Source: Stenotrophomonas nitritireducens
GTDB lineage: Bacteria > Pseudomonadota > Gammaproteobacteria > Xanthomonadales > Xanthomonadaceae
Reading direction: 5' to 3'
DNA: 64,000 bases
Assembly: GCF_001431425.1 (NCBI RefSeq)
Contig: NZ_LDJG01000002.1
Coordinates: 1 to 64,000 of the forward strand
The notes beneath the pieces were generated by a model. That model saw only the letters and a program-made list of their open reading frames with translations, was not told the origin of the DNA and did not search any database. The position numbers and the translations under genes are program-made. Positions 1 to 64,000 of the stretch are shown here, piece by piece. Numbering within the stretch: position 1 is the first letter of the stretch; each line of letters starts with the position of its first letter.

Positions 1-1
1 C

Positions 2-145
2 TGTCGGCCGCTGCCCGGCGCGCTGCTCACCGCCGACGGCCGCGACGAACTCAAGCGGCTGGCGCGCGAGCGCGGCTACCGGGTGCTGACCAAACCAGTG
101 AAGCCGGCCTCGCTGCGCGCCTTCCTCACCGCCTGGCGGCTGTAG
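2..145 (+). CDS. C-terminal end of a hybrid sensor kinase (receiver domain), 5' truncated by window edge
   Basis: The last 47 codons of an open frame enter from the left edge and stop at 143-145. The peptide has the late part of a response-regulator receiver fold: a hydrophobic strand ending in LLTAD, a helix, then the conserved 'VLTKPVKPASLRAFL' segment with the invariant Lys-Pro of receivers. A receiver at the very C-terminus indicates a hybrid histidine kinase. Because a NarL-type regulator and acs lie 4 kb downstream, this could be the CrbS/MxtR-type kinase that controls acetate use with the regulator at 3867-4532; that pairing is inference. The stop codon lies inside the GTAG that opens the first REP element. 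Confidence 0.7.
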   Translation, partial: CRPLPGALLTADGRDELKRLARERGYRVLTKPVKPASLRAFLTAWRL

Positions 146-366
146 CGAGCGGCTTGGCCGGGCAGCGCCCGGCGGGGCTTTGCCGGGAAGGCCCCAGCGG
201 GGCGTTGCCCCGCTCTACAAGGCGAGGGATTGCCGCGTTTCTGTAGCGCCGGGCAGCGCCCGGCGGGGCTTTGCCGGGAATGCTCCAGCGGGGCGTTGCC
301 CCGCTCTACAGGGCGAGGGATTGCCGCGCTTCTGTAGCGCCGGGCAGCGCCCGGCGGGGCTTTGGC
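142..366. repeat. Tandem array of GTAG-type REP hairpins, about 2.5 units of 91 bp
   Basis: A 91-bp unit is repeated almost exactly: GTAG occurs at 142, 243 and 334, and the inverted CTAC ends at 215-218 and 306-309. Each unit has a forward hairpin (GTAG, then gccgggc-agc-gcccggc) followed by an inverted one (agcggggc-gtt-gccccgct, then CTAC). So the array alternates head and tail as in BIMEs. GTAG-headed palindromes are the REP class described in Stenotrophomonas and Xanthomonas and are linked to RAYT transposases. No RAYT gene is in this window. The third unit is truncated. Confidence 0.85.
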
Positions 367-393
367 GATGGCGCCTTCCGTCGAAGCGCCATC
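367..393. terminator. Hairpin between convergent genes
   Basis: A perfect 8-bp stem (gatggcgc at 367-374 with gcgccatc at 386-393) lies just past the REP array and 13 bp from the mntP stop. It lacks a clear T tract on either strand, so its role as terminator of the convergent pair (sensor kinase and mntP) is only probable. Confidence 0.4.
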
Positions 394-405
394 GGCGGAC
401 GCAGG

Positions 406-987
406 TCAGGCCGCGCCGCTCAGGTGCTCGTACAGGATGCCGGCGCCGATGACGATCAGGATCGCGCCGCCGACGATCTCGGCGCGCTTGCCGACCAGGG
501 CGCCGAGTACGCGGCCGAGCATGATGCCCAGGGTGACCATGACCAGGGTGCACAGGCCGATGACCAGCGCGACCACGCCGATGTGCACGTCCAGGAAGGC
601 CAGGCTCACGCCGACCGCCGCCGCGTCGATGCTGGTGGCCAGGCCGGTGGCGGCCAGGGTCCAGAACCGGTGGTGGCGATTGTCGTCGGCCTCCTGCGTT
701 TCTTCCTCCGTATCCGGGCGCAGGCCGGCCACGATCATGTGCACGCCCAGCGCGCCGAGCAGCACGAAGGCGATCCAGTGGTCGAAGGCCTGCACATACT
801 GCGATGCGGCGCGGCCCAGCAGCCAGCCCACCAGCGGGGTGATGGCCTCGATCGCGCCGAAGATCAGGCCGGCGCGCAGCGCGTCGGGCAGGCGCGGACG
901 GCGCATCGCCGCGCCCTTGCCGATCGCGGCGGCGAAGGCGTCGGTGGACATGGCGAAGCCGACGAGGAGGATGGAGATCGGGGACAT
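406..987 (-). CDS. mntP: Manganese efflux pump MntP
   Basis: A 193-residue polytopic membrane protein, the usual length for MntP, which exports Mn2+ from the cytoplasm. It opens with '[19 protein letters not shown]'. The acidic residue in the first membrane segment ([12 protein letters not shown]) and the matching '[17 protein letters not shown]' segment in the second half are the two inverted half-repeats with conserved Asp typical of the family. About six hydrophobic segments are visible. The frame is open upstream to 1101, but the start at 987 matches family length and follows a manganese riboswitch placed directly before it, so regulation by Mn2+ is strongly supported. It is a single gene, transcribed towards the REP array. 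Confidence 0.95.
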
Positions 988-1045
988 CGGGTTTTCCTGG
1001 TCGGGCGGAGACGGACGGCATGCGGCGCGCCCAACCTGACGTTGC

Positions 1046-1160
1046 GCGGCATGCCGTTGGTCTCGCCAACCGTGGAACCGGTCGCACGCGCCACGACGCA
1101 ATGGTCGAGTGTGTTGACGCGAGCGCTTCCAGACGCTGGAAGCAGGCTACTCCCCAAGGG
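1046..1160 (-). promoter_or_regulatory. yybP-ykoY manganese riboswitch upstream of mntP
   Basis: Read on the minus strand the leader has the yybP-ykoY hallmarks in order: 'CTTGGGGAGTAGCCTG' (1158-1143), a short hairpin, 'CGCGTCAACACA', a variable arm, then 'GGCGAGACCAACGGCATGCC' (1067-1048). The two conserved loops (GGGGAGUAGC and the CGUCAACA/GGCGAGACC pair) form the Mn2+ site in known members. It ends about 60 bases before the mntP start, as expected for a riboswitch that activates a manganese exporter. The boundaries are approximate. Confidence 0.9.
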
Positions 1161-1167
1161 AGCGCGG

Positions 1168-1173
1168 ATTCTA
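1168..1173 (-). promoter_or_regulatory. Probable -10 box of the mntP riboswitch transcript
   Basis: TAGAAT on the minus strand lies about 8 bases before the first conserved base of the riboswitch, a fitting distance for transcription start. No good TTGACA-like -35 was found 17 bases upstream, so the promoter may be weak or need an activator. Confidence 0.45.
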
Positions 1174-1340
1174 GCACGGCCGCGCAGGCACCCCGGCCGA
1201 GCGCTGACATGCCGCTGTCATGGAGCGCTGGCTTCATGTGCGCCGCACGCGCACTGCCATCGCATGCGCGTCCGCGGGCGGCGCTAAAGAATCCGCGGAC
1301 ACGGCCGATCACGAGGCGTCCCCACGTCCGGAGTCCCGCA

Positions 1341-3806
1341 ATGAAATTCCCGCTTGGAATCGCCCAGAAGCTGCGGCTGAGCCTGCTGGCCCTGGTCGTC
1401 GGCCTGGCCGTCATCGGCTCGGCCTATGCCTGGCTCAGCGCCGGCATGCGCGCCGCCGACCAGCGCCTGCAGCGCTACCAGCAGGATGCGGCGCGGCTGG
1501 AGAACCTGGCCCGCGCCTTCGCCGAGACGCGGCGCGCGCAGGCCGAGTATGCCATGTCGTTCTCGACCGCCGCCGGCCAGGCCTTCGGCAAGGCGCGCGC
1601 GCAGCTGGACGAGGCGCTGGCGCCGGTGCAGGGCGCCGACCCCTGGCCGGCGGAACTGGCGCAGACGCTGCGGTCCTATCTCGAATCGGCGCAGCTGCTG
1701 GACGAGCGCATCGGCGAGCTGGGCCACGATGCCGACAGCGGCATGCAGGGCGAGCTGCGCGCGGCGGTGCATACGGTGGAGAACCTGATCGGCGACTACC
1801 GCGAGCCGGAGCTGCAGGTGTCGATGCTGAGCATGCGCCGCCATGAGAAGGACTTCATCCTGCGCCGCGAGCAGAAATATGCCGACGAGCTGGGCGCGGA
1901 GGCGATGCCGTTCGAGCTGCTGCTGCAGCGCGCGCGCATGCCCGAGAGCGTGCGCGCGCAGGTGCGCGAAGCGATGCAGCTTTACCAGGGCGCGTTCCTG
2001 TCCTATGCCGCGGCGCGCTTCGGCGTGGACAGCGAGACCCAGGCGCTGGACGACCATGCCGCGCAGGTGGACCCGGTGATCCAGCGCCTGCAGCAGGGAC
2101 AGCGCAGCGCCCTGCAGGAGCAGCGCGCCGGGCAGGCCTCCGCGCGCACCTGGATGAACGCGACCTTCGCCGCCACCGTGCTCATCGTCGGCCTGCTGCT
2201 GGTGTCGCTGCTGATGCTGCTGCTGCGCGCCATCGACCGGCCGCTGGCCGATGCCGCCGCGTTCGCCCGCGCCATCGCCGACGACCATCTCGACGGCACC
2301 CTGGTGGTGCGCAACCGCGAGGACGAGATCGGCCGCCTGGCCACCGCGCTGATGCAGATGCAGACCAGCCTGCGCGAGCGCATCGCCGCCGAACGCGTCG
2401 CCGCGCTCGCCAACCAGCGCGTGCGCCAGGCGCTGGACGTGGCCCGCGCCGCGGTACTGGTGACCGATGGCGAGGGGCACGTGGTCTATGCCAACGACGC
2501 GCTGCTGCAGACCTTTGCCCAGGCCGGCGTCGAGACGCAGATCGGCACCGGCGTGGACGCGGCCGCGCTCGGCGCCGACGTGGCCGCGGTGCTCGCCGAA
2601 GCGGAGCGTGGCCACACGGTCGATGCCGAGGTGGAACTGGGCACTACCGGCTTCCTGCTGCGCGCCAGCCCGGTGCTGGAGCAGGATCGGGTGCTGGGGC
2701 TGGTGATGGAATGGCAGGACCGCCGCCTGGAGCGGGTGATCGCCCACGAGGTCGCGGCGGTGGTGGCCGCCGCCGCCGCGGGCGACCTGGAAGGGCGCAT
2801 CGAGCTGGCCGACAAGCAGGGCTTCGTGCGCGAGCTGGCCGGGCGCATCAACGCGCTGCTGGACGGCGTGCAGTCGCAGGTCGGCGACGCCACCCGCGTC
2901 ATCGGCCATTTCGCCCGCGGCGACCTGAGCGCGCGCATGCGCGGCGACGGCGATGGCATCTACGCGCGGTTGCGGCAGGGGCTGGAAGTGGCGATGCGCC
3001 AGGTCGGCGGCATCGTCTCCAGCATCCAGCAGTCGGCCGGCAGCGTGCAGGCGGCGGTGGACGACATGGCCAGCGGCACCCGCGAGCTGTCCGGCCAGGT
3101 CCAGCAGCAGGTGGACGACGTGCACGACGCGCTGGAGCGGGTGCGCTCGGTGGCCGGCGAGGCCCGCGAGAACGCCGGCAGCGCCCGCGAGAGCGCGGAA
3201 ATCTCCGAGGCCGCCAGCGTCGCCGCCGAGCGCGGGCGCGAAGCCACCGCCGCCGCGGTGACCGGCATGGAGCGGCTGCGCGCGTCCTCGCGCCACATCC
3301 GCGAGATCGTGGCTACAGTGGACAGCCTGTCGTTCCAGACCAACCTGCTGGCGCTCAATGCGGCGGTGGAGGCGGCGCGCGCCGGCAGCCATGGCCGCGG
3401 CTTCGCCGTGGTCGCCGGCGAGGTGCGCCAGCTCGCGCAGCGTTCGGCCGAGGCCTCGCAGCAGATCCGCACGCTGGTGGACGCCTCGCTGCAGCAGGTG
3501 GAGGCAGGCGCGCGCCTGGTCGACAGCAGCGGCGAGGCGATGCAGGACATCGGCGGTCGCGTGCAGCAGGTGGTGACGGCGATGGCGCGCATCGATGCGG
3601 CATCCGCGCGCCAGGTCAGCGCGGTGGACGACGTCGAACGGCTGCTGCGCCGCATCGGCGAGGGAACGCGGCAGAGCGGCAACGTCGCCCATGCGTCCTC
3701 GCAGGCGGCGCTGGCGATGCGCGAGCAGGCGCAGGAGCTGGCCGTGGCGGCGGAAACGTTCGTGCTGGGCGGCGACGACGCGCCGCGGCAGCCGCGCGCG
3801 GCCTGA
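1341..3806 (+). CDS. Methyl-accepting chemotaxis protein with HBM-type sensor domain
   Basis: An 821-residue inner-membrane chemoreceptor. TM1 is at about residues 12-34 and TM2 at about 275-297, bracketing a helical periplasmic sensor domain that has the HBM-like motif 'MRRHEKDFILR' (about 165-175). HAMP follows at about 298-350, then a PAS-like segment with 'AAVLVTDGEGHVVYAND', further HAMP-like helices, and the signalling hairpin with the conserved tip 'FQTNLLALNAAVEAARAG' and 'GRGFAVVAGEVRQLAQRSA'. It would relay ligand binding to CheA/CheW. The start at 1341 is chosen because GGAG lies 7 bases upstream and a membrane anchor follows at once; the frame is open back to 1020, but that region is the divergent mntP leader. 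HBM domains in Pseudomonas bind organic acids, so a carboxylate ligand is possible. Confidence 0.93.
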   Translation: MKFPLGIAQKLRLSLLALVVGLAVIGSAYAWLSAGMRAADQRLQRYQQDAARLENLARAFAETRRAQAEYAMSFSTAAGQAFGKARAQLDEALAPVQGADPWPAELAQTLRSYLESAQLLDERIGELGHDADSGMQGELRAAVHTVENLIGDYREPELQVSMLSMRRHEKDFILRREQKYADELGAEAMPFELLLQRARMPESVRAQVREAMQLYQGAFLSYAAARFGVDSETQALDDHAAQVDPVIQRLQQGQRSALQEQRAGQASARTWMNATFAATVLIVGLLLVSLLMLLLRAIDRPLADAAAFARAIADDHLDGTLVVRNREDEIGRLATALMQMQTSLRERIAAERVAALANQRVRQALDVARAAVLVTDGEGHVVYANDALLQTFAQAGVETQIGTGVDAAALGADVAAVLAEAERGHTVDAEVELGTTGFLLRASPVLEQDRVLGLVMEWQDRRLERVIAHEVAAVVAAAAAGDLEGRIELADKQGFVRELAGRINALLDGVQSQVGDATRVIGHFARGDLSARMRGDGDGIYARLRQGLEVAMRQVGGIVSSIQQSAGSVQAAVDDMASGTRELSGQVQQQVDDVHDALERVRSVAGEARENAGSARESAEISEAASVAAERGREATAAAVTGMERLRASSRHIREIVATVDSLSFQTNLLALNAAVEAARAGSHGRGFAVVAGEVRQLAQRSAEASQQIRTLVDASLQQVEAGARLVDSSGEAMQDIGGRVQQVVTAMARIDAASARQVSAVDDVERLLRRIGEGTRQSGNVAHASSQAALAMREQAQELAVAAETFVLGGDDAPRQPRAA

Positions 3807-3866
3807 ACGGCGTTCCCGTCCATGGAGCGGCACTCGGCCGCTCCGCAGGAGGCTGCCGGGTGCGGC

Positions 3867-4532
3867 TCAGTCCTCTTCCGGCGGCAGCACGATGCTGTCG
3901 TCGTCGATGGCCAGCCTGCCGGCCATCAGCACCGCCTGGGTGCGGTTGGTGACGCCGAGCTTGCGCAGGATCGCGGTGACGTGCGCCTTGATGGTGGCCT
4001 CGGACACGTTCAGGTCGTAGGCGATCTGCTTGTTGAGGCGGCCGGCGCCGAGCATCTGCAGCACGCGGAACTGCTGCGGGGTCAGTTCGCGCAGGCGCTG
4101 GCCGACCTCGCGTTCCTCGTGGTCGGTGGGCGGCACGTTGTGCGCCTCGGCCGGCGCCCAGCGCTCGCCGTCGAGGATGGTGCCCAGCGCGTGGCCGATG
4201 GTGTCCGAATCGGCCGACTTGGGAATGAAGCCGAACGCGCCATGGTCGAGCGCGCGCCGCATCACCGTCGGTTCCTCGCGCGCGGACACCACCACGATGG
4301 GCAATTGCGGGTGCAGCGAGCGCAGGTGCACCAGCGCGTTGAAGCCCTGCGCGCCGGGCATGTTCAGGTCCATCAGCACCAGGTCGGCGTCGGGATGCTG
4401 CTCGGCCAGCGCATACAGCGCCTCGACGCTGTCGGCCTCCAGCAGCCGCACTCCGGGAATCACCCGCTGCACCGCGCCGCGCAGCGCTTCGCGGAACAGC
4501 GGATGGTCGTCGGCGATCAGGAGGGTAGGCAT
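3867..4532 (-). CDS. NarL/FixJ-family response regulator, probable regulator of acs (CrbR/ErdR type)
   Basis: 221 residues: an N-terminal receiver with the acidic pair D8-D9, phospho-acceptor D55 in 'LVLMDLNMPG' and a conserved Lys near 105 (IPKSADS), followed by a LuxR-type helix-turn-helix ('LTPQQFRVLQMLGAGRLNKQ' and 'SEATIKAHVTAILRKLGVTNR'). It sits just downstream of acs on the same strand and faces a hybrid-kinase remnant at the window edge. In Vibrio and Pseudomonas the CrbS-CrbR (MxtR-ErdR) pair activates acs, so the same job is likely here but unproven. The gap of 130 bp to acs holds an unusual inverted repeat. The gene converges on the chemoreceptor gene, with a weak 6-bp hairpin (3825-3843) between them. 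Confidence 0.88.
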   Translation of the reverse strand: MPTLLIADDHPLFREALRGAVQRVIPGVRLLEADSVEALYALAEQHPDADLVLMDLNMPGAQGFNALVHLRSLHPQLPIVVVSAREEPTVMRRALDHGAFGFIPKSADSDTIGHALGTILDGERWAPAEAHNVPPTDHEEREVGQRLRELTPQQFRVLQMLGAGRLNKQIAYDLNVSEATIKAHVTAILRKLGVTNRTQAVLMAGRLAIDDDSIVLPPEED

Positions 4533-4548
4533 GGGGCGCGGGACGAAT

Positions 4549-4658
4549 GGAGAGGAACGGGAAACGAGTGGGAGCAGGCCAGGGCCAGGGTAGAGGGAGA
4601 GGAACAGTTAGGGGTAATGACGCTGCTACCCGTTCCTTGTTCCTCTCCACTCGTTCCT
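4549..4658. repeat. Interrupted inverted repeat between acs and its neighbouring regulator
   Basis: 'ggagaggaac' at 4549-4558 is matched by its complement 'gttcctctcc' at 4639-4648, and the adjoining 'gaaacgagtgg' is echoed in complement by 'ccactcgttcc' at 4647-4657. A third 'gagaggaac' lies at 4597-4605. The central part is purine-rich. It lies between the stop of acs and the start of the regulator and could fold in RNA. It matches no element class I can name. Confidence 0.5.
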
Positions 4659-4662
4659 GGCT

Positions 4663-6606
<1,944 letters not shown>

Positions 6607-6847
6607 GGCAACACCCTCACCTTTGCATTTGTAACCAATGGAGCAGCCACATCCTGCGACGCGGCCGGGACTTCCCAAGTGTGCCGCATCGCCCCTGCCG
6701 CGCGCTGCCCCCCGCGTTAGACGATGGTCGAATACCCGCCCGCTTTCGACTAATGGCGAATAGCCGCCCGCCGCGAAGGCCGCGCACCCTGCCGCTGACC
6801 GTGCGACCGACGCGGCCGTCAACGCCAGCCGGAGAGAGGCAGACCTG
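6607..6847. promoter_or_regulatory. Divergent promoter region of acs and the porin-actP operon, with a 15-bp direct repeat
   Basis: 240 bp between divergent starts. It has two near-identical direct copies, cgaataCccgcccgc (6729-6743) and cgaataGccgcccgc (6757-6771), start-to-start spacing 28 bp, that is a little under three helical turns. Paired direct repeats of this kind suit a dimeric NarL-type regulator such as the one encoded at 3867-4532. No clear sigma-70 boxes were identified with confidence. Confidence 0.5.
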
Positions 6848-8281
6848 ATGAACAGACACGTGTTGAAACGAGCGGGCAATCCGTTCCTGGCCGCGGGGGC
6901 GATGACGCGCCGGCCACTTGCCGCCGCGCTGTTCGTGGCGCTGCTGGCGCCGGGCATGGCCTTCGCCGGCACCGCGAAGGAGAAGGCGCTGGAAGCGCGC
7001 GTCGCCGAACTGGAGCGGCAGGTGCAGCTGCTGCTGTCCACCCAGCAGCAACAGCAGGGCGCCATCGCGCAGGCCCAGGGCGAGGTGCAGCAGGTGCGCG
7101 CCGAGCAGGCGGCGGCCGCCGCCGCACCGGCCACACCGGCGGTGCCGGCCGGCAAGCAGCCGATCCAGGTGACCAGCATCACCCCGGGCGCGACGCCGGG
7201 CACCACCTTCAAGTTCGGCGGCTTCATCAAGGCCGACTTCCTCGCCACCCGCACCGGCGACGGCCAGCTCGCCGACGACGCCACCGGCCGCGCGCTGTAC
7301 CTGCCGGGGCAGACCCCGGTGCACGGCGCCGGCGGCTCGGGCAAGGCCTCGGGCGTGGACTACAACGCCCACGCCAAGTTCTCGCGTTTCAACCTGGGCG
7401 TGGACCACGTGGCCGGGAACGGCGACAAGGCCGGCGCGATGGTGGAGATGGACTTCTTCGGCAACGCGCTCGGCAACCAGACCGCCACTAACACCTATGG
7501 CGTCACCCTGCGCCATGCCTACATGTACTGGAACAACTGGCTGGCCGGCCAGACCTGGTCCAACTTCATGGACGTGGCCTCCATCCCCGAGGCGGTGGAT
7601 TTCGTCGGCCCGACCGACGGCGTGATCTTCGTGCGCCAGGCGCAGGTGCGCTATACCAAGGGCGGCTTCAGCGCCTCGCTGGAGAACCCGGAAACCACCC
7701 TGGTCGGCGCCGCCAGTTCCGACCGCGGCGCGCTGCCCGACCTGACCGTGCGCTACGGCTGGAAAGGCGACTGGGGCACCTTTGGCGTGGCCGGCCTGCT
7801 GCGCCAGCTCAAAGTGGACAACCAGGCCACCGGCGCGCACGCCACCGCCACCGGCGGCGGCCTGACCCTGGGTGGCAAGTGGGCGATGGGCGACAGCGAT
7901 TCGCTGCACTACCAGCTCACCGGCGGCCAGGGCATCGCCCGCTACATCGGCCTGGGCATCACCGGCGACAGCGCCTGGGACGCGGTGCGCGACGAGCTGG
8001 ACCCGACCGGCGTGATCGCCGGCTATGTCGGCTGGCGCCATGCCTTCACCCCGAAGCTGCGCACCAACCTGATCTACGCGCGCAGCGACTACGACAACGA
8101 CGCTTCGATCACCGGCCCGCTGGTGACCAAGAGCGTGCAGTCGATCCGCGGTAATGTGTTCTACACGCCGATGCCCAAGGTCGATATCGGCGCCGAGCTG
8201 ATGTACGGCGTGCGCGAGATCGAGGACGGCCGCAAGGGCGACATCAGCCGCGTGCAGTTCACCACCAAGTACAGCTTCTGA
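6848..8281 (+). CDS. DcaP-like outer-membrane porin
   Basis: 477 residues. A hydrophobic signal segment with cleavage near 'GMAFAG' (about residue 40) is followed by a short coiled coil '[19 protein letters not shown]' and a Gln/Ala-rich linker, then a beta-rich domain opening with '[15 protein letters not shown]', the hallmark of DcaP-like trimeric porins, and ending in Phe (YSF), as OMP barrels do. DcaP-type porins pass small carboxylates; the coiled coil in this family projects into the periplasm. Its position directly upstream of DUF485 and actP fits outer-membrane entry of acetate or related acids. A second ATG at codon 19 is possible, but the first has 'ggagagagg' upstream. Confidence 0.88.
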
Positions 8282-8374
8282 GTACCCGGCACCGGCGCCC
8301 TCGCGGCACCGGTGCCGGCGCAGGAAAGGCAGTACGCACCATCTCCCTACCCCCACGGGGAGCACTCATGCCAC

Positions 8375-8401
8375 GCACCGGCGAGCACCGCGCGCCGGTG
8401 C
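8375..8401 (+). other. Stem-loop in the porin to DUF485 spacer
   Basis: A perfect 9-bp stem (gcaccggcg / cgccggtgc) with a 9-base loop in the 148-bp spacer. There is no T tract, so it is more likely a processing or stabilising hairpin that separates the porin message from DUF485-actP than a terminator. Confidence 0.4.
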
Positions 8402-8429
8402 CCGTATTCCCGAAATCTGGAGAATCCCG

Positions 8430-8747
8430 ATGAATGCTTCCGTCGATCCCCGTGTTGAGCGGATCGCCTCCCACCCGGCCTACCAGCGGCTGCGGCAGTC
8501 GCGCAACCGCCTGGGCTGGATCCTTACCGTGCTGATGCTGCTGGCCTATTACGGCTATATCGGCCTGATCGCCTTCGACAAGGCGTTCCTCGCCACTCCG
8601 GTCAGCGAGGGCGGGATCACCACCATCGGCATCCCGATCGCGCTGGGGCTGATGGTGTTCACCATCCTGATCACCGGCTTCTACGTGCGCCGCGCCAACA
8701 AGGAATTCGACCAGCTGACCCAGCAGATCGTGGAGGACGCGCAATGA
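8430..8747 (+). CDS. DUF485 small inner-membrane protein (YjcH type) next to actP
   Basis: 105 residues with two membrane segments ('[20 protein letters not shown]' and '[20 protein letters not shown]') and the N-terminal '[16 protein letters not shown]' typical of DUF485. Its stop overlaps the actP start by 4 bp (ATGA), so the two are translationally coupled. In E. coli the same gene order is acs-yjcH-actP. The function is not established; a helper role for the symporter is the usual guess. 'ctggagaatcccg' before the ATG supplies the ribosome-binding site. Confidence 0.92.
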
Positions 8748-10465
8748 CCCGTAGGTTCCTGCGCTGCGGCGCGTTCATCGCCCTGCTGGCCGCCAGCGGC
8801 GCGGCCCTGGCGGCCGGTGGCGACATCGGCCAGACCGTGCGCCAGCCCACCAACTGGACCGCGATCGTCATGTTCGCCGCCTTCGTGCTGGCCACCCTGG
8901 GCATCACCAAGTGGGCGGCGGCGCGCACCCGTTCGGCATCGGACTTCTACACCGCCGGCGGCGGCATCACCGGCTTCCAGAACGGCCTGGCGATCGCCGG
9001 CGACTACATGTCGGCGGCCTCGTTCCTGGGCATCACCGCGGCGGTGATGGCCAACGGCTACGACGGCCTGATCTACGCCATCGGCTTCCTCGTCGGCTGG
9101 CCGATCCTGACCTTCCTGATGGCCGAGCGGCTGCGCAACCTCGGCCGCTTCACCTTCGCCGACGTGGCCGGCTACCGCTTCGCGCAGAAGCCCATCCGCC
9201 TGTTCGCCGCCTCCGGCACGCTGGTGGTGGTGCTGTTCTACCTGATCGCGCAGATGGTCGGCGCCGGTGCCCTGATCAAGCTGCTGTTCGGCCTGGACTA
9301 CTGGATCGCGGTGATGCTGGTCGGCGTGCTGATGATGGTCTACGTGCTGTTCGGCGGCATGACCGCCACCACCTGGGTGCAGATCATCAAGGCCTGCCTG
9401 CTGCTGTGCGGGGTGACCTTCATGGCGCTGATGGTGATGTGGCATTTCAACTTCAGCTTCGAGGCGCTGTTCTCCGAAGCGGTGCGGGTCAAGACCCAGA
9501 TCGCCGCCAACGGCGGAAAGAACGCGGAAGAAGCGGCCAGCGCGGGCCTGTCGATCATGGGGCCGGGCGGCTTCGTCAAGGATCCGATCTCGGCGATCTC
9601 CTTCGGCATGGCGCTGATGTTCGGCACCGCCGGACTGCCGCACATCCTGATGCGCTTCTTCACCGTCCCCGACGCCAAGCAGGCGCGCAAGTCGGTGTTC
9701 TGGGCCACCACCTGGATCGGCTACTTCTACATCCTGATCTTCATCATTGGTTTTGGCGCCATCGCCCTGGTGCTGACCAATCCCGAGTACGCCGACCCGG
9801 TCACCGGCACCATCCAGGGCGGGCCGAACATGGCCGCGGTGCTGGTCGGCAAGGCGGTGGGCGGCAACCTGTTCATGGGCTTCATCTCGGCGGTGGCCTT
9901 CGCCACCATCCTGGCGGTGGTCGCCGGCCTGACCCTGTCCGGCGCCTCGGCGGTATCGCACGACCTGTACGCGACGATGATCATGAAGGGCAAGCCGCCG
10001 GCAGGCTCGGAACTGCGCGTCTCGCGCGTCACCACCGTGGTGCTGGGCGTGGTCGCGGTGCTGCTGGGCATCGCCTTCGAGAAGCAGAACGTGGCCTTCA
10101 TGGTGTCGCTGGCCTTCGCCATCGCCGCCTCGGCCAACTTCCCGGTGCTGATCCTGTCGCTGCTGTGGAAGGACTGCACCACCCGCGGCGCGGTGATCGG
10201 CGGCTTCCTCGGCCTGGCCTCGTCGCTGGTGCTGACCCTGCTGTCGCCGTCGGTGTGGGTGGACACGCTGGGCAACCCGGCCGGCAGCGCGCCGTTCCCG
10301 TACACCAGCCCCGCGCTGTTCTCGGTGACCATCGCCTTCGCCGGCATCTGGCTGTTCTCGGTGCTGGACAAGAGCGCGCGCGGGCAGGCCGAGCGTGCCG
10401 CCTATCCGGCGCAACAGGTGCGCGCCGAGACCGGCATCGGCGCGGGCAGGGCCGCCGAGCACTGA
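8744..10465 (+). CDS. actP: Cation/acetate symporter ActP
   Basis: 573 residues of the sodium:solute symporter family with about 13 membrane segments after a signal-like N-terminus. '[20 protein letters not shown]' and '[15 protein letters not shown]' early in the protein are conserved in ActP, as is '[20 protein letters not shown]' in the middle. It imports acetate, and in homologues glycolate or propionate, with a cation across the inner membrane. It is the last gene of the porin-DUF485-actP unit and is followed 25 bp later by a strong hairpin terminator. Confidence 0.95.
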
Positions 10466-10490
10466 GCGCGGCCTGACGGAAAGAAAGCGG

Positions 10491-10524
10491 AGGCCGCCCG
10501 GCGACGGGCGGCCTTCGTCGTTTC
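10491..10524 (+). terminator. Rho-independent terminator of the actP operon
   Basis: A perfect 10-bp stem (aggccgcccg / cgggcggcct) with a GCGA tetraloop at 10501-10504, then ttcgtcgttt. It lies 25 bp after the actP stop. Confidence 0.88.
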
Positions 10525-10604
10525 CGGGGTTGCCGCGCGCATCGGCCATGCCGTTACCATGCCGTTCGCACCTTCGCATCCGTTCCATTGCAAGAGGATC
10601 TTCC

Positions 10605-11645
10605 ATGACCGTTGCCGTCCGTCGTTCCCAGCGTCCCCGCCTGCGTACCTCCGTGCTGGCTTCGGCCCTGCTGCTGGGCAGCCTGTGCGCCACGCCGATG
10701 CTGGCCCACGCGCGCCAGGCGCCGCCGCAGCCGGCCGCGCTGCAGGCCGAGGCCGAGCGCCTGGCCGCGCAGTTGCCGGGCGAGGTGGGCGCGGCGCTGG
10801 TGCACCTGGAGAGCGGGCGCGCGGTCTACGTCAATGGCGACCGGCCGTTGCCGATGGCCAGCACCATGAAGGTGCCGGTGGCGGTGCACATCCTCAAGCT
10901 GGTGGACGAGGGCAAGCTGGGCCTGCAGCAGCAGGTGCTGCTGGGGCCGGACGACATCTACCCGGACATGGGCGGCCCGATGGATACCCATCTGAGCGCC
11001 GGTTCGGCCATTACCATCCGCGACCTGCTGCACATGATGATCACGGTCAGCGACAACAACGCCACCGACATCCTGGTCCGCACCGGCGGCGGTCCCGAGG
11101 CGGTGCAGCAGCGCATGCGCGCGCTCGGCGTCGACGGCCTGCGCGTGGACCGCTACATCTGGGAACTGCTGGCCAACTACTACGGCAACGGCGCCTCGCA
11201 TGCGCAGCCGCTGGGGCCGGCCGCCTATGGCGAGCTGTCGCGTAGCGAACGCAGCGAGGCGCAGCGGCGCACCAACATGGACGCCTGGAACGCCGACCCG
11301 CGCGATACCAGCAGCGCCCGCGCCATGGCGCAGCTGCTGCAGCGCACCTGGAAGGGCGAGCTCCTGTCGCCGGAATCGACCCGCGTGCTGCAGCAGATCA
11401 TGCTCGACACCCGCACCGGCAACGCGCGCCTGCGCGGCATGCTGCCCAGCGGCACGCCGGTGGCGCACAAGACCGGTACGGTGGGTGACGTGATCAACGA
11501 CGTCGGCGTGATCGAGCTGCCGAACGGGCGCGGCCATGTCGTGACCACGGTGTTCATCAAGTCGCGCGCCTCGACCGAAGCGCGCGATGCGGCCATCGCC
11601 CAGCTGGCGCGTGCCGCGCACGACTACTACCTGTTCGTGCCCTGA
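10605..11645 (+). CDS. Exported class A beta-lactamase-fold serine hydrolase, atypical omega loop
   Basis: 346 residues with a signal peptide (cleavage near 'AHARQ', about residue 37). The penicillin-interacting motifs are SxxK (Ser86-Thr-Met-Lys89), SDN (149-151) and KTG (289-291), so the fold and the acylation serine are intact. The omega-loop glutamate motif ExxLN that deacylates beta-lactams in class A enzymes is not visible: the stretch ahead of the conserved 'PRDTSSARAMAQLL' reads 'SERSEAQRRTNMDAWNAD', in which a Glu lies about four residues too far upstream. It may hydrolyse beta-lactams poorly, or serve another role in peptidoglycan or ester hydrolysis. The start at 10605 gives a compact signal peptide; the frame is open further back. 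It is a single gene between two terminators. Confidence 0.85.
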   Translation: MTVAVRRSQRPRLRTSVLASALLLGSLCATPMLAHARQAPPQPAALQAEAERLAAQLPGEVGAALVHLESGRAVYVNGDRPLPMASTMKVPVAVHILKLVDEGKLGLQQQVLLGPDDIYPDMGGPMDTHLSAGSAITIRDLLHMMITVSDNNATDILVRTGGGPEAVQQRMRALGVDGLRVDRYIWELLANYYGNGASHAQPLGPAAYGELSRSERSEAQRRTNMDAWNADPRDTSSARAMAQLLQRTWKGELLSPESTRVLQQIMLDTRTGNARLRGMLPSGTPVAHKTGTVGDVINDVGVIELPNGRGHVVTTVFIKSRASTEARDAAIAQLARAAHDYYLFVP

Positions 11646-11652
11646 CCGAGCC

Positions 11653-11743
11653 GGAAAACCGGGGGCGGGCCCAGGTTCCCGTCGAGATTCCGCCAGCCTG
11701 CGCAGTACGCAGCCGGGAACGCGGTTCCGCCCCCGGGTTTTCC
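11653..11743. terminator. Large bidirectional terminator hairpin
   Basis: 'ggaaaaccgggggcgg' (11653-11668) pairs with 'ccgcccccgggttttcc' (11727-11743) with one bulged base; inner arms (aggttcccg / cgggaac) extend it. A/T-rich outer ends give a T-run on both strands. It separates the convergent hydrolase and AraC-type genes. Confidence 0.8.
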
Positions 11744-11744
11744 G

Positions 11745-12500
11745 CTAGCCGGGGCGACGCGCGGGTTCGGCCGCGTCGGCCGGCTCGCCGCCGTCGAACA
11801 CGTCTTCCAGGTTGCGGTACTCGCTGGGGGTCATGCCGACGGTGGCCTTGAACTGGCGCGCGAACGCGCTCTGGTCGCTGAAGCCGCAGCGCTGGCCGAT
11901 GCCGGCGATGCTGCCGGCCCCGCGCAGCAGGCGCATGGCCCTCTCGATGCGCAGCTTGATCAGGTACTGCTGCGGGGTGAGCTGGAACACGTGGCGGAAG
12001 TGGCGCTCCAGCTGCGCCAGCGACATGCCGGCCAGCTCGGCCAGGTGCGGTGCGCGCAGGTTGGATTCGAAATGTTCCTGCATGTGCGCCACCACCCGGT
12101 CGAGCTGGGCGAAGGCGGAGTGGCGGCTGTTGGGCCGGCCGAGGTCGCGCGAGACGCCCATCAGCCCGCTGATCTCGCCATCGGTGAACAGCGGGCGCTT
12201 GACGGTCAGGCACCAGCCGGGGCGCCGGTTCGGATACAGGTGCACCTCCAGGCGGTCGGCGATGGGATCGCCGGCCAGCACCTGCCGGTCCTGCAGCAGG
12301 TAGCGGTTGCCCAGCGGCGGCGGGAACACTTCCAGCGGCGAGCGGCCGATCACGTCGCCGCGCTTCCGGCGGCCGAGGCGCTGCACCAGGGTGAGGTTGC
12401 AGTGCGTGTAGCGCCCCTCGCGGTCCTTCACGAAGAACACGGTATCCGGCAGCGCATCGAACAGCTGCTGCACTTCGCTTGAGGAATGCTGTGCGTCCAT
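11745..12500 (-). CDS. PAS-AraC transcriptional regulator of the hydroxyproline operon
   Basis: 251 residues. Residues about 8-120 form a PAS-like sensor ('LFDALPDTVFFVKDREGRYT'), and about 135-235 two AraC/XylS helix-turn-helix motifs ('HLAELAGMSLAQLERHFRHV' and 'IAGIGQRCGFSDQSAFARQF', then 'GMTPSEYR'). It is transcribed away from the 4-hydroxyproline 2-epimerase with a 162-bp shared promoter region, the usual arrangement of a local activator. A PAS rather than cupin sensor is less usual for AraC proteins; the ligand is presumably hydroxyproline or a pathway intermediate, which is inference. Confidence 0.88.
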   Translation of the reverse strand: MDAQHSSSEVQQLFDALPDTVFFVKDREGRYTHCNLTLVQRLGRRKRGDVIGRSPLEVFPPPLGNRYLLQDRQVLAGDPIADRLEVHLYPNRRPGWCLTVKRPLFTDGEISGLMGVSRDLGRPNSRHSAFAQLDRVVAHMQEHFESNLRAPHLAELAGMSLAQLERHFRHVFQLTPQQYLIKLRIERAMRLLRGAGSIAGIGQRCGFSDQSAFARQFKATVGMTPSEYRNLEDVFDGGEPADAAEPARRPG

Positions 12501-12662
12501 GGGCGTCGTCCTCGCGTTGGCGCTCGTCGGCGTGGCGTGCGGCCGATGCTAGCGCATGCTTCCGGGCCGTGTCGCAGCGTTTCCGGGGTTGTGCCGAATT
12601 CCGCATGAGGGCGCCGAAAGCGCTGCTATTCGGCCCTGCGGCGGCGATGGGAGCATGTCCGC
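12501..12662. promoter_or_regulatory. Divergent promoter region, AraC regulator and hydroxyproline operon
   Basis: 162 bp between divergent starts, expected to hold the operon promoter and the AraC-type half-sites. No confident repeat pair or sigma-70 boxes could be picked by eye. The first gene has a weak ribosome site ('gggagcatgtccgc' before the ATG). Confidence 0.4.
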
Positions 12663-13607
12663 ATGCACCGGATAGACATCATCGATTCGCATACCGCAGG
12701 CGAACCCACCCGGGTCGTGCTCGGCGGCTTTCCCGACCTCGGCGGCGGCAGCCTGCAGCAGCGCCGCGAGCGCCTGATGCGCGACTTCGACCACTGGCGC
12801 GCGGCGCTGGCCTGCGAGCCGCGCGGCTCGGACACGATGGTGGGCGCGCTGCTGCTGCCGGCCGAAGACCCGTCCGCGTGCACCGGGGTGATCTTCTTCA
12901 ACAACGTCGGCTGCCTGGGCATGTGCGGCCACGGCACCATCGGCGTGGTGCGCACCCTGGCCGAGCTGGGCCGCATCCAGCCGGGCCGGCACCGCATCGA
13001 GACGCCGGTCGGCACGGTCGGCGTGGAACTGTTCGCCGACGGCCGCGTGGCGGTGGACAACGTGGAGAGCTGGCGCCACCTGCACGATGTCGCGGTGGAC
13101 GTGCCCGGCCATGGCATGGTGCATGGCGACGTGGCCTGGGGCGGCAACTGGTTCTTCATCACCGCGCAGGCGCCCTGCGCGCTGACCCTGGCCAACCAGC
13201 GCGAGCTGACCGCCTATACCGAAGCGATCCGCATCGCGCTGGAGCGCGACGGCATCGGCGGTGCCGACGGCGCCATCGATCATGTCGAAGTCAACGCGAC
13301 CGCGCCGGACGGCAGCGGCACCGCGCGCAACTTCGTGTTGTGCCCGGGCCTGGCCTACGACCGTTCGCCCTGCGGCACCGGCACCAGCGCCAAGCTGGCC
13401 TGCCTGGCCGCCGACGGCAAGCTGGACGAAGGCGTGCGCTGGGTACAGCAGGGCATCCTCGGCAGCGCGTTCGAGGCCTCTTACCGGCAGGGCACGCGCG
13501 GCATCCTGCCGCGGATCACCGGCCAGGCCTGGATCACCGCGCGCGCGACCCTGCTGATCGACGACGCCGATCCGTTCGCCTGGGGCATCGGCAGCCAGGC
13601 ATCGTGA
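12663..13607 (+). CDS. 4-hydroxyproline 2-epimerase
   Basis: 314 residues of the proline racemase superfamily. It inverts C2 of trans-4-hydroxy-L-proline to cis-4-hydroxy-D-proline, the first step of bacterial hydroxyproline breakdown. The two catalytic cysteines are present, Cys88 in 'GMCGHGT' and Cys237 in '[11 protein letters not shown]'; both being Cys marks an epimerase/racemase rather than a dehydratase (Thr in the second position). '[10 protein letters not shown]' near the N-terminus is also conserved. It is the first gene of the operon and overlaps the next by 4 bp. Confidence 0.95.
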
Positions 13608-14722
13608 GTGGTCACAGTCGCCACGACCTGATCGTCATCGGCGCCGGCATCGTCGGCGCCGCCTGCGCGGAGGCGGCGGTCGCCGCCGGCCTGCGCGTGG
13701 CGGTGGTCGAGAGCGGTGCGATCGGCGGCGGCGCCAGCGCTGCGGCGATGGGCCATCTGGTGGCGATGGACGGCGACCCGCACGAGCTGGCGTTGTGCGT
13801 GTACTCGCTGCGGCTGTGGCAGCGCTGGGCGGCATGGCCCGAGAGCGAGCACCAGCGCTGCGGCACGCTGTGGGTGGCGCGCGAAGAACAGGAGCTGGAA
13901 GGTGTGGCGGCGCGCGTCGAAGCGCTGGCGGCGATGGGCGTGCGCGCCGAAGCAGTCGATGCGCGTGGCCTGTATGCGCTGGAGCCCGCCCTCGCCGCCG
14001 GCATGAAAGGCGGCATGCGCGTGGCCGACGACGCGGTGGTGTATCCGCCGCGCGTGGCCTGGCGCCTGATCGAGGAAGCGCGCGGAGCCGGCGCGCAGCT
14101 GTTCGCCGGCGCGCGCGCCGAATGCCTGGTCGATGGCGGCGTGCGCCTGGCCGATGGCCGCGTGCTGCACGGACCGGTGCTGGTGGCCACGGGCGTGGCC
14201 CTGCCGGAGCTGCTGCCGGAACTGCCGATGCGCGCGCGCAAGGGACAGCTGGTGATCACCGAGCGCCATCGGCCGCTGCTGCGCCACCAGTTGATCGAAA
14301 TGGGCTACGCCGCCGCCGCGCATGGCGCGGATACGGCCAGCGTGTCGTTCAACGTGCAGCCGCGGCCCAACGGCCAGCTGCTGATCGGTTCCTCGCGCGA
14401 GTACGACGCCACCGGCATGGACATTTCACTGCCGCTGCTGCGACGCATGCTGCAGCGGGCCACGGCCTTCGTGCCGGCGCTGCGCGAGGTGCGCGCGCTG
14501 CGCAGCTGGTGCGGCTTCCGCCCGGCCACCGCCGATGGCCTGCCGTATCTGGGCCCGGTGCCGGGCCGTCGCGACGTATGGGTGGCGGCCGGTCATGAAG
14601 GCCTGGGCATCACCGCGGCGCCGGGCAGTGCGCGGCTGGTGATCGATGCCCTGCTCGGGCGCACGCCGGCCCTGCCGTTGGTGCCCTACCTGCCGGAACG
14701 CGCGATGCGGGGCGAGGCATGA
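13604..14722 (+). CDS. D-hydroxyproline dehydrogenase, FAD catalytic subunit (DadA/HcnC-like)
   Basis: 372 residues starting at GTG 13604, which overlaps the epimerase stop (GTGA). The N-terminus is the FAD Rossmann motif '[22 protein letters not shown]', followed by a DAO-type fold with '[19 protein letters not shown]'-like C-terminal flavin contacts ([17 protein letters not shown]). It oxidises cis-4-hydroxy-D-proline to a pyrroline. The next two genes encode a small [2Fe-2S] protein and a second flavoprotein, so the three probably form the hetero-oligomeric dehydrogenase known from Pseudomonas hydroxyproline loci and from HCN synthase HcnABC. An ATG start would require an implausible frame extension; GTG is well supported by coupling. 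Confidence 0.88.
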
Positions 14723-14961
14723 ACAGCATCGTGTTGAGCGTCGATGGCGTGCAGGTGGAAGTGCCCGACGGCGCCAGCGTGGCCGCCGCGGTCGCGCGCC
14801 GCGGGTCGGTCTTCCGCCGTTCGCCCGGCGGCCAGCCGCGCGCGCCGCTGTGCGGCATGGGCGTGTGTTTCGAATGCCGGGTCAGCATCGACGGCGTGGC
14901 GCAGCAACGCGCCTGCATGGTGCTGGCGCGGCCGGGCATGCGGGTGGAGACGCAGCCATGA
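14719..14961 (+). CDS. Small [2Fe-2S] subunit of D-hydroxyproline dehydrogenase (HcnA-like)
   Basis: 80 residues. Plant-type ferredoxin cysteines are present as C45-x4-C50-x2-C53-x12-C66 ('PLCGMGVCFECRV ... RACM'). It overlaps both neighbours by 4 bp, so its amount is coupled to the two flavoproteins. In HcnABC-type complexes this subunit passes electrons between flavins. No signal peptide is present, so the complex sits in the cytoplasm or on the inner membrane face. Confidence 0.9.
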   Translation: MNSIVLSVDGVQVEVPDGASVAAAVARRGSVFRRSPGGQPRAPLCGMGVCFECRVSIDGVAQQRACMVLARPGMRVETQP

Positions 14962-16262
14962 AGCAGCGGCGTTTCGACCTGCTGGTGGTGGGCGCGGGGC
15001 CGGCCGGCCTCGCCGCCGCGCATGCCGCGGCCCGGCGCGGGGCGAAGGTCGGGCTGGTGGACGCGCAGCCGCGCGCCGGCGGCCAGGTCTGGCGGCACGA
15101 CCTGCGCTTCGGCGTGCCGGCGATGGCGCGTACGCAGATCGAGGGCCTCGGTTCGGCGGGCATCGAGTGGCTGGCCGGGCACGAAGTGGTCCTGGCCGAC
15201 GACCACACCGTGGTCGCCAGCCATGCCGACGGCGCGGTGGCGCTGCACTGGCGCAAGCTGGTGATCGCCACCGGCGCGCGCGAACTGATGCTGCCGTTCC
15301 CCGGCTGGACCCTGCCGGGCGTGACCGGCGCCGGCGGCCTGCAGGCGCTGGCCAAGCAGGGCTGGCCGGTGGCCGGCAAACGCGTGGTCGTGGCCGGCAC
15401 CGGTCCGCTGCTGCTGGCGGCGGCGGCGACGCTGCGCCGCCACGGCGCGCAGGTGCTCGGCATCCACGAACAGGCGGGCAGGGAGGTGCTGCACGCCTTC
15501 GCGCGCCGGCTGTGGCGCTGGCCGTCGCGGCTGGCGCAGGCGGTGGCGCTGCGTGCGCGCCTCGCCGGGGTGCCATGGCATGCCGGCAGCGTGGTGCTGG
15601 CCGCGCACGGCGATGACACGCTGCGTGCGGTCGAAGTGGAGCGCGGCAACGGCCGCGAATGGATCGAATGCGACCAGCTGGCGGTCGGCTGGGGACTGGT
15701 GCCGAACGTCGAACTGGCACGCCTGCTGGGCTGCGGGCTGGATACGACTTCGGTGCATCCGGCCGTGCGCGTCGATGCGCGCCTGCGCAGCAGCCATCCC
15801 GACATCCATGCCGCCGGCGAGGCGCTGGGCGTCGGCGGACGCGACTGCGCGCGCGTCGAGGGCGCGATGGCGGCCTGCTTCGCGCTCGGCGACGAACGCG
15901 GCGGCGAGGCGCTGCGCGCACGCCGCGAGCGCGAGCGTGCCTATGCCGATCTGCTGCACGCCCACTTCGCCCCCGACGCGCGCACGCGCGCCCTGGCGAC
16001 GCCCGACACCCTGGCCTGCCGCTGCGAGGACGTGCCGATGTCCGCGGTGCATGCGCACGCCGACCCGCGCCAGCTGCGGCTGGTCACGCGCTGCGGCATG
16101 GGTGCCTGCCAGGGCCGTGTCTGCGGCGCCGCGCTGCGCGAACTGCGGCTGGCTTCGCCTTCCCTCTCCCCCACCGCCGTGCGGCCACCGCTGACTCCGG
16201 TCGCGTTGGCCGCATTGGCCGATGTTCCCTCCGACGAACCCGAACAAGGTAAAGACCCATGA
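14958..16262 (+). CDS. D-hydroxyproline dehydrogenase, NAD(P)/FAD-type subunit with BFD-like [2Fe-2S] domain (HcnB-like)
   Basis: 434 residues. N-terminal dinucleotide fold 'DLLVVGAGPAGLAAAHAAA', a second Rossmann motif 'RVVVAGTGPLLLAAAATL' near residue 140, and a C-terminal bacterioferredoxin-associated-type cluster with C354-x-C356 ('ACRCEDV') and C379-x4-C384 ('CGMGACQG'). This layout is that of HcnB and of the alpha subunit of octopine/nopaline and D-hydroxyproline dehydrogenases. The start at 14958 is set by the 4-bp overlap with the ferredoxin gene; the frame stays open upstream without meaning. The protein ends in an unconserved Pro/Ser-rich tail of about 40 residues. Confidence 0.9.
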   Translation: MKQRRFDLLVVGAGPAGLAAAHAAARRGAKVGLVDAQPRAGGQVWRHDLRFGVPAMARTQIEGLGSAGIEWLAGHEVVLADDHTVVASHADGAVALHWRKLVIATGARELMLPFPGWTLPGVTGAGGLQALAKQGWPVAGKRVVVAGTGPLLLAAAATLRRHGAQVLGIHEQAGREVLHAFARRLWRWPSRLAQAVALRARLAGVPWHAGSVVLAAHGDDTLRAVEVERGNGREWIECDQLAVGWGLVPNVELARLLGCGLDTTSVHPAVRVDARLRSSHPDIHAAGEALGVGGRDCARVEGAMAACFALGDERGGEALRARRERERAYADLLHAHFAPDARTRALATPDTLACRCEDVPMSAVHAHADPRQLRLVTRCGMGACQGRVCGAALRELRLASPSLSPTAVRPPLTPVALAALADVPSDEPEQGKDP

Positions 16263-17161
16263 GCAATGCAGGTTTCTGGCGCGGCGTGCTGCCGGCCATC
16301 ACCACGCCCTTCACCGCCAGCGGCGAGGTCGACCACGCCTTCCTGGCCGAACATGCCAAGCGCATGCTCGCCGCCGGCTGCAGCGGCATCGTGCCGCTGG
16401 GCTCGCTGGGCGAGAGCGCCACGCTCACCTTCGACGAGAAGATCGCCATCGTGCGCACCCTGGTCGCGGCCGTGGAAGGGCGCGTGCCGGTGGTGGCCGG
16501 CATCGCCGCGCTGTCCACCGACGAGGGCGTGGCACTGGTGCAGGCGGTCAAGGCCGCTGGCGCCGGCGGGGTGATGGTGCTGCCGCCGTATGTGTACTCC
16601 AGCGACGCGCACGAGATGGGGGCGTACATCCGCACGATCCTGGCCGCCACCGATCTGCCGGTGCTGCTCTACAACAACCCCATCGCCTACCGCACCGACT
16701 TCACTCCGGCGCAGATCGCGCAGTTCGCCGCCGATTTCCCGCACGTGCAGGCGATCAAGGAATCCTCCGGCGACGTGCGCCGCCTGGCGGCGATCCGCGA
16801 ACTGATCGGCGACCGCCTGGTGCTGCTGGTGGGCGTGGACGACCTGATCGTGGAGGGCATCGCGATGGGCGCCGAGGGCTGGATCGCCGGCACCGTCAAC
16901 GCTTTCCCGGAAGAAGCGGTGCAGCTGTTCGAGCAGGCGCGCACTGGCGGCTACGCGGCCGCACGCGACCTGTACGAGTGGTCGCTGCCGCTGCTGCGCA
17001 TGGACACGGTTCCCAAGTTCGTGCAGCTGATCAAGCTGATGCAGGAGCGCGTGGGCCTGGGCAGCGAGCGCGTGCGCGGGCCGCGACGGGTGGTGGAGGG
17101 CGCCGAGCGCGAGCAGGCGCTGGCGCTGATCGACCACGCCATCGCCACCCGGAAGCGCTGA
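16259..17161 (+). CDS. Pyrroline-4-hydroxy-2-carboxylate deaminase (DapA/NAL family)
   Basis: 300 residues of the dihydrodipicolinate synthase superfamily. Schiff-base Lys167 lies in 'HVQAIKESSGDVRRL' and the partner Tyr138 in 'LLYNNPIAYRTDF'. In hydroxyproline operons this family member converts 1-pyrroline-4-hydroxy-2-carboxylate to alpha-ketoglutarate semialdehyde with loss of ammonia. The position between the dehydrogenase subunits and an aldehyde dehydrogenase decides this call over DapA itself. It overlaps the previous gene by 4 bp. Confidence 0.92.
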   Translation: MSNAGFWRGVLPAITTPFTASGEVDHAFLAEHAKRMLAAGCSGIVPLGSLGESATLTFDEKIAIVRTLVAAVEGRVPVVAGIAALSTDEGVALVQAVKAAGAGGVMVLPPYVYSSDAHEMGAYIRTILAATDLPVLLYNNPIAYRTDFTPAQIAQFAADFPHVQAIKESSGDVRRLAAIRELIGDRLVLLVGVDDLIVEGIAMGAEGWIAGTVNAFPEEAVQLFEQARTGGYAAARDLYEWSLPLLRMDTVPKFVQLIKLMQERVGLGSERVRGPRRVVEGAEREQALALIDHAIATRKR

Positions 17162-17162
17162 C

Positions 17163-18755
17163 ATGGACACGGTCGCGCCCCTGCTCATCGCCGGCCGCTG
17201 GCAGGCCGCACAGGACGGCATGGAGACCTTCCGTGCGTTCGATCCGGCCAGCGGGGACGCCATCGGGCCGGCGTTCCCGCGCAGCGGCGCGACCGACGTG
17301 GAACAGGCGCTGGCCGCGGCCAGCGCCGCCGCGCCGCGGCTGGCCGCCACCGACCCGGAACGCATCGCCGCCTTCCTCGACGCCTACGCCGATGCGCTGG
17401 AAGCCGATGCCGACGCGCTGGTGCAGCTGGCGCACGCGGAAACCGGCCTGCCTGCCGCGCCGCGGCTGCGCGGCAATGAACTGCCGCGCACCTGCAGCCA
17501 GCTGCGCCAGGCCGCCGCCGCCGTGCGCGGCCACCGCTGGACGCAACCGGTGATCGATACCGCCGCGGGCCTGCGCTCGCACCACGCACCGCTGGGCAAG
17601 CCGGTGCTGGTGTTCGGCCCGAACAACTTCCCGTTCGCCTTCAATGCCGTGTCCGGCGGCGATTTCGCCGCGGCCATCGCCGCACGCAATCCGGTGATCG
17701 CCAAGGCGCATCCGGCGCATCCGGCCACCAGCCAGCGCCTGGCCGGGCATGCGCAGCGCGTCGCCGAAGCCGCCGGCCTGCCGCCGGCCACGGTACAGCT
17801 GCTGTACGACGTCGAACCGGCACTGGGCCTGGCCCTGGCCGGCGATGCGCGGCTGGGTGCGGTCGCCTTCACCGGCAGCCGATCCGCCGGGCTGGCCCTG
17901 AAACAGGCCGCCGATGCCGCCGGCACTCCCTTCTTCGGCGAGCTGTCCAGCCTCAACCCGGTGTTCCTGCTGCCCGGTGCGCTGGCCGAGCGTGGGCCGG
18001 CGCTGGCCGGGGAGTTCAGCGGTTCCTGCCTGCTCGGCAGCGGCCAGTTCTGCACCAACCCGGGGCTGGTGATCGTGCCTGAAGGCGCGGCTGGCGATGC
18101 CTTCGTCGCCGATGTGCAGGCGCGCTTCGCCGCCACCGCGCCGCTGCCGCTGCTTTCGCGCGGCGTGCTGGTGTCGCTGCGGCATGCGATCGCGGCGTTG
18201 CGCGACGCGGGTGCGCGGCTGCTGTGCGGCGGCGATGCCGGCACCACGGGCTACCGCCATGCGCCGACGCTGCTGACGGTGGGTGCGGAGGATTTCCTCG
18301 CCGACCCGCGGCGGTTCCAGGCCGAGGCCTTCGGGCCGTGCAGCCTGCTGGTGCGCGCGGCCGATGCCGCGCAGATGCAGGCCATCGCCTCGACCCTCGA
18401 AGGCCAACTCACCGGCACGCTGTACCGCGCCGCCGACGGCAGCGACGATGCCGCCTGGCGTTCGCTCGCCGCCGCGCTGCGGCCGCGCGTGGGCCGCCTG
18501 ATCGCCGACCGCATGCCCACCGGCGTGCTGGTCAGCCCGGCGCAGCAGCATGGCGGTCCGTTCCCGGCCTCGACCCAGCCCGGCTTCACCGCCGTCGGCC
18601 TGCCGGCGGCGATCCTGCGCTTCACCGCGCTGCAGGCATACGACAATGTGCCCGATGCGCTGCTGCCGCCCGAACTGCGCGACCGCAACCCGGGCGGCCT
18701 GCCGCGCTGGACCGACCAGCACTGCACCACCGCCGATATCGGAGCCACCCCATGA
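17163..18755 (+). CDS. Alpha-ketoglutarate semialdehyde dehydrogenase
   Basis: 530 residues, typical for the longer KGSADH type found in hydroxyproline and sugar-acid operons. Catalytic Cys297 is in 'GSGQFCTNPGL', the general base Glu260 in 'FFGELSSLNPVF', the NAD(P) site has 'FGPNNFPFAFNA' (151-162) and Lys181. It oxidises alpha-ketoglutarate semialdehyde to alpha-ketoglutarate, completing the route to the TCA cycle. It begins one base after the deaminase stop and overlaps the next gene by 4 bp. Confidence 0.93.
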   Translation: MDTVAPLLIAGRWQAAQDGMETFRAFDPASGDAIGPAFPRSGATDVEQALAAASAAAPRLAATDPERIAAFLDAYADALEADADALVQLAHAETGLPAAPRLRGNELPRTCSQLRQAAAAVRGHRWTQPVIDTAAGLRSHHAPLGKPVLVFGPNNFPFAFNAVSGGDFAAAIAARNPVIAKAHPAHPATSQRLAGHAQRVAEAAGLPPATVQLLYDVEPALGLALAGDARLGAVAFTGSRSAGLALKQAADAAGTPFFGELSSLNPVFLLPGALAERGPALAGEFSGSCLLGSGQFCTNPGLVIVPEGAAGDAFVADVQARFAATAPLPLLSRGVLVSLRHAIAALRDAGARLLCGGDAGTTGYRHAPTLLTVGAEDFLADPRRFQAEAFGPCSLLVRAADAAQMQAIASTLEGQLTGTLYRAADGSDDAAWRSLAAALRPRVGRLIADRMPTGVLVSPAQQHGGPFPASTQPGFTAVGLPAAILRFTALQAYDNVPDALLPPELRDRNPGGLPRWTDQHCTTADIGATP

Positions 18756-19954
18756 ATGCACAGATAGGACACCTCACCCTGGAACAGGCGCGCGCGCAGC
18801 TGGCGCCGTGGCCGCACCGTGCGCCGCCGATCGGCGATGCCGAATACGCCCAGCGGCTGGAACGCGCGCGCGGCCTGATGCGCGCACAGGGCGTGGACGC
18901 GCTGCTGGTCACCGCCGGCACCTCGCTGCGCTGGTTCGCCGGCGTGCCGTGGGGCGGCAGCGAGCGGCTGGTGGCGATGCTGCTCACGCTGGAAGGCGAG
19001 CCGCTGATGGTCTGCCCGGTGTTCGAGGAAGGCTCGCTGGATGCGGTGCTGCGCATCCCGGCCGGCAAGCGCCTGTGGGAAGAACACGAGGACCCGCACG
19101 CGCTTGTGGCCCAGGCCATGGTCGAGCGCGGCGCGCGCACGCTGGCACTGGACCCGGAAGCGCCGTACCGCGTGCAGGTGGGCCTGGCCGCGCACCTCGG
19201 CGCGACGGCCATCACCTCGGCCGCGGCGGTCATCGACGGCTGCCGCATGTGCAAGTCGCCGGCCGAACTGGCGCTGATGCAGCAGGCCTGCGACATGACC
19301 CTGCAGGTGCAGCGGCTGGCCGCCGGCATCGCCCGCGAGGGCATCGGCACCGACGAACTGGTGCGCTTCATCGACGAGGCCCACCGCGCGCTCGGCGCCG
19401 ATGGTGGTTCGACCTTCTGCATCGTGCAGTTCGGCCACGCCACCGCCTTCCCGCACGGCATTCCCGGCGTGCAGCACCTGCGCCGCGGCGAACTGGTGCT
19501 GATCGACACCGGCTGCAGCGTGCAGGGCTACAACTCCGACGTCACCCGCACCTGGATCTTCGGCGAAGCCGATGCCGGGCAGCGGCGCATCTGGGACCTG
19601 GAGCGCGCCGCGCAGCAGGCCGCCTTCGACGCGGTGCGCCCCGGCGTGACCTGCGAGGCGGTGGACCAGGCCGCGCGCGACGTGCTGGAAGCCGGAGGAC
19701 TGGGGCCGGACTACCGCCTGCCCGGACTGCCGCACCGTACCGGCCATGGCTGCGGGCTGGCGATCCACGAGGCGCCGTACCTGGTGCGCGGCAACGCCCT
19801 GCCGCTGGCGCCGGGCATGTGCTGCAGCAACGAGCCGATGATCGTGGTGCCGGGCCGCTTCGGCGTGCGCCTGGAAGACCACTTCCACGTCACCGCCGAC
19901 GGCGCGCAGTGGTTCACGCCGCCATCCATCGCTATCGACCAGCCATTCGCCTGA
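18752..19954 (+). CDS. M24 family metallopeptidase (Xaa-Pro peptidase-like)
   Basis: 400 residues without a signal peptide, so cytoplasmic. It has a creatinase/prolidase N-terminal domain and a C-terminal 'pita-bread' domain with all five metal ligands visible: Asp in 'LIDTGCS', Asp in 'NSDVTRTW', His in 'RTGHGCGL', Glu in 'CSNEPMIV' and Glu in 'RLEDHF'. Family members cleave bonds next to proline, and some act on Xaa-hydroxyproline. It overlaps the aldehyde dehydrogenase by 4 bp, so it is part of the hydroxyproline operon and probably frees proline or hydroxyproline from imported peptides. Creatinase-like activity cannot be excluded. Confidence 0.9.
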   Translation: MNAQIGHLTLEQARAQLAPWPHRAPPIGDAEYAQRLERARGLMRAQGVDALLVTAGTSLRWFAGVPWGGSERLVAMLLTLEGEPLMVCPVFEEGSLDAVLRIPAGKRLWEEHEDPHALVAQAMVERGARTLALDPEAPYRVQVGLAAHLGATAITSAAAVIDGCRMCKSPAELALMQQACDMTLQVQRLAAGIAREGIGTDELVRFIDEAHRALGADGGSTFCIVQFGHATAFPHGIPGVQHLRRGELVLIDTGCSVQGYNSDVTRTWIFGEADAGQRRIWDLERAAQQAAFDAVRPGVTCEAVDQAARDVLEAGGLGPDYRLPGLPHRTGHGCGLAIHEAPYLVRGNALPLAPGMCCSNEPMIVVPGRFGVRLEDHFHVTADGAQWFTPPSIAIDQPFA

Positions 19955-19978
19955 CCGCACGCAAGGGAGAACGACCGC

Positions 19979-22312
19979 ATGCTTCGATCCGGAACCATCC
20001 ATCGCCACCTCCGCGGCTGGCTGCTGGCGCTGAGCTGCGCCAGCCTGCCGGCCTTCGCGCAGGACACGGCGCCGCCGACACCGGACGAGGCGGCGTTCGC
20101 ACGTTCGCTGCAGCTGCGCGAGCAATGGATGTACCTGACCACCGGGCTGGCCGGGCCGGCCACCTGGATCGACGGCGAACGCTACCGTTACCGGCGTACC
20201 GCGCCGGGCGGCTTCGAGTTCGTGGTGCGCAGGGTGGGGCAGGCGCAGGCCGAGGCCGCATTCGACCAGGTGCGGCTGGCCACGGCGCTGTCGCCGCTGC
20301 TCGGCCGCGGCGTGGACGGACGGCGCCTGCCGTTCGCCGATTACGAGATGGACAAGGACGGCAAGGCGCTGCGCGCCTGGGTGGACAACGCCTGGGTGCG
20401 TTGCGAACTCGGTGCGGAATACCGCTGCGCGCGCTGGAGCGAATCCGGCCCGTCGCCGCGGCCGCGCGGCTGGGGCGTGGTGCGCGATCTCTCGGTGGCG
20501 GCCGACGCTACGCCGCAGCGTTCGCCGGACGGGCGCATGGAGGCCTTCGTGCGCGACGGCAGCGTGCTGCTGCGCACGCTGGCCGACGGCAGCAGCAGGG
20601 TATTGGCGCGTGATGGCGCCGATAACGATTTCTACGACCCGGAGAGCATCGTCTGGTCGCCCGACTCCAGCCGCTTCCTGGTGCTGCGGGTCAAGCCGGG
20701 CGATGCGCGCCGGGTGACGCGGGTGGAAACCTCGCCGCGCGACCAGGTGCAGCCGCGCGTGCGCACCCAGCTGTATCCCAAGCCCGGCGACGCGGTCGAC
20801 ATCGACCGCCCGGTGATCTTCGAGGTCGCCAGCGGCCGCCGCGTCGAGGTGCCGACCGCGCTGTTTCCCAATCCCTACGAGATCAGCGCGCCGCAGTTCC
20901 GCGCCGATAGCCGCACGCTGGCGTTCCGCTATACCGAGCGCGGCTTCCAGCGGGTGCGGCTGATCGAGGTGGATGCGCATACCGGCGCGGCGCGCAGCGT
21001 GGTGGAAGAACGCAGCGACACTTTCGTCAACAGCTGGTGGCAACGCGCCGACTTCCATGACGTGGGCAGGCGCGGCGAACGGATCGTGTGGATGTCCGAG
21101 CGCGACGGCTGGAACCACCTGTACGTGGTGGACGGCCGCAGCGGCCGCCTGCGCCAGCTCACCCGCGGGCCATGGGCGGTGCGGCAGATCGTCAAGGTGG
21201 ACGAGGCGCGTGGCCAGATCTGGTTCGCCGCCAACGGCCGCGAGCCGGGCGACCCGTACCTGCAGCATTTCTACCGCATCGATCTCGACGGCAGGAACCT
21301 CGTCCACATGACCCCGGGCGAAGGCTGGCACGAACTGAGCCTGTCGCCGGACATGGCGCATTACGTCGATACCTGGTCGCGGCTGGACCAGCCCAACGTC
21401 ACCGAACTGCGCGACGCGCGCGACGGCCGCCTGCTGGACACGCTCGAACGCGGCGACGCCAGCGCGCTGTTCGCCGCCGGCTACCGCGCCCCGGAAACCT
21501 TCAGCGCGCCCGGCCGCGATGGAAAAACGCCGATCTGGGGGCTGGTGGTGCGGCCCACGCATTACGACCCGTCGCGCCGCTACCCGGTCATCGAGAGCAT
21601 CTACGCTGGCCCGCACGATTCGCACGTGCAGAAGAAGTTCTGGCCGTTCGACAATCAGTCCAGCAACGAGCGCCTGATCGGCGCACAGGCGCTGGCCGAC
21701 CTGGGTTTCATCGTCGTGCAGATCGACGGCATGGGCACGATGAACCGCTCCAAGGCCTTCCACGACGTGGCCTGGAAGAACCTGGGCGACGCCGGCTTCC
21801 CCGACCGCATCGCCTGGCACAAGGCCATGGCCGCGCGCGATCCCTCCTACGACATCAGCGGCGGCGTGGGCGTCTACGGCGCCTCGGCCGGCGGCCAGAA
21901 CGCGCTCAACGCGCTGGAATTCCACCCGGAGTTCTACACCGTGGCGGTGGCCTACAACGGCTGCTACGACAACCGCATGGACAAGCTCAGCTGGAACGAG
22001 CAGTGGATGGGCTGGCCGGTGGACGAAAGCTACGCGCGCGCCTCCGGCGTGGACAACGCGCACCGGCTGCGCGGCCAGCTGCTGCTGATCGTCGGCGAGC
22101 AGGACGAGAACGTCGACCCGGCCTCGACCTACCAGGTGGCCGACGCGCTGATCCGGGCCGGCAAGGACTTCGACCTGCTCACCGTGCCCGGCACCGGCCA
22201 CGGCGTGGGCCGCTCGCAGGAACCGATCGACTACATCCAGCGCCGCAAGTTCGACTTCTTCGTGCGCCACCTGCTGAAGCGGCCGACGCCGGCGTGGAAC
22301 GCCCGCGATTGA
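19979..22312 (+). CDS. Exported S9 family (dipeptidyl peptidase IV-like) serine peptidase
   Basis: 777 residues with a signal peptide ending near 'LPAFAQD' (about residue 27). A beta-propeller region is followed by an alpha/beta hydrolase domain with nucleophile Ser636 in 'GVYGASAGGQNAL', an acid in 'EQDENVDPAS' (Asp709 or Asp713) and His741 in 'GTGHGVG'. DPP4-type enzymes cut dipeptides after proline or alanine. It lies 24 bp after the M24 gene, on the same strand, and would supply proline- or hydroxyproline-bearing dipeptides in the periplasm. The consensus GWSYGG of classic DPP4 is here YGASAGG, so its specificity may differ. Confidence 0.88.
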   Translation: MLRSGTIHRHLRGWLLALSCASLPAFAQDTAPPTPDEAAFARSLQLREQWMYLTTGLAGPATWIDGERYRYRRTAPGGFEFVVRRVGQAQAEAAFDQVRLATALSPLLGRGVDGRRLPFADYEMDKDGKALRAWVDNAWVRCELGAEYRCARWSESGPSPRPRGWGVVRDLSVAADATPQRSPDGRMEAFVRDGSVLLRTLADGSSRVLARDGADNDFYDPESIVWSPDSSRFLVLRVKPGDARRVTRVETSPRDQVQPRVRTQLYPKPGDAVDIDRPVIFEVASGRRVEVPTALFPNPYEISAPQFRADSRTLAFRYTERGFQRVRLIEVDAHTGAARSVVEERSDTFVNSWWQRADFHDVGRRGERIVWMSERDGWNHLYVVDGRSGRLRQLTRGPWAVRQIVKVDEARGQIWFAANGREPGDPYLQHFYRIDLDGRNLVHMTPGEGWHELSLSPDMAHYVDTWSRLDQPNVTELRDARDGRLLDTLERGDASALFAAGYRAPETFSAPGRDGKTPIWGLVVRPTHYDPSRRYPVIESIYAGPHDSHVQKKFWPFDNQSSNERLIGAQALADLGFIVVQIDGMGTMNRSKAFHDVAWKNLGDAGFPDRIAWHKAMAARDPSYDISGGVGVYGASAGGQNALNALEFHPEFYTVAVAYNGCYDNRMDKLSWNEQWMGWPVDESYARASGVDNAHRLRGQLLLIVGEQDENVDPASTYQVADALIRAGKDFDLLTVPGTGHGVGRSQEPIDYIQRRKFDFFVRHLLKRPTPAWNARD

Positions 22313-22749
22313 GCGGGGTTGTTCCCGCCCGGCGGGAGTCGCCACGCCCCGCCCGGGCTTGAAGCCAGCTGCCCCGGAACGCTGGACAGCTCGAAACCCT
22401 TCTCCCTCCGGGAGAGGGGTTGAGGTGAGGGACACCCCGGAAGGCGGGCTCTCTAGGACCCGGTCACCCCCAGTCGCCCGCGCGACGCCCGGCCGCAAGT
22501 TCGTCGCCTTCCCCGGAATCCCGAAGCTCCCCCGCGCCCGATTCCGCTTCCGGGAACCCGCCACGGATTGTTAAATTCGTCACGCCTGCGAGAGCGGGCG
22601 TAAGGGTTGCCGAAGATCCGCCAGACCGGGAGAGACGGGGCGTGATCGGATCCGGCTGCTTTCTGCGGTAGGGGATTTGAAGGATTCATTCGTGGGGGGG
22701 CTGCCGGTGGGCGGGCCGTCCCTTGGCTCGTGCTGCACAGGGGAAACGC
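22313..22749 (+). other. 437-bp intergenic region before the giant autotransporter
   Basis: No credible gene; the short frame at 22359-22574 has no recognisable features. It contains a short weak hairpin after the peptidase stop (tcccgc-ccg-gcggga), a REP-like element at 22396-22432, and about 300 bp of lower-complexity G+C-rich sequence that should hold the autotransporter promoter. No clear -10/-35 pair was identified. Confidence 0.6.
22396..22432 (+). repeat. Xanthomonad-type intergenic palindromic repeat
   Basis: 'accct-tctccctccgggagaggggttgaggtgaggg' style sequence: a tctccc/gggaga palindrome followed by a ttgaggtgaggg tail. Related copies with the same palindrome occur at 55953-55998 and 56166-56193 in this window. 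Such repeats are widespread between genes in Xanthomonadaceae. Confidence 0.65.
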
Positions 22750-25700
22750 ATGTCGATCATCATTTCAGGTGGCCTTTTCCGCAAAGGCGGTTTCCTGTCA
22801 CGCCTGAAAAGCGGCTTCGCCACGTTGGCACTGCTGGCACTGGCTGCGCCGGCCCATGCGGCAATCACGGCGCGGGTGACCTACCAGACGCATGCCGAGT
22901 ACCTGGCGCTGGGACATACGAACCCGGGCATGCTGGCTTTCCGGCGCAGCCCCGCCAACGGGGACCAGAACAACGCCATAGGCGTTGCCTGGCCTACATT
23001 CAACGGCAACGTGACCAACTACGCGGTCGATCTGGGGACGACACCGGGCTGGTTCTCGGTGGGCTATTCGGATTCCGTTACGGCACATCAAGAGACGGGC
23101 TGCGTGACAGCCCCGATCGATTACAACACCTTCCAGTATCTGGACGATGGCCAGACCATCGACATCACCCTCACCTGCACGGCGTCGGACACTACGCCGC
23201 CCACTGTCTCCAGCGTCAACTCCAGCACCGCCAACGGCACCTACAAGGTTGACGACGTCATTTTCATCCAGGTCAATTTCAGCGAGACGGTGACGGTCAC
23301 CGGCATACCGCAGCTGACCCTGGAAACCGGCGTGACCGACCGCACGATCAGCTACGCCAGCGGCAGCGGCACCAGCACGCTGACGTTCAAGTATATGGTG
23401 GTTGCCGGCAACACCAGCGCCGACCTGGACTACGCGGCCACCAATGCGCTGTCCCTGGGTGGCGGCACCATCAAGGACGCGGCCGGCAACAATGCCATCC
23501 TGACCTTGCCTGTGCCGGGCGCGGCCAACTCGCTGGGTGCGAACAAGAACATCGTCATCGATGGCGTGGCGCCCACGGTCAGCGGGGTCACGGCCAGCAA
23601 CGCCAATCGCACCTACAAGATCGACGACGTCCTCTCGCTGCAGGTCAAATTCAGCGAGACGGTGACGGTCACCGGCATACCGCAGCTGACCCTGGAAACC
23701 GGCGCGACCGACCGCACGATCAGCTACGCCAGCGGCAGCGGCACCAGCACGCTGACGTTCAACTACACGGTGCAGGCCGGCGACAGCAGTGCCGACCTGG
23801 ACTACGTGGCCACCAATTCGCTGTCCCTCAACGGCGGCACCATCAAGGACGCGGCCGGCAACAACGCCATCCTGACCTTGCCTGCGCCGGGTGCAGCCAA
23901 CTCGCTGGGTGCGAACAAGAACATCGTCATCGATGGCGTGGCGCCCAGCGTCACCAGCATCGCGGTCAGCGGTTCCCCCGCCAGCACCGATACCGCGATG
24001 GCCTTCACGGTGACCTTCAGCGAGCCGGTGAACAACGTCTCCACCGACGACTTCACCCTGGTCGGCAACGGGGCCATCGGCACCATCGCCAGCGTGTCGA
24101 CCTCCAGCGGCAACGCGGTCAACGTCAATATCACCTCGATCACCGGCGCCGGCACGATCAAGATCGACCTCAATGGTTCGACCAACATCGTCGACAATGC
24201 CGGCAACAGCATTCCGTCCTACAGCAGCGGCAACACCCACACCGTCGCCATCCCGACCGCGCCGGGTGCCCCGACCATCGGCACCGCCACGGCGGGCGAT
24301 GCGCAGGCCACGGTGACGTTCACCGCACCGGCCAGCGATGGTGGCTCGGCGATCACGACCTATACCGCCACGCCAAGTCCCGCCGTGCCGGGCGGCCCGT
24401 TCACCTGCGCCGGGCCGGCCGCCTGCACCATCACGGTCACCGGCCTGACCAACGGCACGGCCTACACCTTCACGGTGACGGCGACCAACGGGACCGGCAC
24501 CAGCGCCGCGTCGGGGGCGAGCACTCCGGTCACGCCCAAGGCCAACCAGACCATCACCTTCAACCAGCCGGCCAACTACAACTACGGCACCACACCGATC
24601 CTGGGGGCCACCTCCGATTCCGGGCTGACGGTGAGCTTCAGCTCGTCCACCACCAGCGTGTGTACCGTCACCTCCGGCGGTGAGCTGACCTTCGCCAGCG
24701 CCGGCACCTGCACCATCAATGCCGACCAGAGCGGCAACGCATCCACCAACGTGGCGGGCACGGTGACCCGCAGCTTCACCGTCGACGCCATCACTCCCGG
24801 CGCGCCGACCATCGGCACGGCCACGGCCGGCAACCAGCAGGCCACGGTGACCTTCAGCGCACCGTCGTCGACCGGGGGCGCCACCATCACCGGCTATACG
24901 GTGACCGCCAGTCCGGGCGGCAATATAGGCACCGGTTCGGGCTCGCCGATCACTGTCACCGGCCTGACCAACGGGGTGAGCTACACATTCACCGTGACCG
25001 CGACCAACGCCGCGGGCACCGGTGCGGCGTCGACCGCTTCCAACGTGGTCATCCCGGCCGCGCCGCAGAGCATCACGTTCATCAATCCAGGTGCGCAGAA
25101 CTTCGGCAGCGCGCCGGACCTGCGCATCCTCAATGGCGGCGCATCGGCTACTTCCGGGCTGGATGTGAGCTTCACCTCGTCCACGACCGGCGTATGCACG
25201 GTAACGTCCGAAGGCGTGCTGGGCTTTGTGACCGTGGGCAGTTGCACGATCCTGGCCAACCAGGCCGGCGATGCGGCTTTCCTGGCGGCGACACAGATCA
25301 GCCGCACGTTCATCGTCCATTCCGTCATCCCCGGCGCACCGACCTCGGTCGTGGCCACGGCCGGCGACACCCAGGCCAGCGTCGCCTTCGCCGCGCCGAC
25401 CAGCACCGGTGGCACCTCGGTCACCGGGTACACGGTGAGCGTGTTCCCGGTGGACGTGGCGCCGGTCAATGGTGCAGGGTCACCGATCGTCGTCACCGGC
25501 CTGACCAACGGACAGGCCTATACCTTCACGGTAACCGCCGACAACAACGCCGGCACCGGTCCCGCGTCGAGCGCTTCCAACAGCATCACCCCGGCCGCGA
25601 TCCAGACGATCACCTTCAACCATCCCGGTGCGCAGAATTTCGGCACCACGCCCACCCTGATCGCGACCTCCGATTCAGGGCTGACCCCGACCTTCACCTC

Positions 25701-28700
25701 GTCCACGCCCGAGGTGTGCACGATCACCACCATCGGCGGCGGGCTGACCTTCATCACCGCCGGCACCTGCATCATCAACGCCGACCAGGCCGGCAACGGC
25801 AGTTATCTCCCGGCGACCAAGGTCACCCGCAGCTTTACTGTCAATGCGGTGACTCCGGGCGCGCCGACCATCGGCACCGCCACGGTGACCGGCGTCGGTA
25901 CGGCGTCGGTGGTCTTCACCGCGCCGGCCTTCAATGGCGGCGACCCGGCGCTCAGCTACAGCGTGACGCCGAACCCGGCAGTGACGGGCGGGCCGTTCAC
26001 CGGCACCACCTCACCGATCACGGTCAGCGGCCTGGATGCCGGCATCAGCTACACCTTCACCGTGACCGCGACCAACAGTATCGGCACCGGCTCGCCATCG
26101 GCCGCGTCCATTGCCGTCACCACGGCGGCCACCCAGGTGATCACTTTCGCCAACCCGGGCGCACAGGCCTTCGGCACCACGCCGACACTGACCGCTACCG
26201 CCGAATCCGGGCTGGCGGTGAGCTTCACTTCGTCCACGGCCGGTGTGTGCAGCATCAGCAGCACGGGCCTGCTGGCTTTCCACACCACCGGTGGCTGCAC
26301 CATCAACGCCGACCAGGCCGGTGATGCCAGCCACCAGCCGGCACCGCGGGTTTCCCGGACGTTCGCGGTCAACGCGGTGGCGCCGGGCGCACCGGGCATC
26401 GGCACGGCCATCCTGACTGGCGTCGGCCAGGCGGCGGTGGCTTTCACCGAGCCGTCGTTCAATGGCGGTGCGGCGGTCACGGGCTACATCCTGACGCCGA
26501 GCCCGGCGGTAGCGGGCGGGCCGTTCACCGGCACCACCTCGCCGATCACGGTCAATGGACTGACCCCGGGTACGCGCTACACCTTCACCGTGACCGCGAC
26601 CAACGGCGTGGGCACCGGTGCGGCGTCGGCCGCATCCAATGCCGTCACCACGGCGGCGACGCAGGTGATCAGCTTCGCCAACCCGGGCGCACAGGCCTTC
26701 GGCACGACGCCGACGCTGGTGGCCTCGGTGGACTCTGGCCTGAGCGTGGCCTTCAGCTCTGCCACGCCGGGCGTGTGCAGTGTTGGCGGTGATGGCGCGC
26801 TGACCTTCGCCACGGTGGGCGATTGCACGATTCATGCGGATCAGGCGGGCAACGCCGGCACCTTGCCGGCCCCGCGGGTGAGCCAGACGTTTGCGGTCAA
26901 GGCGGTGGTGCCGGCGGCGCCGGTCATCGGCGCGGCGGCCATGACCGGTGCGGACAGCGTGCAGGTGAGCTTCGCCGCGCCGGGCTTCACCGGCGGCGCA
27001 GTGGTTACCGGCTACAGCGTGATCTCGAACCCGGGCAACATCACCGCCAGTGGCAGCGGCTCGCCGATCACGGTCAACGGGCTGACCCCGGGCACGCGCT
27101 ACACCTTCACCGTAACCGCGACCAACGGTGCAGGCACCAGCCCGGCGTCGGCACCTTCCAACGCGGTGACCACGGCGGCGACGCAGGCGATCACCTTCGC
27201 CAACCCGGGCGCACAGGCCTTCGGCACCACGCCGACGCTGGTGGCCTCGGTGGACTCTGGCCTGAGCGTGGCCTTCAGCTCTGCCACGCCGGGCGTGTGC
27301 AGCGTTGGCGGTGATGGCGCGCTGACCTTCGCCACGGTGGGCGATTGCACGATTCATGCGGATCAGGCGGGCAACGCCGGCACCTTGCCGGCCCCGCGGG
27401 TGAGCCAGACGTTTGCGGTCAAGGCGGTGGTGCCGGCGGCGCCGGTCATCGGCGCGGCGGCCATGACCGGTGCGGACAGCGTGCAGGTGAGCTTCGCCGC
27501 GCCGGGCTTCACCGGCGGCGCAGTGGTTACCGGCTACAGCGTGATCTCGAACCCGGGCAACATCACCGCCAGTGGCAGCGGCTCGCCGATCACGGTCAAC
27601 GGGCTGACCCCGGGTACGCGCTACACCTTCACCGTGACCGCGACCAACGGCGTGGGCACCGGTGCGGCGTCGGCCGCATCCAATGCCGTCACCACGGCGG
27701 CGACGCAGGTGATCAGTTTCGCCAATCCGGGCGCACAGGCCTTCGGCACCACGCCGACGCTGGTGGCCTCGGTGGATTCGGGCCTGCCGCTGCGCTTCGA
27801 GGCATCCACGCCGTCTGTGTGTAACGTCACGGCCGCTGGCATGCTGGGTTTCGCCAGTGCCGGTACCTGCACGGTGACGGTGCACCAGGACGGCGATGCC
27901 AGTCACTTGCCGGCTTCGCGGGCGCAGTCGTTCAGCGTGACCGCGGTGGTGGCCGCGTCGCCGGTGCCGGGCGAGGTGACGGTGGTCGGTTCGGGCGAGG
28001 TGGCGGTGCATTTCACCCCGTCCGCCGCTACCGGCGAGACCATCACCTACACGGTCACCGCGCAGCCGGGCGGCATTACCGCCAGCGGCACGGGCTCGCC
28101 GATCACGGTGCGCGGGCTGACCGATGGCGTGAGCTACACCTTCACCGTTGCCGCGTCCGGCCAGACCGGCGGCAGCAGCGCGCCGTCGGCGCCGTCGGCC
28201 CCGGTGGTGCCGCAGGTGCTGCAGACGGTGGCCTTCGACGAGGTCGGCCCGCAGCGCTTCGACCAGGTGCCGGTGTTGTCGGCGCGCGCCGACTCCGGAC
28301 TGCCGCTGGTGTTCAGTTCGTCCACGCAGGACGTGTGCACGGTGACCGCCGCTGGCCAGCTGGCCTTCGTACGGGCCGGCAGCTGCACCCTGGTGGTTGA
28401 GCAGGCCGGCGATGCCACCCATCGCCCGGCCTCGGCCACGCGCACGTTCCGGATCGAGCCGGTACCGCCGGGCGTGCCGGACATCCAGACGCTGACGCCG
28501 GTGGGTACCGGGCAGGTCAGCGTGGCGTTCACGCCGCCGGCGTTCACCGGTGGCGCGAGCATCGACGGTTACCGCGTCACCGCCACCCCGCAGGGCGCGG
28601 CGGCGCCGGCCCTGCGCACGATGAGCCTGCGTGCGGCCAGCACGCCGGGCGTGGTCACCGCCACCGGCAGCGGCTCGCCGATCCTGGTGCAGGGGCTGGC

Positions 28701-30243
28701 CGAGGGCGTGAGCTATGTGTTCACCGTGGCCGCCTACAACCTGGCCGGCGAAGGCGAGCCGGACAGCGCCACGGAGCTAGTGGCCGCACCGGAACTGAGC
28801 TGGATCGGCGATCTGCAGAAGATGTACGGCCAGGCCGATTTCGAGCTGCCGCTCCCGAAGAGCAACAGCCCGGGCGCGTTCACCTTCACCAGCAGCAATC
28901 CGGCGGTGGCCACGGTCAATGGCCGCACCGTCACCGTGGTGGGCGAAGGCAGCACCACGCTGACCGCTACCCAGGCGGCGACCCCCAGCTACCTCACCGG
29001 CGCGGTGGCGGTGACGCTGGTGGTCAACGCACGTCCCGACCCGACGCTGGACGCGCAGGTCAGCGGCGGCATCCAGGCGCAGGTGGACGCCAGCGTGCGC
29101 TTCGCCCAGGTGCAGGGCGACAACATTCGCGACCGCCTGCGGCAGGTGCGTTCGGGGCGCAACGCCAGCAGCGTCAATTTCGCGTTGGCCTATGCCGGCA
29201 GCCAGGGCGTACCGGGGCTGACGCTGCCGGTGGGCCGTGTGGCCGAGGCGGCGATGCCGTCCCTGCCGCAAGGCTGGGGCCTGTGGCTGGCCGGCACGGC
29301 GACCTTTGGCAAGGCCGGGCGCAACGGCCGTGCCGGTGGCGGTTTCGACTTCAACACCGGTGGCCTCACCCTCGGCGCGGACCGTGCGGTAGGCGAGCAT
29401 GTGCTGCTGGGCGTGGCCAGCAGCTGGGGCCGGCAGGGCACGGACTTCGACGACACCCCGTCCAAGGTCGATGCCGACCAGCGCTCGCTGGCGGTGTATG
29501 GCCTGTGGCGCATGGGCGAGCACCTGTTCGTGGACGGCCTGCTGGCCAACGGCCAGCTGGACTTCGACCTGGCCCGCTGGAGCGAACTGGCCAACGCCAG
29601 CGCCCATGCCACGCGCGCCGGCCAGCAATGGTTCGGCTCGCTGACCTTCGGCTACGAGCACCGCAGCACGTCGGGGCTGAGCCTGACCGGCTACGGGCGC
29701 TACGACGGCCACCGCGCCACGCTGGACGGCTACCGCGAGCGTGGGCTGGATGCCTACGACCTGGCCTATGGCCGGCAGCGGGTGGACAACAGCGCGTTGG
29801 CGGTGGGGCTGGAGGGCAGCCTGGCATTCAAGGGCGAGCGGCTGAGCTGGCGCCCGCACTGGCGCATCGAGTACCGCGGCGCGCTGGACAACCGCGGCGA
29901 CGTGTCGGTGAACTACGTGCAGCGCCCGCAGGGCACGGACTACGTGCTTGCCATGCGCAGCTACAACGACGACATGCTGGCGCTGGGGGCGGGGATGGAC
30001 CTGCAGCTGGACAGCGGTTGGATGTTCTCGCTGCTGCTGGGCCGCGAGCAGGGCCGCAACGCGATGCGCAGCAACAGCATCGGGCTGCAGGTGCGCTATG
30101 GGCAGCAGGGCGCGGGCGTGCCGATGTACGGCGGGAACGGCGACGCGTTCAACGCCGACATGACCGGCGACACGCGTCGTTGCCGTGGAGCGGCCCAGTC
30201 CTGTGCGACGCGGGGCAACGCGATGGGCGGCACCCGGCCCTGA
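22750..30243 (+). CDS. Giant modular autotransporter adhesin (2497 residues)
   Basis: A signal peptide (cleavage after 'AAPAHA', residue 37) leads into a unique domain, then two near-identical Ig-like repeats beginning 'TVSSVNSSTANGTYKVDD' / 'TVSGVTASNANRTYKIDD', a third Ig-like domain ('SVTSIAVSGSPASTDTAM'), nine fibronectin-III modules ('PGAPTIGTATAG...') alternating with eight modules that open 'QxITFxNPGAQxFGTTP' and carry one Cys pair each, and a final Ig-like module (about 2020-2096). From about 2098 a helix ('VSGGIQAQVDASVRFAQV') leads into a beta-barrel (about 2177-2450) of the autotransporter type, starting 'GLWLAGTATFGKAG'. Unusually, 47 residues follow the last strand, including 'CRGAAQSC'. 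It is probably a surface adhesin or filament. The start at 22750 has 'aggggaa' upstream; an ATG at 22723 gives a less likely N-terminus. Confidence 0.88.
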   Translation: MSIIISGGLFRKGGFLSRLKSGFATLALLALAAPAHAAITARVTYQTHAEYLALGHTNPGMLAFRRSPANGDQNNAIGVAWPTFNGNVTNYAVDLGTTPGWFSVGYSDSVTAHQETGCVTAPIDYNTFQYLDDGQTIDITLTCTASDTTPPTVSSVNSSTANGTYKVDDVIFIQVNFSETVTVTGIPQLTLETGVTDRTISYASGSGTSTLTFKYMVVAGNTSADLDYAATNALSLGGGTIKDAAGNNAILTLPVPGAANSLGANKNIVIDGVAPTVSGVTASNANRTYKIDDVLSLQVKFSETVTVTGIPQLTLETGATDRTISYASGSGTSTLTFNYTVQAGDSSADLDYVATNSLSLNGGTIKDAAGNNAILTLPAPGAANSLGANKNIVIDGVAPSVTSIAVSGSPASTDTAMAFTVTFSEPVNNVSTDDFTLVGNGAIGTIASVSTSSGNAVNVNITSITGAGTIKIDLNGSTNIVDNAGNSIPSYSSGNTHTVAIPTAPGAPTIGTATAGDAQATVTFTAPASDGGSAITTYTATPSPAVPGGPFTCAGPAACTITVTGLTNGTAYTFTVTATNGTGTSAASGASTPVTPKANQTITFNQPANYNYGTTPILGATSDSGLTVSFSSSTTSVCTVTSGGELTFASAGTCTINADQSGNASTNVAGTVTRSFTVDAITPGAPTIGTATAGNQQATVTFSAPSSTGGATITGYTVTASPGGNIGTGSGSPITVTGLTNGVSYTFTVTATNAAGTGAASTASNVVIPAAPQSITFINPGAQNFGSAPDLRILNGGASATSGLDVSFTSSTTGVCTVTSEGVLGFVTVGSCTILANQAGDAAFLAATQISRTFIVHSVIPGAPTSVVATAGDTQASVAFAAPTSTGGTSVTGYTVSVFPVDVAPVNGAGSPIVVTGLTNGQAYTFTVTADNNAGTGPASSASNSITPAAIQTITFNHPGAQNFGTTPTLIATSDSGLTPTFTSSTPEVCTITTIGGGLTFITAGTCIINADQAGNGSYLPATKVTRSFTVNAVTPGAPTIGTATVTGVGTASVVFTAPAFNGGDPALSYSVTPNPAVTGGPFTGTTSPITVSGLDAGISYTFTVTATNSIGTGSPSAASIAVTTAATQVITFANPGAQAFGTTPTLTATAESGLAVSFTSSTAGVCSISSTGLLAFHTTGGCTINADQAGDASHQPAPRVSRTFAVNAVAPGAPGIGTAILTGVGQAAVAFTEPSFNGGAAVTGYILTPSPAVAGGPFTGTTSPITVNGLTPGTRYTFTVTATNGVGTGAASAASNAVTTAATQVISFANPGAQAFGTTPTLVASVDSGLSVAFSSATPGVCSVGGDGALTFATVGDCTIHADQAGNAGTLPAPRVSQTFAVKAVVPAAPVIGAAAMTGADSVQVSFAAPGFTGGAVVTGYSVISNPGNITASGSGSPITVNGLTPGTRYTFTVTATNGAGTSPASAPSNAVTTAATQAITFANPGAQAFGTTPTLVASVDSGLSVAFSSATPGVCSVGGDGALTFATVGDCTIHADQAGNAGTLPAPRVSQTFAVKAVVPAAPVIGAAAMTGADSVQVSFAAPGFTGGAVVTGYSVISNPGNITASGSGSPITVNGLTPGTRYTFTVTATNGVGTGAASAASNAVTTAATQVISFANPGAQAFGTTPTLVASVDSGLPLRFEASTPSVCNVTAAGMLGFASAGTCTVTVHQDGDASHLPASRAQSFSVTAVVAASPVPGEVTVVGSGEVAVHFTPSAATGETITYTVTAQPGGITASGTGSPITVRGLTDGVSYTFTVAASGQTGGSSAPSAPSAPVVPQVLQTVAFDEVGPQRFDQVPVLSARADSGLPLVFSSSTQDVCTVTAAGQLAFVRAGSCTLVVEQAGDATHRPASATRTFRIEPVPPGVPDIQTLTPVGTGQVSVAFTPPAFTGGASIDGYRVTATPQGAAAPALRTMSLRAASTPGVVTATGSGSPILVQGLAEGVSYVFTVAAYNLAGEGEPDSATELVAAPELSWIGDLQKMYGQADFELPLPKSNSPGAFTFTSSNPAVATVNGRTVTVVGEGSTTLTATQAATPSYLTGAVAVTLVVNARPDPTLDAQVSGGIQAQVDASVRFAQVQGDNIRDRLRQVRSGRNASSVNFALAYAGSQGVPGLTLPVGRVAEAAMPSLPQGWGLWLAGTATFGKAGRNGRAGGGFDFNTGGLTLGADRAVGEHVLLGVASSWGRQGTDFDDTPSKVDADQRSLAVYGLWRMGEHLFVDGLLANGQLDFDLARWSELANASAHATRAGQQWFGSLTFGYEHRSTSGLSLTGYGRYDGHRATLDGYRERGLDAYDLAYGRQRVDNSALAVGLEGSLAFKGERLSWRPHWRIEYRGALDNRGDVSVNYVQRPQGTDYVLAMRSYNDDMLALGAGMDLQLDSGWMFSLLLGREQGRNAMRSNSIGLQVRYGQQGAGVPMYGGNGDAFNADMTGDTRRCRGAAQSCATRGNAMGGTRP
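26658..27701 (+). repeat. Two almost identical 522-bp tandem copies inside the autotransporter gene
   Basis: Copy one (26658-27179) and copy two (27180-27701) match nearly base for base; for example 'gattgcacgattcatgcgg' recurs at 26821 and 27343, exactly 522 bp apart. Each encodes one Cys-pair module plus one fibronectin-III module (174 residues). A third, more diverged copy begins at 27702. The DNA identity is far above that of the other modules, which points to recent duplication or gene conversion. Confidence 0.93.
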
Positions 30244-30251
30244 GCGGGGCG

Positions 30252-30276
30252 ACCGCGCCGGCGGTGCCGGCGCGGT
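30252..30276 (+). terminator. Hairpin after the autotransporter gene
   Basis: A perfect 10-bp stem (accgcgccgg / ccggcgcggt, loop cggtg) 8 bp after the stop, with only a short T run (ttcc). It is probably the terminator of the autotransporter message. Confidence 0.6.
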
Positions 30277-30388
30277 TCCATGCAGGCATACGGCAACGGA
30301 GCGCGAGCCACGTTGCCGCGCCATGCCCTGCCGATCGGTACCGCAGCGGGAACACGGTCCGAACCCCGCGTCTCGCGCATGCTCCCCC

Positions 30389-30428
30389 TGAAAGAAAACA
30401 GCCACCGTGACCGCGTCACGGTGGCTGT
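30389..30428 (-). terminator. Rho-independent terminator of the TonB receptor gene
   Basis: A perfect 13-bp stem (acagccaccgtga / tcacggtggctgt at 30398-30410 and 30416-30428). On the minus strand it is followed by 'tttctttcag', a proper T tract, 28 bases after the receptor stop. Confidence 0.9.
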
Positions 30429-30455
30429 CGTGCCGGGTGATGCCCGGATTGACGC

Positions 30456-33239
30456 TCAGAGCCTGTATTCGACCGTCATGAAGTACTCGGCGCCGGCCGG
30501 GTTGTACTTGCTGATGTCCGCGTACGGCCACCACTTCTCCGAGGCGTGGCGCCAGGGCTTCTTGTCCAGCACGTTGACCGCGGCCAGGTTGAAGGAGAGC
30601 GCGTCGGTGGCGCGGTAGCCCAGCGACAGGTTCACCGTGGTCCACGGCTTGAAGCGCTCGTACGCGTCGGCCCAGCGTACCGGCGAGGAGCCGAGCCGGT
30701 TGATGTGCACGTAGCTGGATACGCGCTTGTAGTCCCAGCCCAGGGTCATGTTGGAGCGGGTGCGGAACTCGTTGTTCCACTGCCGGTCGCGGATGTTCTC
30801 GACCTCGTCCTCGGGCAGGTAGCGGCTGAGCGTCTTGAGGATGTGGGTGTAGCCGATGCGTGCCGAGAAACGGCCCCAATGCTCGGTCGGCAGGCTCGAG
30901 TTCCAGGTCATGTCCACGCCGTCCTGGCGGTACATGCCGGTGTTGAACGGGCTGGTGATCACCGACTGCACGCCATCGCCGCGGCCGCCGCGCTGCACGC
31001 GCGCCAGCATGGTCTGGCACTTGGGCGAGTTGGCGTCCACGTCCCTGCCCTGCACGTCATAGCCCAGCGCGCACTCGGCGGCGTAGCGCAGCACCGCGTC
31101 GGCGCCGATGACGCCGACCTGGTCGTTCAACTCGACGCTGTACCAGTCCAGGCTGAAGGAATGGTTGCCGCCGAGCTGGGCGACCAGGCCGATGGTGTCG
31201 CTGGACCCCTTTTCCTCGCGCAGTGCCGGATCGCCCTCGGAGTACTGGCGGATCGAACCGGTGCCGTACTTCTCGCCGCAGCCCTGCCAGCTTGCGCCGC
31301 GCGCCAGTCCCTCGCCCTTCACGCAGGCCAGGTAGTCCACGCCGCTGGTGTAGGACGAACTACGCTCGGCGAACATCACGTGCATGTCCGGGGCGCGGAA
31401 CGAGGTGGCATGCGAGGCGCGCACCAGCAGCCAGTCCGACGGCCGCCAGCTCAGGCCGGCCTGCCAGGTGAAGGCACCGCCGACGTCGGAGGCATCGTCG
31501 TAGTAGTCGTAGCGCGAGGCCAGCTTCGCATCCCACTGGCCGAAGCCGGAACCGGCGGGCAGCAGCGGCACCGAGAACTCGGTGCCCAGCGCGTAGTGGT
31601 TGCGCTTGCCCTGGCCGCGGATGCCGCTCCAGCCGTAGATCTCGCCATCGACGGTGGGCTGGTCGGTGATGAAGCGGTAGGTATCGCGGTTGGCCTCGGC
31701 CACGGCGGCGAAGGCCAGCGGCCCGGCCGGCAGTTCGAACAGCGAGCCGGAGAGGTCGGCGGTGAAGGCCTGCGAGGTGGAGCGGCCGTCGCCGACCGAG
31801 GTGTACATCGCGTCGCGGAACTGGTCCGGGGTAAGCGTGCCGAAGAAATCCAGGTCGCCATCGGGCAGCAGGTTGCCGTCGAGGCGGTCCTTGCCAACCC
31901 GCACCCAGCGGCTGCCGGACCAGGGGAAGGACCAGTCGCGGCCCTGCTGGCCGAACAGCAGCGAGAGCATGGCCTGGTCGTTGAAGCGATCCACGCTGTC
32001 GCGGTAGCGGTAGCGGCCGTAGTTGTAGTTCAGGCTGTAGTCCAGCTCGCCCACGGTGCCGCGGATGCCGGCGATGACGACGTCGTTGTCTTCCTTGAAC
32101 GACTGGTTGCTGCCGGTGAACTCGGAATTGCGGAAGGTGCGGTAGATGTGCCGCCATGCCTTCGCGTCCGGTACCGGTGCCTGCATGTCTTCGACCACTT
32201 CGTAGTCCACCGCGAAACCGTAGCGGTACAGGCCGGCGTCGGCGCGCGAGCGGGTGGACAGCGCGGTGGCGTACAGCTCGTGGTCGCCGAGGTGGTGGCT
32301 GAGGTTGAGGAAGCCGAACAGGCGCTTGCGGCCGTTGCGCACGGTGTAGCTGTCGAAGTCGTTGTCGCCGCAGTAGTTCTCGCTGCCTTCGCCGGCCCAG
32401 CCGGGGCGTACCGCCTCGTAGCCCAGCGTGCCGCAGCGGTTGCCGATGTCGAGCAGGTCCCAGCCGGTGTCGCGGTCCCAGAACGACATCACCTGGGTCG
32501 GTTCGCGGTAGTCGGGGTCGGGCGAGCGGTCGGGCGAGGCGAACCAGCTGCGCTGGTCGCCGCGGATCGGCCAGCGCTTGTCCCATTCCAGGCCGGCGCT
32601 GATGCGGGTGTCGCCGAACTCGAAACCGGTGGTGAGCGTGGCGCGTTCGGAGCGGCCGCCGCCGTGCACGGTATCGCCATGCCGCCAGGACACGGTGGTG
32701 CCCTCGATGCGGTCCTTGAGGATGACGTTGACCACGCCGGCCACCGCGTCCGAACCGTAGATCGCCGAGGCGCCGCTGGTCAGGATCTCGACCCGGTCCA
32801 CCGCCGAGGTCGGGATCATTGCCAGGTTGGTGACGTTGCCGCTGATGCCGCCCGAAGGCTTGGGCAGCACGGGGATGCGGCGGCCGTTGAGCAGCACCAG
32901 CGTGTAGCCGGGGCCGAAGCCGCGCAGGTTCAGCGCCTGGGCGTTGGCGTTGAAGTTGTTGGTGTTTTCCTCGCCGACGAAGACGCCGGTGTTCACCGTC
33001 AGGTTCGACAGCGCGTCGTAGACGTTGGCGAAGCCCTGGTGCTCCAGGTCCTGCGCTGTGACGACCTGTACCGGGTCGATGCCCTCGATCTCGGTGCGCT
33101 TGATGCGCGAACCGGTGACTTCCACCTTGTCCAGCGACGTGGTGGTGTCGCCTTTCGCCGCCTGCGCCGTCGCCAGCGACGGCAGCAATGCGGTGACGAT
33201 GGCGCTGGCAATGATGCTGCGTTTCCGTGTAACCCTCAT
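30456..33239 (-). CDS. TonB-dependent receptor (large, nutrient type)
   Basis: 927 residues. The signal peptide ends near 'ATAQAAKG' (about residue 27); the plug opens with 'LDKVEVTGSRIKRTEIEG', a TonB-box/plug pattern of the large Xanthomonas receptors, and has 'NLRGFGPGYTLVLLNGRRIP' and 'VEILTSGASAIYGSDAVAGV'. The barrel ends in 'YFMTVEYRL', with a penultimate aromatic pattern fitting BAM recognition. It imports a large or scarce substrate across the outer membrane. The substrate is not evident; the neighbours point to glycopeptide or arabinan pieces, an inference. The start at 33239 follows 'ggggaggggat'; the frame runs on to 33422 without meaning. Confidence 0.9.
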   Translation of the reverse strand: MRVTRKRSIIASAIVTALLPSLATAQAAKGDTTTSLDKVEVTGSRIKRTEIEGIDPVQVVTAQDLEHQGFANVYDALSNLTVNTGVFVGEENTNNFNANAQALNLRGFGPGYTLVLLNGRRIPVLPKPSGGISGNVTNLAMIPTSAVDRVEILTSGASAIYGSDAVAGVVNVILKDRIEGTTVSWRHGDTVHGGGRSERATLTTGFEFGDTRISAGLEWDKRWPIRGDQRSWFASPDRSPDPDYREPTQVMSFWDRDTGWDLLDIGNRCGTLGYEAVRPGWAGEGSENYCGDNDFDSYTVRNGRKRLFGFLNLSHHLGDHELYATALSTRSRADAGLYRYGFAVDYEVVEDMQAPVPDAKAWRHIYRTFRNSEFTGSNQSFKEDNDVVIAGIRGTVGELDYSLNYNYGRYRYRDSVDRFNDQAMLSLLFGQQGRDWSFPWSGSRWVRVGKDRLDGNLLPDGDLDFFGTLTPDQFRDAMYTSVGDGRSTSQAFTADLSGSLFELPAGPLAFAAVAEANRDTYRFITDQPTVDGEIYGWSGIRGQGKRNHYALGTEFSVPLLPAGSGFGQWDAKLASRYDYYDDASDVGGAFTWQAGLSWRPSDWLLVRASHATSFRAPDMHVMFAERSSSYTSGVDYLACVKGEGLARGASWQGCGEKYGTGSIRQYSEGDPALREEKGSSDTIGLVAQLGGNHSFSLDWYSVELNDQVGVIGADAVLRYAAECALGYDVQGRDVDANSPKCQTMLARVQRGGRGDGVQSVITSPFNTGMYRQDGVDMTWNSSLPTEHWGRFSARIGYTHILKTLSRYLPEDEVENIRDRQWNNEFRTRSNMTLGWDYKRVSSYVHINRLGSSPVRWADAYERFKPWTTVNLSLGYRATDALSFNLAAVNVLDKKPWRHASEKWWPYADISKYNPAGAEYFMTVEYRL

Positions 33240-33569
33240 ATCCCCTCCCCGAAGTATGTCGGCCGCGCATGCGTTGCGCATGCCACGGCAGCAAAGGACG
33301 CAATGGCGCCTCTGCCATGGTCTTGAGAGCGGGGTGCCTGCCGATAGCACGAAACGCGGGCGACCGATGCGGAACTCCGCATAGCGCCACGGCGAAAATC
33401 CGGGTCGGGTTATCGCCCGCACGGCGTCAGCCGGCGCATGCGCTGGAAGGGAGGGCGACTCCGATCCCGGTCTTCAGCCCGGCAAAAAAAAGCGACCGGG
33501 CCATGGCGGCCCGGTCGCGGCGATACCGGAGTAAGGGAGAGAGCAACCGGTAACGGAAACCGTGGCGTG
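33240..33569. other. 330-bp intergenic region: receptor promoter and phosphatase terminator
   Basis: No gene seen. Next to the receptor start lies an inverted repeat (gcatgcg-ttg-cgcatgc, 33267-33283) 28-44 bases upstream of the start codon, a candidate operator. The far end holds the terminator at 33484-33518. The middle has no recognised structure apart from a short gcgga/tccgc palindrome near 33370. Confidence 0.55.
33484..33518 (-). terminator. Strong rho-independent terminator of the minus-strand operon
   Basis: On the minus strand an 11-bp perfect stem (gcgaccgggcc / ggcccggtcgc, 5-base loop) is followed by eight T residues. It lies about 50 bp after the phosphatase stop and ends the transcript that contains transaldolase and upstream genes. 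Confidence 0.95.
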
Positions 33570-34400
33570 TCAGTAGGCCGTGGTCGGCAGCGGCTGGGCC
33601 AGCGCGGCGGCGCTGGCGTCGCAGTCGGCCGGCGGCACGCCATTGCGCGCGCGCGCTGTCGCCAGTTCCGCGCGCGCGGCGTCCATGTCGTGGCGGAACT
33701 GCGGGTCGGCATGCAGGCGCGCGACCACCGCCGAGCCCATGAAGCGCCCGGACAGCACGTCGCTGTGCCAGTGCACGTTGCACACCAGCCGGCTTTCGCC
33801 ATAGCTGCGGCCGCGGGCGAGGATGGCGTCGCTGCGGTCCGGCGCCAGCTCGGCGAGGATCAGCGCCCATGCCCAGCCGATGGAGGTGTGCCCGGACGGA
33901 TAGGAGCCGTTCTCCGCCAGCCCCGCTTCCTTGTCCGGCGTGCAGGTGGATTCGCCGTTGACCATGAACGGCCGCGTGCGGTTGTAGCGGTGCTTGGCGG
34001 CGTCGCTGACCACCGCCGCGTCGGTGCGGGTGCGGCGCAGCAGGCCATACAGGCGCGGCGTGGCGGCCTCGTCGATGCGGGTGCCGATGGCGCAGGCGAA
34101 GATCGATGCGGCCTCGGGGAACTGCAGGTTGGCATCGGCGATGGCCTGCTGCCAGCGCGGCGTGCCGCGCAGGTTGCGCGCCAGGTTGACCTGCTCGTCC
34201 AGCGCGAACGCGGCCGACCCCGGCGCCGGCGGCGGCGGCAGCAGGGCGATGCTGTCCGGCAGCTGTTCGGTCTCCAGATAGCCGCGGGCGACGCCCGGGC
34301 GGATCTCGGGAACCGCATGCCGCGCGGCCGGTGTGGCGCAGGCGCTGGCCAGCAGGCACAGGCTGGCGGCGAACAGGAGCGGGGTACGCATCGGGGTCAT
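33570..34400 (-). CDS. Exported PAP2-family acid phosphatase
   Basis: 276 residues with a signal peptide ending near 'LLASACATP'; Cys21 could make it a lipoprotein, but the lipobox is poor (ASAC). The three PAP2 motifs are complete: K-x6-RP ('KHRYNRTRP'), PSGH ('GSYPSGHTSIG') and SR-x5-H-x3-D ('SRLVCNVHWHSD'). It resembles class A non-specific acid phosphatases of the periplasm, which release phosphate from sugar phosphates and nucleotides. It starts 8 bp after transaldolase, so it is in the same transcript, and is followed by the strong terminator. Confidence 0.9.
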   Translation of the reverse strand: MTPMRTPLLFAASLCLLASACATPAARHAVPEIRPGVARGYLETEQLPDSIALLPPPPAPGSAAFALDEQVNLARNLRGTPRWQQAIADANLQFPEAASIFACAIGTRIDEAATPRLYGLLRRTRTDAAVVSDAAKHRYNRTRPFMVNGESTCTPDKEAGLAENGSYPSGHTSIGWAWALILAELAPDRSDAILARGRSYGESRLVCNVHWHSDVLSGRFMGSAVVARLHADPQFRHDMDAARAELATARARNGVPPADCDASAAALAQPLPTTAY

Positions 34401-34408
34401 GGCGGGCC

Positions 34409-35365
34409 TCAGGCGAGTCGGGCGGCGATGTTCTGCCGCAGGGTGAGCAGGTCTCTGGCGAAGGCATCGATGCCGGTGGCCAGCTTCTCGGTCGCCATCG
34501 GGTCGGCGGCCATGTCGGCGTCGAACTTCGCTTCGTCGATCGCGGCAACGTCGACCGCCTCGGCCGGCTGCGGCGAGAGCTTGCGCGGCAGCTCGCCCTG
34601 GTCGGCGTCGAGCTTCTCCAGCAGGTCCGGCGAAATGGTCAGGCGGTCGCAGCCGGCCAGCGCCTCGATCTGCGCGGTCGAGCGGAACGAGGCGCCCATC
34701 ACCACCGTGGCCGAGCCGCGGCGCTTGAACTCGGCATACACGCCGCGCACGAACTTCACGCCCGGGTCTTCGTCGATGCTGGCCGGGGTCTGGCCGTTGG
34801 CCACGTACCAGTCGAGGATGCGGCCGACGAACGGCGAGATCAGGAATGCGCCGGCTTCCGAGCAGGCCAGCGCCTGGGTCGGATTGAAGATCAGGGTCAG
34901 GTTGCAGTCTATGCCCTCGGCCTGCAGCACGCGCGCGGCTTCCACGCCGGCCCAGGTGGCGGCGATCTTGATCAGCACCTTGCCGCGCGGCACGCCGGCC
35001 GCCTCGTACATGGCGATGAACTGGCGCGCCTTGGCGATGGTCGCTTCGGTGTCGTGGGCCTGGTCGGCATCGACTTCGGTGGAAACGCGGCCCGGCACCA
35101 GTTCGGCCAGCATCGTGCCCACGCCGATGGTCAGGCGGTCGACCACGGCCTTGGCCACGTCATCGCGCTCGCCGGCCTGCGCACGGCCCCATGCCAGCTC
35201 GCGCTCGATCAGCCCGGCGTAGACCGGCAGGTCGAGGGCCTTCTTCACCAGCGTCGGGTTGGTGGTGCAGTCGACCGGGCGCAGGCGCTTGATGGCCTCG
35301 TAATCGCCGGTATCGGCGACGACGACGGACAGTCCGCGCAGTTGGGCGAGCCTGGAGGGGGTCAT
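34409..35365 (-). CDS. tal: Transaldolase
   Basis: 318 residues, the length of E. coli TalB. The Schiff-base Lys133 lies in '[11 protein letters not shown]'; '[12 protein letters not shown]', 'STEVDADQA' and 'CNLTLIFN' are conserved blocks. It moves a dihydroxyacetone unit between sedoheptulose-7-P and glyceraldehyde-3-P in the pentose phosphate pathway. The start at 35365 fits the family; the longer frame is meaningless. It lies 13 bp after the CoA-transferase gene and 8 bp before the phosphatase. A pentose-phosphate enzyme downstream of an arabinofuranosidase and a sugar kinase fits pentose use. Confidence 0.95.
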
Positions 35366-35378
35366 TGTGCGTTCCGGA

Positions 35379-36581
35379 TCAGGGCGTGGCGCCGTCTTCG
35401 GCGACGCGGGCGAGAAGGGTGGCGGTGTCCTGGTCGAACACCGGCGCGGCGAACGGCGGCGGGCCGGGCGTGCGCCCGAACACGATCGGGCGGGTGATGC
35501 CACGGTAGCTGCCCAGCACCGGATGCGGCAGCGAAGCGACCATGTCCTCGGCCTGCACCTGCGGATGCTCGAACATGTCCTCGACCTTGCGCGCGGCCGC
35601 GCACGGCACGTCCTCGCCGAACAGCGCCTCCCACTCCAGCGCGCCGCGCGCGGCCAGCGCGGCGTGCAGCCGCGCCAGCAGTTCCTCCGAATGCGCCGCG
35701 CGCTTGCGCACGCTGTCGTAGCGCGGATCGGCGGCCAGCTCCGGCAGGCCGGTCTTCTCGCACAGCGCCTGCCAGAAATGCGGGGTGTTGGCCGAGATGT
35801 AGAGCCAGCCGTCGGCGGTCGGGTGGATGCCGGTAACGCCGCCCGAGCGCATGTCGCGGCCCACCGCCTCCGGTTCGCCCTCGGCCCAGATCATCCGCGC
35901 CGACTGCATGGTCAGCGCGCTGCGCAGCAGCGACACGCCGACGAACTGGCCCTCGCCGCTGCGCTCGCGCTCGTACAGCGCCGAGGACACGCCCGCGGCC
36001 ACCAGCGCGGCGGCGTAATAGTCCACCACCGAGCCGTAGAGGATCTCCGGCGCGCCGCCGGGCTTGCCCTGCATCGCGCACATGCCGGTCATGGTCTGCA
36101 GCACCTGGTCGTAGCCGGCCTTGTCGCGCAGCGGGCCGTTCTCGCCGTAACCGGTGACCGCGCAGTACACCAACCGCGGGTTGAGCCGCTGCAGGCTGTC
36201 GAAGTCGATGCCCAGCCGTGCCGGCACGCCGGGGCGGAAGTTGTGCACCAGCACGTCGGCCTCGCGCACCAGCCGCATCAGCACCGCGCGCTGGTCGGAC
36301 TGCTTCAGGTCCAGCACCACGCCGCGCTTGGAGCGGTTGACGCCGAGGAAGGCGCGGCTCTCCGCCTCCAGCGTGGACGGATACTTGCGCAGGTTGTCGC
36401 CGCCCGGCGGCTCCACCTTGATCACTTCCGCGCCCTGGTCGGCCAGCAGCGTGCAGCCGTACGGGCCGGCGATGTAGGCGCTCAGGTCGAGCACGCGCAC
36501 GCCGCCGAGCGGTCCGGCGGCGCCGTCGCGGCGGGCGATGTCGAAGGGAGAGGGGCTGTGGCTTCCTGACATGGGGTGCAC
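35379..36581 (-). CDS. CaiB/BaiF-type (class III) CoA-transferase
   Basis: 400 residues. '[20 protein letters not shown]' and '[20 protein letters not shown]' are the CoA-binding start of the family, and Asp158 in '[13 protein letters not shown]' is the residue that forms the glutamyl/aspartyl-CoA intermediate. Family members move CoA between carboxylic acids. The start at 36581 has 'aaggaat' upstream; Met4 is an alternative. The acid substrate is unknown. It lies 105 bp downstream of GH127 and just before tal, so it may or may not share the carbohydrate transcript. The only CoA-ester partner enzyme in the window is the CitE-like lyase at 49050. Confidence 0.9.
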
Positions 36582-36686
36582 TCGATTCCTTGATTGCAGT
36601 TTCCTCCGCGGTGCCGGGAAGAAACATATCGTGCGGGTATTTTCAGCGAGGACTTAAAGCGGCGAATGGGCGCTGGGCTGGCGCCT

Positions 36687-38546
36687 TCAATCCACCGGCG
36701 CCAGCGACAGCCAGGTCAACCGCCAGGCGCCATCCCCGCGCCCGCCGCAGCGGTAGTAAGGCTCGAACACCAGCGGAGCGCGGCATTCCAGCTGCATCGT
36801 CACCGGTGCGCCTTCGCCCCGGTCCTCGCCGACCCGCAGCCACTGCGACGAATCGCCGGCCGGCAGCTTCAGCGTCTCCTCGGTCTTGTAGCCGTCGATC
36901 AGTCCGGTGGCGTAGACCAGCGGGCCGTGGGTGAGGGCGACGTATTCCCAGCGCAGCACTTCCTGCGCCACCGGCGAGCCGTCGGGCGCGCGCGATTCCT
37001 GCACGTTGATGTTGGCCGCGCGCTGCAGCTGCGGCTGCATCGGCAGCGCCACGTTGACGATGTCGCCGGCGCGCCACGGGCGGTGCAGCTGCACGAAGCC
37101 GTCTTCGCCGGGCTGCACCGGCACATCGACGCCATTGACCTGGATGCGCGCGTCCTCGGCCCAGGCCGGGATGCGCACGCCGATGCCGAAGGTGGCGCTG
37201 GTATCCGGCGTCACCCGCAGTGTGACCTGGCCATCGAACGGATAGCGCGTGTGCTGCTGCAGCGTCACCCTGCCGGCCTCGGCGTGGCGCAGGGAGGCTT
37301 GGCCTGCACCGTACAGGTTCACCCGCAGGCCGCCGTCGGCGGCGGTGCCGTAGGCGATCTGCGGCAGTTCCTCCACCGCCATCGCGCCGGAGGACTTGCA
37401 GCAACGCCAGTAAGTCGTGTGCACGCGCTTGCCGTTGGGGAAGGTGTAGTAGCACCAGTCCTCGCCATTGGGTGCCATCGCCGCCAGCAGGTCGTTGTAG
37501 GCGGTGCGTTCCAGCTCGTCGGCGTAGCGCGCGTGGCCGGTGATGGCCAGCAGTTCGCGGTTGAGCTGCATCCATGCCAGTACCGAGCAGGTTTCCACGT
37601 AGGCCTGCGGGAAGAAGGTGCGCGGTGCGTTGAACACTTCGCGCGAGCGATGCGCCACGCCGCCCCACGGGCCGCCGCCCAGGGTCAGGTGCTGGTTGCG
37701 GATGTTGTTCCACAGGTTGTCGATGGCCAGCTTGTAGTCGGCCTTGCCGGTGGCCTTGTACAGCTTGGCCAGACCCACAAGATTCCATGACAGCTGGTAG
37801 GCCTTGCCGGTAGCGATGAACGCCGCGTCCTCGTTGGCAATGCCCTTGTCGAGCAGGGCCAGGCGCGGGTTGGCGTTGGCCTGCTGCAGGATCTTCTCGG
37901 CCAGCGCCAGATAACGTGGCTCGCCGGTGACCAGGTACAGGTCGGCGGCCGGGTCCAGCAGCACCGTCGCCGACATGCCGTGGTGGTTGCCCAGGGTGGT
38001 GATGTCGATGCCCGATTCCAGCGCCTGCCAGCACAGGTCGGCGATGCGCCGCGCGGCCTGCAGGTAGCGGTCATCGCCCAATGCACGCCAGGTTTCGAGG
38101 AAGCCGAGGATCAGGTAGCTGTGGGTCCAGATGTCCCAGGTGCGCAGCGCCGGTTCGCCGTTCCAACTTTCGGGCTTGGGCGGCTGCGGCACGGTGAAGC
38201 GACGGTCGGCGGCATAGTTGCCGAGATAGCCATCGTCGTCCTGCTGGCTGATCAGCCAATCGGCGACGCGGCGGAGGTTGGCTTCCAGCTCGGGCTGGTT
38301 GCCCTGAGCCACCGCGCGCGCGGTCGCAGACAGCCACTTGCCGGCGTGCTCGCCGTACCAGTCGCCTTCCTGGTTCTGCTGCTTGTGCGCCTGGCCGAAG
38401 ATGCCGATCGACGGGCTGTGCTCATCGACGATGAAGTGGCTCAGGCGGCCGCTGCGGTTGGCCGCCAGCATCTGCCCGAACACGCCGTCCAGCTGTACCG
38501 CCGACGGCGCGATCAGCTGCTGACCACTGCTGATGAGCGCACTCAT
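36687..38546 (-). CDS. Glycoside hydrolase family 127, probable beta-L-arabinofuranosidase
   Basis: 619 residues with no signal peptide, so cytoplasmic. An alpha/alpha barrel (about 1-400) is followed by beta-sandwich domains. The zinc-thiolate active site of GH127 is complete: Glu318 and Cys320 in 'YVETCSVLAWMQLNREL' and Cys382-Cys383 in 'TYWRCCKSSG', matching Glu338, Cys340, Cys417 (nucleophile) and Cys418 of Bifidobacterium HypBA1. That enzyme frees L-arabinose from beta-arabinosyl hydroxyproline of plant extensins. The gene overlaps the upstream fusion-protein gene by 4 bp, so the two proteins are made together. Exact substrate remains to be shown; other GH127 members differ. Confidence 0.9.
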   Translation of the reverse strand: MSALISSGQQLIAPSAVQLDGVFGQMLAANRSGRLSHFIVDEHSPSIGIFGQAHKQQNQEGDWYGEHAGKWLSATARAVAQGNQPELEANLRRVADWLISQQDDDGYLGNYAADRRFTVPQPPKPESWNGEPALRTWDIWTHSYLILGFLETWRALGDDRYLQAARRIADLCWQALESGIDITTLGNHHGMSATVLLDPAADLYLVTGEPRYLALAEKILQQANANPRLALLDKGIANEDAAFIATGKAYQLSWNLVGLAKLYKATGKADYKLAIDNLWNNIRNQHLTLGGGPWGGVAHRSREVFNAPRTFFPQAYVETCSVLAWMQLNRELLAITGHARYADELERTAYNDLLAAMAPNGEDWCYYTFPNGKRVHTTYWRCCKSSGAMAVEELPQIAYGTAADGGLRVNLYGAGQASLRHAEAGRVTLQQHTRYPFDGQVTLRVTPDTSATFGIGVRIPAWAEDARIQVNGVDVPVQPGEDGFVQLHRPWRAGDIVNVALPMQPQLQRAANINVQESRAPDGSPVAQEVLRWEYVALTHGPLVYATGLIDGYKTEETLKLPAGDSSQWLRVGEDRGEGAPVTMQLECRAPLVFEPYYRCGGRGDGAWRLTWLSLAPVD

Positions 38547-40741
38547 GCCGCGTCCACCACGCAGCGGAAGCCGAGCATGCCGCTGCGGTCCTTGGCCGGC
38601 GCCATCAGCAGGTACTTGCCGTGCTGATCCAGGCGATAGGCCTGCGGGAAGTACCAGTGCGAGGTCTGCGGCTGGTAGCTGGAGCCACCGCGCAGGATCG
38701 CGGCGCGGGTGTGCGTATCGACGAACTCATCGGTCCACTGCCACACGTTGCCGACCAGGTCTTCGACGCCGAACGGGCTGGCGCCCTGCGGATGCGCATC
38801 GACATCGGCCGGTGCCAGCACGCGGCGGCCGCGGTTTACCTGCGGCACGCGGCTGGCGTCCCAGTCATTGCCCCACGGGTAGCTGCGGCCATCGCTGCCC
38901 TGCGCGGCGTACTGCCATTCCCATTCGTGCGGCAGGCGCTTGCCGGCCCACGCGGCGTAGGCGCGCGCGTCTTCCAGTGACACCCAGATCACCGGCTTGT
39001 TGTCCCAGCCGGCGCGCGGTGCGCCATCCACCCAATGGGCTAGGAAATTGATGTCATCGGCCGGGTGGTAGCCGGTGGCGTCGATGAAAGCCTTGAACTG
39101 CGTGTTGGTGACCGGGTGGCGATCGATGTGGAACGCCTGCATCTGCATCAGCTTGCGGTGATGGCGGCGCGGGCAGTCCTCCCACGGGAACTGCACGTCC
39201 TGGCCGGCCCAGTTGAAGCCTTCGATCTCGACACCGCCGACCGCGAATACGAACTCACCGGCCGGAATGGTGACCATGCCCTGCGGCGCGACAGTCTGCG
39301 CGGTGGTGGCGGGGATCTCGCGCAGCTGCTGCGGGATCGCCTTCCATGCGCCGGAGAAACTGTTGAGCGGCTGTTCGGCGCGCTTGGCGGCGGCGACCAG
39401 GAATGCATCAAGACCGTCGACCACGACACCCGGCTGCACGCTCAGCACCGCACCAAAGCCGCGCGCTTCCATCGGCAGTTCGATGATGGCCACGCCCTCA
39501 CGCACGGCCGGCGACAGCTCCACGCCGTGCCAGACATCGTAGTAACGGGTGCCGTCCACATGCGGCAGGCCGATCTGCTCGCCATTGACCGCGTATTCGT
39601 TGCGGTTGATGAAGGTGTGCAGGCACTGGCCATCGGCCGGGAACCGGCTGGCGAAGATGCCGCCCTGGTAGCAGACCTGGTAGGGCTCCCAGTCCATCGA
39701 CACGATCAGCTGCGGGAACTGGCGGTAGATCGCGGCGATGCGGCGCAGGGTTTCGCCGTCGCGCGCGGTGAACTGGTTCCAGATGCCCCAGATGTTCTCC
39801 CAGGCGTTGTAGCCGATGCCGTTGAAGAAGCAGTACTGCAGGTCGTGGTTGCGGTTCCGCCCCCAGCGGTTCTCGTAGTTGACCATGTGGCGCGGCTCCA
39901 GCCACTTCCACTTGGACACCGGCGGCACCGGGCCGTCGGGTGCCTTTTTGCCCCAGCTCTGCACGTTCCAGATCAGCTGTTCTTCCGAGCTGATGGTGGA
40001 CTCGGGCTGCACCACCACCGGGTTGCCCTTGGCATCGCAGGCATCGAAGAACGCACGCGGCACGCCGTTGAAGGTGTCGCCGTTGATGCCATCGGCACCG
40101 GTGGCCTTGATGATCTGCGCCATGCCGTCCCAGTGCGTCACGCCCGGGTCGCGGGTGCCGTGGTCCCACGGCTTGGCCGGCAGGAACACGCGCACGCCGC
40201 GCGCCTGGAAAGCCTTCACCGCGGCGGTCAGGCCTTCCAGGCCGCCCGGCAGCGTATGCGCCAGGTCGAACTGGTTGCGGTCGTCGATGCCGATGTTCGG
40301 ATAGATGTACCAGATCAGTACCGAGTCCAGCCCGCCGAAGCGTTCGATCAGGTCGTCCAGGTACTTGTCGACGGTGTACTGCGCGGTTTCCACATCGAAG
40401 AAATAGCGGTCCTCGACCATCATCTGCGCGTGTACGAAATTGCGCTGCGCCCACTGCAGTTCCGGCCGGCGGTAGTTCACGTCGGTATAGCCGATGCGCA
40501 CCAGATGCTCGCGGCGCCAGTCCTTGAGTTCGGTCAACCAGTCCGCGGCGCTGGCATTGGCGTCGATCATCCAGCTGCCGATGTCGGCGAACGGCCATGC
40601 AGGCGCCTTGCCCGGGGTGGGCAGATAACGGCCGGTGGTGACGTGCGAGAACCTGTACTCGGTGCGGATCGCCTCACGCCCGTAGTCGGCGGCTTCGTTG
40701 TCGTAATCGGGCGTGGTGTACGGCGTGGTCATGGCATTCAT
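38543..40741 (-). CDS. Glycosidase-like barrel fused to a SUMF1/FGE-type domain (atypical)
   Basis: 732 residues, no signal peptide. Residues about 25-360 look like a TIM-barrel glycosidase ('SVLIWYIYPNIGIDDRNQ', 'ADGINGDTFNGVPRAFF', 'VVVQPESTIS') with possible carboxylates at Asp222 and Glu247, followed by a beta-rich region (about 370-480). Residues 488-728 are a formylglycine-generating-enzyme fold ('MVTIPAGEFVFAVGG', 'HPVTNTQFKAF', 'GKRLPHEWEWQYAA', 'YPWGN', 'GNVWQWTDE', 'ILRGGSS'). The paired cysteines that bind copper in real FGE, expected after RGGS, are absent ('SSYQPQTSHWYFPQAYR'), and no sulfatase gene is near. So sulfatase maturation is unlikely; the domain may bind sugar. I cannot name a CAZy family for the barrel. 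It is coupled to GH127 and probably acts on the same glycan. Confidence 0.8.
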   Translation of the reverse strand: MNAMTTPYTTPDYDNEAADYGREAIRTEYRFSHVTTGRYLPTPGKAPAWPFADIGSWMIDANASAADWLTELKDWRREHLVRIGYTDVNYRRPELQWAQRNFVHAQMMVEDRYFFDVETAQYTVDKYLDDLIERFGGLDSVLIWYIYPNIGIDDRNQFDLAHTLPGGLEGLTAAVKAFQARGVRVFLPAKPWDHGTRDPGVTHWDGMAQIIKATGADGINGDTFNGVPRAFFDACDAKGNPVVVQPESTISSEEQLIWNVQSWGKKAPDGPVPPVSKWKWLEPRHMVNYENRWGRNRNHDLQYCFFNGIGYNAWENIWGIWNQFTARDGETLRRIAAIYRQFPQLIVSMDWEPYQVCYQGGIFASRFPADGQCLHTFINRNEYAVNGEQIGLPHVDGTRYYDVWHGVELSPAVREGVAIIELPMEARGFGAVLSVQPGVVVDGLDAFLVAAAKRAEQPLNSFSGAWKAIPQQLREIPATTAQTVAPQGMVTIPAGEFVFAVGGVEIEGFNWAGQDVQFPWEDCPRRHHRKLMQMQAFHIDRHPVTNTQFKAFIDATGYHPADDINFLAHWVDGAPRAGWDNKPVIWVSLEDARAYAAWAGKRLPHEWEWQYAAQGSDGRSYPWGNDWDASRVPQVNRGRRVLAPADVDAHPQGASPFGVEDLVGNVWQWTDEFVDTHTRAAILRGGSSYQPQTSHWYFPQAYRLDQHGKYLLMAPAKDRSGMLGFRCVVDAA

Positions 40742-40762
40742 CCAGCGGAAAACGAAAGAGGG

Positions 40763-41704
40763 TCAGAGCGCGCACCATGCCGCCAGCGCGGCATGGGCAT
40801 CGGCGCCGGGGACGCGGGTGGCATCGGCCAGCAGGACGGCGACCTCGGCGGTGTCCGGGATGCTGGACTGCGCGCCCAGGCGCGTGCAGGCCAGTGCGGA
40901 CGCGGCGCTGGCGGCGAGCAGCGCCTGCTGCAGCGCCTGCCCGCGTGCCAGCGCCGCCACCAGCGTGCCGCAGAACGTATCGCCGGCGGCGGTGGTGTCC
41001 ACCGGCGCGATGGAAAACGCCGGCTGCAGCAGGGTGCGGCCGGCCTCGCGCGCCAGGCAGCCGCGCGCGCCGAGGGTGACGATCACGCAGGGCACGTCCA
41101 GCCGCGCCAGGCCGGTGGCCAGGTCGGGCGGGTCGCCGGCGACGACGGCCAGTTCGCCTTCGTTGACGATCAGCATGTCCAGCTGCGCCAGCAGGGCATC
41201 GGGCAGCGCCTGCGCCGGCGCGGCGTTGAGCGCCACCTTGACCCCGGCCGCACGCGCGGCCCGTGCGTAGGCGAGCACGGTATCCAGCGGCGTTTCCATC
41301 TGCAGCAGCAGCCATTGCACGCCGTCCAGCGCGGGCAGGTGGCAGGGCCGCAGCGCCAGGTTGGCGCCGGGCGCGACGGTGATGGCGTTCTCGGCGTCGT
41401 CGGACAGGCAGACGAAGGCGGTGCCGGTCGGCAGCTGCGCATCGCGTATCGTGTGCAGCTGTACGCCGGCAGCGAGCAGCGAGGCTTCGATGGGCCTGGC
41501 GAAGTCATCATTGCCCAGCGCCAGCAGCATGCGCGTATCGGCGCCGCCGGCGCGCGCGCAGGCCACGGCCTGGTTGGCGCCCTTGCCGCCGGGGAAGGTG
41601 CGGAATTCGCGGCCGAGCACCGTCTCGCCCGGCGCCGGCACATGCGCCGCGCGCACCACGAAGTCGAGATTGGCCGAGCCGGCGACGAGGACGGTGCAAC
41701 TCAT
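40763..41704 (-). CDS. PfkB-family sugar kinase (ribokinase-like)
   Basis: 313 residues. N-terminal 'GSANLDFVVRAAHVPAPGET' and 'FPGGKGANQAVACARAG' are ribokinase signatures; the anion hole and catalytic base are in 'DTTAAGDTFCG', with Asp242. It phosphorylates a sugar, probably a pentose or nucleoside, with ATP. It overlaps the downstream end of the esterase/lactamase gene by 4 bp and lies 21 bp before the fusion-protein gene, so it is in one transcript with GH127. With transaldolase further on, it suggests entry of a released pentose into the pentose phosphate pathway. Confidence 0.9.
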   Translation of the reverse strand: MSCTVLVAGSANLDFVVRAAHVPAPGETVLGREFRTFPGGKGANQAVACARAGGADTRMLLALGNDDFARPIEASLLAAGVQLHTIRDAQLPTGTAFVCLSDDAENAITVAPGANLALRPCHLPALDGVQWLLLQMETPLDTVLAYARAARAAGVKVALNAAPAQALPDALLAQLDMLIVNEGELAVVAGDPPDLATGLARLDVPCVIVTLGARGCLAREAGRTLLQPAFSIAPVDTTAAGDTFCGTLVAALARGQALQQALLAASAASALACTRLGAQSSIPDTAEVAVLLADATRVPGADAHAALAAWCAL

Positions 41705-42981
41705 GGAATGGCCTGGTAGACGAGGTTGTAGAAGCGGGTCGAAGGCGACGCCAGCGGCCTGTCGCCGCCGGGCAGGTATTGCATCAGCAGGATCGCCACC
41801 AGCTTTTCGCGGCGGTCGACGGTGAAGTAGGTCGATGCCGCGCCGGACCAGCCGAACTGGCCGACGCTGCCCAGCCGCCCGCGTGCCGCCGGGTCGGTCA
41901 CCACGTAGCCGCCAAGCCCGAAGCCCTCGCCGTTGCCGGCGCTTGCGACCGCAGGTTCGAAGCCGCCGAGCTGGTCGCTCATCATCAGCTCGATGGTCTT
42001 GCGCGAGAGCAGCTGCCGGCCGCCACCGCGGCCGTCGTCGAGCAGCATGCGTGCGAACGCCAGGTAGTCCGCGGCCGTGGAGTACAGGCCGCCGGCACCG
42101 CTGTCGTAGCCTTTCAGGCGCACCCCAGGGGTGCGCGCGCTCGCCGTGCCGGCTAGGCGCAGGCTGCCGTCGTCGTTGCTGGTCGGCAGGTCGACCACGC
42201 GCCCGCGCTGCGCGGTGGGCACTTCGAAGCCGGTGTCGCGCATCGCCAGCGGGTCGAAGATGCGCTGCTGCAGGAACTGCGCGAAGGGTTGGCCGCCGAC
42301 CACCTCCACCACCCGCGCCAGCAGTTCGGTGTTGCTGCCTTCGTAATGGAAATGCGTGCCGGGCGCGTCGGCCAGCGGCAGCGCGGCCAGGCGTGCGGCC
42401 ACGTCCTGGAGCGAAATGGCGCTGTCGACATCGGCGGCGCTCAGCAGCCGGGTCGCGACTGGATGCGCGTCCGCGTCCGCGGCGAAACCGCTGGTATGGG
42501 TCAGCAGGTGGCGCAGGGTGATCGCCCGGGGCGACGGCGCCAGCTGCGGATGCCGCAGGTCGCCGCCCACCACGACCTGGCGGTCGGCGAAGGCGGGCAG
42601 GTAGCGTGACAGCGGATCGTCCAGCGACAGCCGGCCTTCCTCCATCAGCATCAGCACCGCCACCGAGGTCACCGGCTTGGTCATCGAATAGATGCGGAAG
42701 ATGCTGTCCTCGCGCATCGGCCGCGTGCGTGCGAGGTCGGCATGGCCCCGGCTGCCATGGAAGGCGCCGCGTCCATCGACTTCGACCACGGCGACCGCGC
42801 CCGGATAGCCATCGGCCGCGGTGGAGCGCTGCAGGAAATCGTCCAGCCGTTGCCAGCGGTCACCGGCCAGGGCGGAGGCGGGAACAAGCGCGCAGGCCAG
42901 CGTCGCCGCCAGCAGCCGGCACGCCGCCGAGCGCCCTGTGGGCGGCGGTGCGGTGACGGTCGTGGTCGCGGTTGGATGCAT
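41701..42981 (-). CDS. Exported class C beta-lactamase-fold hydrolase/esterase (EstB-like)
   Basis: 426 residues with a signal peptide ending near 'ASALAGDRW' (about residue 40). SxxK is Ser99-Met-Thr-Lys102 ('IYSMTKPVTSVAVL'), and the second catalytic Tyr213 lies in 'FHYEGSNTELLARV'; 'LLTHTSGF' and 'GWSGAASTYF' are typical of family VIII esterases and class C-like serine hydrolases. These often act as esterases rather than beta-lactamases. It appears to be the first gene of the minus-strand carbohydrate run. The upstream region has an inverted repeat (ggaaagcg 43029-43036 / cgctttcc 43053-43060), a possible operator. A role in removing acetyl or feruloyl groups from glycan is conceivable, inferred from context only. 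Confidence 0.85.
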   Translation of the reverse strand: MHPTATTTVTAPPPTGRSAACRLLAATLACALVPASALAGDRWQRLDDFLQRSTAADGYPGAVAVVEVDGRGAFHGSRGHADLARTRPMREDSIFRIYSMTKPVTSVAVLMLMEEGRLSLDDPLSRYLPAFADRQVVVGGDLRHPQLAPSPRAITLRHLLTHTSGFAADADAHPVATRLLSAADVDSAISLQDVAARLAALPLADAPGTHFHYEGSNTELLARVVEVVGGQPFAQFLQQRIFDPLAMRDTGFEVPTAQRGRVVDLPTSNDDGSLRLAGTASARTPGVRLKGYDSGAGGLYSTAADYLAFARMLLDDGRGGGRQLLSRKTIELMMSDQLGGFEPAVASAGNGEGFGLGGYVVTDPAARGRLGSVGQFGWSGAASTYFTVDRREKLVAILLMQYLPGGDRPLASPSTRFYNLVYQAIP

Positions 42982-43161
42982 GCTGCGGTCCCGTGTGGCC
43001 GGCCGTGCGGGCCGGACTGGATGGAGCGGGAAAGCGTCCGGCTGCCGGAGCGCGCTTTCCTTGGACCAGCCTAGACGGCGTACGCCCCGGCGCAAAGGGA
43101 CGCCCGCTTGCTTCAGGCCGCAGCGATACCGGGGTGATGCGGCCCGGGCCGGGCGGTCCTG

Positions 43162-43197
43162 CAAAAGAGAACGGCGCCCCGGTAGCCGGGGCGCCGT
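43162..43197 (-). terminator. Rho-independent terminator of the second TonB receptor gene
   Basis: A perfect 12-bp stem (acggcgccccgg / ccggggcgccgt) with a 3-base loop; on the minus strand it is followed by 'tctcttttgc'. It lies 12 bases after the receptor stop. Confidence 0.92.
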
Positions 43198-43208
43198 GGG
43201 GGCGGAGA

Positions 43209-45380
43209 TCAGAACGCGATGTTGTGCGAGAGCGAGATCACCCGTCCGCGACCGGCCATCCAGTCGTCGTTGGCGTTGCTGGCCTCGGAGGTGGTCAGGA
43301 TGTACTGCTTGTTCAGCAGGTTCTCCAGGCCGAGGGTCAGCTTGCCGAAGCGGCCGGTGTCGTAGTTCACGCTCAGGTCCAGCAGGGTGCGGCCGGAGGT
43401 GTGCTCGGCGCCGCTGCGGCCCTGGTTGATGGTGCGCGCGAGCAGGGTGGTCGCGCCCAGGTTCAGGTCGGCCTGCGGGGCGAAGCGCCAGAACAGGTTC
43501 ATGCCGATCTTGTCCGGGCTGACGTCGTTGGCGCCCATGCGCTTGTCCAGCGGCCCGTTCTTGGTGAACCAGGTCTTGCCGACGATGTGCGAGTACAGCG
43601 CGCTGAGCTTGAGGTCGCTGCTGAAATCGTAGCTGCCGGTCAGTTCGATGCCGTTGATGCGCACCGGGCCGCGGTTCATGACGAAGTCGCCGGTGACCGG
43701 GTCGGTGCTCAGCGAGACGCCGAGTTCGGAATAGCTGCGGTAGTACGAGGCGCTGGCCGAGGCGCTGCCGCCGCGCCAGTTGAAGCCGATTTCCTTGTTC
43801 TCCACGATGATCGGCTGCAGGTCGAGGATGCCGTCGACCTTGTAGCCGGGCTTGTTGATGTTGCGCAGCGGGATGCCGACGTTGGGCAGGCTGAAGCCTT
43901 CCGAGTACGAGGCATAGGCCGACAGGGCGTCGGTGAAGCGGTAGACCAGGCCGGCGTTGGGCAGGGTCTGGCGGTACTTCAGGGTGCCGCCTTCGACGAA
44001 CACGCGGTTGTTGTAGTACGTGGTGGTGTAGCTGTCGACATGCAGCTCGCCGCTCTCGCGGCGCACGCCGCCGCTCAGGGTGAGGTCGCCGATGTCCCAG
44101 CTCAGCTGCGTGTACGGCGCGCTGGAGCTGTACTCCATCGGCGGCACCCACACGCGGTTGGTCAGGGCCAGGCGCTGGTCGGTGGTGTCCTTCACCTGGT
44201 CCACGCCCACGCGCAGTTCCAGGCCGTCCACGTTGAACAGGCCGCCCCGGGTCCACGAGGTGCGGAAGCCCTTCTTGTCCGAATTGACTTCGGACTGGTC
44301 GATCAGCGTACCCAGCGGCGCGAGCAGCGGATCCTGGCGGTCCTTGCCGTCCTCGGCGGGGTAACGCATGTGCTGGTCGGCGCGGTACGCATCGGCCAGC
44401 AGGGTGCCGCCGAAGAAGTCCGAGTGGCTGTAGGACAGCGCCAGCTGGTTGAAGTCGTTGAACTCGGTCTTGGCGCCGAGCGGCGTGCCGTGCACCGAGG
44501 TCGAGGTGACGTTGTTGGCGCGGTCGCCGATCACGCCGGTGTAGTTGCCCTTGCCGGTCAGGTTGAAGCGGCTGACCGACACCTGCAGGCGCTGCATGTC
44601 CGCTTCGCCGAAGTTGGTGCCCAGCTTGAGGAACAGGTTCTTGGCTTCGGAGTCGTTGATCGTGCCCGAACCGCGCATGCCGATCTTGCGGCCCTTGCCG
44701 TCGTAGGCCATGCCGCGGTCGACGAAGGAGGTGGCCAGCAGCAGGTCGTAGGCGTCTTCCTTGTGGCCGAAGGTCACGCCGACCTTCCAGCCGTCGCTGT
44801 CGTCGCGGCCCTGGGTGCTCCAGCGGGTGTTGACGCTGGTGTGGCTGCCTTCTTCCGGGGTTTTGGAGATGTAGTTGATGATGCCGCCGGCCGCGCCGAC
44901 GCCCTCGGCCGCGGACGGGCCGTTGACCACTTCGATGCGGCCGATCACGCCCAGGTCGGTGAAGCTGCCGGCGCGGTTGGTCTCGCGCAGCGGCGAGGTC
45001 TGCGGGATGCCGTCGAACAGGCGCAGCGCGATGCGCCCGCGCAGGGTCTCGCCGGAGTTGGTCAGCGCCTGGGTCGATTCGGAATAGCCCGGGATGGTGC
45101 GCGAGAGCACCGCGGTGGCGTCTTCGGTCAGGCTCAGCGAGTTCTGCACTTCCTGCAGGCTGACGATGCTGACCGCGCCGGGAATGCGGTCCACGGCCTT
45201 GGGCGCGCGGGTGCCGGTGACGATCACGTTGTCCAGGTTGATCGCGTCCTGGTGGGCCGCGTGGGTGTTTGCGTCCTGCGCGGCCGCCGAGGCGGCGACC
45301 GTGGCGAGCACGAGGCCGACGGCCATCGACAGGTGCGTCCTGGCCGCTGCGCCGCTGCGTGCGCTGATTGGGTTGGTCAT
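43209..45380 (-). CDS. TonB-dependent siderophore-type receptor
   Basis: 723 residues. Signal peptide ends near 'ASAAAQDANT' (about residue 33). The plug has 'NLDNVIVTGTRAPKAVDRIP' and 'VEVVNGPSAAEGVGAAGGIINYISK'-like sequence (GRIEVVNGPSAAEG, GGIINYISKTPEEG). The barrel ends 'VISLSHNIAF', with the terminal Phe required for assembly. Size and plug resemble ferric-siderophore receptors (FhuE/FecA group), but the neighbouring LysR regulator, symporter and CitE-like lyase suggest an organic acid or its metal chelate as substrate. The start at 45380 follows 'ggggagagagaacc'. It has its own terminator and a 247-bp upstream region with motifs shared with citE. Confidence 0.88.
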   Translation of the reverse strand: MTNPISARSGAAARTHLSMAVGLVLATVAASAAAQDANTHAAHQDAINLDNVIVTGTRAPKAVDRIPGAVSIVSLQEVQNSLSLTEDATAVLSRTIPGYSESTQALTNSGETLRGRIALRLFDGIPQTSPLRETNRAGSFTDLGVIGRIEVVNGPSAAEGVGAAGGIINYISKTPEEGSHTSVNTRWSTQGRDDSDGWKVGVTFGHKEDAYDLLLATSFVDRGMAYDGKGRKIGMRGSGTINDSEAKNLFLKLGTNFGEADMQRLQVSVSRFNLTGKGNYTGVIGDRANNVTSTSVHGTPLGAKTEFNDFNQLALSYSHSDFFGGTLLADAYRADQHMRYPAEDGKDRQDPLLAPLGTLIDQSEVNSDKKGFRTSWTRGGLFNVDGLELRVGVDQVKDTTDQRLALTNRVWVPPMEYSSSAPYTQLSWDIGDLTLSGGVRRESGELHVDSYTTTYYNNRVFVEGGTLKYRQTLPNAGLVYRFTDALSAYASYSEGFSLPNVGIPLRNINKPGYKVDGILDLQPIIVENKEIGFNWRGGSASASASYYRSYSELGVSLSTDPVTGDFVMNRGPVRINGIELTGSYDFSSDLKLSALYSHIVGKTWFTKNGPLDKRMGANDVSPDKIGMNLFWRFAPQADLNLGATTLLARTINQGRSGAEHTSGRTLLDLSVNYDTGRFGKLTLGLENLLNKQYILTTSEASNANDDWMAGRGRVISLSHNIAF

Positions 45381-45540
45381 GGTTCTCTCTCCCCCCGAGT
45401 GGATTGCGGCGTCGACGACCGGGGAGCCGCGCGTGCCGGGAAACACCTCCGGGCTCGCGCCCGCCGTACCGGCGTGGATGGCGACTCTCTATGGAGTCTG
45501 GCCACGCTTTGGCCGGTCATGGGCGAAGACTAGGTGCGGC

Positions 45541-45592
45541 TTCATGACGATAGAAGCGCGGATTCGTATGTTCATTGCCTAGTGTTTGTTGC
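45541..45592. promoter_or_regulatory. Candidate LysR-type operator upstream of the TonB receptor
   Basis: Two elements here resemble one site upstream of the citE-like gene: 'ttcatgacgatag' (45541-45553, compare 'ttcatgcgatag' at 49974) and 'ttcattgcctagtgtttgtt' (45571-45590, compare 'ttcatgcgatagcgtttgtt'). They lie 160-212 bp before the receptor start. A separate palindrome gactc-N6-gagtc is at 45483-45498. The binding factor is probably the LysR protein encoded next door; this is inference. Confidence 0.45.
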
Positions 45593-45627
45593 CGATCGCA
45601 GGCAGGGCGATCGGCCGCCGGCGCCTC

Positions 45628-46509
45628 TCAGGCGCGGCCGGGCAACAGCGCCGCGCGGCTTTCTTCCAGCAGTGCGTTGACCTGGCGGATGCGTACGGAA
45701 GAACGCGACCAGACCATGCCGATGCGGCGCGGCTCGCAGGGTTCGGGCAGGGGAAGGCGCGCCACCGCCAGGCCTTCGGGCCATGGCCGTGCCCAGTCCG
45801 GCACCAGCGACACGCCCAGCCCGCGGTCCACCATCACCGCGATGGCGTTGAGCGCGTTGAGCTCGAAACGCTCGCGCGGGACGATGCCGACGCGGCGCAG
45901 GTATTCGTCGGCCTGGCGTCCGCCCCATTCGTGGCGGTCGTAGCGGATCAGCGGTTCGTCGCGCAGCAGCTCGTGCGGGTCGCGTCCGGCCAGCCGCGCC
46001 GGCGCCAGCACCACCATCGGTTCCTCGCGCAGCAGCTGCCAGTCGCAGGTCTTGGGCAGCGAGAACGGCGCCTGCAGCACCATCGCCGCGTCCAGGTCGC
46101 CGGCTTCCACCGCGCCGTAGAGATCGGCCGAATAGCCGGGACGGATGAACACGTTGATCTCGGGGAACTTGGCCACCATCCGCGCCAGGATGTCCGGCAC
46201 CAGCCCGGCCAGCGCGGTGGGGCACGCGCCGAGCCGCAGTTCGCCGGCCATGCCGCTCTCGTTGGCCACGCTGCGCAGGTCGGATACGTCGCGCAGCAGG
46301 TCGCGCGCGCGCTGCAGGATGCGCGCGCCCTCGGCGGTGACGCTGACCGTGCGTCCGGCGCGTGCGATCAGCGGTGCGCCGAGCTCGCGCTCCAGCGTGC
46401 GGATCTGCTGGGCGACCGCGGCCGGGGTGATGTGCAGCGAGCGTGCCGCCGCGGCCATCGAGCCGCGGTCGACCACGGTGACGAACGTGTTGAGGAACTG
46501 GGTTTCCAC
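45628..46509 (-). CDS. LysR-family transcriptional regulator
   Basis: 293 residues from GTG 46509. Winged helix-turn-helix at residues about 3-62 ('FLNTFVTVVDRGSMAAAARS', 'ITPAAVAQQIRTLERELGAP') and a periplasmic-binding-like effector domain (about 90-290). The GTG start puts the helix-turn-helix at the very N-terminus, as is normal in this family; an ATG at 46563 would add 18 unconserved residues. It lies between the receptor and the symporter-lyase pair, all on the minus strand, and an inverted repeat (atgccctc 46514-46521 / gagggcat 46544-46551) spans its leader, which may be an autoregulatory site. Confidence 0.9.
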   Translation of the reverse strand: METQFLNTFVTVVDRGSMAAAARSLHITPAAVAQQIRTLERELGAPLIARAGRTVSVTAEGARILQRARDLLRDVSDLRSVANESGMAGELRLGACPTALAGLVPDILARMVAKFPEINVFIRPGYSADLYGAVEAGDLDAAMVLQAPFSLPKTCDWQLLREEPMVVLAPARLAGRDPHELLRDEPLIRYDRHEWGGRQADEYLRRVGIVPRERFELNALNAIAVMVDRGLGVSLVPDWARPWPEGLAVARLPLPEPCEPRRIGMVWSRSSVRIRQVNALLEESRAALLPGRA

Positions 46510-46594
46510 GGCTATGCCCTCTGGGTCCGGGGCAAACCTACAGGAGGGCATGGCGCGCGGCATCCGACCAACGTCATGGTCGCGCGCGCGCCGT

Positions 46595-49024
46595 TCATGT
46601 GGCGTCCTGCCGGTAGATGGTCAGGCCCTTGAGCGAGCGCGCCGGCGCCGGGAAGCACAGGCTGGCCAGGTAGCCGATCACGATGCACAGCAGGATCGAG
46701 ATGCCCAGGTAGAAATACGGGTGCACCAGCTTGAACGACCAGGCCAGCAGGGTCAGCGCGATGCTGCCGGCGATGCCGATGGCCACGCCCGGCGAGTTGG
46801 CGCGGCGGGTGAACATGCCCAGCGTGTAGGCGCCGGCGAAACCACCGCCGAGCAGGCCGGCCAGTTCGATGGAGACGTCGAACAGCGAGTGGATGTCGTA
46901 GCGCGAAAGCACCAGCGCCAGGCCCATGCCGGCCAGGCCGACGACCACGGTCATGATCTCGGCGAAGCGCACGCTGCCGCGCTCGCTCGGGTTCTTCGCC
47001 AGCTTGTCGTAGAAGTCCACCGACAGCAGGGTCGCCACGCTGTTGATGATGCTCGACAGCGTGGACATGGCCGCGGCGAAGATGCCGGCGATGATCAGCC
47101 CGGTCACGCCCGGCGGCAGTTCGGCGGCGATGAACAGCGGGAAGGTCGCGTCGATCGGCAGCAGCGGGTCCAGCCGGCCCGGATTGTGCTTGTAGTACAT
47201 CCACAGCGCGGTGCCGATGCTGTAGAAGATGAAGCCGCCGGGAATCATGATCGCGGCGAAGATCCAGATCGAGCGCCCGGCCTCCTTGTCCGACTTGGTC
47301 GCCAGCGTGCGCTGCATCAGCACCTGGTCCTTGGGGAAGGTGAGCACCACGTCGAACACGACCAGGAAGATGAAGCCCCACACCGTGGCCTTGGTCAGGT
47401 CGAAGCTGAAGTCCAGCAGCTTGGTCTTGTGCTCGGCCATCGCCGCTTCGCGGATGCCGTCGAAGTCGGCGCCCAGCGTCCACACGATGAAGCCGATGGC
47501 GAAGATCGCCCCGCCCATCTTCACGAACACCTGCACGAAGTCGGTCCACACCACCGCGCGCATGCCGCCCATCACCGTGTAGATGATGGTGAACACGCCC
47601 ATGATCAGGATGCTCCAGACCACGTCGATGCCGGTGATGGTGGCGATCGCCAGCGCCGGCAGGAACAGGATCACGCTCAGCCGGCTGCCGATCTGCATGG
47701 CGATGGCCAGCGCGCTGGCGAGCATGCGGATGGCCGGGTGGAAGCGCGTCTCCAGGTAGGAGAATACGCTCATCAGGTCCAGCCGCCGCAGCAGCGGCAC
47801 GATCCACACCGCCACGAACATCAGGCCCAGTACCGCGACCAGGTTGTTGGTCAGGTACTGCCAGTTGGTCTCGTAGGCCTTGGCCGGGATGGCGATGAAG
47901 CTGATCGAACTGGTGTTGGTGGCGTACAGGCTGATGCCCGCGGCCCAGAACGGGATGCTGCGCCCGCCGACGAAGAACTCCGATTCGGAGGCGGTCTGGT
48001 CCTTCAGGTAGAAGTACACGCCGATGCCGATCATGCCGATTAGGTAGACGACGATCACGCTCCAGTCCAGCCAGCCGAGCAGGTGCTTGCCGCCCTGCAC
48101 TTCGGCGAAATGCACGCCGCCGTCGGCGCTGGTCCAGGCCAGGCCGTTGCCGCGCGCGGCGATGTCCAGCGGCGCCGGCGCGGCCGCGCCGGCCGGCGTG
48201 TCGAGCGTGGCCCAGGCGCTGGTGATGGTGTGGAAGGTGCGCAGGCCGGTACCGGTGGCATCGCGCACCAACATCAGCAGGTGCGCCTGGCCGAGCGCGC
48301 GCAGCGAGCCGGGCAGGATGTGTCCTCCAGGCGCCGGCGCCGCCTGCCAGCCGTTGTCCACGGTCCAGCGCCACAGCGCATCGCCCGCCACATCGCCGAG
48401 GACCGCGTACAGGCCGCCCTTCTGGCCCTGCAGCGCCACCAGCCGGCCGTCGGCAGGCCACACCGGCTGCGCCTGCCAGCCGCCGGCCTCGGCCGCCAGC
48501 GCGTGCCGATAGAGGTGCATCGAGCCATCGGCGGCGGTGCCGGCCACGTACAGCACGTCGCCGAGCGCGGCGGCCTGCGCGTTGCCCAGCGCCACCGGCA
48601 GGGCGAGCGTGCGTCCCAGCGCCAGCGTGTCGCCCTGCAGGCGTGCGCTCTGCAGGCGGTCGCTGCTGTCGGCGGCGGTGCCGCGCAGCAGCCAGGCCTG
48701 GCCTCCGGCGCTGACCGCCGTGCGGATGTCGGCGGTGGCACCGGCCGGCGCCAGCGCCAGCGGCTGCCAGGCCTTGCCGTCGCTGGTCAGTGTCCAAGCC
48801 TTGCCGGCGGACAGCGCGACGTCGTGACCGTCGACCGCCAGCAACCGTGGCTGCGCCGCATCGGCCGGCAGCGGTGCCAGGCTCCCGGATGTCACCGTGC
48901 TCAGGTTCTCCGCCGCCGCGGTGCCGCCCAGCGCCAGCAGTGCGAGCGTTGCCAGCAGGCGCAGGCCGCGCAGCGCGCGCCGGGGCAGGGGGAGGGCGGG
49001 CACAACGGCTGCGGGTATCGACAT
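46595..49024 (-). CDS. Sodium:solute symporter with N-terminal beta-propeller (Kelch-like) domain
   Basis: 809 residues. Signal peptide to about residue 38 ('LLALGGTAAAEN'), then about 270 residues of repeated short beta segments with Trp/Gly patterns ('GKAWQPLALAP', 'AGGWQAQPVW', 'DNGWQAAPAP') that look like a Kelch-type propeller exported to the periplasm. From about residue 315 follows a full sodium:solute symporter ('LDWSVIVVYLIGMIGIGVYF', 'SEFFVGGRSIPFWAAGISLY', 'GLIIAGIFAAAMSTLSS') with about 13 membrane segments. Such fusions are known near sialic-acid genes in other bacteria, but none of those enzymes is here. It lies 25 bp after the CitE-like gene in one transcript. The propeller may capture or process the substrate for transport. 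Confidence 0.88.
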   Translation of the reverse strand: MSIPAAVVPALPLPRRALRGLRLLATLALLALGGTAAAENLSTVTSGSLAPLPADAAQPRLLAVDGHDVALSAGKAWTLTSDGKAWQPLALAPAGATADIRTAVSAGGQAWLLRGTAADSSDRLQSARLQGDTLALGRTLALPVALGNAQAAALGDVLYVAGTAADGSMHLYRHALAAEAGGWQAQPVWPADGRLVALQGQKGGLYAVLGDVAGDALWRWTVDNGWQAAPAPGGHILPGSLRALGQAHLLMLVRDATGTGLRTFHTITSAWATLDTPAGAAAPAPLDIAARGNGLAWTSADGGVHFAEVQGGKHLLGWLDWSVIVVYLIGMIGIGVYFYLKDQTASESEFFVGGRSIPFWAAGISLYATNTSSISFIAIPAKAYETNWQYLTNNLVAVLGLMFVAVWIVPLLRRLDLMSVFSYLETRFHPAIRMLASALAIAMQIGSRLSVILFLPALAIATITGIDVVWSILIMGVFTIIYTVMGGMRAVVWTDFVQVFVKMGGAIFAIGFIVWTLGADFDGIREAAMAEHKTKLLDFSFDLTKATVWGFIFLVVFDVVLTFPKDQVLMQRTLATKSDKEAGRSIWIFAAIMIPGGFIFYSIGTALWMYYKHNPGRLDPLLPIDATFPLFIAAELPPGVTGLIIAGIFAAAMSTLSSIINSVATLLSVDFYDKLAKNPSERGSVRFAEIMTVVVGLAGMGLALVLSRYDIHSLFDVSIELAGLLGGGFAGAYTLGMFTRRANSPGVAIGIAGSIALTLLAWSFKLVHPYFYLGISILLCIVIGYLASLCFPAPARSLKGLTIYRQDAT

Positions 49025-49049
49025 CGGCGTGGCTCGGCAGGAAAAGGGA

Positions 49050-49907
49050 TCAGGAAGCGGCGCGGGCCGCGGCGGCCAGCAGCGCTTCGGCGCGGCGCAG
49101 GAAGGGCAGGTCGATCATGCGGCCTTCGAACAGGAACGCGCCGCGTCCCTGGGCGGCCGCGACCGTGGCGGCGGCAACGATGCGGCGGGCTTCGGCGACC
49201 GCGGCATCGGATACGCCGAAAACGTCGTTGGCCAATCCCACCTGGCGCGGGTGGATGCAGCTCTTGCCGATGAAGCCCAGCCCGCGGGCCATGCTCGCCT
49301 CGGTGCGGAAGCCCTCGTCGTCGCCGACATCGGGGAAGGCGCCGTCGCAGGCGAACACGCCGGCTTCGGCCGCCGCCATGCGCAGCGCGAACAGCGTGGC
49401 GTGCACGTTGGCCGCGGTGCGGGCGATGCCGTTGGGCGCGAACAGGTCGCCCAGCCCGAGCTGCAGGCCGGCCACGCGCGGGTGCGCGGCGGCGAGCTCC
49501 GCGGCCTGGCGCAGGCCGCGCGGGGTCTCGATGTTGAGCAGCAGGCCGATCGGACGCACGACGCCGTTGTCGGCCTCGGCGCGTTCCAGCGCCGCGGCCG
49601 CTTCGCGCACCTGCGCCGCGGATTCGACCTTGGGGAGATTGAGCAGCCAGACCGAGGGCAGGGCGACCGCCGCCACGTCGGCGGCGAAGTGGGCGCTGCC
49701 GGTGCCGTTGCAGCGCACGATCAACCGCCGGCCGCTGGCGGCCACGTCGGCCCGGGAGAGGAACAGTCCGACCTGCACGCGCGCGGCGGCCTTGCCGGCT
49801 TCCGGCACCGAATCCTCCAGATCGAAGGACAGGACATCGGCCGCGCCGGCCATCGCCTTGTCGAACAGTTCCGGGCGTGCGCCGGGCACGAACAGCTTGC
49901 TACGCAT
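49050..49907 (-). CDS. HpcH/HpaI-CitE-like aldolase/lyase
   Basis: 285 residues. 'MRSKLFVPGARPELFDKAM' and 'DVLSFDLEDSVPEAGKAAAR' are the CitE-type start; 'LLLNIETPRGLRQAAE' and 'GLQLGLGDLFAPNG' carry the Glu and Asp that bind Mg2+. Stand-alone CitE proteins cleave citramalyl-CoA, malyl-CoA or similar 3-hydroxy-acyl-CoA thioesters. No citrate lyase CitF/CitD genes are near, so citrate lyase is ruled out. It heads the transcript that contains the propeller-symporter gene. A CoA-transferase to activate the acid is not adjacent (closest is at 35379). Confidence 0.87.
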   Translation of the reverse strand: MRSKLFVPGARPELFDKAMAGAADVLSFDLEDSVPEAGKAAARVQVGLFLSRADVAASGRRLIVRCNGTGSAHFAADVAAVALPSVWLLNLPKVESAAQVREAAAALERAEADNGVVRPIGLLLNIETPRGLRQAAELAAAHPRVAGLQLGLGDLFAPNGIARTAANVHATLFALRMAAAEAGVFACDGAFPDVGDDEGFRTEASMARGLGFIGKSCIHPRQVGLANDVFGVSDAAVAEARRIVAAATVAAAQGRGAFLFEGRMIDLPFLRRAEALLAAAARAAS

Positions 49908-49973
49908 GGTTTCCCCTCATCCTGCGGGGCAGTCTGCGCGATTCGGAACGCTGAAAAAGTGCGTTCCCGGACA

Positions 49974-49996
49974 TTCATGCGATAGCGTTTGTTTGC
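49974..49996. promoter_or_regulatory. Candidate operator upstream of the citE-symporter genes
   Basis: 'ttcatgcgatagcgtttgtt' followed by tgc, 67-89 bases upstream of the lyase start. It closely resembles the sites at 45541-45553 and 45571-45592 before the TonB receptor. The same 143-bp gap must also hold the xthA promoter on the plus strand. Confidence 0.45.
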
Positions 49997-50050
49997 AGTG
50001 CCGCGGTCGCCGCCGGCCCGGTGCGCATCGGCTGGGCTTAGAATCGCCCC

Positions 50051-50824
50051 ATGAAAATCGCTTCGTGGAACGTCAATTCGCTCAATGTCCGCCTGCCCCA
50101 CCTGGAGCAGTGGCTGGCCGCTTTCGCCCCCGACGTGGTCGGCATCCAGGAAACCAAGCTGGAGGACCACAAGTTCCCGGAGACCCGGCTGCTGGAACTG
50201 GGTTACCGCAACGTGTTCGCCGGGCAGAAGACCTACAACGGCGTGGCGCTGCTGGCGCGCGATCCCATCGAGGACGTGCAGGTCGGCATCCCGGGCTTCG
50301 ACGACGAGCAGAAGCGGGCCATCGCCGGCACCGTCAACGGCGTGCGCGTTATCAACCTCTACGTGGTCAACGGCCAGGACGTGGGCACCGAGAAGTACGC
50401 CTACAAGCTGCGCTGGCTCGAAGCGGTGCACGACTGGATCGCCGCCGAACTGCGGGAGCACCCGAAGCTGGTGGTGCTGGGCGATTTCAACATCGCCCCG
50501 GACGACCGCGACGTGCACGACCCGGCGGTGTGGAACGGCGACCACATCCTCACGTCCACGGCCGAGCGCGGTGCGCTGGAGAAGCTGCTGCGGCTGGGCC
50601 TGCACGACGGCTTCCGCCTGCACAACGACGCGGCTGGCGTTTTCAGCTGGTGGGATTACCGCGCTGCCGGTTTCCGCCGCGACCTGGGCCTGCGCATCGA
50701 CCTGACCCTGGTGTCCGACGCGCTCCGGCCGCAGGCGGTGGCCGCCGGCATCGACCGCGAACCGCGGACCTGGGACCGCCCCAGCGACCATGCGCCGGCG
50801 TGGGTGCAGCTGGCGAAGGACTGA
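50051..50824 (+). CDS. xthA: Exodeoxyribonuclease III
   Basis: 257 residues, the normal length. It is the main AP endonuclease/3'-exonuclease of base excision repair. Endonuclease-exonuclease-phosphatase motifs are 'MKIASWNVNSLNVRL', 'VVGIQETKLED' (metal Glu), 'YNGVALLAR', 'VVLGDFNIAPDDRD', 'SWWDYRAAGFRRDLGLRID' and the catalytic 'RPSDHAPAW'. It is a single gene ended by a strong terminator hairpin, convergent with the YmgE-type gene. Confidence 0.95.
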   Translation: MKIASWNVNSLNVRLPHLEQWLAAFAPDVVGIQETKLEDHKFPETRLLELGYRNVFAGQKTYNGVALLARDPIEDVQVGIPGFDDEQKRAIAGTVNGVRVINLYVVNGQDVGTEKYAYKLRWLEAVHDWIAAELREHPKLVVLGDFNIAPDDRDVHDPAVWNGDHILTSTAERGALEKLLRLGLHDGFRLHNDAAGVFSWWDYRAAGFRRDLGLRIDLTLVSDALRPQAVAAGIDREPRTWDRPSDHAPAWVQLAKD

Positions 50825-50830
50825 GACAGC

Positions 50831-50858
50831 GAAGCCCGGCCGTTGCCGGCCGGGCTTC
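50831..50858. terminator. Bidirectional terminator between xthA and the YmgE-type gene
   Basis: A perfect 12-bp stem (gaagcccggccg / cggccgggcttc) with a TTGC loop, between convergent genes. T content after the stem is low ('gtggttcg'), but the position favours termination. Confidence 0.78.
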
Positions 50859-50878
50859 GTGGTTCGCAGGCCCGCGGG

Positions 50879-51133
50879 TCAGCGGATGCTCTTGCGCGTG
50901 AACAGGTTGACGATGGCCAGCAGGATCACCGCGCCGAGCAGCGAAAGCAGGAACGAGCGCAGGGTGATGGCGCCGTTGATGCTGCCGCCGCTGAACAGGA
51001 AGCCGGCGATCATTGCGCCGATGATGCCCACCACGATGTTCAGGATGATGCCCTGCTGCGCGTCGCGGCGCATGATGATGCTGGCGAGCCAGCCGACAAC
51101 GCCGCCCACGATCAACCAGATGATGATGCCCAT
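50879..51133 (-). CDS. GlsB/YeaQ/YmgE family small membrane protein
   Basis: 84 residues, three hydrophobic segments rich in Gly ('MGIIIWLIVGGVVGWLASII', 'GIILNIVVGIIGAMIAGFLF', 'FLLSLLGAVILLAIVNLF'). This family (transglycosylase-associated proteins, YmgE/GlsB) is stress-induced in many bacteria and sits in the inner membrane; the biochemical role is unknown. Good ribosome site ('aaggagacat' before the ATG on the minus strand). Confidence 0.92.
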   Translation of the reverse strand: MGIIIWLIVGGVVGWLASIIMRRDAQQGIILNIVVGIIGAMIAGFLFSGGSINGAITLRSFLLSLLGAVILLAIVNLFTRKSIR

Positions 51134-51229
51134 GCCGATGTCTCCTTTCGTCTATGCACCCGGAGCGGTGCGACCGTTGCAGTCAAGACGATCGGGCGTG
51201 AAGCGGTTGTGGACCAGGGCCGCGGGCTG

Positions 51230-51817
51230 ATGGCGCCGGTGCCGTCCTGGCGGTTCGGGCAGGTGAGGGTCTGGCAGCTGCCGCACGTGCCCGGCACCCG
51301 CGGCGAGCCGCAGGCGCGCGAGCTGCTGGCGGCCGAACTGGGCAGCACGCCGCAGGCCCTGCCGCTGACCCGCGACGAGCGCGGCCGGCCCTGGCTGATC
51401 GGCGAACTGGCGCATTACGGTACCGGCTGGAGCCACAGTGGCGGCCACCTGCTGGTGGCGCTGGGCGAACGCGCCCGGCTGGGCGTGGACCTGGAGCAGC
51501 AGCGCCCGCGCCGGCAGATGCGGCAGGTGATCGCCCGCTTCTTCCATCCCGACGAGATAGCCTGGCTGGACGGGCTGGACGATGCCGCCCGCGAACACTG
51601 GTTCTTCCGCGTCTGGTGCGCCAAGGAAGCCCTGCTCAAGGCGCATGGCCATGGCATTTCCTTCGGCCTGCACCGGCTGCGCTTCGCCCCCGGCGACGAC
51701 GGCGCCCTGTACCTGGCCTGGTGCGACCCCGGATTGGGCGAGGCGGCGCGCTGGCACCTGCACGAATGGCAGGCCGCGGCCGATTTCCGCGCCGCGCTGG
51801 CGTGGTATCCGTTCTGA
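51230..51817 (+). CDS. 4'-phosphopantetheinyl transferase (Sfp type)
   Basis: 195 residues. The two Mg2+/catalytic motifs are 'LGVDLEQQRPRR' (GxDxE) and 'WCAKEALLKAHG' (WxxKEAxxK). It moves phosphopantetheine from CoA to carrier proteins of fatty-acid, polyketide or peptide synthases. The ATG at 51230 is used; an in-frame GTG at 51209 is an alternative, and the frame is open far upstream without meaning. No synthase genes lie near, so it is probably the general or a stand-alone enzyme. A 7-bp hairpin (acggcgc / gcgccgt, 51820-51851) follows the stop. Confidence 0.9.
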   Translation: MAPVPSWRFGQVRVWQLPHVPGTRGEPQARELLAAELGSTPQALPLTRDERGRPWLIGELAHYGTGWSHSGGHLLVALGERARLGVDLEQQRPRRQMRQVIARFFHPDEIAWLDGLDDAAREHWFFRVWCAKEALLKAHGHGISFGLHRLRFAPGDDGALYLAWCDPGLGEAARWHLHEWQAAADFRAALAWYPF

Positions 51818-51989
51818 AAACGGCGCGCATGGCCGCAGCGGCTGGCGCCGTGCGACGGGATCGGTGCCGGCGCCTCCCGGCAGTCATGCCGTCGTCGGCC
51901 CACATGCCGCGCCCGGACACTGCCACACTGCGCTGCCCGGCTGGTCCGGGGCGGCGTTCGCGCCGATCTTCCGTGCCTGCGAGGATTCC

Positions 51990-52994
51990 ATGAAGCCCCG
52001 TGTTTCCCCCCGGCCGGCGCATACGACGCCCGCCCCGCGCCCGGCCCGCCTGTCCGCTGATCCGGGGGCGTGCGTGCTGGCGGCGGCGAGCACCCTGCTG
52101 CGCGGCATCAGCCAGGTGATGCTGCAGGACAACCGCCTGGCCGGCCTGCTGTTCCTGGCGGGCATCTTCTACAACTCGCTGCTGTTCGGCGGGGCGGTGC
52201 TGCTCGGAACCGCGGCAAGCACGCTCACCGCGCTGTGGCTGGGCGCCGAGCGCGTGAAAATCCGTGCCGGGCTGTTCGGCTTCAACGGTGCGCTGGTCGC
52301 CATCGCGCTGCTGTATTTCCTGGAGCCGAGCCCGCTGACCTGGGGTTATGTGATGCTGGCGGCGGCCGGCACCACGGTATTGATGGCGGCCCTGATGAAC
52401 CTGTTCGCGGCGTGGAGGCTGCCGGCACTGACGGCCCCCTTCGTGTTCACCGCGCTGCTGTTCGTGCTGGCCTGCGCGCGCTTCGGCCAGCTGCACTCCA
52501 CCGGCTCCCTGCCCACCGCCGGCCTGCCGAAGGCGACGGCGGTGGAAGGCATCGTGACCTTCTCGACGGTGGTCGAAGGCCTGTTCAACGGCCTTGCCCA
52601 GGTCTTCTTCCAGGGCAATGTCGTCACCGGTGTGCTGTTCGCGATCGGCCTGCTGGTCGCGTCGCGGCTAGCGTTCGTGGCGGCATTGGCCGGTTCGCTG
52701 GGCGGCCTGCTGGTGGCGTGGGGCATGGGCGCGGCCGAGCCGGCGATCCGCGCCGGTGCCTTCGGGTTCAATCCGGCATTGACCGCCATCGCGCTGTACG
52801 GCGTGTTCTTCGCCGCCAACGCCACGGCGGCGGGCTACGCCCTGCTGGGCGCGGTCGTCACCGCGGTGGTGTTCGCCGGCGCATCGGCGGCGCTGGAGCC
52901 GATCGGCATGCCGGCGTTGACCCTGCCGTTCGTGCTGGTCACCTGGTGTTTCGTCGCCGCAGGCCCGTTGTTTCCCCGTCTGCGCGCGCCGTGA
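51990..52994 (+). CDS. Urea transporter (UT family)
   Basis: 334 residues with about ten membrane segments arranged as two similar halves: 'LFLAGIFYNSLLFGGAVLLG' / 'VLFAIGLLVASRLAFVAALA' and 'AGLFGFNGALVAIALLYF' / 'AGAFGFNPALTAIALYGVFF'. The repeated GxFGFNxALxAIAL loop is the selectivity-filter signature of bacterial and mammalian urea channels; the first half also has 'RGISQVMLQDN' matched by 'NGLAQVFFQGN'. It would admit urea passively across the inner membrane. No urease gene is in the window. The start at 51990 has 'gaggatt' just upstream. Confidence 0.92.
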   Translation: MKPRVSPRPAHTTPAPRPARLSADPGACVLAAASTLLRGISQVMLQDNRLAGLLFLAGIFYNSLLFGGAVLLGTAASTLTALWLGAERVKIRAGLFGFNGALVAIALLYFLEPSPLTWGYVMLAAAGTTVLMAALMNLFAAWRLPALTAPFVFTALLFVLACARFGQLHSTGSLPTAGLPKATAVEGIVTFSTVVEGLFNGLAQVFFQGNVVTGVLFAIGLLVASRLAFVAALAGSLGGLLVAWGMGAAEPAIRAGAFGFNPALTAIALYGVFFAANATAAGYALLGAVVTAVVFAGASAALEPIGMPALTLPFVLVTWCFVAAGPLFPRLRAP

Positions 52995-53082
52995 GGCGGC
53001 CGGTGGCGCGCTGCCCGGGCCAGGGCGGCCTGCTTCCTCGCGTCGCTCCTGACCCGCTCCCCGGCTCTGCGATAATCCGCGC

Positions 53083-53721
53083 ATGAACGACACCTCCCTA
53101 CCGCCTGAAGTCGGCAGCGATCTGGCGAACGGCCTGCGGACGATGGGCCTGGACGCCGCGCTGGCCGAGCCGCTGCTTGCCTATCTGGCCCTGCTGGTGC
53201 GCTGGAACCGCACCTACAACCTCACTGCGATCCGCGATCCGCGCGAGATGGTCACCCGCCACCTGCTCGATTCGCTGGCGATGGTGCCGCACATCGAGTC
53301 CGGCACCCTGGCCGACCTGGGCACCGGCCCCGGGCTGCCCGGCATCCCGCTGGCCATCGCCCGCCCGCCGCTGCGGGTGACGCTGGTGGAAAGCAACGGC
53401 AAGAAGGCGCGCTTCCTGCGCGAGGCCGTGCGCCAGCTCGGCCTGGACAACGCACGCGTGGCCGAGTCGCGCGCCGAGGCGCTGGACGAGCCGGCCGCCT
53501 ACGACAACCTGACCGCCCGCGCCATGGACACCCTGGCCGGCATCGTCGCGGTCGGCGGCCACCTGCTGCGCCCCGGCGGCCACCTTCTGGCGATGAAGGG
53601 CGTGCACCCGCACGAGGAAATCGCCGCACTGCCCGCCGACTGGCGCGTACTCGAAGTGCGTCCGCTGCAGGTGCCGGGGCTGGTGGGCGAGCGCCACCTG
53701 GTGGTGTGCAGCCGCACCTGA
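53083..53721 (+). CDS. rsmG: 16S rRNA (guanine-527-N7)-methyltransferase RsmG
   Basis: 212 residues. SAM site '[20 protein letters not shown]', N-terminal '[17 protein letters not shown]' and 'HLLDSLAM' are strongly conserved in RsmG (GidB). It methylates G527 of 16S rRNA; loss gives low-level streptomycin resistance. The order rsmG-parA-parB is common near bacterial origins. A long inverted repeat separates it from parA. Confidence 0.96.
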
Positions 53722-53740
53722 AGGCCCCGCGGCCTTGCGC

Positions 53741-53810
53741 GGGAGCGGCTTCAGCCGCGATGGGGATCTCCCGTTGAAGCCTTGCGCGGCTGAAGCCGCT
53801 CCTGCGGGAG
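53741..53810. repeat. 18-bp perfect inverted repeat between rsmG and parA
   Basis: 'ggagcggcttcagccgcg' (53742-53759) and its exact complement at 53785-53802, 25-base spacer. The 'gcgggagcggcttcagccgcga' sequence is a dispersed intergenic palindrome type in Xanthomonadaceae and pseudomonads. It could end the rsmG message, but it has no T tract. Confidence 0.8.
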
Positions 53811-53895
53811 GCGTGGCCGGCGCGGATTTCCCCGATCCGGCCCCCAGCCCGCATAATGCCCAGTCCCAACCTTCCAGCCCATGAGGCCCACCCGC

Positions 53896-54693
53896 ATGGC
53901 TCGCATCATCGCCATCGCCAACCAGAAAGGCGGCGTCGGCAAGACCACCACCGCCGTGAACCTGGCCGCCGCCCTCGCCGCGGCGCCGCGGCGCGTGCTG
54001 CTGGTCGACCTGGATTCACAGGGCAACGCGACCATGGGCAGCGGCGTGGACAAGCGCGAGGTCGCCGCATCCACCTGCGACCTGCTGCTGGGCGAGAGCA
54101 GCGCCGCCGACATCCGGGTGAAGGCGCCCGAAGGCTATGACCTGCTGCCGGGCAACATCGACCTGACCGCGGCCGAGATCCAGCTGATGGAGCAGGAAGG
54201 CCGCGAGCAGCGCCTCAAGCGCGCGCTGGCGCCGATCCGCGGCGACTACGACTTCATCCTGATCGACTGCCCGCCGGCGTTGTCGCTGCTGACGCTCAAC
54301 GCGCTGGCCGCCGCCGACTCGGTGCTGGTGCCGATGCAGTGCGAGTACTACGCGCTGGAAGGCCTTAGCGCGCTGGTGGAGACCATCGAGGCGTTGCGCG
54401 GCAGCCTGAACCCCAGCCTGGAGATCGAAGGCGTGCTGCGCACCATGTTCGACGTGCGCAACAACCTGGCCAACGCGGTGTCGGCCGAGCTCACCGGGCA
54501 TTTCGGCGACCGCGTGTTCCGCACCATCGTGCCGCGCAACGTGCGCCTGGCCGAGGCGCCGAGCCACGGCCAGAGCATCGTCGGCTACGACCGCACCTCG
54601 CGCGGCGGCGTGGCCTACCTCGGCCTGGCGGGAGAGCTCATCCGCCGCACCGATGAACGCAACAGGGCCGTCAGGGCCGTGGAGGCTGTCTGA
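53896..54693 (+). CDS. parA: Chromosome-partitioning ATPase ParA (Soj)
   Basis: 265 residues from 53896. Deviant Walker A 'QKGGVGKTTTAVNLAAAL', Walker A' 'VLLVDLDSQGNATMGSG' and Walker B 'FILIDCPPALSLL' are all present. It binds DNA non-specifically and moves ParB-parS complexes. An ATG 15 bases upstream (53881) is also in frame, but the 'gagg' at 53884 fits as ribosome site for 53896, which is also the usual N-terminus (MARIIAIANQKGG). The stop overlaps the parB start by one base. Confidence 0.95.
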   Translation: MARIIAIANQKGGVGKTTTAVNLAAALAAAPRRVLLVDLDSQGNATMGSGVDKREVAASTCDLLLGESSAADIRVKAPEGYDLLPGNIDLTAAEIQLMEQEGREQRLKRALAPIRGDYDFILIDCPPALSLLTLNALAAADSVLVPMQCEYYALEGLSALVETIEALRGSLNPSLEIEGVLRTMFDVRNNLANAVSAELTGHFGDRVFRTIVPRNVRLAEAPSHGQSIVGYDRTSRGGVAYLGLAGELIRRTDERNRAVRAVEAV

Positions 54694-55607
54694 TGAGCGC
54701 TGCAAAAAAACGCGGCCTGGGCCGTGGCCTGGACGCGCTGCTGGGCCCCAAGGGCGCGGTGACGCCGGTATCGGTGGCGGCCGTGGCCGAACCGCAGCCG
54801 GGCGAAGTACTGCGCAAGCTGCAGATCGACCTGCTGCAGCCGGGCAAGTACCAGCCGCGCCGGGAGATGGACGAGGCCAAGCTGGGCGAGCTGTCCGAAT
54901 CGATCAAGGCGCAGGGCGTGATCCAGCCGATCCTGGTGCGCCAGGTCGAGGGCGGCAGGTACGAGATCGTCGCCGGCGAACGCCGCTGGCGCGCCTCGCG
55001 CCTGGCCGGGCTGGACGAAGTGCCGGTGGTGGTGCGCGAGCTGGAAGACCGCACCGTCATCGCCATGGCGCTGATCGAGAACATCCAGCGCGAAGACCTC
55101 AACCCGCTGGAGGAAGCCGAAGCGCTGCAGCGGCTGATCTCCGAATTCTCGCTGACCCATGCCGAAGCCGCGCAGGCGGTGGGCCGTTCGCGCGCCTCGG
55201 TGTCCAACCTGCTGCGCCTGATCGACCTGCCCATCGGCGTGCGCGTGCTGCTGGAAAGCCGCCGCCTGGAAATGGGCCACGCCCGCGCGCTGCTGACGCT
55301 GGCGCCGGAACTGGCGACCAAGCTGGCGCAGGACGCCGCCGACGAAGGCTGGTCGGTGCGCGAGGTCGAGCATCGCGCCCAGCAGTTCGCCGCCGGCAAG
55401 GTGCCGGGCGCGCGCAACGCCAAGCCCAAGCCGGCCGCGCCGCAGGCCGACATCGCCTCGCTGGAGACCGAACTGTCCGAGTCGCTGGGCACCCGGGTCG
55501 CGATCAACCACGGCCGCGGCGGCAAGGGCAAGCTGGTCATCCACTACACCGACCTGGACACGCTCGACGGCGTGCTGGAAAGGCTGCGTACCCGTCGGCA
55601 AGGCTGA
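54693..55607 (+). CDS. parB: Chromosome-partitioning protein ParB (Spo0J)
   Basis: 304 residues. N-terminal 'KKRGLGRGLDALLG' (ParA-stimulating), CTP-binding boxes 'QPRREMDEAKLGELSESI' and 'GERRWRASRLAG', central 'EDLNPLEEAEALQRL' and helix-turn-helix 'THAEAAQAVGRSRASVSNLL', then the C-terminal dimer domain. It loads at parS and spreads as a CTP clamp. No copy of the TGTTTCACGTGAAACA-type parS was noticed in this window. Confidence 0.95.
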   Translation: MSAAKKRGLGRGLDALLGPKGAVTPVSVAAVAEPQPGEVLRKLQIDLLQPGKYQPRREMDEAKLGELSESIKAQGVIQPILVRQVEGGRYEIVAGERRWRASRLAGLDEVPVVVRELEDRTVIAMALIENIQREDLNPLEEAEALQRLISEFSLTHAEAAQAVGRSRASVSNLLRLIDLPIGVRVLLESRRLEMGHARALLTLAPELATKLAQDAADEGWSVREVEHRAQQFAAGKVPGARNAKPKPAAPQADIASLETELSESLGTRVAINHGRGGKGKLVIHYTDLDTLDGVLERLRTRRQG

Positions 55608-55639
55608 CGTTCCCTACTTCCCGAGGTGCATGCAAGGCA

Positions 55640-55942
55640 ATGAACCCCACCAAGGTCGACCGCAATCACCTGTTGCGTCTGACCGACCTGCCGAATGTCG
55701 GGCCGGCCTGTGAAAAGGATCTCCGTCTGATCGGGATCCGGGTTCCCGCGCATCTGCGCGGGCGCGATCCCTACGACATGTACGCGCAGCTGTGCCTGAA
55801 GACGGGCGTGATGCACGACCCCTGCGTGATCGACGTGTTCCTGTCGGTCGTGCGCTTCATGGCCGGTGAAGCGCCGCAGCCATGGTGGGCCTTCAGCGCC
55901 GAGCGCAAGCGCGCGCTGGCCAAGGATCCAATGACGCTGTGA
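55640..55942 (+). CDS. Cdd1/pathogenicity-locus-type helix-hairpin-helix protein
   Basis: 100 residues. 'LLRLTDLPNVGPACEKDLRL' is a helix-hairpin-helix-like motif, and 'RDPYDMYAQLCLKTGVMHDP' with 'CVIDVFLSVVRFMAG' matches the Cdd1 family (PF11731 type), with paired Cys residues. The role is unknown; related proteins may bind DNA. It starts 32 bp after parB, probably co-transcribed, with 'caaggca' upstream. A frame beginning earlier is less likely. Confidence 0.85.
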   Translation: MNPTKVDRNHLLRLTDLPNVGPACEKDLRLIGIRVPAHLRGRDPYDMYAQLCLKTGVMHDPCVIDVFLSVVRFMAGEAPQPWWAFSAERKRALAKDPMTL

Positions 55943-56223
55943 CCTGTTCTGCCATCTCCCGTCGGGAGAGGGCGCCCCGAAGGGGCGGGTGAAAGTGCGT
56001 CGCAGGCGCTTGCCGGCAACCACGATGATGAGCGCCTCGCCGCGCGTCCGGATGGGGAACAACCGGGAGGTTGCGGTTCAAGTAACGTACTGCACGAGGC
56101 TTTGCCCGTACCCTCCCGCCAACGCAGGGGCGTCCGGGCAGCAGCGGACCGTTGGTTCGCAAACCGCTCCTCTCGCCCCGAAGGGAGAGGGGCTTTGAAT
56201 CCCGCAAGTTCCTGGAAAACCAG
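55943..56223. other. 281-bp intergenic region with two xanthomonad palindromic repeats
   Basis: No gene. It holds repeat copies at 55953-55998 (tctcccgtcgggagagggcg, then ccccgaaggggcgggtgaaag) and, in opposite orientation, at 56166-56193 (ctcctctcgccccgaaggga). Both resemble the repeat at 22396-22432. The inner 160 bp have a lower G+C run ('gcggttcaagtaacgtactg') that may hold the promoter of the next gene. Confidence 0.6.
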
Positions 56224-57189
56224 ATGACCACTCTCGTCACCGGCGCCGCCGGTTTCATCGGCGCCTACACCTGCCAGGCCCTTGCCGCGCGCGGCGAGCG
56301 CGTGGTCGGGCTGGACAACTACAATGACTACTACGACCCGCAGATCAAGCGCGACCGCGTTGCCGCGCTGTGCCCGCAGGCCGACATCCGCGCGCTGGAC
56401 CTGACCGACCGCGACGGCCTGGCCGCGCTGTTCGACGAGATCCGGCCCACGCGGGTGATCCACCTGGCCGCGCAGGCCGGCGTGCGCTATTCGCTGCAGA
56501 ACCCGCATGCCTATGTCGACAGCAACCTGGTCGGCTTCGTCAACATGCTGGAACTGTGCCGCCACCGCGGCGTGCGGCACCTGGTCTATGCGTCGAGCAG
56601 CTCGGTCTATGGCGATTCGGCCACGCCGCCGTTCTCCGAGGACCAGCGCGTGGACCAGCCGCGCTCGCTGTACGCGGCGACCAAGGCCGCCAACGAGCTG
56701 ATGGCCCATACCTACGCGCAGCTGTACGGCCTGCGCGCCACCGGCCTGCGCTTCTTCACCGTGTATGGCCCGTGGGGCCGGCCGGACATGGCGCCGCTGC
56801 TGTTCTCGCGCGCGGTGCTGGCTGGGCGGCCGATCGAGGTGTTCAACGAAGGCCGCATGCGCCGCGACTTCACGCATGTTTCCGACATCGTCGCCGGTAT
56901 CCTCGGTGCGCTCGACCATCCTTCGGAGGACGCCGTGCCGCACCGGGTGTTCAACCTCGGCAACCACACGCCGGTGGAGCTGGAGCGCTTCATCGAGGTG
57001 ATCGCCACGGCCGCCGGCCGTCCTGCGCAGAAGGTCTACAAGCCGATGCAGCCGGGCGACATGGTGGAGACCATGGCCGATACCGCGCGCGCGCGCGCCG
57101 CCTTCGGCTTCGACCCGGCCACGCCGATCGAGGCCGGCCTGCCGCCGGTGGTGGCCTGGTGCCGCGATTACTTCGGCGCCGCGGCCTGA
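56224..57189 (+). CDS. NAD-dependent sugar epimerase, probable UDP-glucuronate 4-epimerase
   Basis: 321 residues of the extended short-chain dehydrogenase family. NAD motif 'TLVTGAAGFIGAYTC', catalytic Ser in 'YASSSSVYGDSATPPF' and Tyr-x3-Lys in 'SLYAATKAANEL'. 'GLDNYNDYYDPQIKRDRV' and 'TVYGPWGRPDMA' are the marks of the UDP-glucuronate 4-epimerase (LpsL/CapI) group, which makes UDP-galacturonate. It stands before a GT2 and a small LAB_N protein, suggesting supply of galacturonate for LPS decoration; the link is inferred. The frame is open upstream, but 56224 gives the family N-terminus. Confidence 0.9.
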   Translation: MTTLVTGAAGFIGAYTCQALAARGERVVGLDNYNDYYDPQIKRDRVAALCPQADIRALDLTDRDGLAALFDEIRPTRVIHLAAQAGVRYSLQNPHAYVDSNLVGFVNMLELCRHRGVRHLVYASSSSVYGDSATPPFSEDQRVDQPRSLYAATKAANELMAHTYAQLYGLRATGLRFFTVYGPWGRPDMAPLLFSRAVLAGRPIEVFNEGRMRRDFTHVSDIVAGILGALDHPSEDAVPHRVFNLGNHTPVELERFIEVIATAAGRPAQKVYKPMQPGDMVETMADTARARAAFGFDPATPIEAGLPPVVAWCRDYFGAAA

Positions 57190-57258
57190 CTCATCTTCCA
57201 TCCAGCGGCGTGCAGGAAAATGCGCGCTCCCCCTACACCGCACGAACGGATACCCGCG

Positions 57259-57981
57259 ATGAACCAACCCGCACTTTCGGTGGTCGTCCCCGTCTTCAAC
57301 GAACGCGACAACGTCGCGCCCCTGGTCGGCGAGATCATCGCCGCGCTGCGCGGGCGGGTGGCGTTCGAGATCGTCTATGTCGACGACAACTCCAGGGACG
57401 ACACCCTGCAGGTGCTGCAGTCGCTCAAGGCCGCCAACCCGGAACTGCGCGTGCTGCACCACGTCAGCCAGAGCGGGCAGAGCACCGCCGTGCGCACCGG
57501 GGTGAAGGCGGCGCGCGCGCCGTGGATCGCCACCCTCGACGGCGACGGCCAGAACGACCCGGCCGACATCCCGAAACTGCTGGCCGCGCGCGACGCCGCC
57601 GACCCCGGGGTCAAGCTGTTCGCCGGCTGGCGCGTCAACCGCCAGGACTCCGGTTCCAAGCGCTGGGCCAGCCGCTGGGCCAACCGCATCCGCGCGCGCA
57701 TGCTGCGCGACGACACCCCCGACACCGGCTGCGGCATCAAGCTGTTCGAGCGCGCGTCCTTCCTCGACCTGCCGTACTTCGACCACATGCACCGTTACCT
57801 GCCGGCGCTGATGCAGCGCGCCGGCTGGCAGACCACCAGCGTGCCCGTCAACCACCGCCACCGCACCGCCGGCGTGTCCAAGTACAACAACCTCGGCCGC
57901 GCCCTGGTCGGCATCCGCGACCTGCGCGGCGTGGCCTGGCTGATCGTGCGCAGCAGGCGCACGGCGGTGGAGGAGGTCTGA
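57259..57981 (+). CDS. GT2-family glycosyltransferase (polyprenyl-phosphate sugar synthase type)
   Basis: 240 residues with no membrane segment. 'ALSVVVPVFNERDNVAPLV', 'VYVDDNSRDDTLQVLQSL' and 'ATLDGDGQNDPADIPKLL' are the nucleotide-sugar and metal (DxD) sites of dolichol-phosphate-mannose-synthase-like enzymes; 'DTGCGIKLFER' and 'HRHRTAGVSKYNNLGRAL' are the acceptor-side motifs. It would move a sugar from its UDP form to a polyprenyl phosphate at the inner membrane. The Met at 57259 fits the family; a longer frame begins at 57220. The next gene starts 2 bp after its stop. Confidence 0.9.
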   Translation: MNQPALSVVVPVFNERDNVAPLVGEIIAALRGRVAFEIVYVDDNSRDDTLQVLQSLKAANPELRVLHHVSQSGQSTAVRTGVKAARAPWIATLDGDGQNDPADIPKLLAARDAADPGVKLFAGWRVNRQDSGSKRWASRWANRIRARMLRDDTPDTGCGIKLFERASFLDLPYFDHMHRYLPALMQRAGWQTTSVPVNHRHRTAGVSKYNNLGRALVGIRDLRGVAWLIVRSRRTAVEEV

Positions 57982-57983
57982 GC

Positions 57984-58316
57984 ATGGATTTCATGAACCA
58001 GCCGCTGGCCTGGCTGGAGTGGACCGGCGTGCACATGTCGCCGTGGAAGCTGATCGGCCTGACCGGCACCCTGATGTTCGGCGGCCGTTGGCTGGTGCAG
58101 TTCATCGCCAGCAAGCGCCAGGGCAAGCCGGTGATCCCGCGCCTGTTCTGGTACATGAGCATCTTCGGCAGCCTGATGACGCTGAGCTACTTCGTGTTCG
58201 GCAAGAACGACGCGGTGGGCATCCTCGGCAACCTGTTCCCGACCTTCACCGCGCTGTACAGCCTGTACCTGGACATCCGCCACCGCGGCTGGAAACGGGA
58301 CAAGGCCGGGCACTGA
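57984..58316 (+). CDS. Small LAB_N-domain membrane protein (lipid A biosynthesis N-terminal type)
   Basis: 110 residues with three hydrophobic segments, 'WKLIGLTGTLMFGGRWLVQF', 'IPRLFWYMSIFGSLMTLSYF' and 'AVGILGNLFPTFTALYSLYL'. 'FGGRWLVQFIASKRQGKPVI' matches the lipid A biosynthesis N-terminal (LAB_N) domain. 'aggaggtctgagc' before the ATG is a strong ribosome site, 2 bp after the GT2 stop. It probably works with the GT2, perhaps moving or anchoring the lipid-linked sugar, like the small RgtF protein paired with RgtE in Rhizobium; this comparison is from memory and unproven. Confidence 0.87.
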   Translation: MDFMNQPLAWLEWTGVHMSPWKLIGLTGTLMFGGRWLVQFIASKRQGKPVIPRLFWYMSIFGSLMTLSYFVFGKNDAVGILGNLFPTFTALYSLYLDIRHRGWKRDKAGH

Positions 58317-58476
58317 GCGGTCCGGGCAGGGCCCGGTTCCGGCGTCCCTGCGCTTCCCGGGCGGCGCCGCGGCTTGCGGTCTGCGGCGGCGGTTCCGTGG
58401 GCAGGACTTTCGAACCATGCACGGGCGGGTCGCCGGTGACATGATCGGACCCTGCTTCCCGAAGAGTCCGCCGTAC

Positions 58477-60264
58477 GTGAAAACCACCCTGTCCCTCGCC
58501 CTGCTGCTCGCCCTGGCCCTGCCGGGCGCCGTCGTCCACGCCGCGCCCTCGAAGGCGTCCGCGCCCGCCACGCTGGCCGCGCAGAGCGCCGATGCGCGGT
58601 TCAAGGCGATCTACGAGAAGGAATGGGCCTGGCGCCAGACCGGTGGCGGCGAGGCCAGCGAGGACGAGGACGGCCCGGCCAACGCCACCCGCCTGCCGGA
58701 CGTCGGCGCGGAGGCGCAGCAGGCGCGGCTCAAGGTCTGGGACGACGTACTGGAGCAGCTCAAGACCGTCGACCCGGCCACGCTCTCGGCCGAGAACCAG
58801 GTCAACTACGCCATCTACAAGTACCAGGTCGAGAACCTGGCCGACGAGGTGCGCCTGCGCGCCTACGAGATGCCGTTCAATTCGGATTCCTCGTTCTGGT
58901 CGAACCTGGGCTTCATGGCCCGGCGCGAGATGAAGACCGCGCAGGACTACCGCAACTACATCGCGCGCCTGAACGACGTGCCGCGCTACTTCGACCAGCA
59001 GACGGCCAACATGCGCGCTGGCCTGGAGCGCGGTTTCAGCGTGCCGCGCGCGGTGCTGGAAGGCCGCGACGTGTCGATCTCGACCGTGGCCGAGCTCAAG
59101 GATCCGGCGCAGTCGCCGCTGTACGCGCCCTTCAGGAAGCTGCCGGCCGGCATTCCCGCCGACGAGCAGCAGAAGCTGCGCGAGGAGGCGCAGCAGGCGA
59201 TCGGCGGCAGCGTGATCCCCGCCTTCGGCAAGCTGCTGGCGTTCTTCCGCCAGGAGTACGTGCCGCAGGCGCGCACCACCCTGGCCGCGGAGAAGATGCC
59301 CGGCGGCAAGGCGTTCTACCGCCAGCAGATCCGCGAATACACCACGCTGGACATGAGCCCGCAGCAGATCCACGCGCTGGGCCTGAGCGAGGTCAACCGC
59401 ATCCAGCAGGAAATGAACGCGATCATCGAAAAGCTGGACTTCAAGGGAAAGAGCGAGCAGACGCGTTTCGCCGATTTCCTCGAATTCCTGCGCACCGATC
59501 CGCAGTTCTACGCGAAGACGCCGGAGGAGCTGCTGTGGCGCGCGGCATGGATCTCCAAGCGCGTGGACGGGGTGATCGGCAAGTTCATGACCCTGCCGCG
59601 CGCGCGCTTCACCATCGTGCCGGTGCCGCCGGACATCGCGCCGTTCTGGACCGCCGGCCGCGGCGGCATGGGCACCTACTGGGTCAACACCTACAACCTG
59701 CCGGCGCGCCCGCTGTACAACCTGCCGGCGCTGACCCTGCATGAATCCGACCCGGGCCATGCGCTGCAGGGCGCGCTCGCCGCCGAGCAGGGCGAGCAGC
59801 CGGACTTCCGCCGCGGCGCCTATATCTCCGCCTATGGCGAGGGCTGGGGCCTGTACAGCGAGAAGCTCGGCATCGAGATGGGCATCTACGAAACCCCGTA
59901 CGAGGATTTCGGGCGCCTGACCTACGAGATGTGGCGTGCCTGCCGCCTGGTCATCGACACCGGCGTGCACCACTACGGCTGGAGCCGCGAGCGCGCCATC
60001 GCCTACCTGCGCGACCACACCGCGTTGAGCGAGCATGAGGTGACCACCGAGGTCGACCGCTACATCTCCTGGCCGGCGCAGGCGCTGAGCTACAAGCTGG
60101 GCGAGATCACCATCGTCAAGCTGCGCGCGCAGGCCGAGAAGGAGCTGGGCGACAGGTTCGACGTGAAGTCCTTCCACGACGCCGTGCTCAAGCAGGGCTC
60201 GGTGCCGCTGCCTGTGCTGGAAAGCCAGATCAAGGCCTACATCGAGGAACGCAAGAAGGCCTGA
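58477..60264 (+). CDS. Exported DUF885 family protein, probable metallopeptidase
   Basis: 595 residues from GTG 58477, which is directly followed by a signal peptide ending near 'GAVVHAAPS' (about residue 22). An ATG at 58417 would add 20 unconserved residues before the signal. 'LTLHESDPGHALQG' is the HExxxGH zinc-type motif of DUF885 and 'AYGEGWGLYSEKLG' the downstream glutamate region; 'TYWVNTYNLPARPLYNLP' is also conserved. Members are predicted periplasmic peptidases or carboxypeptidases; Xanthomonadaceae carry several. A terminator hairpin follows. It is separate from the trio upstream by 160 bp. Confidence 0.88.
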   Translation: MKTTLSLALLLALALPGAVVHAAPSKASAPATLAAQSADARFKAIYEKEWAWRQTGGGEASEDEDGPANATRLPDVGAEAQQARLKVWDDVLEQLKTVDPATLSAENQVNYAIYKYQVENLADEVRLRAYEMPFNSDSSFWSNLGFMARREMKTAQDYRNYIARLNDVPRYFDQQTANMRAGLERGFSVPRAVLEGRDVSISTVAELKDPAQSPLYAPFRKLPAGIPADEQQKLREEAQQAIGGSVIPAFGKLLAFFRQEYVPQARTTLAAEKMPGGKAFYRQQIREYTTLDMSPQQIHALGLSEVNRIQQEMNAIIEKLDFKGKSEQTRFADFLEFLRTDPQFYAKTPEELLWRAAWISKRVDGVIGKFMTLPRARFTIVPVPPDIAPFWTAGRGGMGTYWVNTYNLPARPLYNLPALTLHESDPGHALQGALAAEQGEQPDFRRGAYISAYGEGWGLYSEKLGIEMGIYETPYEDFGRLTYEMWRACRLVIDTGVHHYGWSRERAIAYLRDHTALSEHEVTTEVDRYISWPAQALSYKLGEITIVKLRAQAEKELGDRFDVKSFHDAVLKQGSVPLPVLESQIKAYIEERKKA

Positions 60265-60291
60265 CCGCCCGACGATCCGGGTTTGCAGCCG

Positions 60292-60320
60292 CCCGCACCC
60301 AGCCTTGTGGTGCGGGTTTT
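60292..60320 (+). terminator. Rho-independent terminator after the DUF885 gene
   Basis: An 8-bp stem (cccgcacc / ggtgcggg), 9-base loop, then tttt, 27 bp after the stop. Confidence 0.85.
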
Positions 60321-60360
60321 CCAGGGTCGTGCGGTTGGCCGGCGGTAAAGCCGCATCCTG

Positions 60361-60762
60361 TCACCGGGCGGCATCGGCCGGTGATATCCGGCGATGGACC
60401 CGCAGTGTTTCTCCGCGGCCGCTCCGGAAAACCTTCGGGCGCTCCCTTCCTTCGTCCGCGGCGACGAACATCAGCTGGTCGCCGTTGAAGGCATAGATCG
60501 CGGGGAACGTCCTGTTCCTGTCGGTTCCGCACGTGTCGGTCCAATCGACGGCGCTGGGTTCCCGGGACGGGTCAATGGTGAAATGGCCTTCCAGGACGAC
60601 CTTTCCATCCGGGAGCGTCACGACATAGGTGTTTCCGGAGAAGGTGGTAAGCGGCCGGTCGCCGAATTCATCCGGGGGATTCTCGACGCCATCGGCTTCG
60701 CACCTGATCTGTACCCAGGTGCCCTGGAATTTCCGCAGCTCTTCATCGATGCGTGCCTGCAT
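60361..60762 (-). CDS. Small protein with TIGR03067-like (lipocalin-type) domain
   Basis: 133 residues from ATG 60762. 'ELRKFQGTWVQIRCEADGVE', 'TFSGNTYVVTLPDGKVVLEG', 'FTIDPSREPSAVDWTD' and 'FPAIYAFNGDQLMFV' give the beta-strand pattern of the TIGR03067 group, found mostly in Planctomycetes and scattered proteobacteria. There is no signal peptide with this start; the open frame reaches far upstream, so an earlier start (GTG/TTG) is possible. No function is known. It is a lone minus-strand gene between the DUF885 and metal-efflux genes. Confidence 0.65.
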   Translation of the reverse strand: MQARIDEELRKFQGTWVQIRCEADGVENPPDEFGDRPLTTFSGNTYVVTLPDGKVVLEGHFTIDPSREPSAVDWTDTCGTDRNRTFPAIYAFNGDQLMFVAADEGRERPKVFRSGRGETLRVHRRISPADAAR

Positions 60763-60930
60763 GAGGCGCCCCGTGGTCGTGTTGTCGGCAATGAGGATCG
60801 AATCCGTCCAGAGTGCTCCGCGCACTTGTGCCGGAAGGGTAGCGCGGACGCGCCGGTCAGGCTCGAGCGCCTGGCGGCGATGGCGCCCTGCGATTGTGTA
60901 ACGCGCGTGGCCGCGGCTACCCTGCCGCGC

Positions 60931-61314
60931 ATGATCGCGTTCCTGCGCCGCCGTCCGCCGTCGCTGCTGCTCCGCCTGCTGGTGCTGGCGGTGGTCGCGC
61001 TCGGCACCGCCGGCGGCGCACTGGCCTCGGCGCTGGGCGAGCTGCACGCGATGAGCCACGCCGATCATCCTGTCGCCGTGCACGATCCGGTGCTGGAAGC
61101 CGATACCGGCCACGACGAGGCCGACGGCAGCGCCCGCCTGCTGCATGCGCTGGTGCATTGCGGCCACTGCCACGGCCACGGCGGCGTGCTGCCGTTCGCC
61201 GCGGTGGCCTGGGACGTGGCGATGCCGCCTGCCGCCACCGGCGCCACCCCGCACGACACCCGCTGGCGCCCGGCGCCTACGGAAAGCCTGCTGCGTCCTC
61301 CGATTCCGGCCTGA
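60931..61314 (+). CDS. Histidine-rich exported small protein at the head of the czc operon
   Basis: 127 residues. A membrane/signal segment ('LLLRLLVLAVVALGTAGGAL') is followed by a His-rich periplasmic part with 'HAMSHADHPVAVHDPV', 'LVHCGHCHGHGG' and a Pro-rich tail. The Cys/His cluster (CxxCHxH) suggests binding of Zn, Co, Cd or Cu. It lies 55 bp before czcC on the same strand, so it is probably part of the metal-resistance operon. Similar short His-rich proteins precede czc genes in other proteobacteria, but the family has no agreed function. The frame is open upstream; 60931 is chosen because the membrane segment follows it directly. Confidence 0.75.
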   Translation: MIAFLRRRPPSLLLRLLVLAVVALGTAGGALASALGELHAMSHADHPVAVHDPVLEADTGHDEADGSARLLHALVHCGHCHGHGGVLPFAAVAWDVAMPPAATGATPHDTRWRPAPTESLLRPPIPA

Positions 61315-61369
61315 TCCGCCGTCCGCCGCGCGGACGTCCCGATCCCTTGCCGAAAACCGGAGATTCCCC

Positions 61370-62641
61370 ATGTGGAAACGCCTGGCCGCGCTCGCGGCCC
61401 TGGCGATCGCACCGTGCGCCATCGCGCAGGTGCCGTCGCCGCCTGCACCCTTGACCCTGGACGAGGCGGTCAGCCGCGTCGCCCGCACCCATCCCGACCT
61501 GCGCCTGCCCGAACTGCAGCGCGCCGCAGCCCTGGCCCGCCGTGACGGCGCCGGCTTCAAGCCGCCGCTGGTGTTCGGCGTGGACATCGAGAACGCACTG
61601 GGCAGCGGCGACAGCCGTGGCTTCGATGCCGCCGAGGTCGCCGTCTCGCTGGCCGGCGTGCTCGAGCGCGGCGGCAAGCTGGACGCGCGCCGCACGCTGG
61701 CGCAGGCCAACATCGATGCGCTGGCCCCGCAGCGCGAGATCACCCGCCTGGACCTGATGGCCGAAGTGGCGCGTCGCTACCTGGCCATCACCGCCGCGCG
61801 CGGCCAGCGCCGGATCGCGCTGGACGACATCGAGCAGCGCCGCCGTGCGGTCGCCGCCGCGCGCCTGCGGTTGCAGGCCGGCGCTTCGCCGGCGTCCACG
61901 CTGATGACCGCGCAGGCCGCGCTGGCCCAGGCCGAACTGGACCGCGACCGTGCCGATGAAGCCGAACGCGCCGCACGGATGGCGCTGGCCGCCTTGTGGA
62001 ACGCGCGCGAAGCCGATTTCGCCGAGATCAGCGGCGACCCGCTGCGGCTGCCGGCGCTGCAGGATTTCCAGCAGCTGGCGGCACTGTTGTCCGACACGCC
62101 GGAACTGGCGGTGGTCGCCGGCGAAGCGCGCGTACGCGAGGCGCAGCTGCAGCTGGCGCGTAGCCAGCTGCGCAGCGACCTGTCCTGGCAGCTGGGCGTG
62201 CGCAACAACCGCGCCAGCAGCGACACCGCGCTGGTCGGCGGCTTCAGCCTGCCGCTGGGCAGCGCCCGTCGCGCAGCACCGGAAATCCGCGCCGCCCAGT
62301 CCGAACTTGCAATGAGCGCGGTGGAGCGCGAATCGCGCGCGCTGCAGCTGTACGCGACGCTGGCCGAGGCCCATGGCCGCTACGGCACCGCGCGGCTGGA
62401 AGTGGCGCGCATGGACAGCGACGTGCTGCCGCAGCTGCAGCGCGCCGAGAAGGCCGCCGAAACCGCCTGGCGCGCAGGCGCCATCAGCTACCTGGAGTGG
62501 GCGCAGCTGCAGGCCATGCGCATCGAGGCGCGGCAACGCCAGCTCGATGCCGCGCTCGCCGCGCAGACCGCCCTGATCGAAATCCAGCGCCTGACCGGGC
62601 AACCCCTGGTCGCCACCGCTTCCGAAGGAAACACGCCATGA
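61370..62641 (+). CDS. czcC: TolC-family outer-membrane factor of a metal efflux system (CzcC-like)
   Basis: 423 residues. Signal peptide ends near 'PCAIAQVPS' (about residue 20). Two long helical repeats with 'LDEAVSRVARTHPDLRLPEL', 'RLRLQAGASPASTLMTAQAA' and the second 'RAGAISYLEWAQLQAMRIEA' are typical of the outer-membrane efflux family. It forms the outer-membrane channel of a tripartite pump with the CzcB- and CzcA-like products. It overlaps the czcB start by 4 bp. Confidence 0.9.
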   Translation: MWKRLAALAALAIAPCAIAQVPSPPAPLTLDEAVSRVARTHPDLRLPELQRAAALARRDGAGFKPPLVFGVDIENALGSGDSRGFDAAEVAVSLAGVLERGGKLDARRTLAQANIDALAPQREITRLDLMAEVARRYLAITAARGQRRIALDDIEQRRRAVAAARLRLQAGASPASTLMTAQAALAQAELDRDRADEAERAARMALAALWNAREADFAEISGDPLRLPALQDFQQLAALLSDTPELAVVAGEARVREAQLQLARSQLRSDLSWQLGVRNNRASSDTALVGGFSLPLGSARRAAPEIRAAQSELAMSAVERESRALQLYATLAEAHGRYGTARLEVARMDSDVLPQLQRAEKAAETAWRAGAISYLEWAQLQAMRIEARQRQLDAALAAQTALIEIQRLTGQPLVATASEGNTP

Positions 62642-63624
62642 AGGCCTCCCTGCCGCTTTCCCCGCTGTTCCGGCCAGCTGCGCTGGCCGTGTTGCTGGCC
62701 GCGCTTGCCGCCTGCGGCGGCAATCCCGACACTGCCGCCAAGGACGCCGCCCAGGACAGCCCCGGCCATGCCGATGGCGACGACCACGCCGACGAAGACG
62801 GCGCACCCGAACAGACCACCATCCCGGCCGCGCGCGCGAAGGCCGCCGGCATCGTCAGCGCCGTCGCGGGTCCGGGCACGATCGCCGACGAGCACGACGT
62901 GCAGGGCCTGCTGGCGCCCATCGACGGGCGCATGGCGCAGGTCACCGCGCGTTTCCCCGGCCCGATCCGCGCGCTGCGGGCGAACGTCGGCGACCGCGTG
63001 CGCGCCGGCCAGCCGCTGGCCAGCATCGACAGCAACCTGAGCCTGACCACCTACGGCATCAGCGCGCCGATTTCCGGGGTGGTGCTGTCGCGCCAGGCCC
63101 AGGTGGGCGGCGTCGCCGGCGAAGGCCAGCTGCTGTTCGAGATCGGCGATCTCTCGCAGCTGTGGGTAGACCTGCACATTTTCGGCGCCGATACCCAGCA
63201 CATCACCGCCGGCGTGCCGGTCACCGTCACCCGCATGACCGATGGCGTCAGCCAGGCCACCACGCTCGAGCGCGTGCTGCCGGGCACCGCCACCGCCAGC
63301 CAGAGCACCGTGGCGCGCGCCACGGTGGACAACGCCGACGGCCTGTGGCGGCCGGGCGCGGCGGTGCGTGCGCGCATCGTCGTGGCCAGCACGCCGGCCG
63401 ACATCGTGGTGCCGCTGACCGCGCTGCAGAGCATGGACGGCCGCGACGTGGTGTTCGTGCGCGAGGGCGAAACCTACCAGGCGCGGCCGGTCGCGCTCGG
63501 CGCGCGCGACGCGCGGCAGGTGGCGGTCAGTGCCGGCCTGCAGGCCGGCGAGGAGGTGGTCGTCGAGCAGAGCTATACGGTGAAGGCCGACATCGGCAAG
63601 GCGGGGGCAGGCCATGAGCACTGA
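62638..63624 (+). CDS. czcB: Periplasmic adaptor (CzcB-like) of the metal efflux system
   Basis: 328 residues. The lipobox 'LAALAACGG' makes it a lipoprotein. His/Asp-rich segment 'SPGHADGDDHADEDGAP' follows, as in metal-pump adaptors, then the membrane-fusion fold: barrel-sandwich ('PGPIRALRANVGDRVRAGQP', 'ISAPISGVVLSRQAQVGGV') and beta-barrel ('LSQLWVDLHIFGADTQHI'). The C-terminus 'AGHEH' is also His-bearing. The hairpin domain between the lipoyl halves is very short. It overlaps czcA by 11 bp. Confidence 0.9.
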   Translation: MKASLPLSPLFRPAALAVLLAALAACGGNPDTAAKDAAQDSPGHADGDDHADEDGAPEQTTIPAARAKAAGIVSAVAGPGTIADEHDVQGLLAPIDGRMAQVTARFPGPIRALRANVGDRVRAGQPLASIDSNLSLTTYGISAPISGVVLSRQAQVGGVAGEGQLLFEIGDLSQLWVDLHIFGADTQHITAGVPVTVTRMTDGVSQATTLERVLPGTATASQSTVARATVDNADGLWRPGAAVRARIVVASTPADIVVPLTALQSMDGRDVVFVREGETYQARPVALGARDARQVAVSAGLQAGEEVVVEQSYTVKADIGKAGAGHEH

Positions 63625-64000
63625 CCTCACGCCACGCGCCGGCCTGCTCGAACGCATCGTCGGCGCGGCCATCGCCCATCGCTGGCTGATGCTGCTGCTC
63701 AGCGGCGCACTGGTGCTGCTCGGCGCCTGGAGCTTCACCCGGCTGCCGATCGACGCCACTCCCGACATCACCAACGTGCAGGTGCAGATCAACACCGCCG
63801 CACCGGGCTTCTCGCCGCTGGAGACCGAACAGCGCATCACCTTCCCGGTGGAGACGGTGCTGGCCGGGCTGCCGAAGATGGAGAAGGTGCGTTCGCTGTC
63901 GCGCTATGGGCTGTCGCAGGTGACCGTGGTGTTCGAGGATGGCACGGACATCTACTTCGCCCGCCAGCAGGTGGCCGAACGCCTGCAGCAGGCGCGCTCG
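63614..64000 (+). CDS. czcA: RND heavy-metal efflux pump CzcA-like, 3' end beyond the window
   Basis: The first 129 codons are present. 'LLERIVGAAIAHRWLMLLLS' is the first membrane helix, then 'PIDATPDITNVQVQINTAAP' and 'FPVETVLAGLPKMEKVRSLS' with 'YGLSQVTVVFEDGTDIYFAR' are signatures of the CzcA/CusA heavy-metal RND branch. The pump expels divalent cations by proton antiport. The ATG overlaps the czcB end. The DFE-type metal-specific motif lies beyond the window. Confidence 0.92.
   Translation, partial: MSTDLTPRAGLLERIVGAAIAHRWLMLLLSGALVLLGAWSFTRLPIDATPDITNVQVQINTAAPGFSPLETEQRITFPVETVLAGLPKMEKVRSLSRYGLSQVTVVFEDGTDIYFARQQVAERLQQARS

Follow-up and report, generated by a model that had tools for sequence, protein, structure and literature searches.

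A protein joining a predicted amylase-like barrel to a SUMF1-fold domain without the FGE cysteine pair, encoded beside a GH127 gene in a conserved module of Stenotrophomonas nitritireducens

The fusion gene and its conserved neighbours

The window is the whole 64,000-nucleotide stretch of Stenotrophomonas nitritireducens DNA that was analyzed. It contains a gene for a barrel fused to a domain with the fold of the formylglycine-generating enzyme (FGE, SUMF1), surrounded by genes that probably serve import and catabolism. The features are as follows.

35379-36581, minus strand: class III CoA-transferase (PF02515, E 9.1e-121)
36687-38546, minus strand: GH127 protein (PF07944, E 3.1e-46, plus PF20736; ETC and CC motifs)
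38543-40741, minus strand: barrel-FGE fusion gene, 732 aa (ORF call, ATG start)
38558-39283, minus strand: FGE-sulfatase domain without the Cys pair, residues 487-728 (PF03781, profile 3-254 of 255, E 1.4e-36)
38561-38692, minus strand: residues 684-727, spanning the region that corresponds to the FGE active-site loop, RGGSSYQPQTSHWYFPQAYR...GFRC (conservation)
39431-40543, minus strand: glycosidase half, residues ~67-437, predicted as an alpha-amylase-like barrel followed by a beta domain (predicted fold, DUF6259-like profile relation)
40001-40003, minus strand: Glu247 codon, the proposed acid/base at the end of barrel strand 5 (residues 243-247 when the whole protein is modelled)
40076-40078, minus strand: Asp222 codon, the proposed nucleophile on barrel strand 4 (residues 218-225 when the whole protein is modelled)
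40763-41704, minus strand: PfkB kinase, nearest ribokinase (profile matches)
41701-42987, minus strand: beta-lactamase-fold serine hydrolase, esterase-like, start approximate (PF00144, E 3.5e-72)
43209-45446, minus strand: TonB-dependent receptor (PF00593)
45628-46563, minus strand: LysR-type regulator (profile match)
46595-49024, minus strand: sodium:solute symporter with a long N-terminal extension (PF00474)
49050-49907, minus strand: CitE/RipC-like C-C lyase, HpcH/HpaI fold (PF03328)

The 732-residue reading frame named in the first-pass annotation was found at 38543-40741, on the minus strand. Frame 1 of the plus strand is interrupted by stops, and the third-position GC of the fusion gene (0.88) is similar to that of the flanking genes. 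As had been claimed, its stop and the start of GH127 share 4 bp (38543-38546). The same 4-bp overlap was observed at 38 of 78 loci; the value of -11 at locus L083 is probably an artefact, the GH127 match of that locus lying near 15.0 kb.

The GH127 protein resembles beta-L-arabinofuranosidase and aceric acid hydrolase in PF07944, PF20736 and the ETC and CC motifs. These motifs, which we take to be those of the catalytic Cys and the Zn-ligand Cys/Glu, were present in 78/78 homologues. The protein represents a distinct subfamily: beyond the 14 module copies, the next matches in 101 genomes showed at most 37% identity, and the aceric acid hydrolase model gave 140.3 of 950 bits.

To describe the distribution of the fusion, matched genome stretches were compared. 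The fusion was present in all of the best 80 of 406 matched stretches, whose hosts include Stenotrophomonas, Lysobacter, Roseateles and Opitutus; the other 326 may match through the FGE half alone. The fusion gene, GH127 (at least 63% identity) and the CoA-transferase (E <= 1e-100) occurred, adjoining, in the identical 14 of 101 genomes, which supports the proposed functional link between the fusion protein and GH127. In the CoA-transferase match of genome G012, one internal TGA was seen. At 82 loci the neighbours were counted as CoA-transferase 79, TonB receptor 79, GH127 78, symporter 74, kinase 72, LysR regulator 71, beta-lactamase fold 67 and CitE-like lyase 67. These counts are lower bounds, because some loci end near the gene, and those of the kinase and the CoA-transferase take in copies with identities as low as 30-38%. 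The Verrucomicrobiota copies (five loci, L088-L091 and L093) show 56-63% identity for the barrel-FGE, GH127 and CitE proteins, whereas the kinase (33-38%) and the CoA-transferase (30-31%) are far diverged yet present, as if each function were needed. Across the 101 genomes, the fusion gene is part of an all-or-none conserved module. In Spirosoma, by contrast, the fusion is present without the module. The first-pass annotation had mentioned neither this catabolic module nor the DUF6259 relation and the alpha-amylase-like fold described below.

The barrel half and its candidate acids

By sequence, the N-terminal half gave no credible match in Pfam or the PDB. Two AlphaFold2 models, of the whole protein and of the barrel alone (pLDDT 80.5, pTM 0.86), support a barrel, with 7 of the 8 expected strands assigned. 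They bear out the earlier view of a glycosidase-like barrel, and this half falls outside all Pfam models. When the models were compared with known structures, GH13 chains occupied the top of both VIA lists; neopullulanase (1j0j) aligned with the barrel-only model at Z 18.3 over 319 residues (3.4 A) and with the whole-protein model at Z 19.1. GH13 enzymes were also the best Foldseek matches of the barrel-only model (E 9.9e-11). The GH27-type chains 3a21 and 3cc1 and the GH30 chain 4fmv were among the chains listed for the two models, and a family missing from the VIA lists is not thereby excluded. Thus, the barrel half is predicted to have an alpha-amylase-type fold with a domain C.

This likeness to GH13, a predicted barrel plus domain C with acids on strands 4 and 5, is seen in the predicted models only. 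The fusion family differs from GH13 in having no detectable sequence relation to it and an extra C-terminal FGE-fold domain. Membership of GH13 by sequence was rejected (hhalign Prob 1.6 against 13 GH13 proteins, no Pfam match), and a PF00128 search of the bacterium's own genome gave 0 matches.

In contrast, the barrel profile matched DUF6259-like proteins with an hhalign Prob of 99.9 (E 4.6e-33, 359 columns). The Pfam DUF6259 model itself (PF19773) reached its gathering cut-off (28.7) in 0 of 23 members of the fusion family; in the Pfam scan of the relatives, which covered 2 of 17, L107 scored above it (42.6) and L109 just below (27.1). The uncharacterised DUF6259 proteins share a collinear barrel and C-terminal beta domain, with the strand-4 Asp and the strand-5 Glu. 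Unlike the fusion protein, the two scanned relatives contain no FGE domain. Profile comparison links the barrel half, at a distance, to the DUF6259 proteins.

Asp222 and Glu247, which the first-pass annotation had put forward as candidate acids, are invariant in 96/96 alignment rows. These rows are the query and 95 loci, with the window itself counted again as L001 and L002; near-identical species are included, 53 representatives are left at an 88% identity limit, and the Spirosoma and Sphingopyxis copies are outside the count. The Spirosoma relative (34% identity) retains both acids, and matching acids were found in 17/17 DUF6259-like sequences. In GH13, the hallmarks are a strand-4 Asp with an Arg two residues before it, a strand-5 Glu and a strand-7 Asp. 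The R-x-D hallmark reads N-x-D in the fusion family, with Asn220 in 96/96 rows, whereas Arg stands at this place in 5/17 DUF6259-like rows (by eye). A third GH13-type Asp was sought in the barrel and no clear candidate was seen. In the glycosidase reading, against which Asn220 and the lack of a clear third Asp count, Asp222 would serve as the nucleophile and Glu247 as the acid/base of a retaining cleavage.

The strongest competitor, an unlikely one at about one chance in four by our judgement, is a barrel similar to clan GH-D (GH27/GH31/GH36-type) or GH101, in which the strand-4 Asp would still be the nucleophile, with another acid/base and another specificity. Clan GH-D enzymes use a strand-4 Asp and a strand-6 Asp. 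Some such chains were among the fold matches: with the whole model, 3a21 came marginally before the first GH13 chain (7.0e-9 vs 7.9e-9), and with the barrel model 3cc1, 3a21 and 4ogz ranked 3, 6 and 22, and 9ayu gave a VIA Z of 15.2. The family labels of these four chains are presumed, in part from the chain titles. However, GH13 chains head both VIA lists and lead the Foldseek matches of the barrel model, and the invariant strand-5 Glu247 fits clan GH-H. Moreover, a later Asp, present in 17/17 DUF6259-like rows, aligns with Asn259 in the fusion protein (by eye). The strand-6 region is poorly modelled in both models, and residues 248-266, after Glu247, have pLDDT < 50 in the whole-protein model.

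Somewhat less probable still is that the barrel is a phosphorylase, isomerase or transglycosylase with a small sugar acid as its substrate, which would leave GH127 as the sole hydrolase. The fold list includes the GH13-fold trehalose synthases 3zo9 and 5h2t and GlgE (5lgw), and no signal peptide was apparent when the N-terminus of the window protein was inspected by eye. The fusion protein is presumably cytoplasmic. The distant members L106 and L099 have signal-like N-termini (by eye).

The C-terminal SUMF1-fold domain

A complete FGE fold had been claimed for residues 488-728, and PF03781 covers 487-728. The best PDB profile match of this half was SUMF2 (1y4j, E 2.6e-27). Likeness to formylglycine-generating enzymes (6muj and 1y1e) lies in the fold, with 27-32% identity in structural alignment and a VIA Z of 16.8 against 6muj. 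The sequence following RGGS is SYQPQTSHWYFPQAYR, in which Cys is absent; the first-pass annotation was right on this point and had copied the letters with one S too many. At positions 690 and 695, presumably the copper-binding Cys sites of FGE (placed by hand against the human FGE loop), Cys was found in 0/96 rows each, so the Cys-pair loss expected among homologues was observed. A nearby sulfatase is also lacking, as stated before: within the contigs of this genome, the four PF00884 matches fell on C2, C7, C23 and C34, and none on C12, the contig of the window. The domain thus differs from FGE in the missing Cys pair, the missing sulfatase on the contig and the fused barrel.

The Cys loss is not distinctive, because Cys-less FGE folds occur elsewhere, namely in the FGE paralogue SUMF2, which has the FGE fold and is not known to carry a catalytic Cys pair, and in three other PF03781 proteins of the same genome (by eye). 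The fusion protein differs from SUMF2 in its barrel and in its own conserved loop, SHWYF...KYLLMAP.KDR. When the protein is divided into blocks of 20 residues, 681-700 and 701-720 are the most conserved (mean conservation 0.94). Since residues 685-715 of the loop were modelled with pLDDT < 50 in the whole protein, a contact between loop and barrel is not visible.

Could this domain have an enzymatic activity of its own, using iron or copper to oxidise the sugar or another target? We consider this improbable, more so than the two readings of the barrel above. Two copies, both plasmid relatives, are annotated as "SUMF1/EgtB/PvdO family nonheme iron enzyme", EgtB (4x8b) came first in a single-sequence phmmer search, and the active-site-loop region is the best conserved. 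Against this stand the absence of the FGE copper cysteines and the scores of the EgtB (68.2 of 360 bits) and PvdO (31.7 of 500 bits) models, far below cut-off; the SenA model gave 67.4 of 420 bits. In a scan of the whole protein, no further Pfam domain was found to carry the EgtB iron ligands. An FGE or EgtB-type enzyme was rejected on the missing Cys pair, the low model scores and the lack of a sulfatase on the contig. Judged from these comparisons, the SUMF1-fold domain is well conserved but is not a formylglycine-generating enzyme.

A putative pathway for an acid-bearing glycoside

We propose, with a probability of roughly 60%, that the fusion protein acts in the cytoplasm as a retaining glycosidase and represents a family that is undescribed, as judged from Pfam and the PDB, working in a module for import and breakdown of an acid-bearing glycoside. 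A glycoside carrying an acid would be imported by the TonB receptor and the sodium symporter. In the cytoplasm, its two kinds of glycosidic bond would be cleaved by the barrel-FGE protein and by GH127, which are probably translated together, the SUMF1-fold domain most likely completing or covering the substrate site, or building an oligomer. The released sugar would then be phosphorylated by the ribokinase-like enzyme, and the released hydroxy-acid degraded by the CoA-transferase and the CitE-like lyase. The least probable reading is that the amylase fold has lost its catalytic activity and serves solely to bind GH127 or as its scaffold: CD98/4F2hc, non-catalytic amylase folds, match the barrel-only model about equally well and the fusion gene is tightly coupled to GH127 by overlap and co-occurrence, but Asp222 and Glu247 are invariant in all rows and have counterparts in DUF6259-like relatives.

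Both the sugar and the acid released are guessed from the names of the protein families. The closest NCBIfam models of the CoA-transferase are those for succinate/glutarate, mesaconate and oxalate, every score being below cut-off. Nucleosides, cofactors and malate- or citramalate-type compounds are candidate substrates. The earlier idea of arabinosyl-hydroxyproline is weakened by the enzymes conserved beside the fusion gene, namely a ribokinase-like kinase, a class III CoA-transferase and a CitE-like lyase; within the module, the GH127 name alone favours L-arabinose or arabinosyl-hydroxyproline.

The first-pass suggestion of an undescribed glycosidase with a reused SUMF1 fold is therefore supported in part: the barrel, the acid pair, the Cys-less FGE fold, the lack of a sulfatase on the contig and the GH127 link speak for it, whereas the Cys loss is not a distinguishing mark and sugar binding by the FGE half is conjectural. 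The fusion enzyme probably belongs to an undescribed sugar-breakdown pathway. More tentatively, and with the odds somewhat against it, the fusion protein may found a new family of glycoside hydrolases, its SUMF1 fold forming part of the site where the amylase-like barrel holds the sugar; with GH127 it would act in an undescribed pathway whose last steps activate a glycoside-borne hydroxy-acid with CoA and cleave its C-C bond. In the open-licence literature, no paper on a barrel-FGE fusion was found by title or the start of the abstract, and none on DUF6259. If the glycosidase reading is right, the name SUMF1/EgtB/PvdO misleads and DUF6259 gains a function. Since the module is all-or-none, the substrate should be findable through growth and transcript tests.

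The fusion gene and its distribution

The first-pass annotation had described an open reading frame that joins a glycosidase-like barrel to a SUMF1/FGE-fold domain and overlaps the GH127 gene. Both the frame and the overlap were borne out as follows:

38543-40741, minus strand: barrel-FGE gene, 732 aa, ATG start
36687-38546: GH127 gene, its start overlapped by the barrel-FGE stop over 4 bp

The coding status of 38543-40741 was backed by third-position GC and by conservation in a search that took a single genome from each species. This search gave 406 matching stretches, and the best 80 were retained. All 80 match across the barrel and FGE halves with at least 62% identity in the best segment, and the closest among them (L054) reaches 95%.

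The barrel alone was also searched. Fourteen matches were obtained in 101 relatives and four in 398 genomes of the phylum, two of which were already among the 14. The open frames that hold these matches all reach 729 codons or more, which leaves room for an FGE half. A profile search was also run against the phylum that contains L088 (a Lacunisphaera locus, Verrucomicrobiota), and 15 of 288 genomes gave matches; five are near-full-length barrels in frames of 742-927 codons, and the rest are partial and DUF6259-like. The L106 copy has an additional N-terminal region. A Spirosoma plasmid copy is 34% identical over 91% of the length, and its neighbourhood differs (GH28, oxidoreductases).

The observation as a whole was right. 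Its interpretation, an undescribed glycosidase type with the SUMF1 fold reused for sugar binding, holds in outline: the protein is best called a predicted glycosidase with an amylase-like fold, joined to a SUMF1-fold domain that lacks the Cys pair and set inside a conserved module, and sugar binding by the FGE half is a guess. Among the matches listed for the open-licence full-text literature, no paper on barrel-FGE was found.

The barrel half

No credible Pfam match was detected for the barrel half in the query or 23 members (best 0.11), and nothing credible came up among PDB sequences with either phmmer or a profile. The barrel is seen in two AlphaFold2 models, of the whole protein (pLDDT 72.8) and of the barrel only (pLDDT 80.5); in both, seven of eight strands are assigned and a beta domain follows. 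VIA placed GH13 enzymes first (1j0j, Z 19.1 with the whole model and 18.3 with the barrel model). With Foldseek, the barrel model had a GH13 chain as its top match (1gvi, E 9.9e-11). For the whole model FGE chains were on top and GH27-type 3a21 followed, just in front of 1gvi. Within the whole model, strand 4 (218-225) contains Asp222 and strand 5 (243-247) ends at Glu247; these are the positions of the nucleophile and acid/base in GH13. Asn220 occupies the position of an Arg that is a GH13 hallmark. A GH13 relation by sequence was rejected (hhalign Prob only 1.6).

Over residues 62-437 the barrel is related in sequence (hhalign, E 4.6e-33) to DUF6259-like proteins from the L088 phylum, two of which were scanned with Pfam. 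Counterparts of Asp222 and Glu247 are present in 17 of 17 DUF6259-like rows, and five of these (L112-L116) have R-x-D at the Asp. From the hhalign link and the matching acids, we therefore assign the family, at the level of sequence, as an FGE-fused relative of DUF6259, with Asp222/Glu247 as a plausible predicted retaining dyad.

The FGE-like half

PF03781 spans residues 487-728 (Pfam, E 1.4e-36), and FGE chains match the barrel-FGE model in structural comparison with Z up to 16.8. EgtB (4x8b) was the top PDB match in a single-sequence search; with a 20-row profile it was SUMF2 (E 2.6e-27), the human FGE paralogue, which is not known to carry the catalytic cysteines. The proposed loss of the Cys pair was confirmed among homologues: at positions 690 and 695, the places of the human FGE cysteines as set by hand from the human loop, Cys is absent in all 96 rows. 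Other Cys in 684-727 are at 716 (32 rows), 722 (27) and 727 (all 96). Since the three other PF03781 proteins of the same genome, one of them EgtB-like, also lack the pair by eye, its absence is nothing special.

What sets this half apart is conservation: no other blocks of the protein are as well conserved as 681-700 and 701-720 (0.94 each), and SHWYF is unchanged in 96 of 96 rows. This points to a functional site or an interface rather than decay. The distant Spirosoma copy has SEWYA in place of SHWYF. The conserved loop is of poor quality in the predicted model.

Elsewhere in the genome (C22:40435-41100), a frame that looks methyltransferase-like by eye comes after an EgtB-like FGE-fold protein, and the two make up an ergothioneine-type pair.

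The conserved module

Neighbourhoods were surveyed at 82 loci (the best 80 of 406 plus two plasmids); because some loci break off near the barrel-FGE gene, neighbour counts are lower bounds.

Neighbours of barrel-FGE at 82 loci (each count at least)
CoA-transferase: 79
TonB receptor (43209..45446 in the window): 79
GH127: 78
Symporter: 74
Kinase: 72
LysR: 71
Serine hydrolase: 67
CitE-like lyase: 67
Transaldolase: 16
PAP2: 7
Other TonB receptor: 1

The same 14 of 101 genomes, own included, carry barrel-FGE, GH127 (at least 63% identity) and the CoA-transferase (E <= 1e-100), and the three genes adjoin in each; six more have GH127 matches alone, at most 37% identical. Among the 78 loci having both genes, GH127 starts -14 to +4 bases from the fusion stop in 65 (L083, counted here, is doubtful), with the exact 4 bp overlap in 38; it lies 2-3 kb downstream in eight and upstream in five. 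A 2-3 kb insert separates the genes in L029, L032, L048, L057, L067, L070, L076 and L094, and probably in L083. The L048 insert encodes ThuA and cytochrome c (CBB3) domains within one protein, which suggests a periplasmic oxidation step in some module versions.

In the five loci of Opitutus type, identity to the window's proteins is only 30-38% for the kinase and the CoA-transferase but 56-63% for the fusion protein, GH127 and the lyase. Thus, the module seems to require these functions jointly.

The kinase is closest to ribokinase (6znx, E 5e-64) and the CitE-like lyase, among PDB entries, to malyl-CoA lyase (4l9y, E 1.2e-44). The closest models for the CoA-transferase are succinate-glutarate, mesaconate and oxalate, all below the cut-off. 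The neighbours point to a single catabolic route: the TonB receptor and symporter would import the substrate, the two predicted glycosidases would cleave it in the cytoplasm, the ribokinase-like kinase would phosphorylate, and the CoA-transferase and lyase would activate an acid with CoA and cleave a C-C bond in it. L-Arabinosides are a possible substrate; among the module genes examined, the GH127 name is the one pointer to them.

Several minor features were observed. About 320 N-terminal residues of the symporter (46595-49024, minus strand) have no Pfam match at E 0.001. In L088 (7183-9895), a GH13-type protein, whose start looks signal-like by eye, and a frame judged LacI-like by eye lie between the kinase and barrel-FGE. 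A 470-residue frame at 51582-52994 (plus strand) matches a urea transporter (PF03253) over residues 170-460. The 2506-residue frame at 22723-30243 (plus strand) has an autotransporter beta-domain at its C-terminus and eight fibronectin type III stretches that pass the cut-off. It reads as a large, adhesin-like surface protein, and the opposite strand also has long open frames there.
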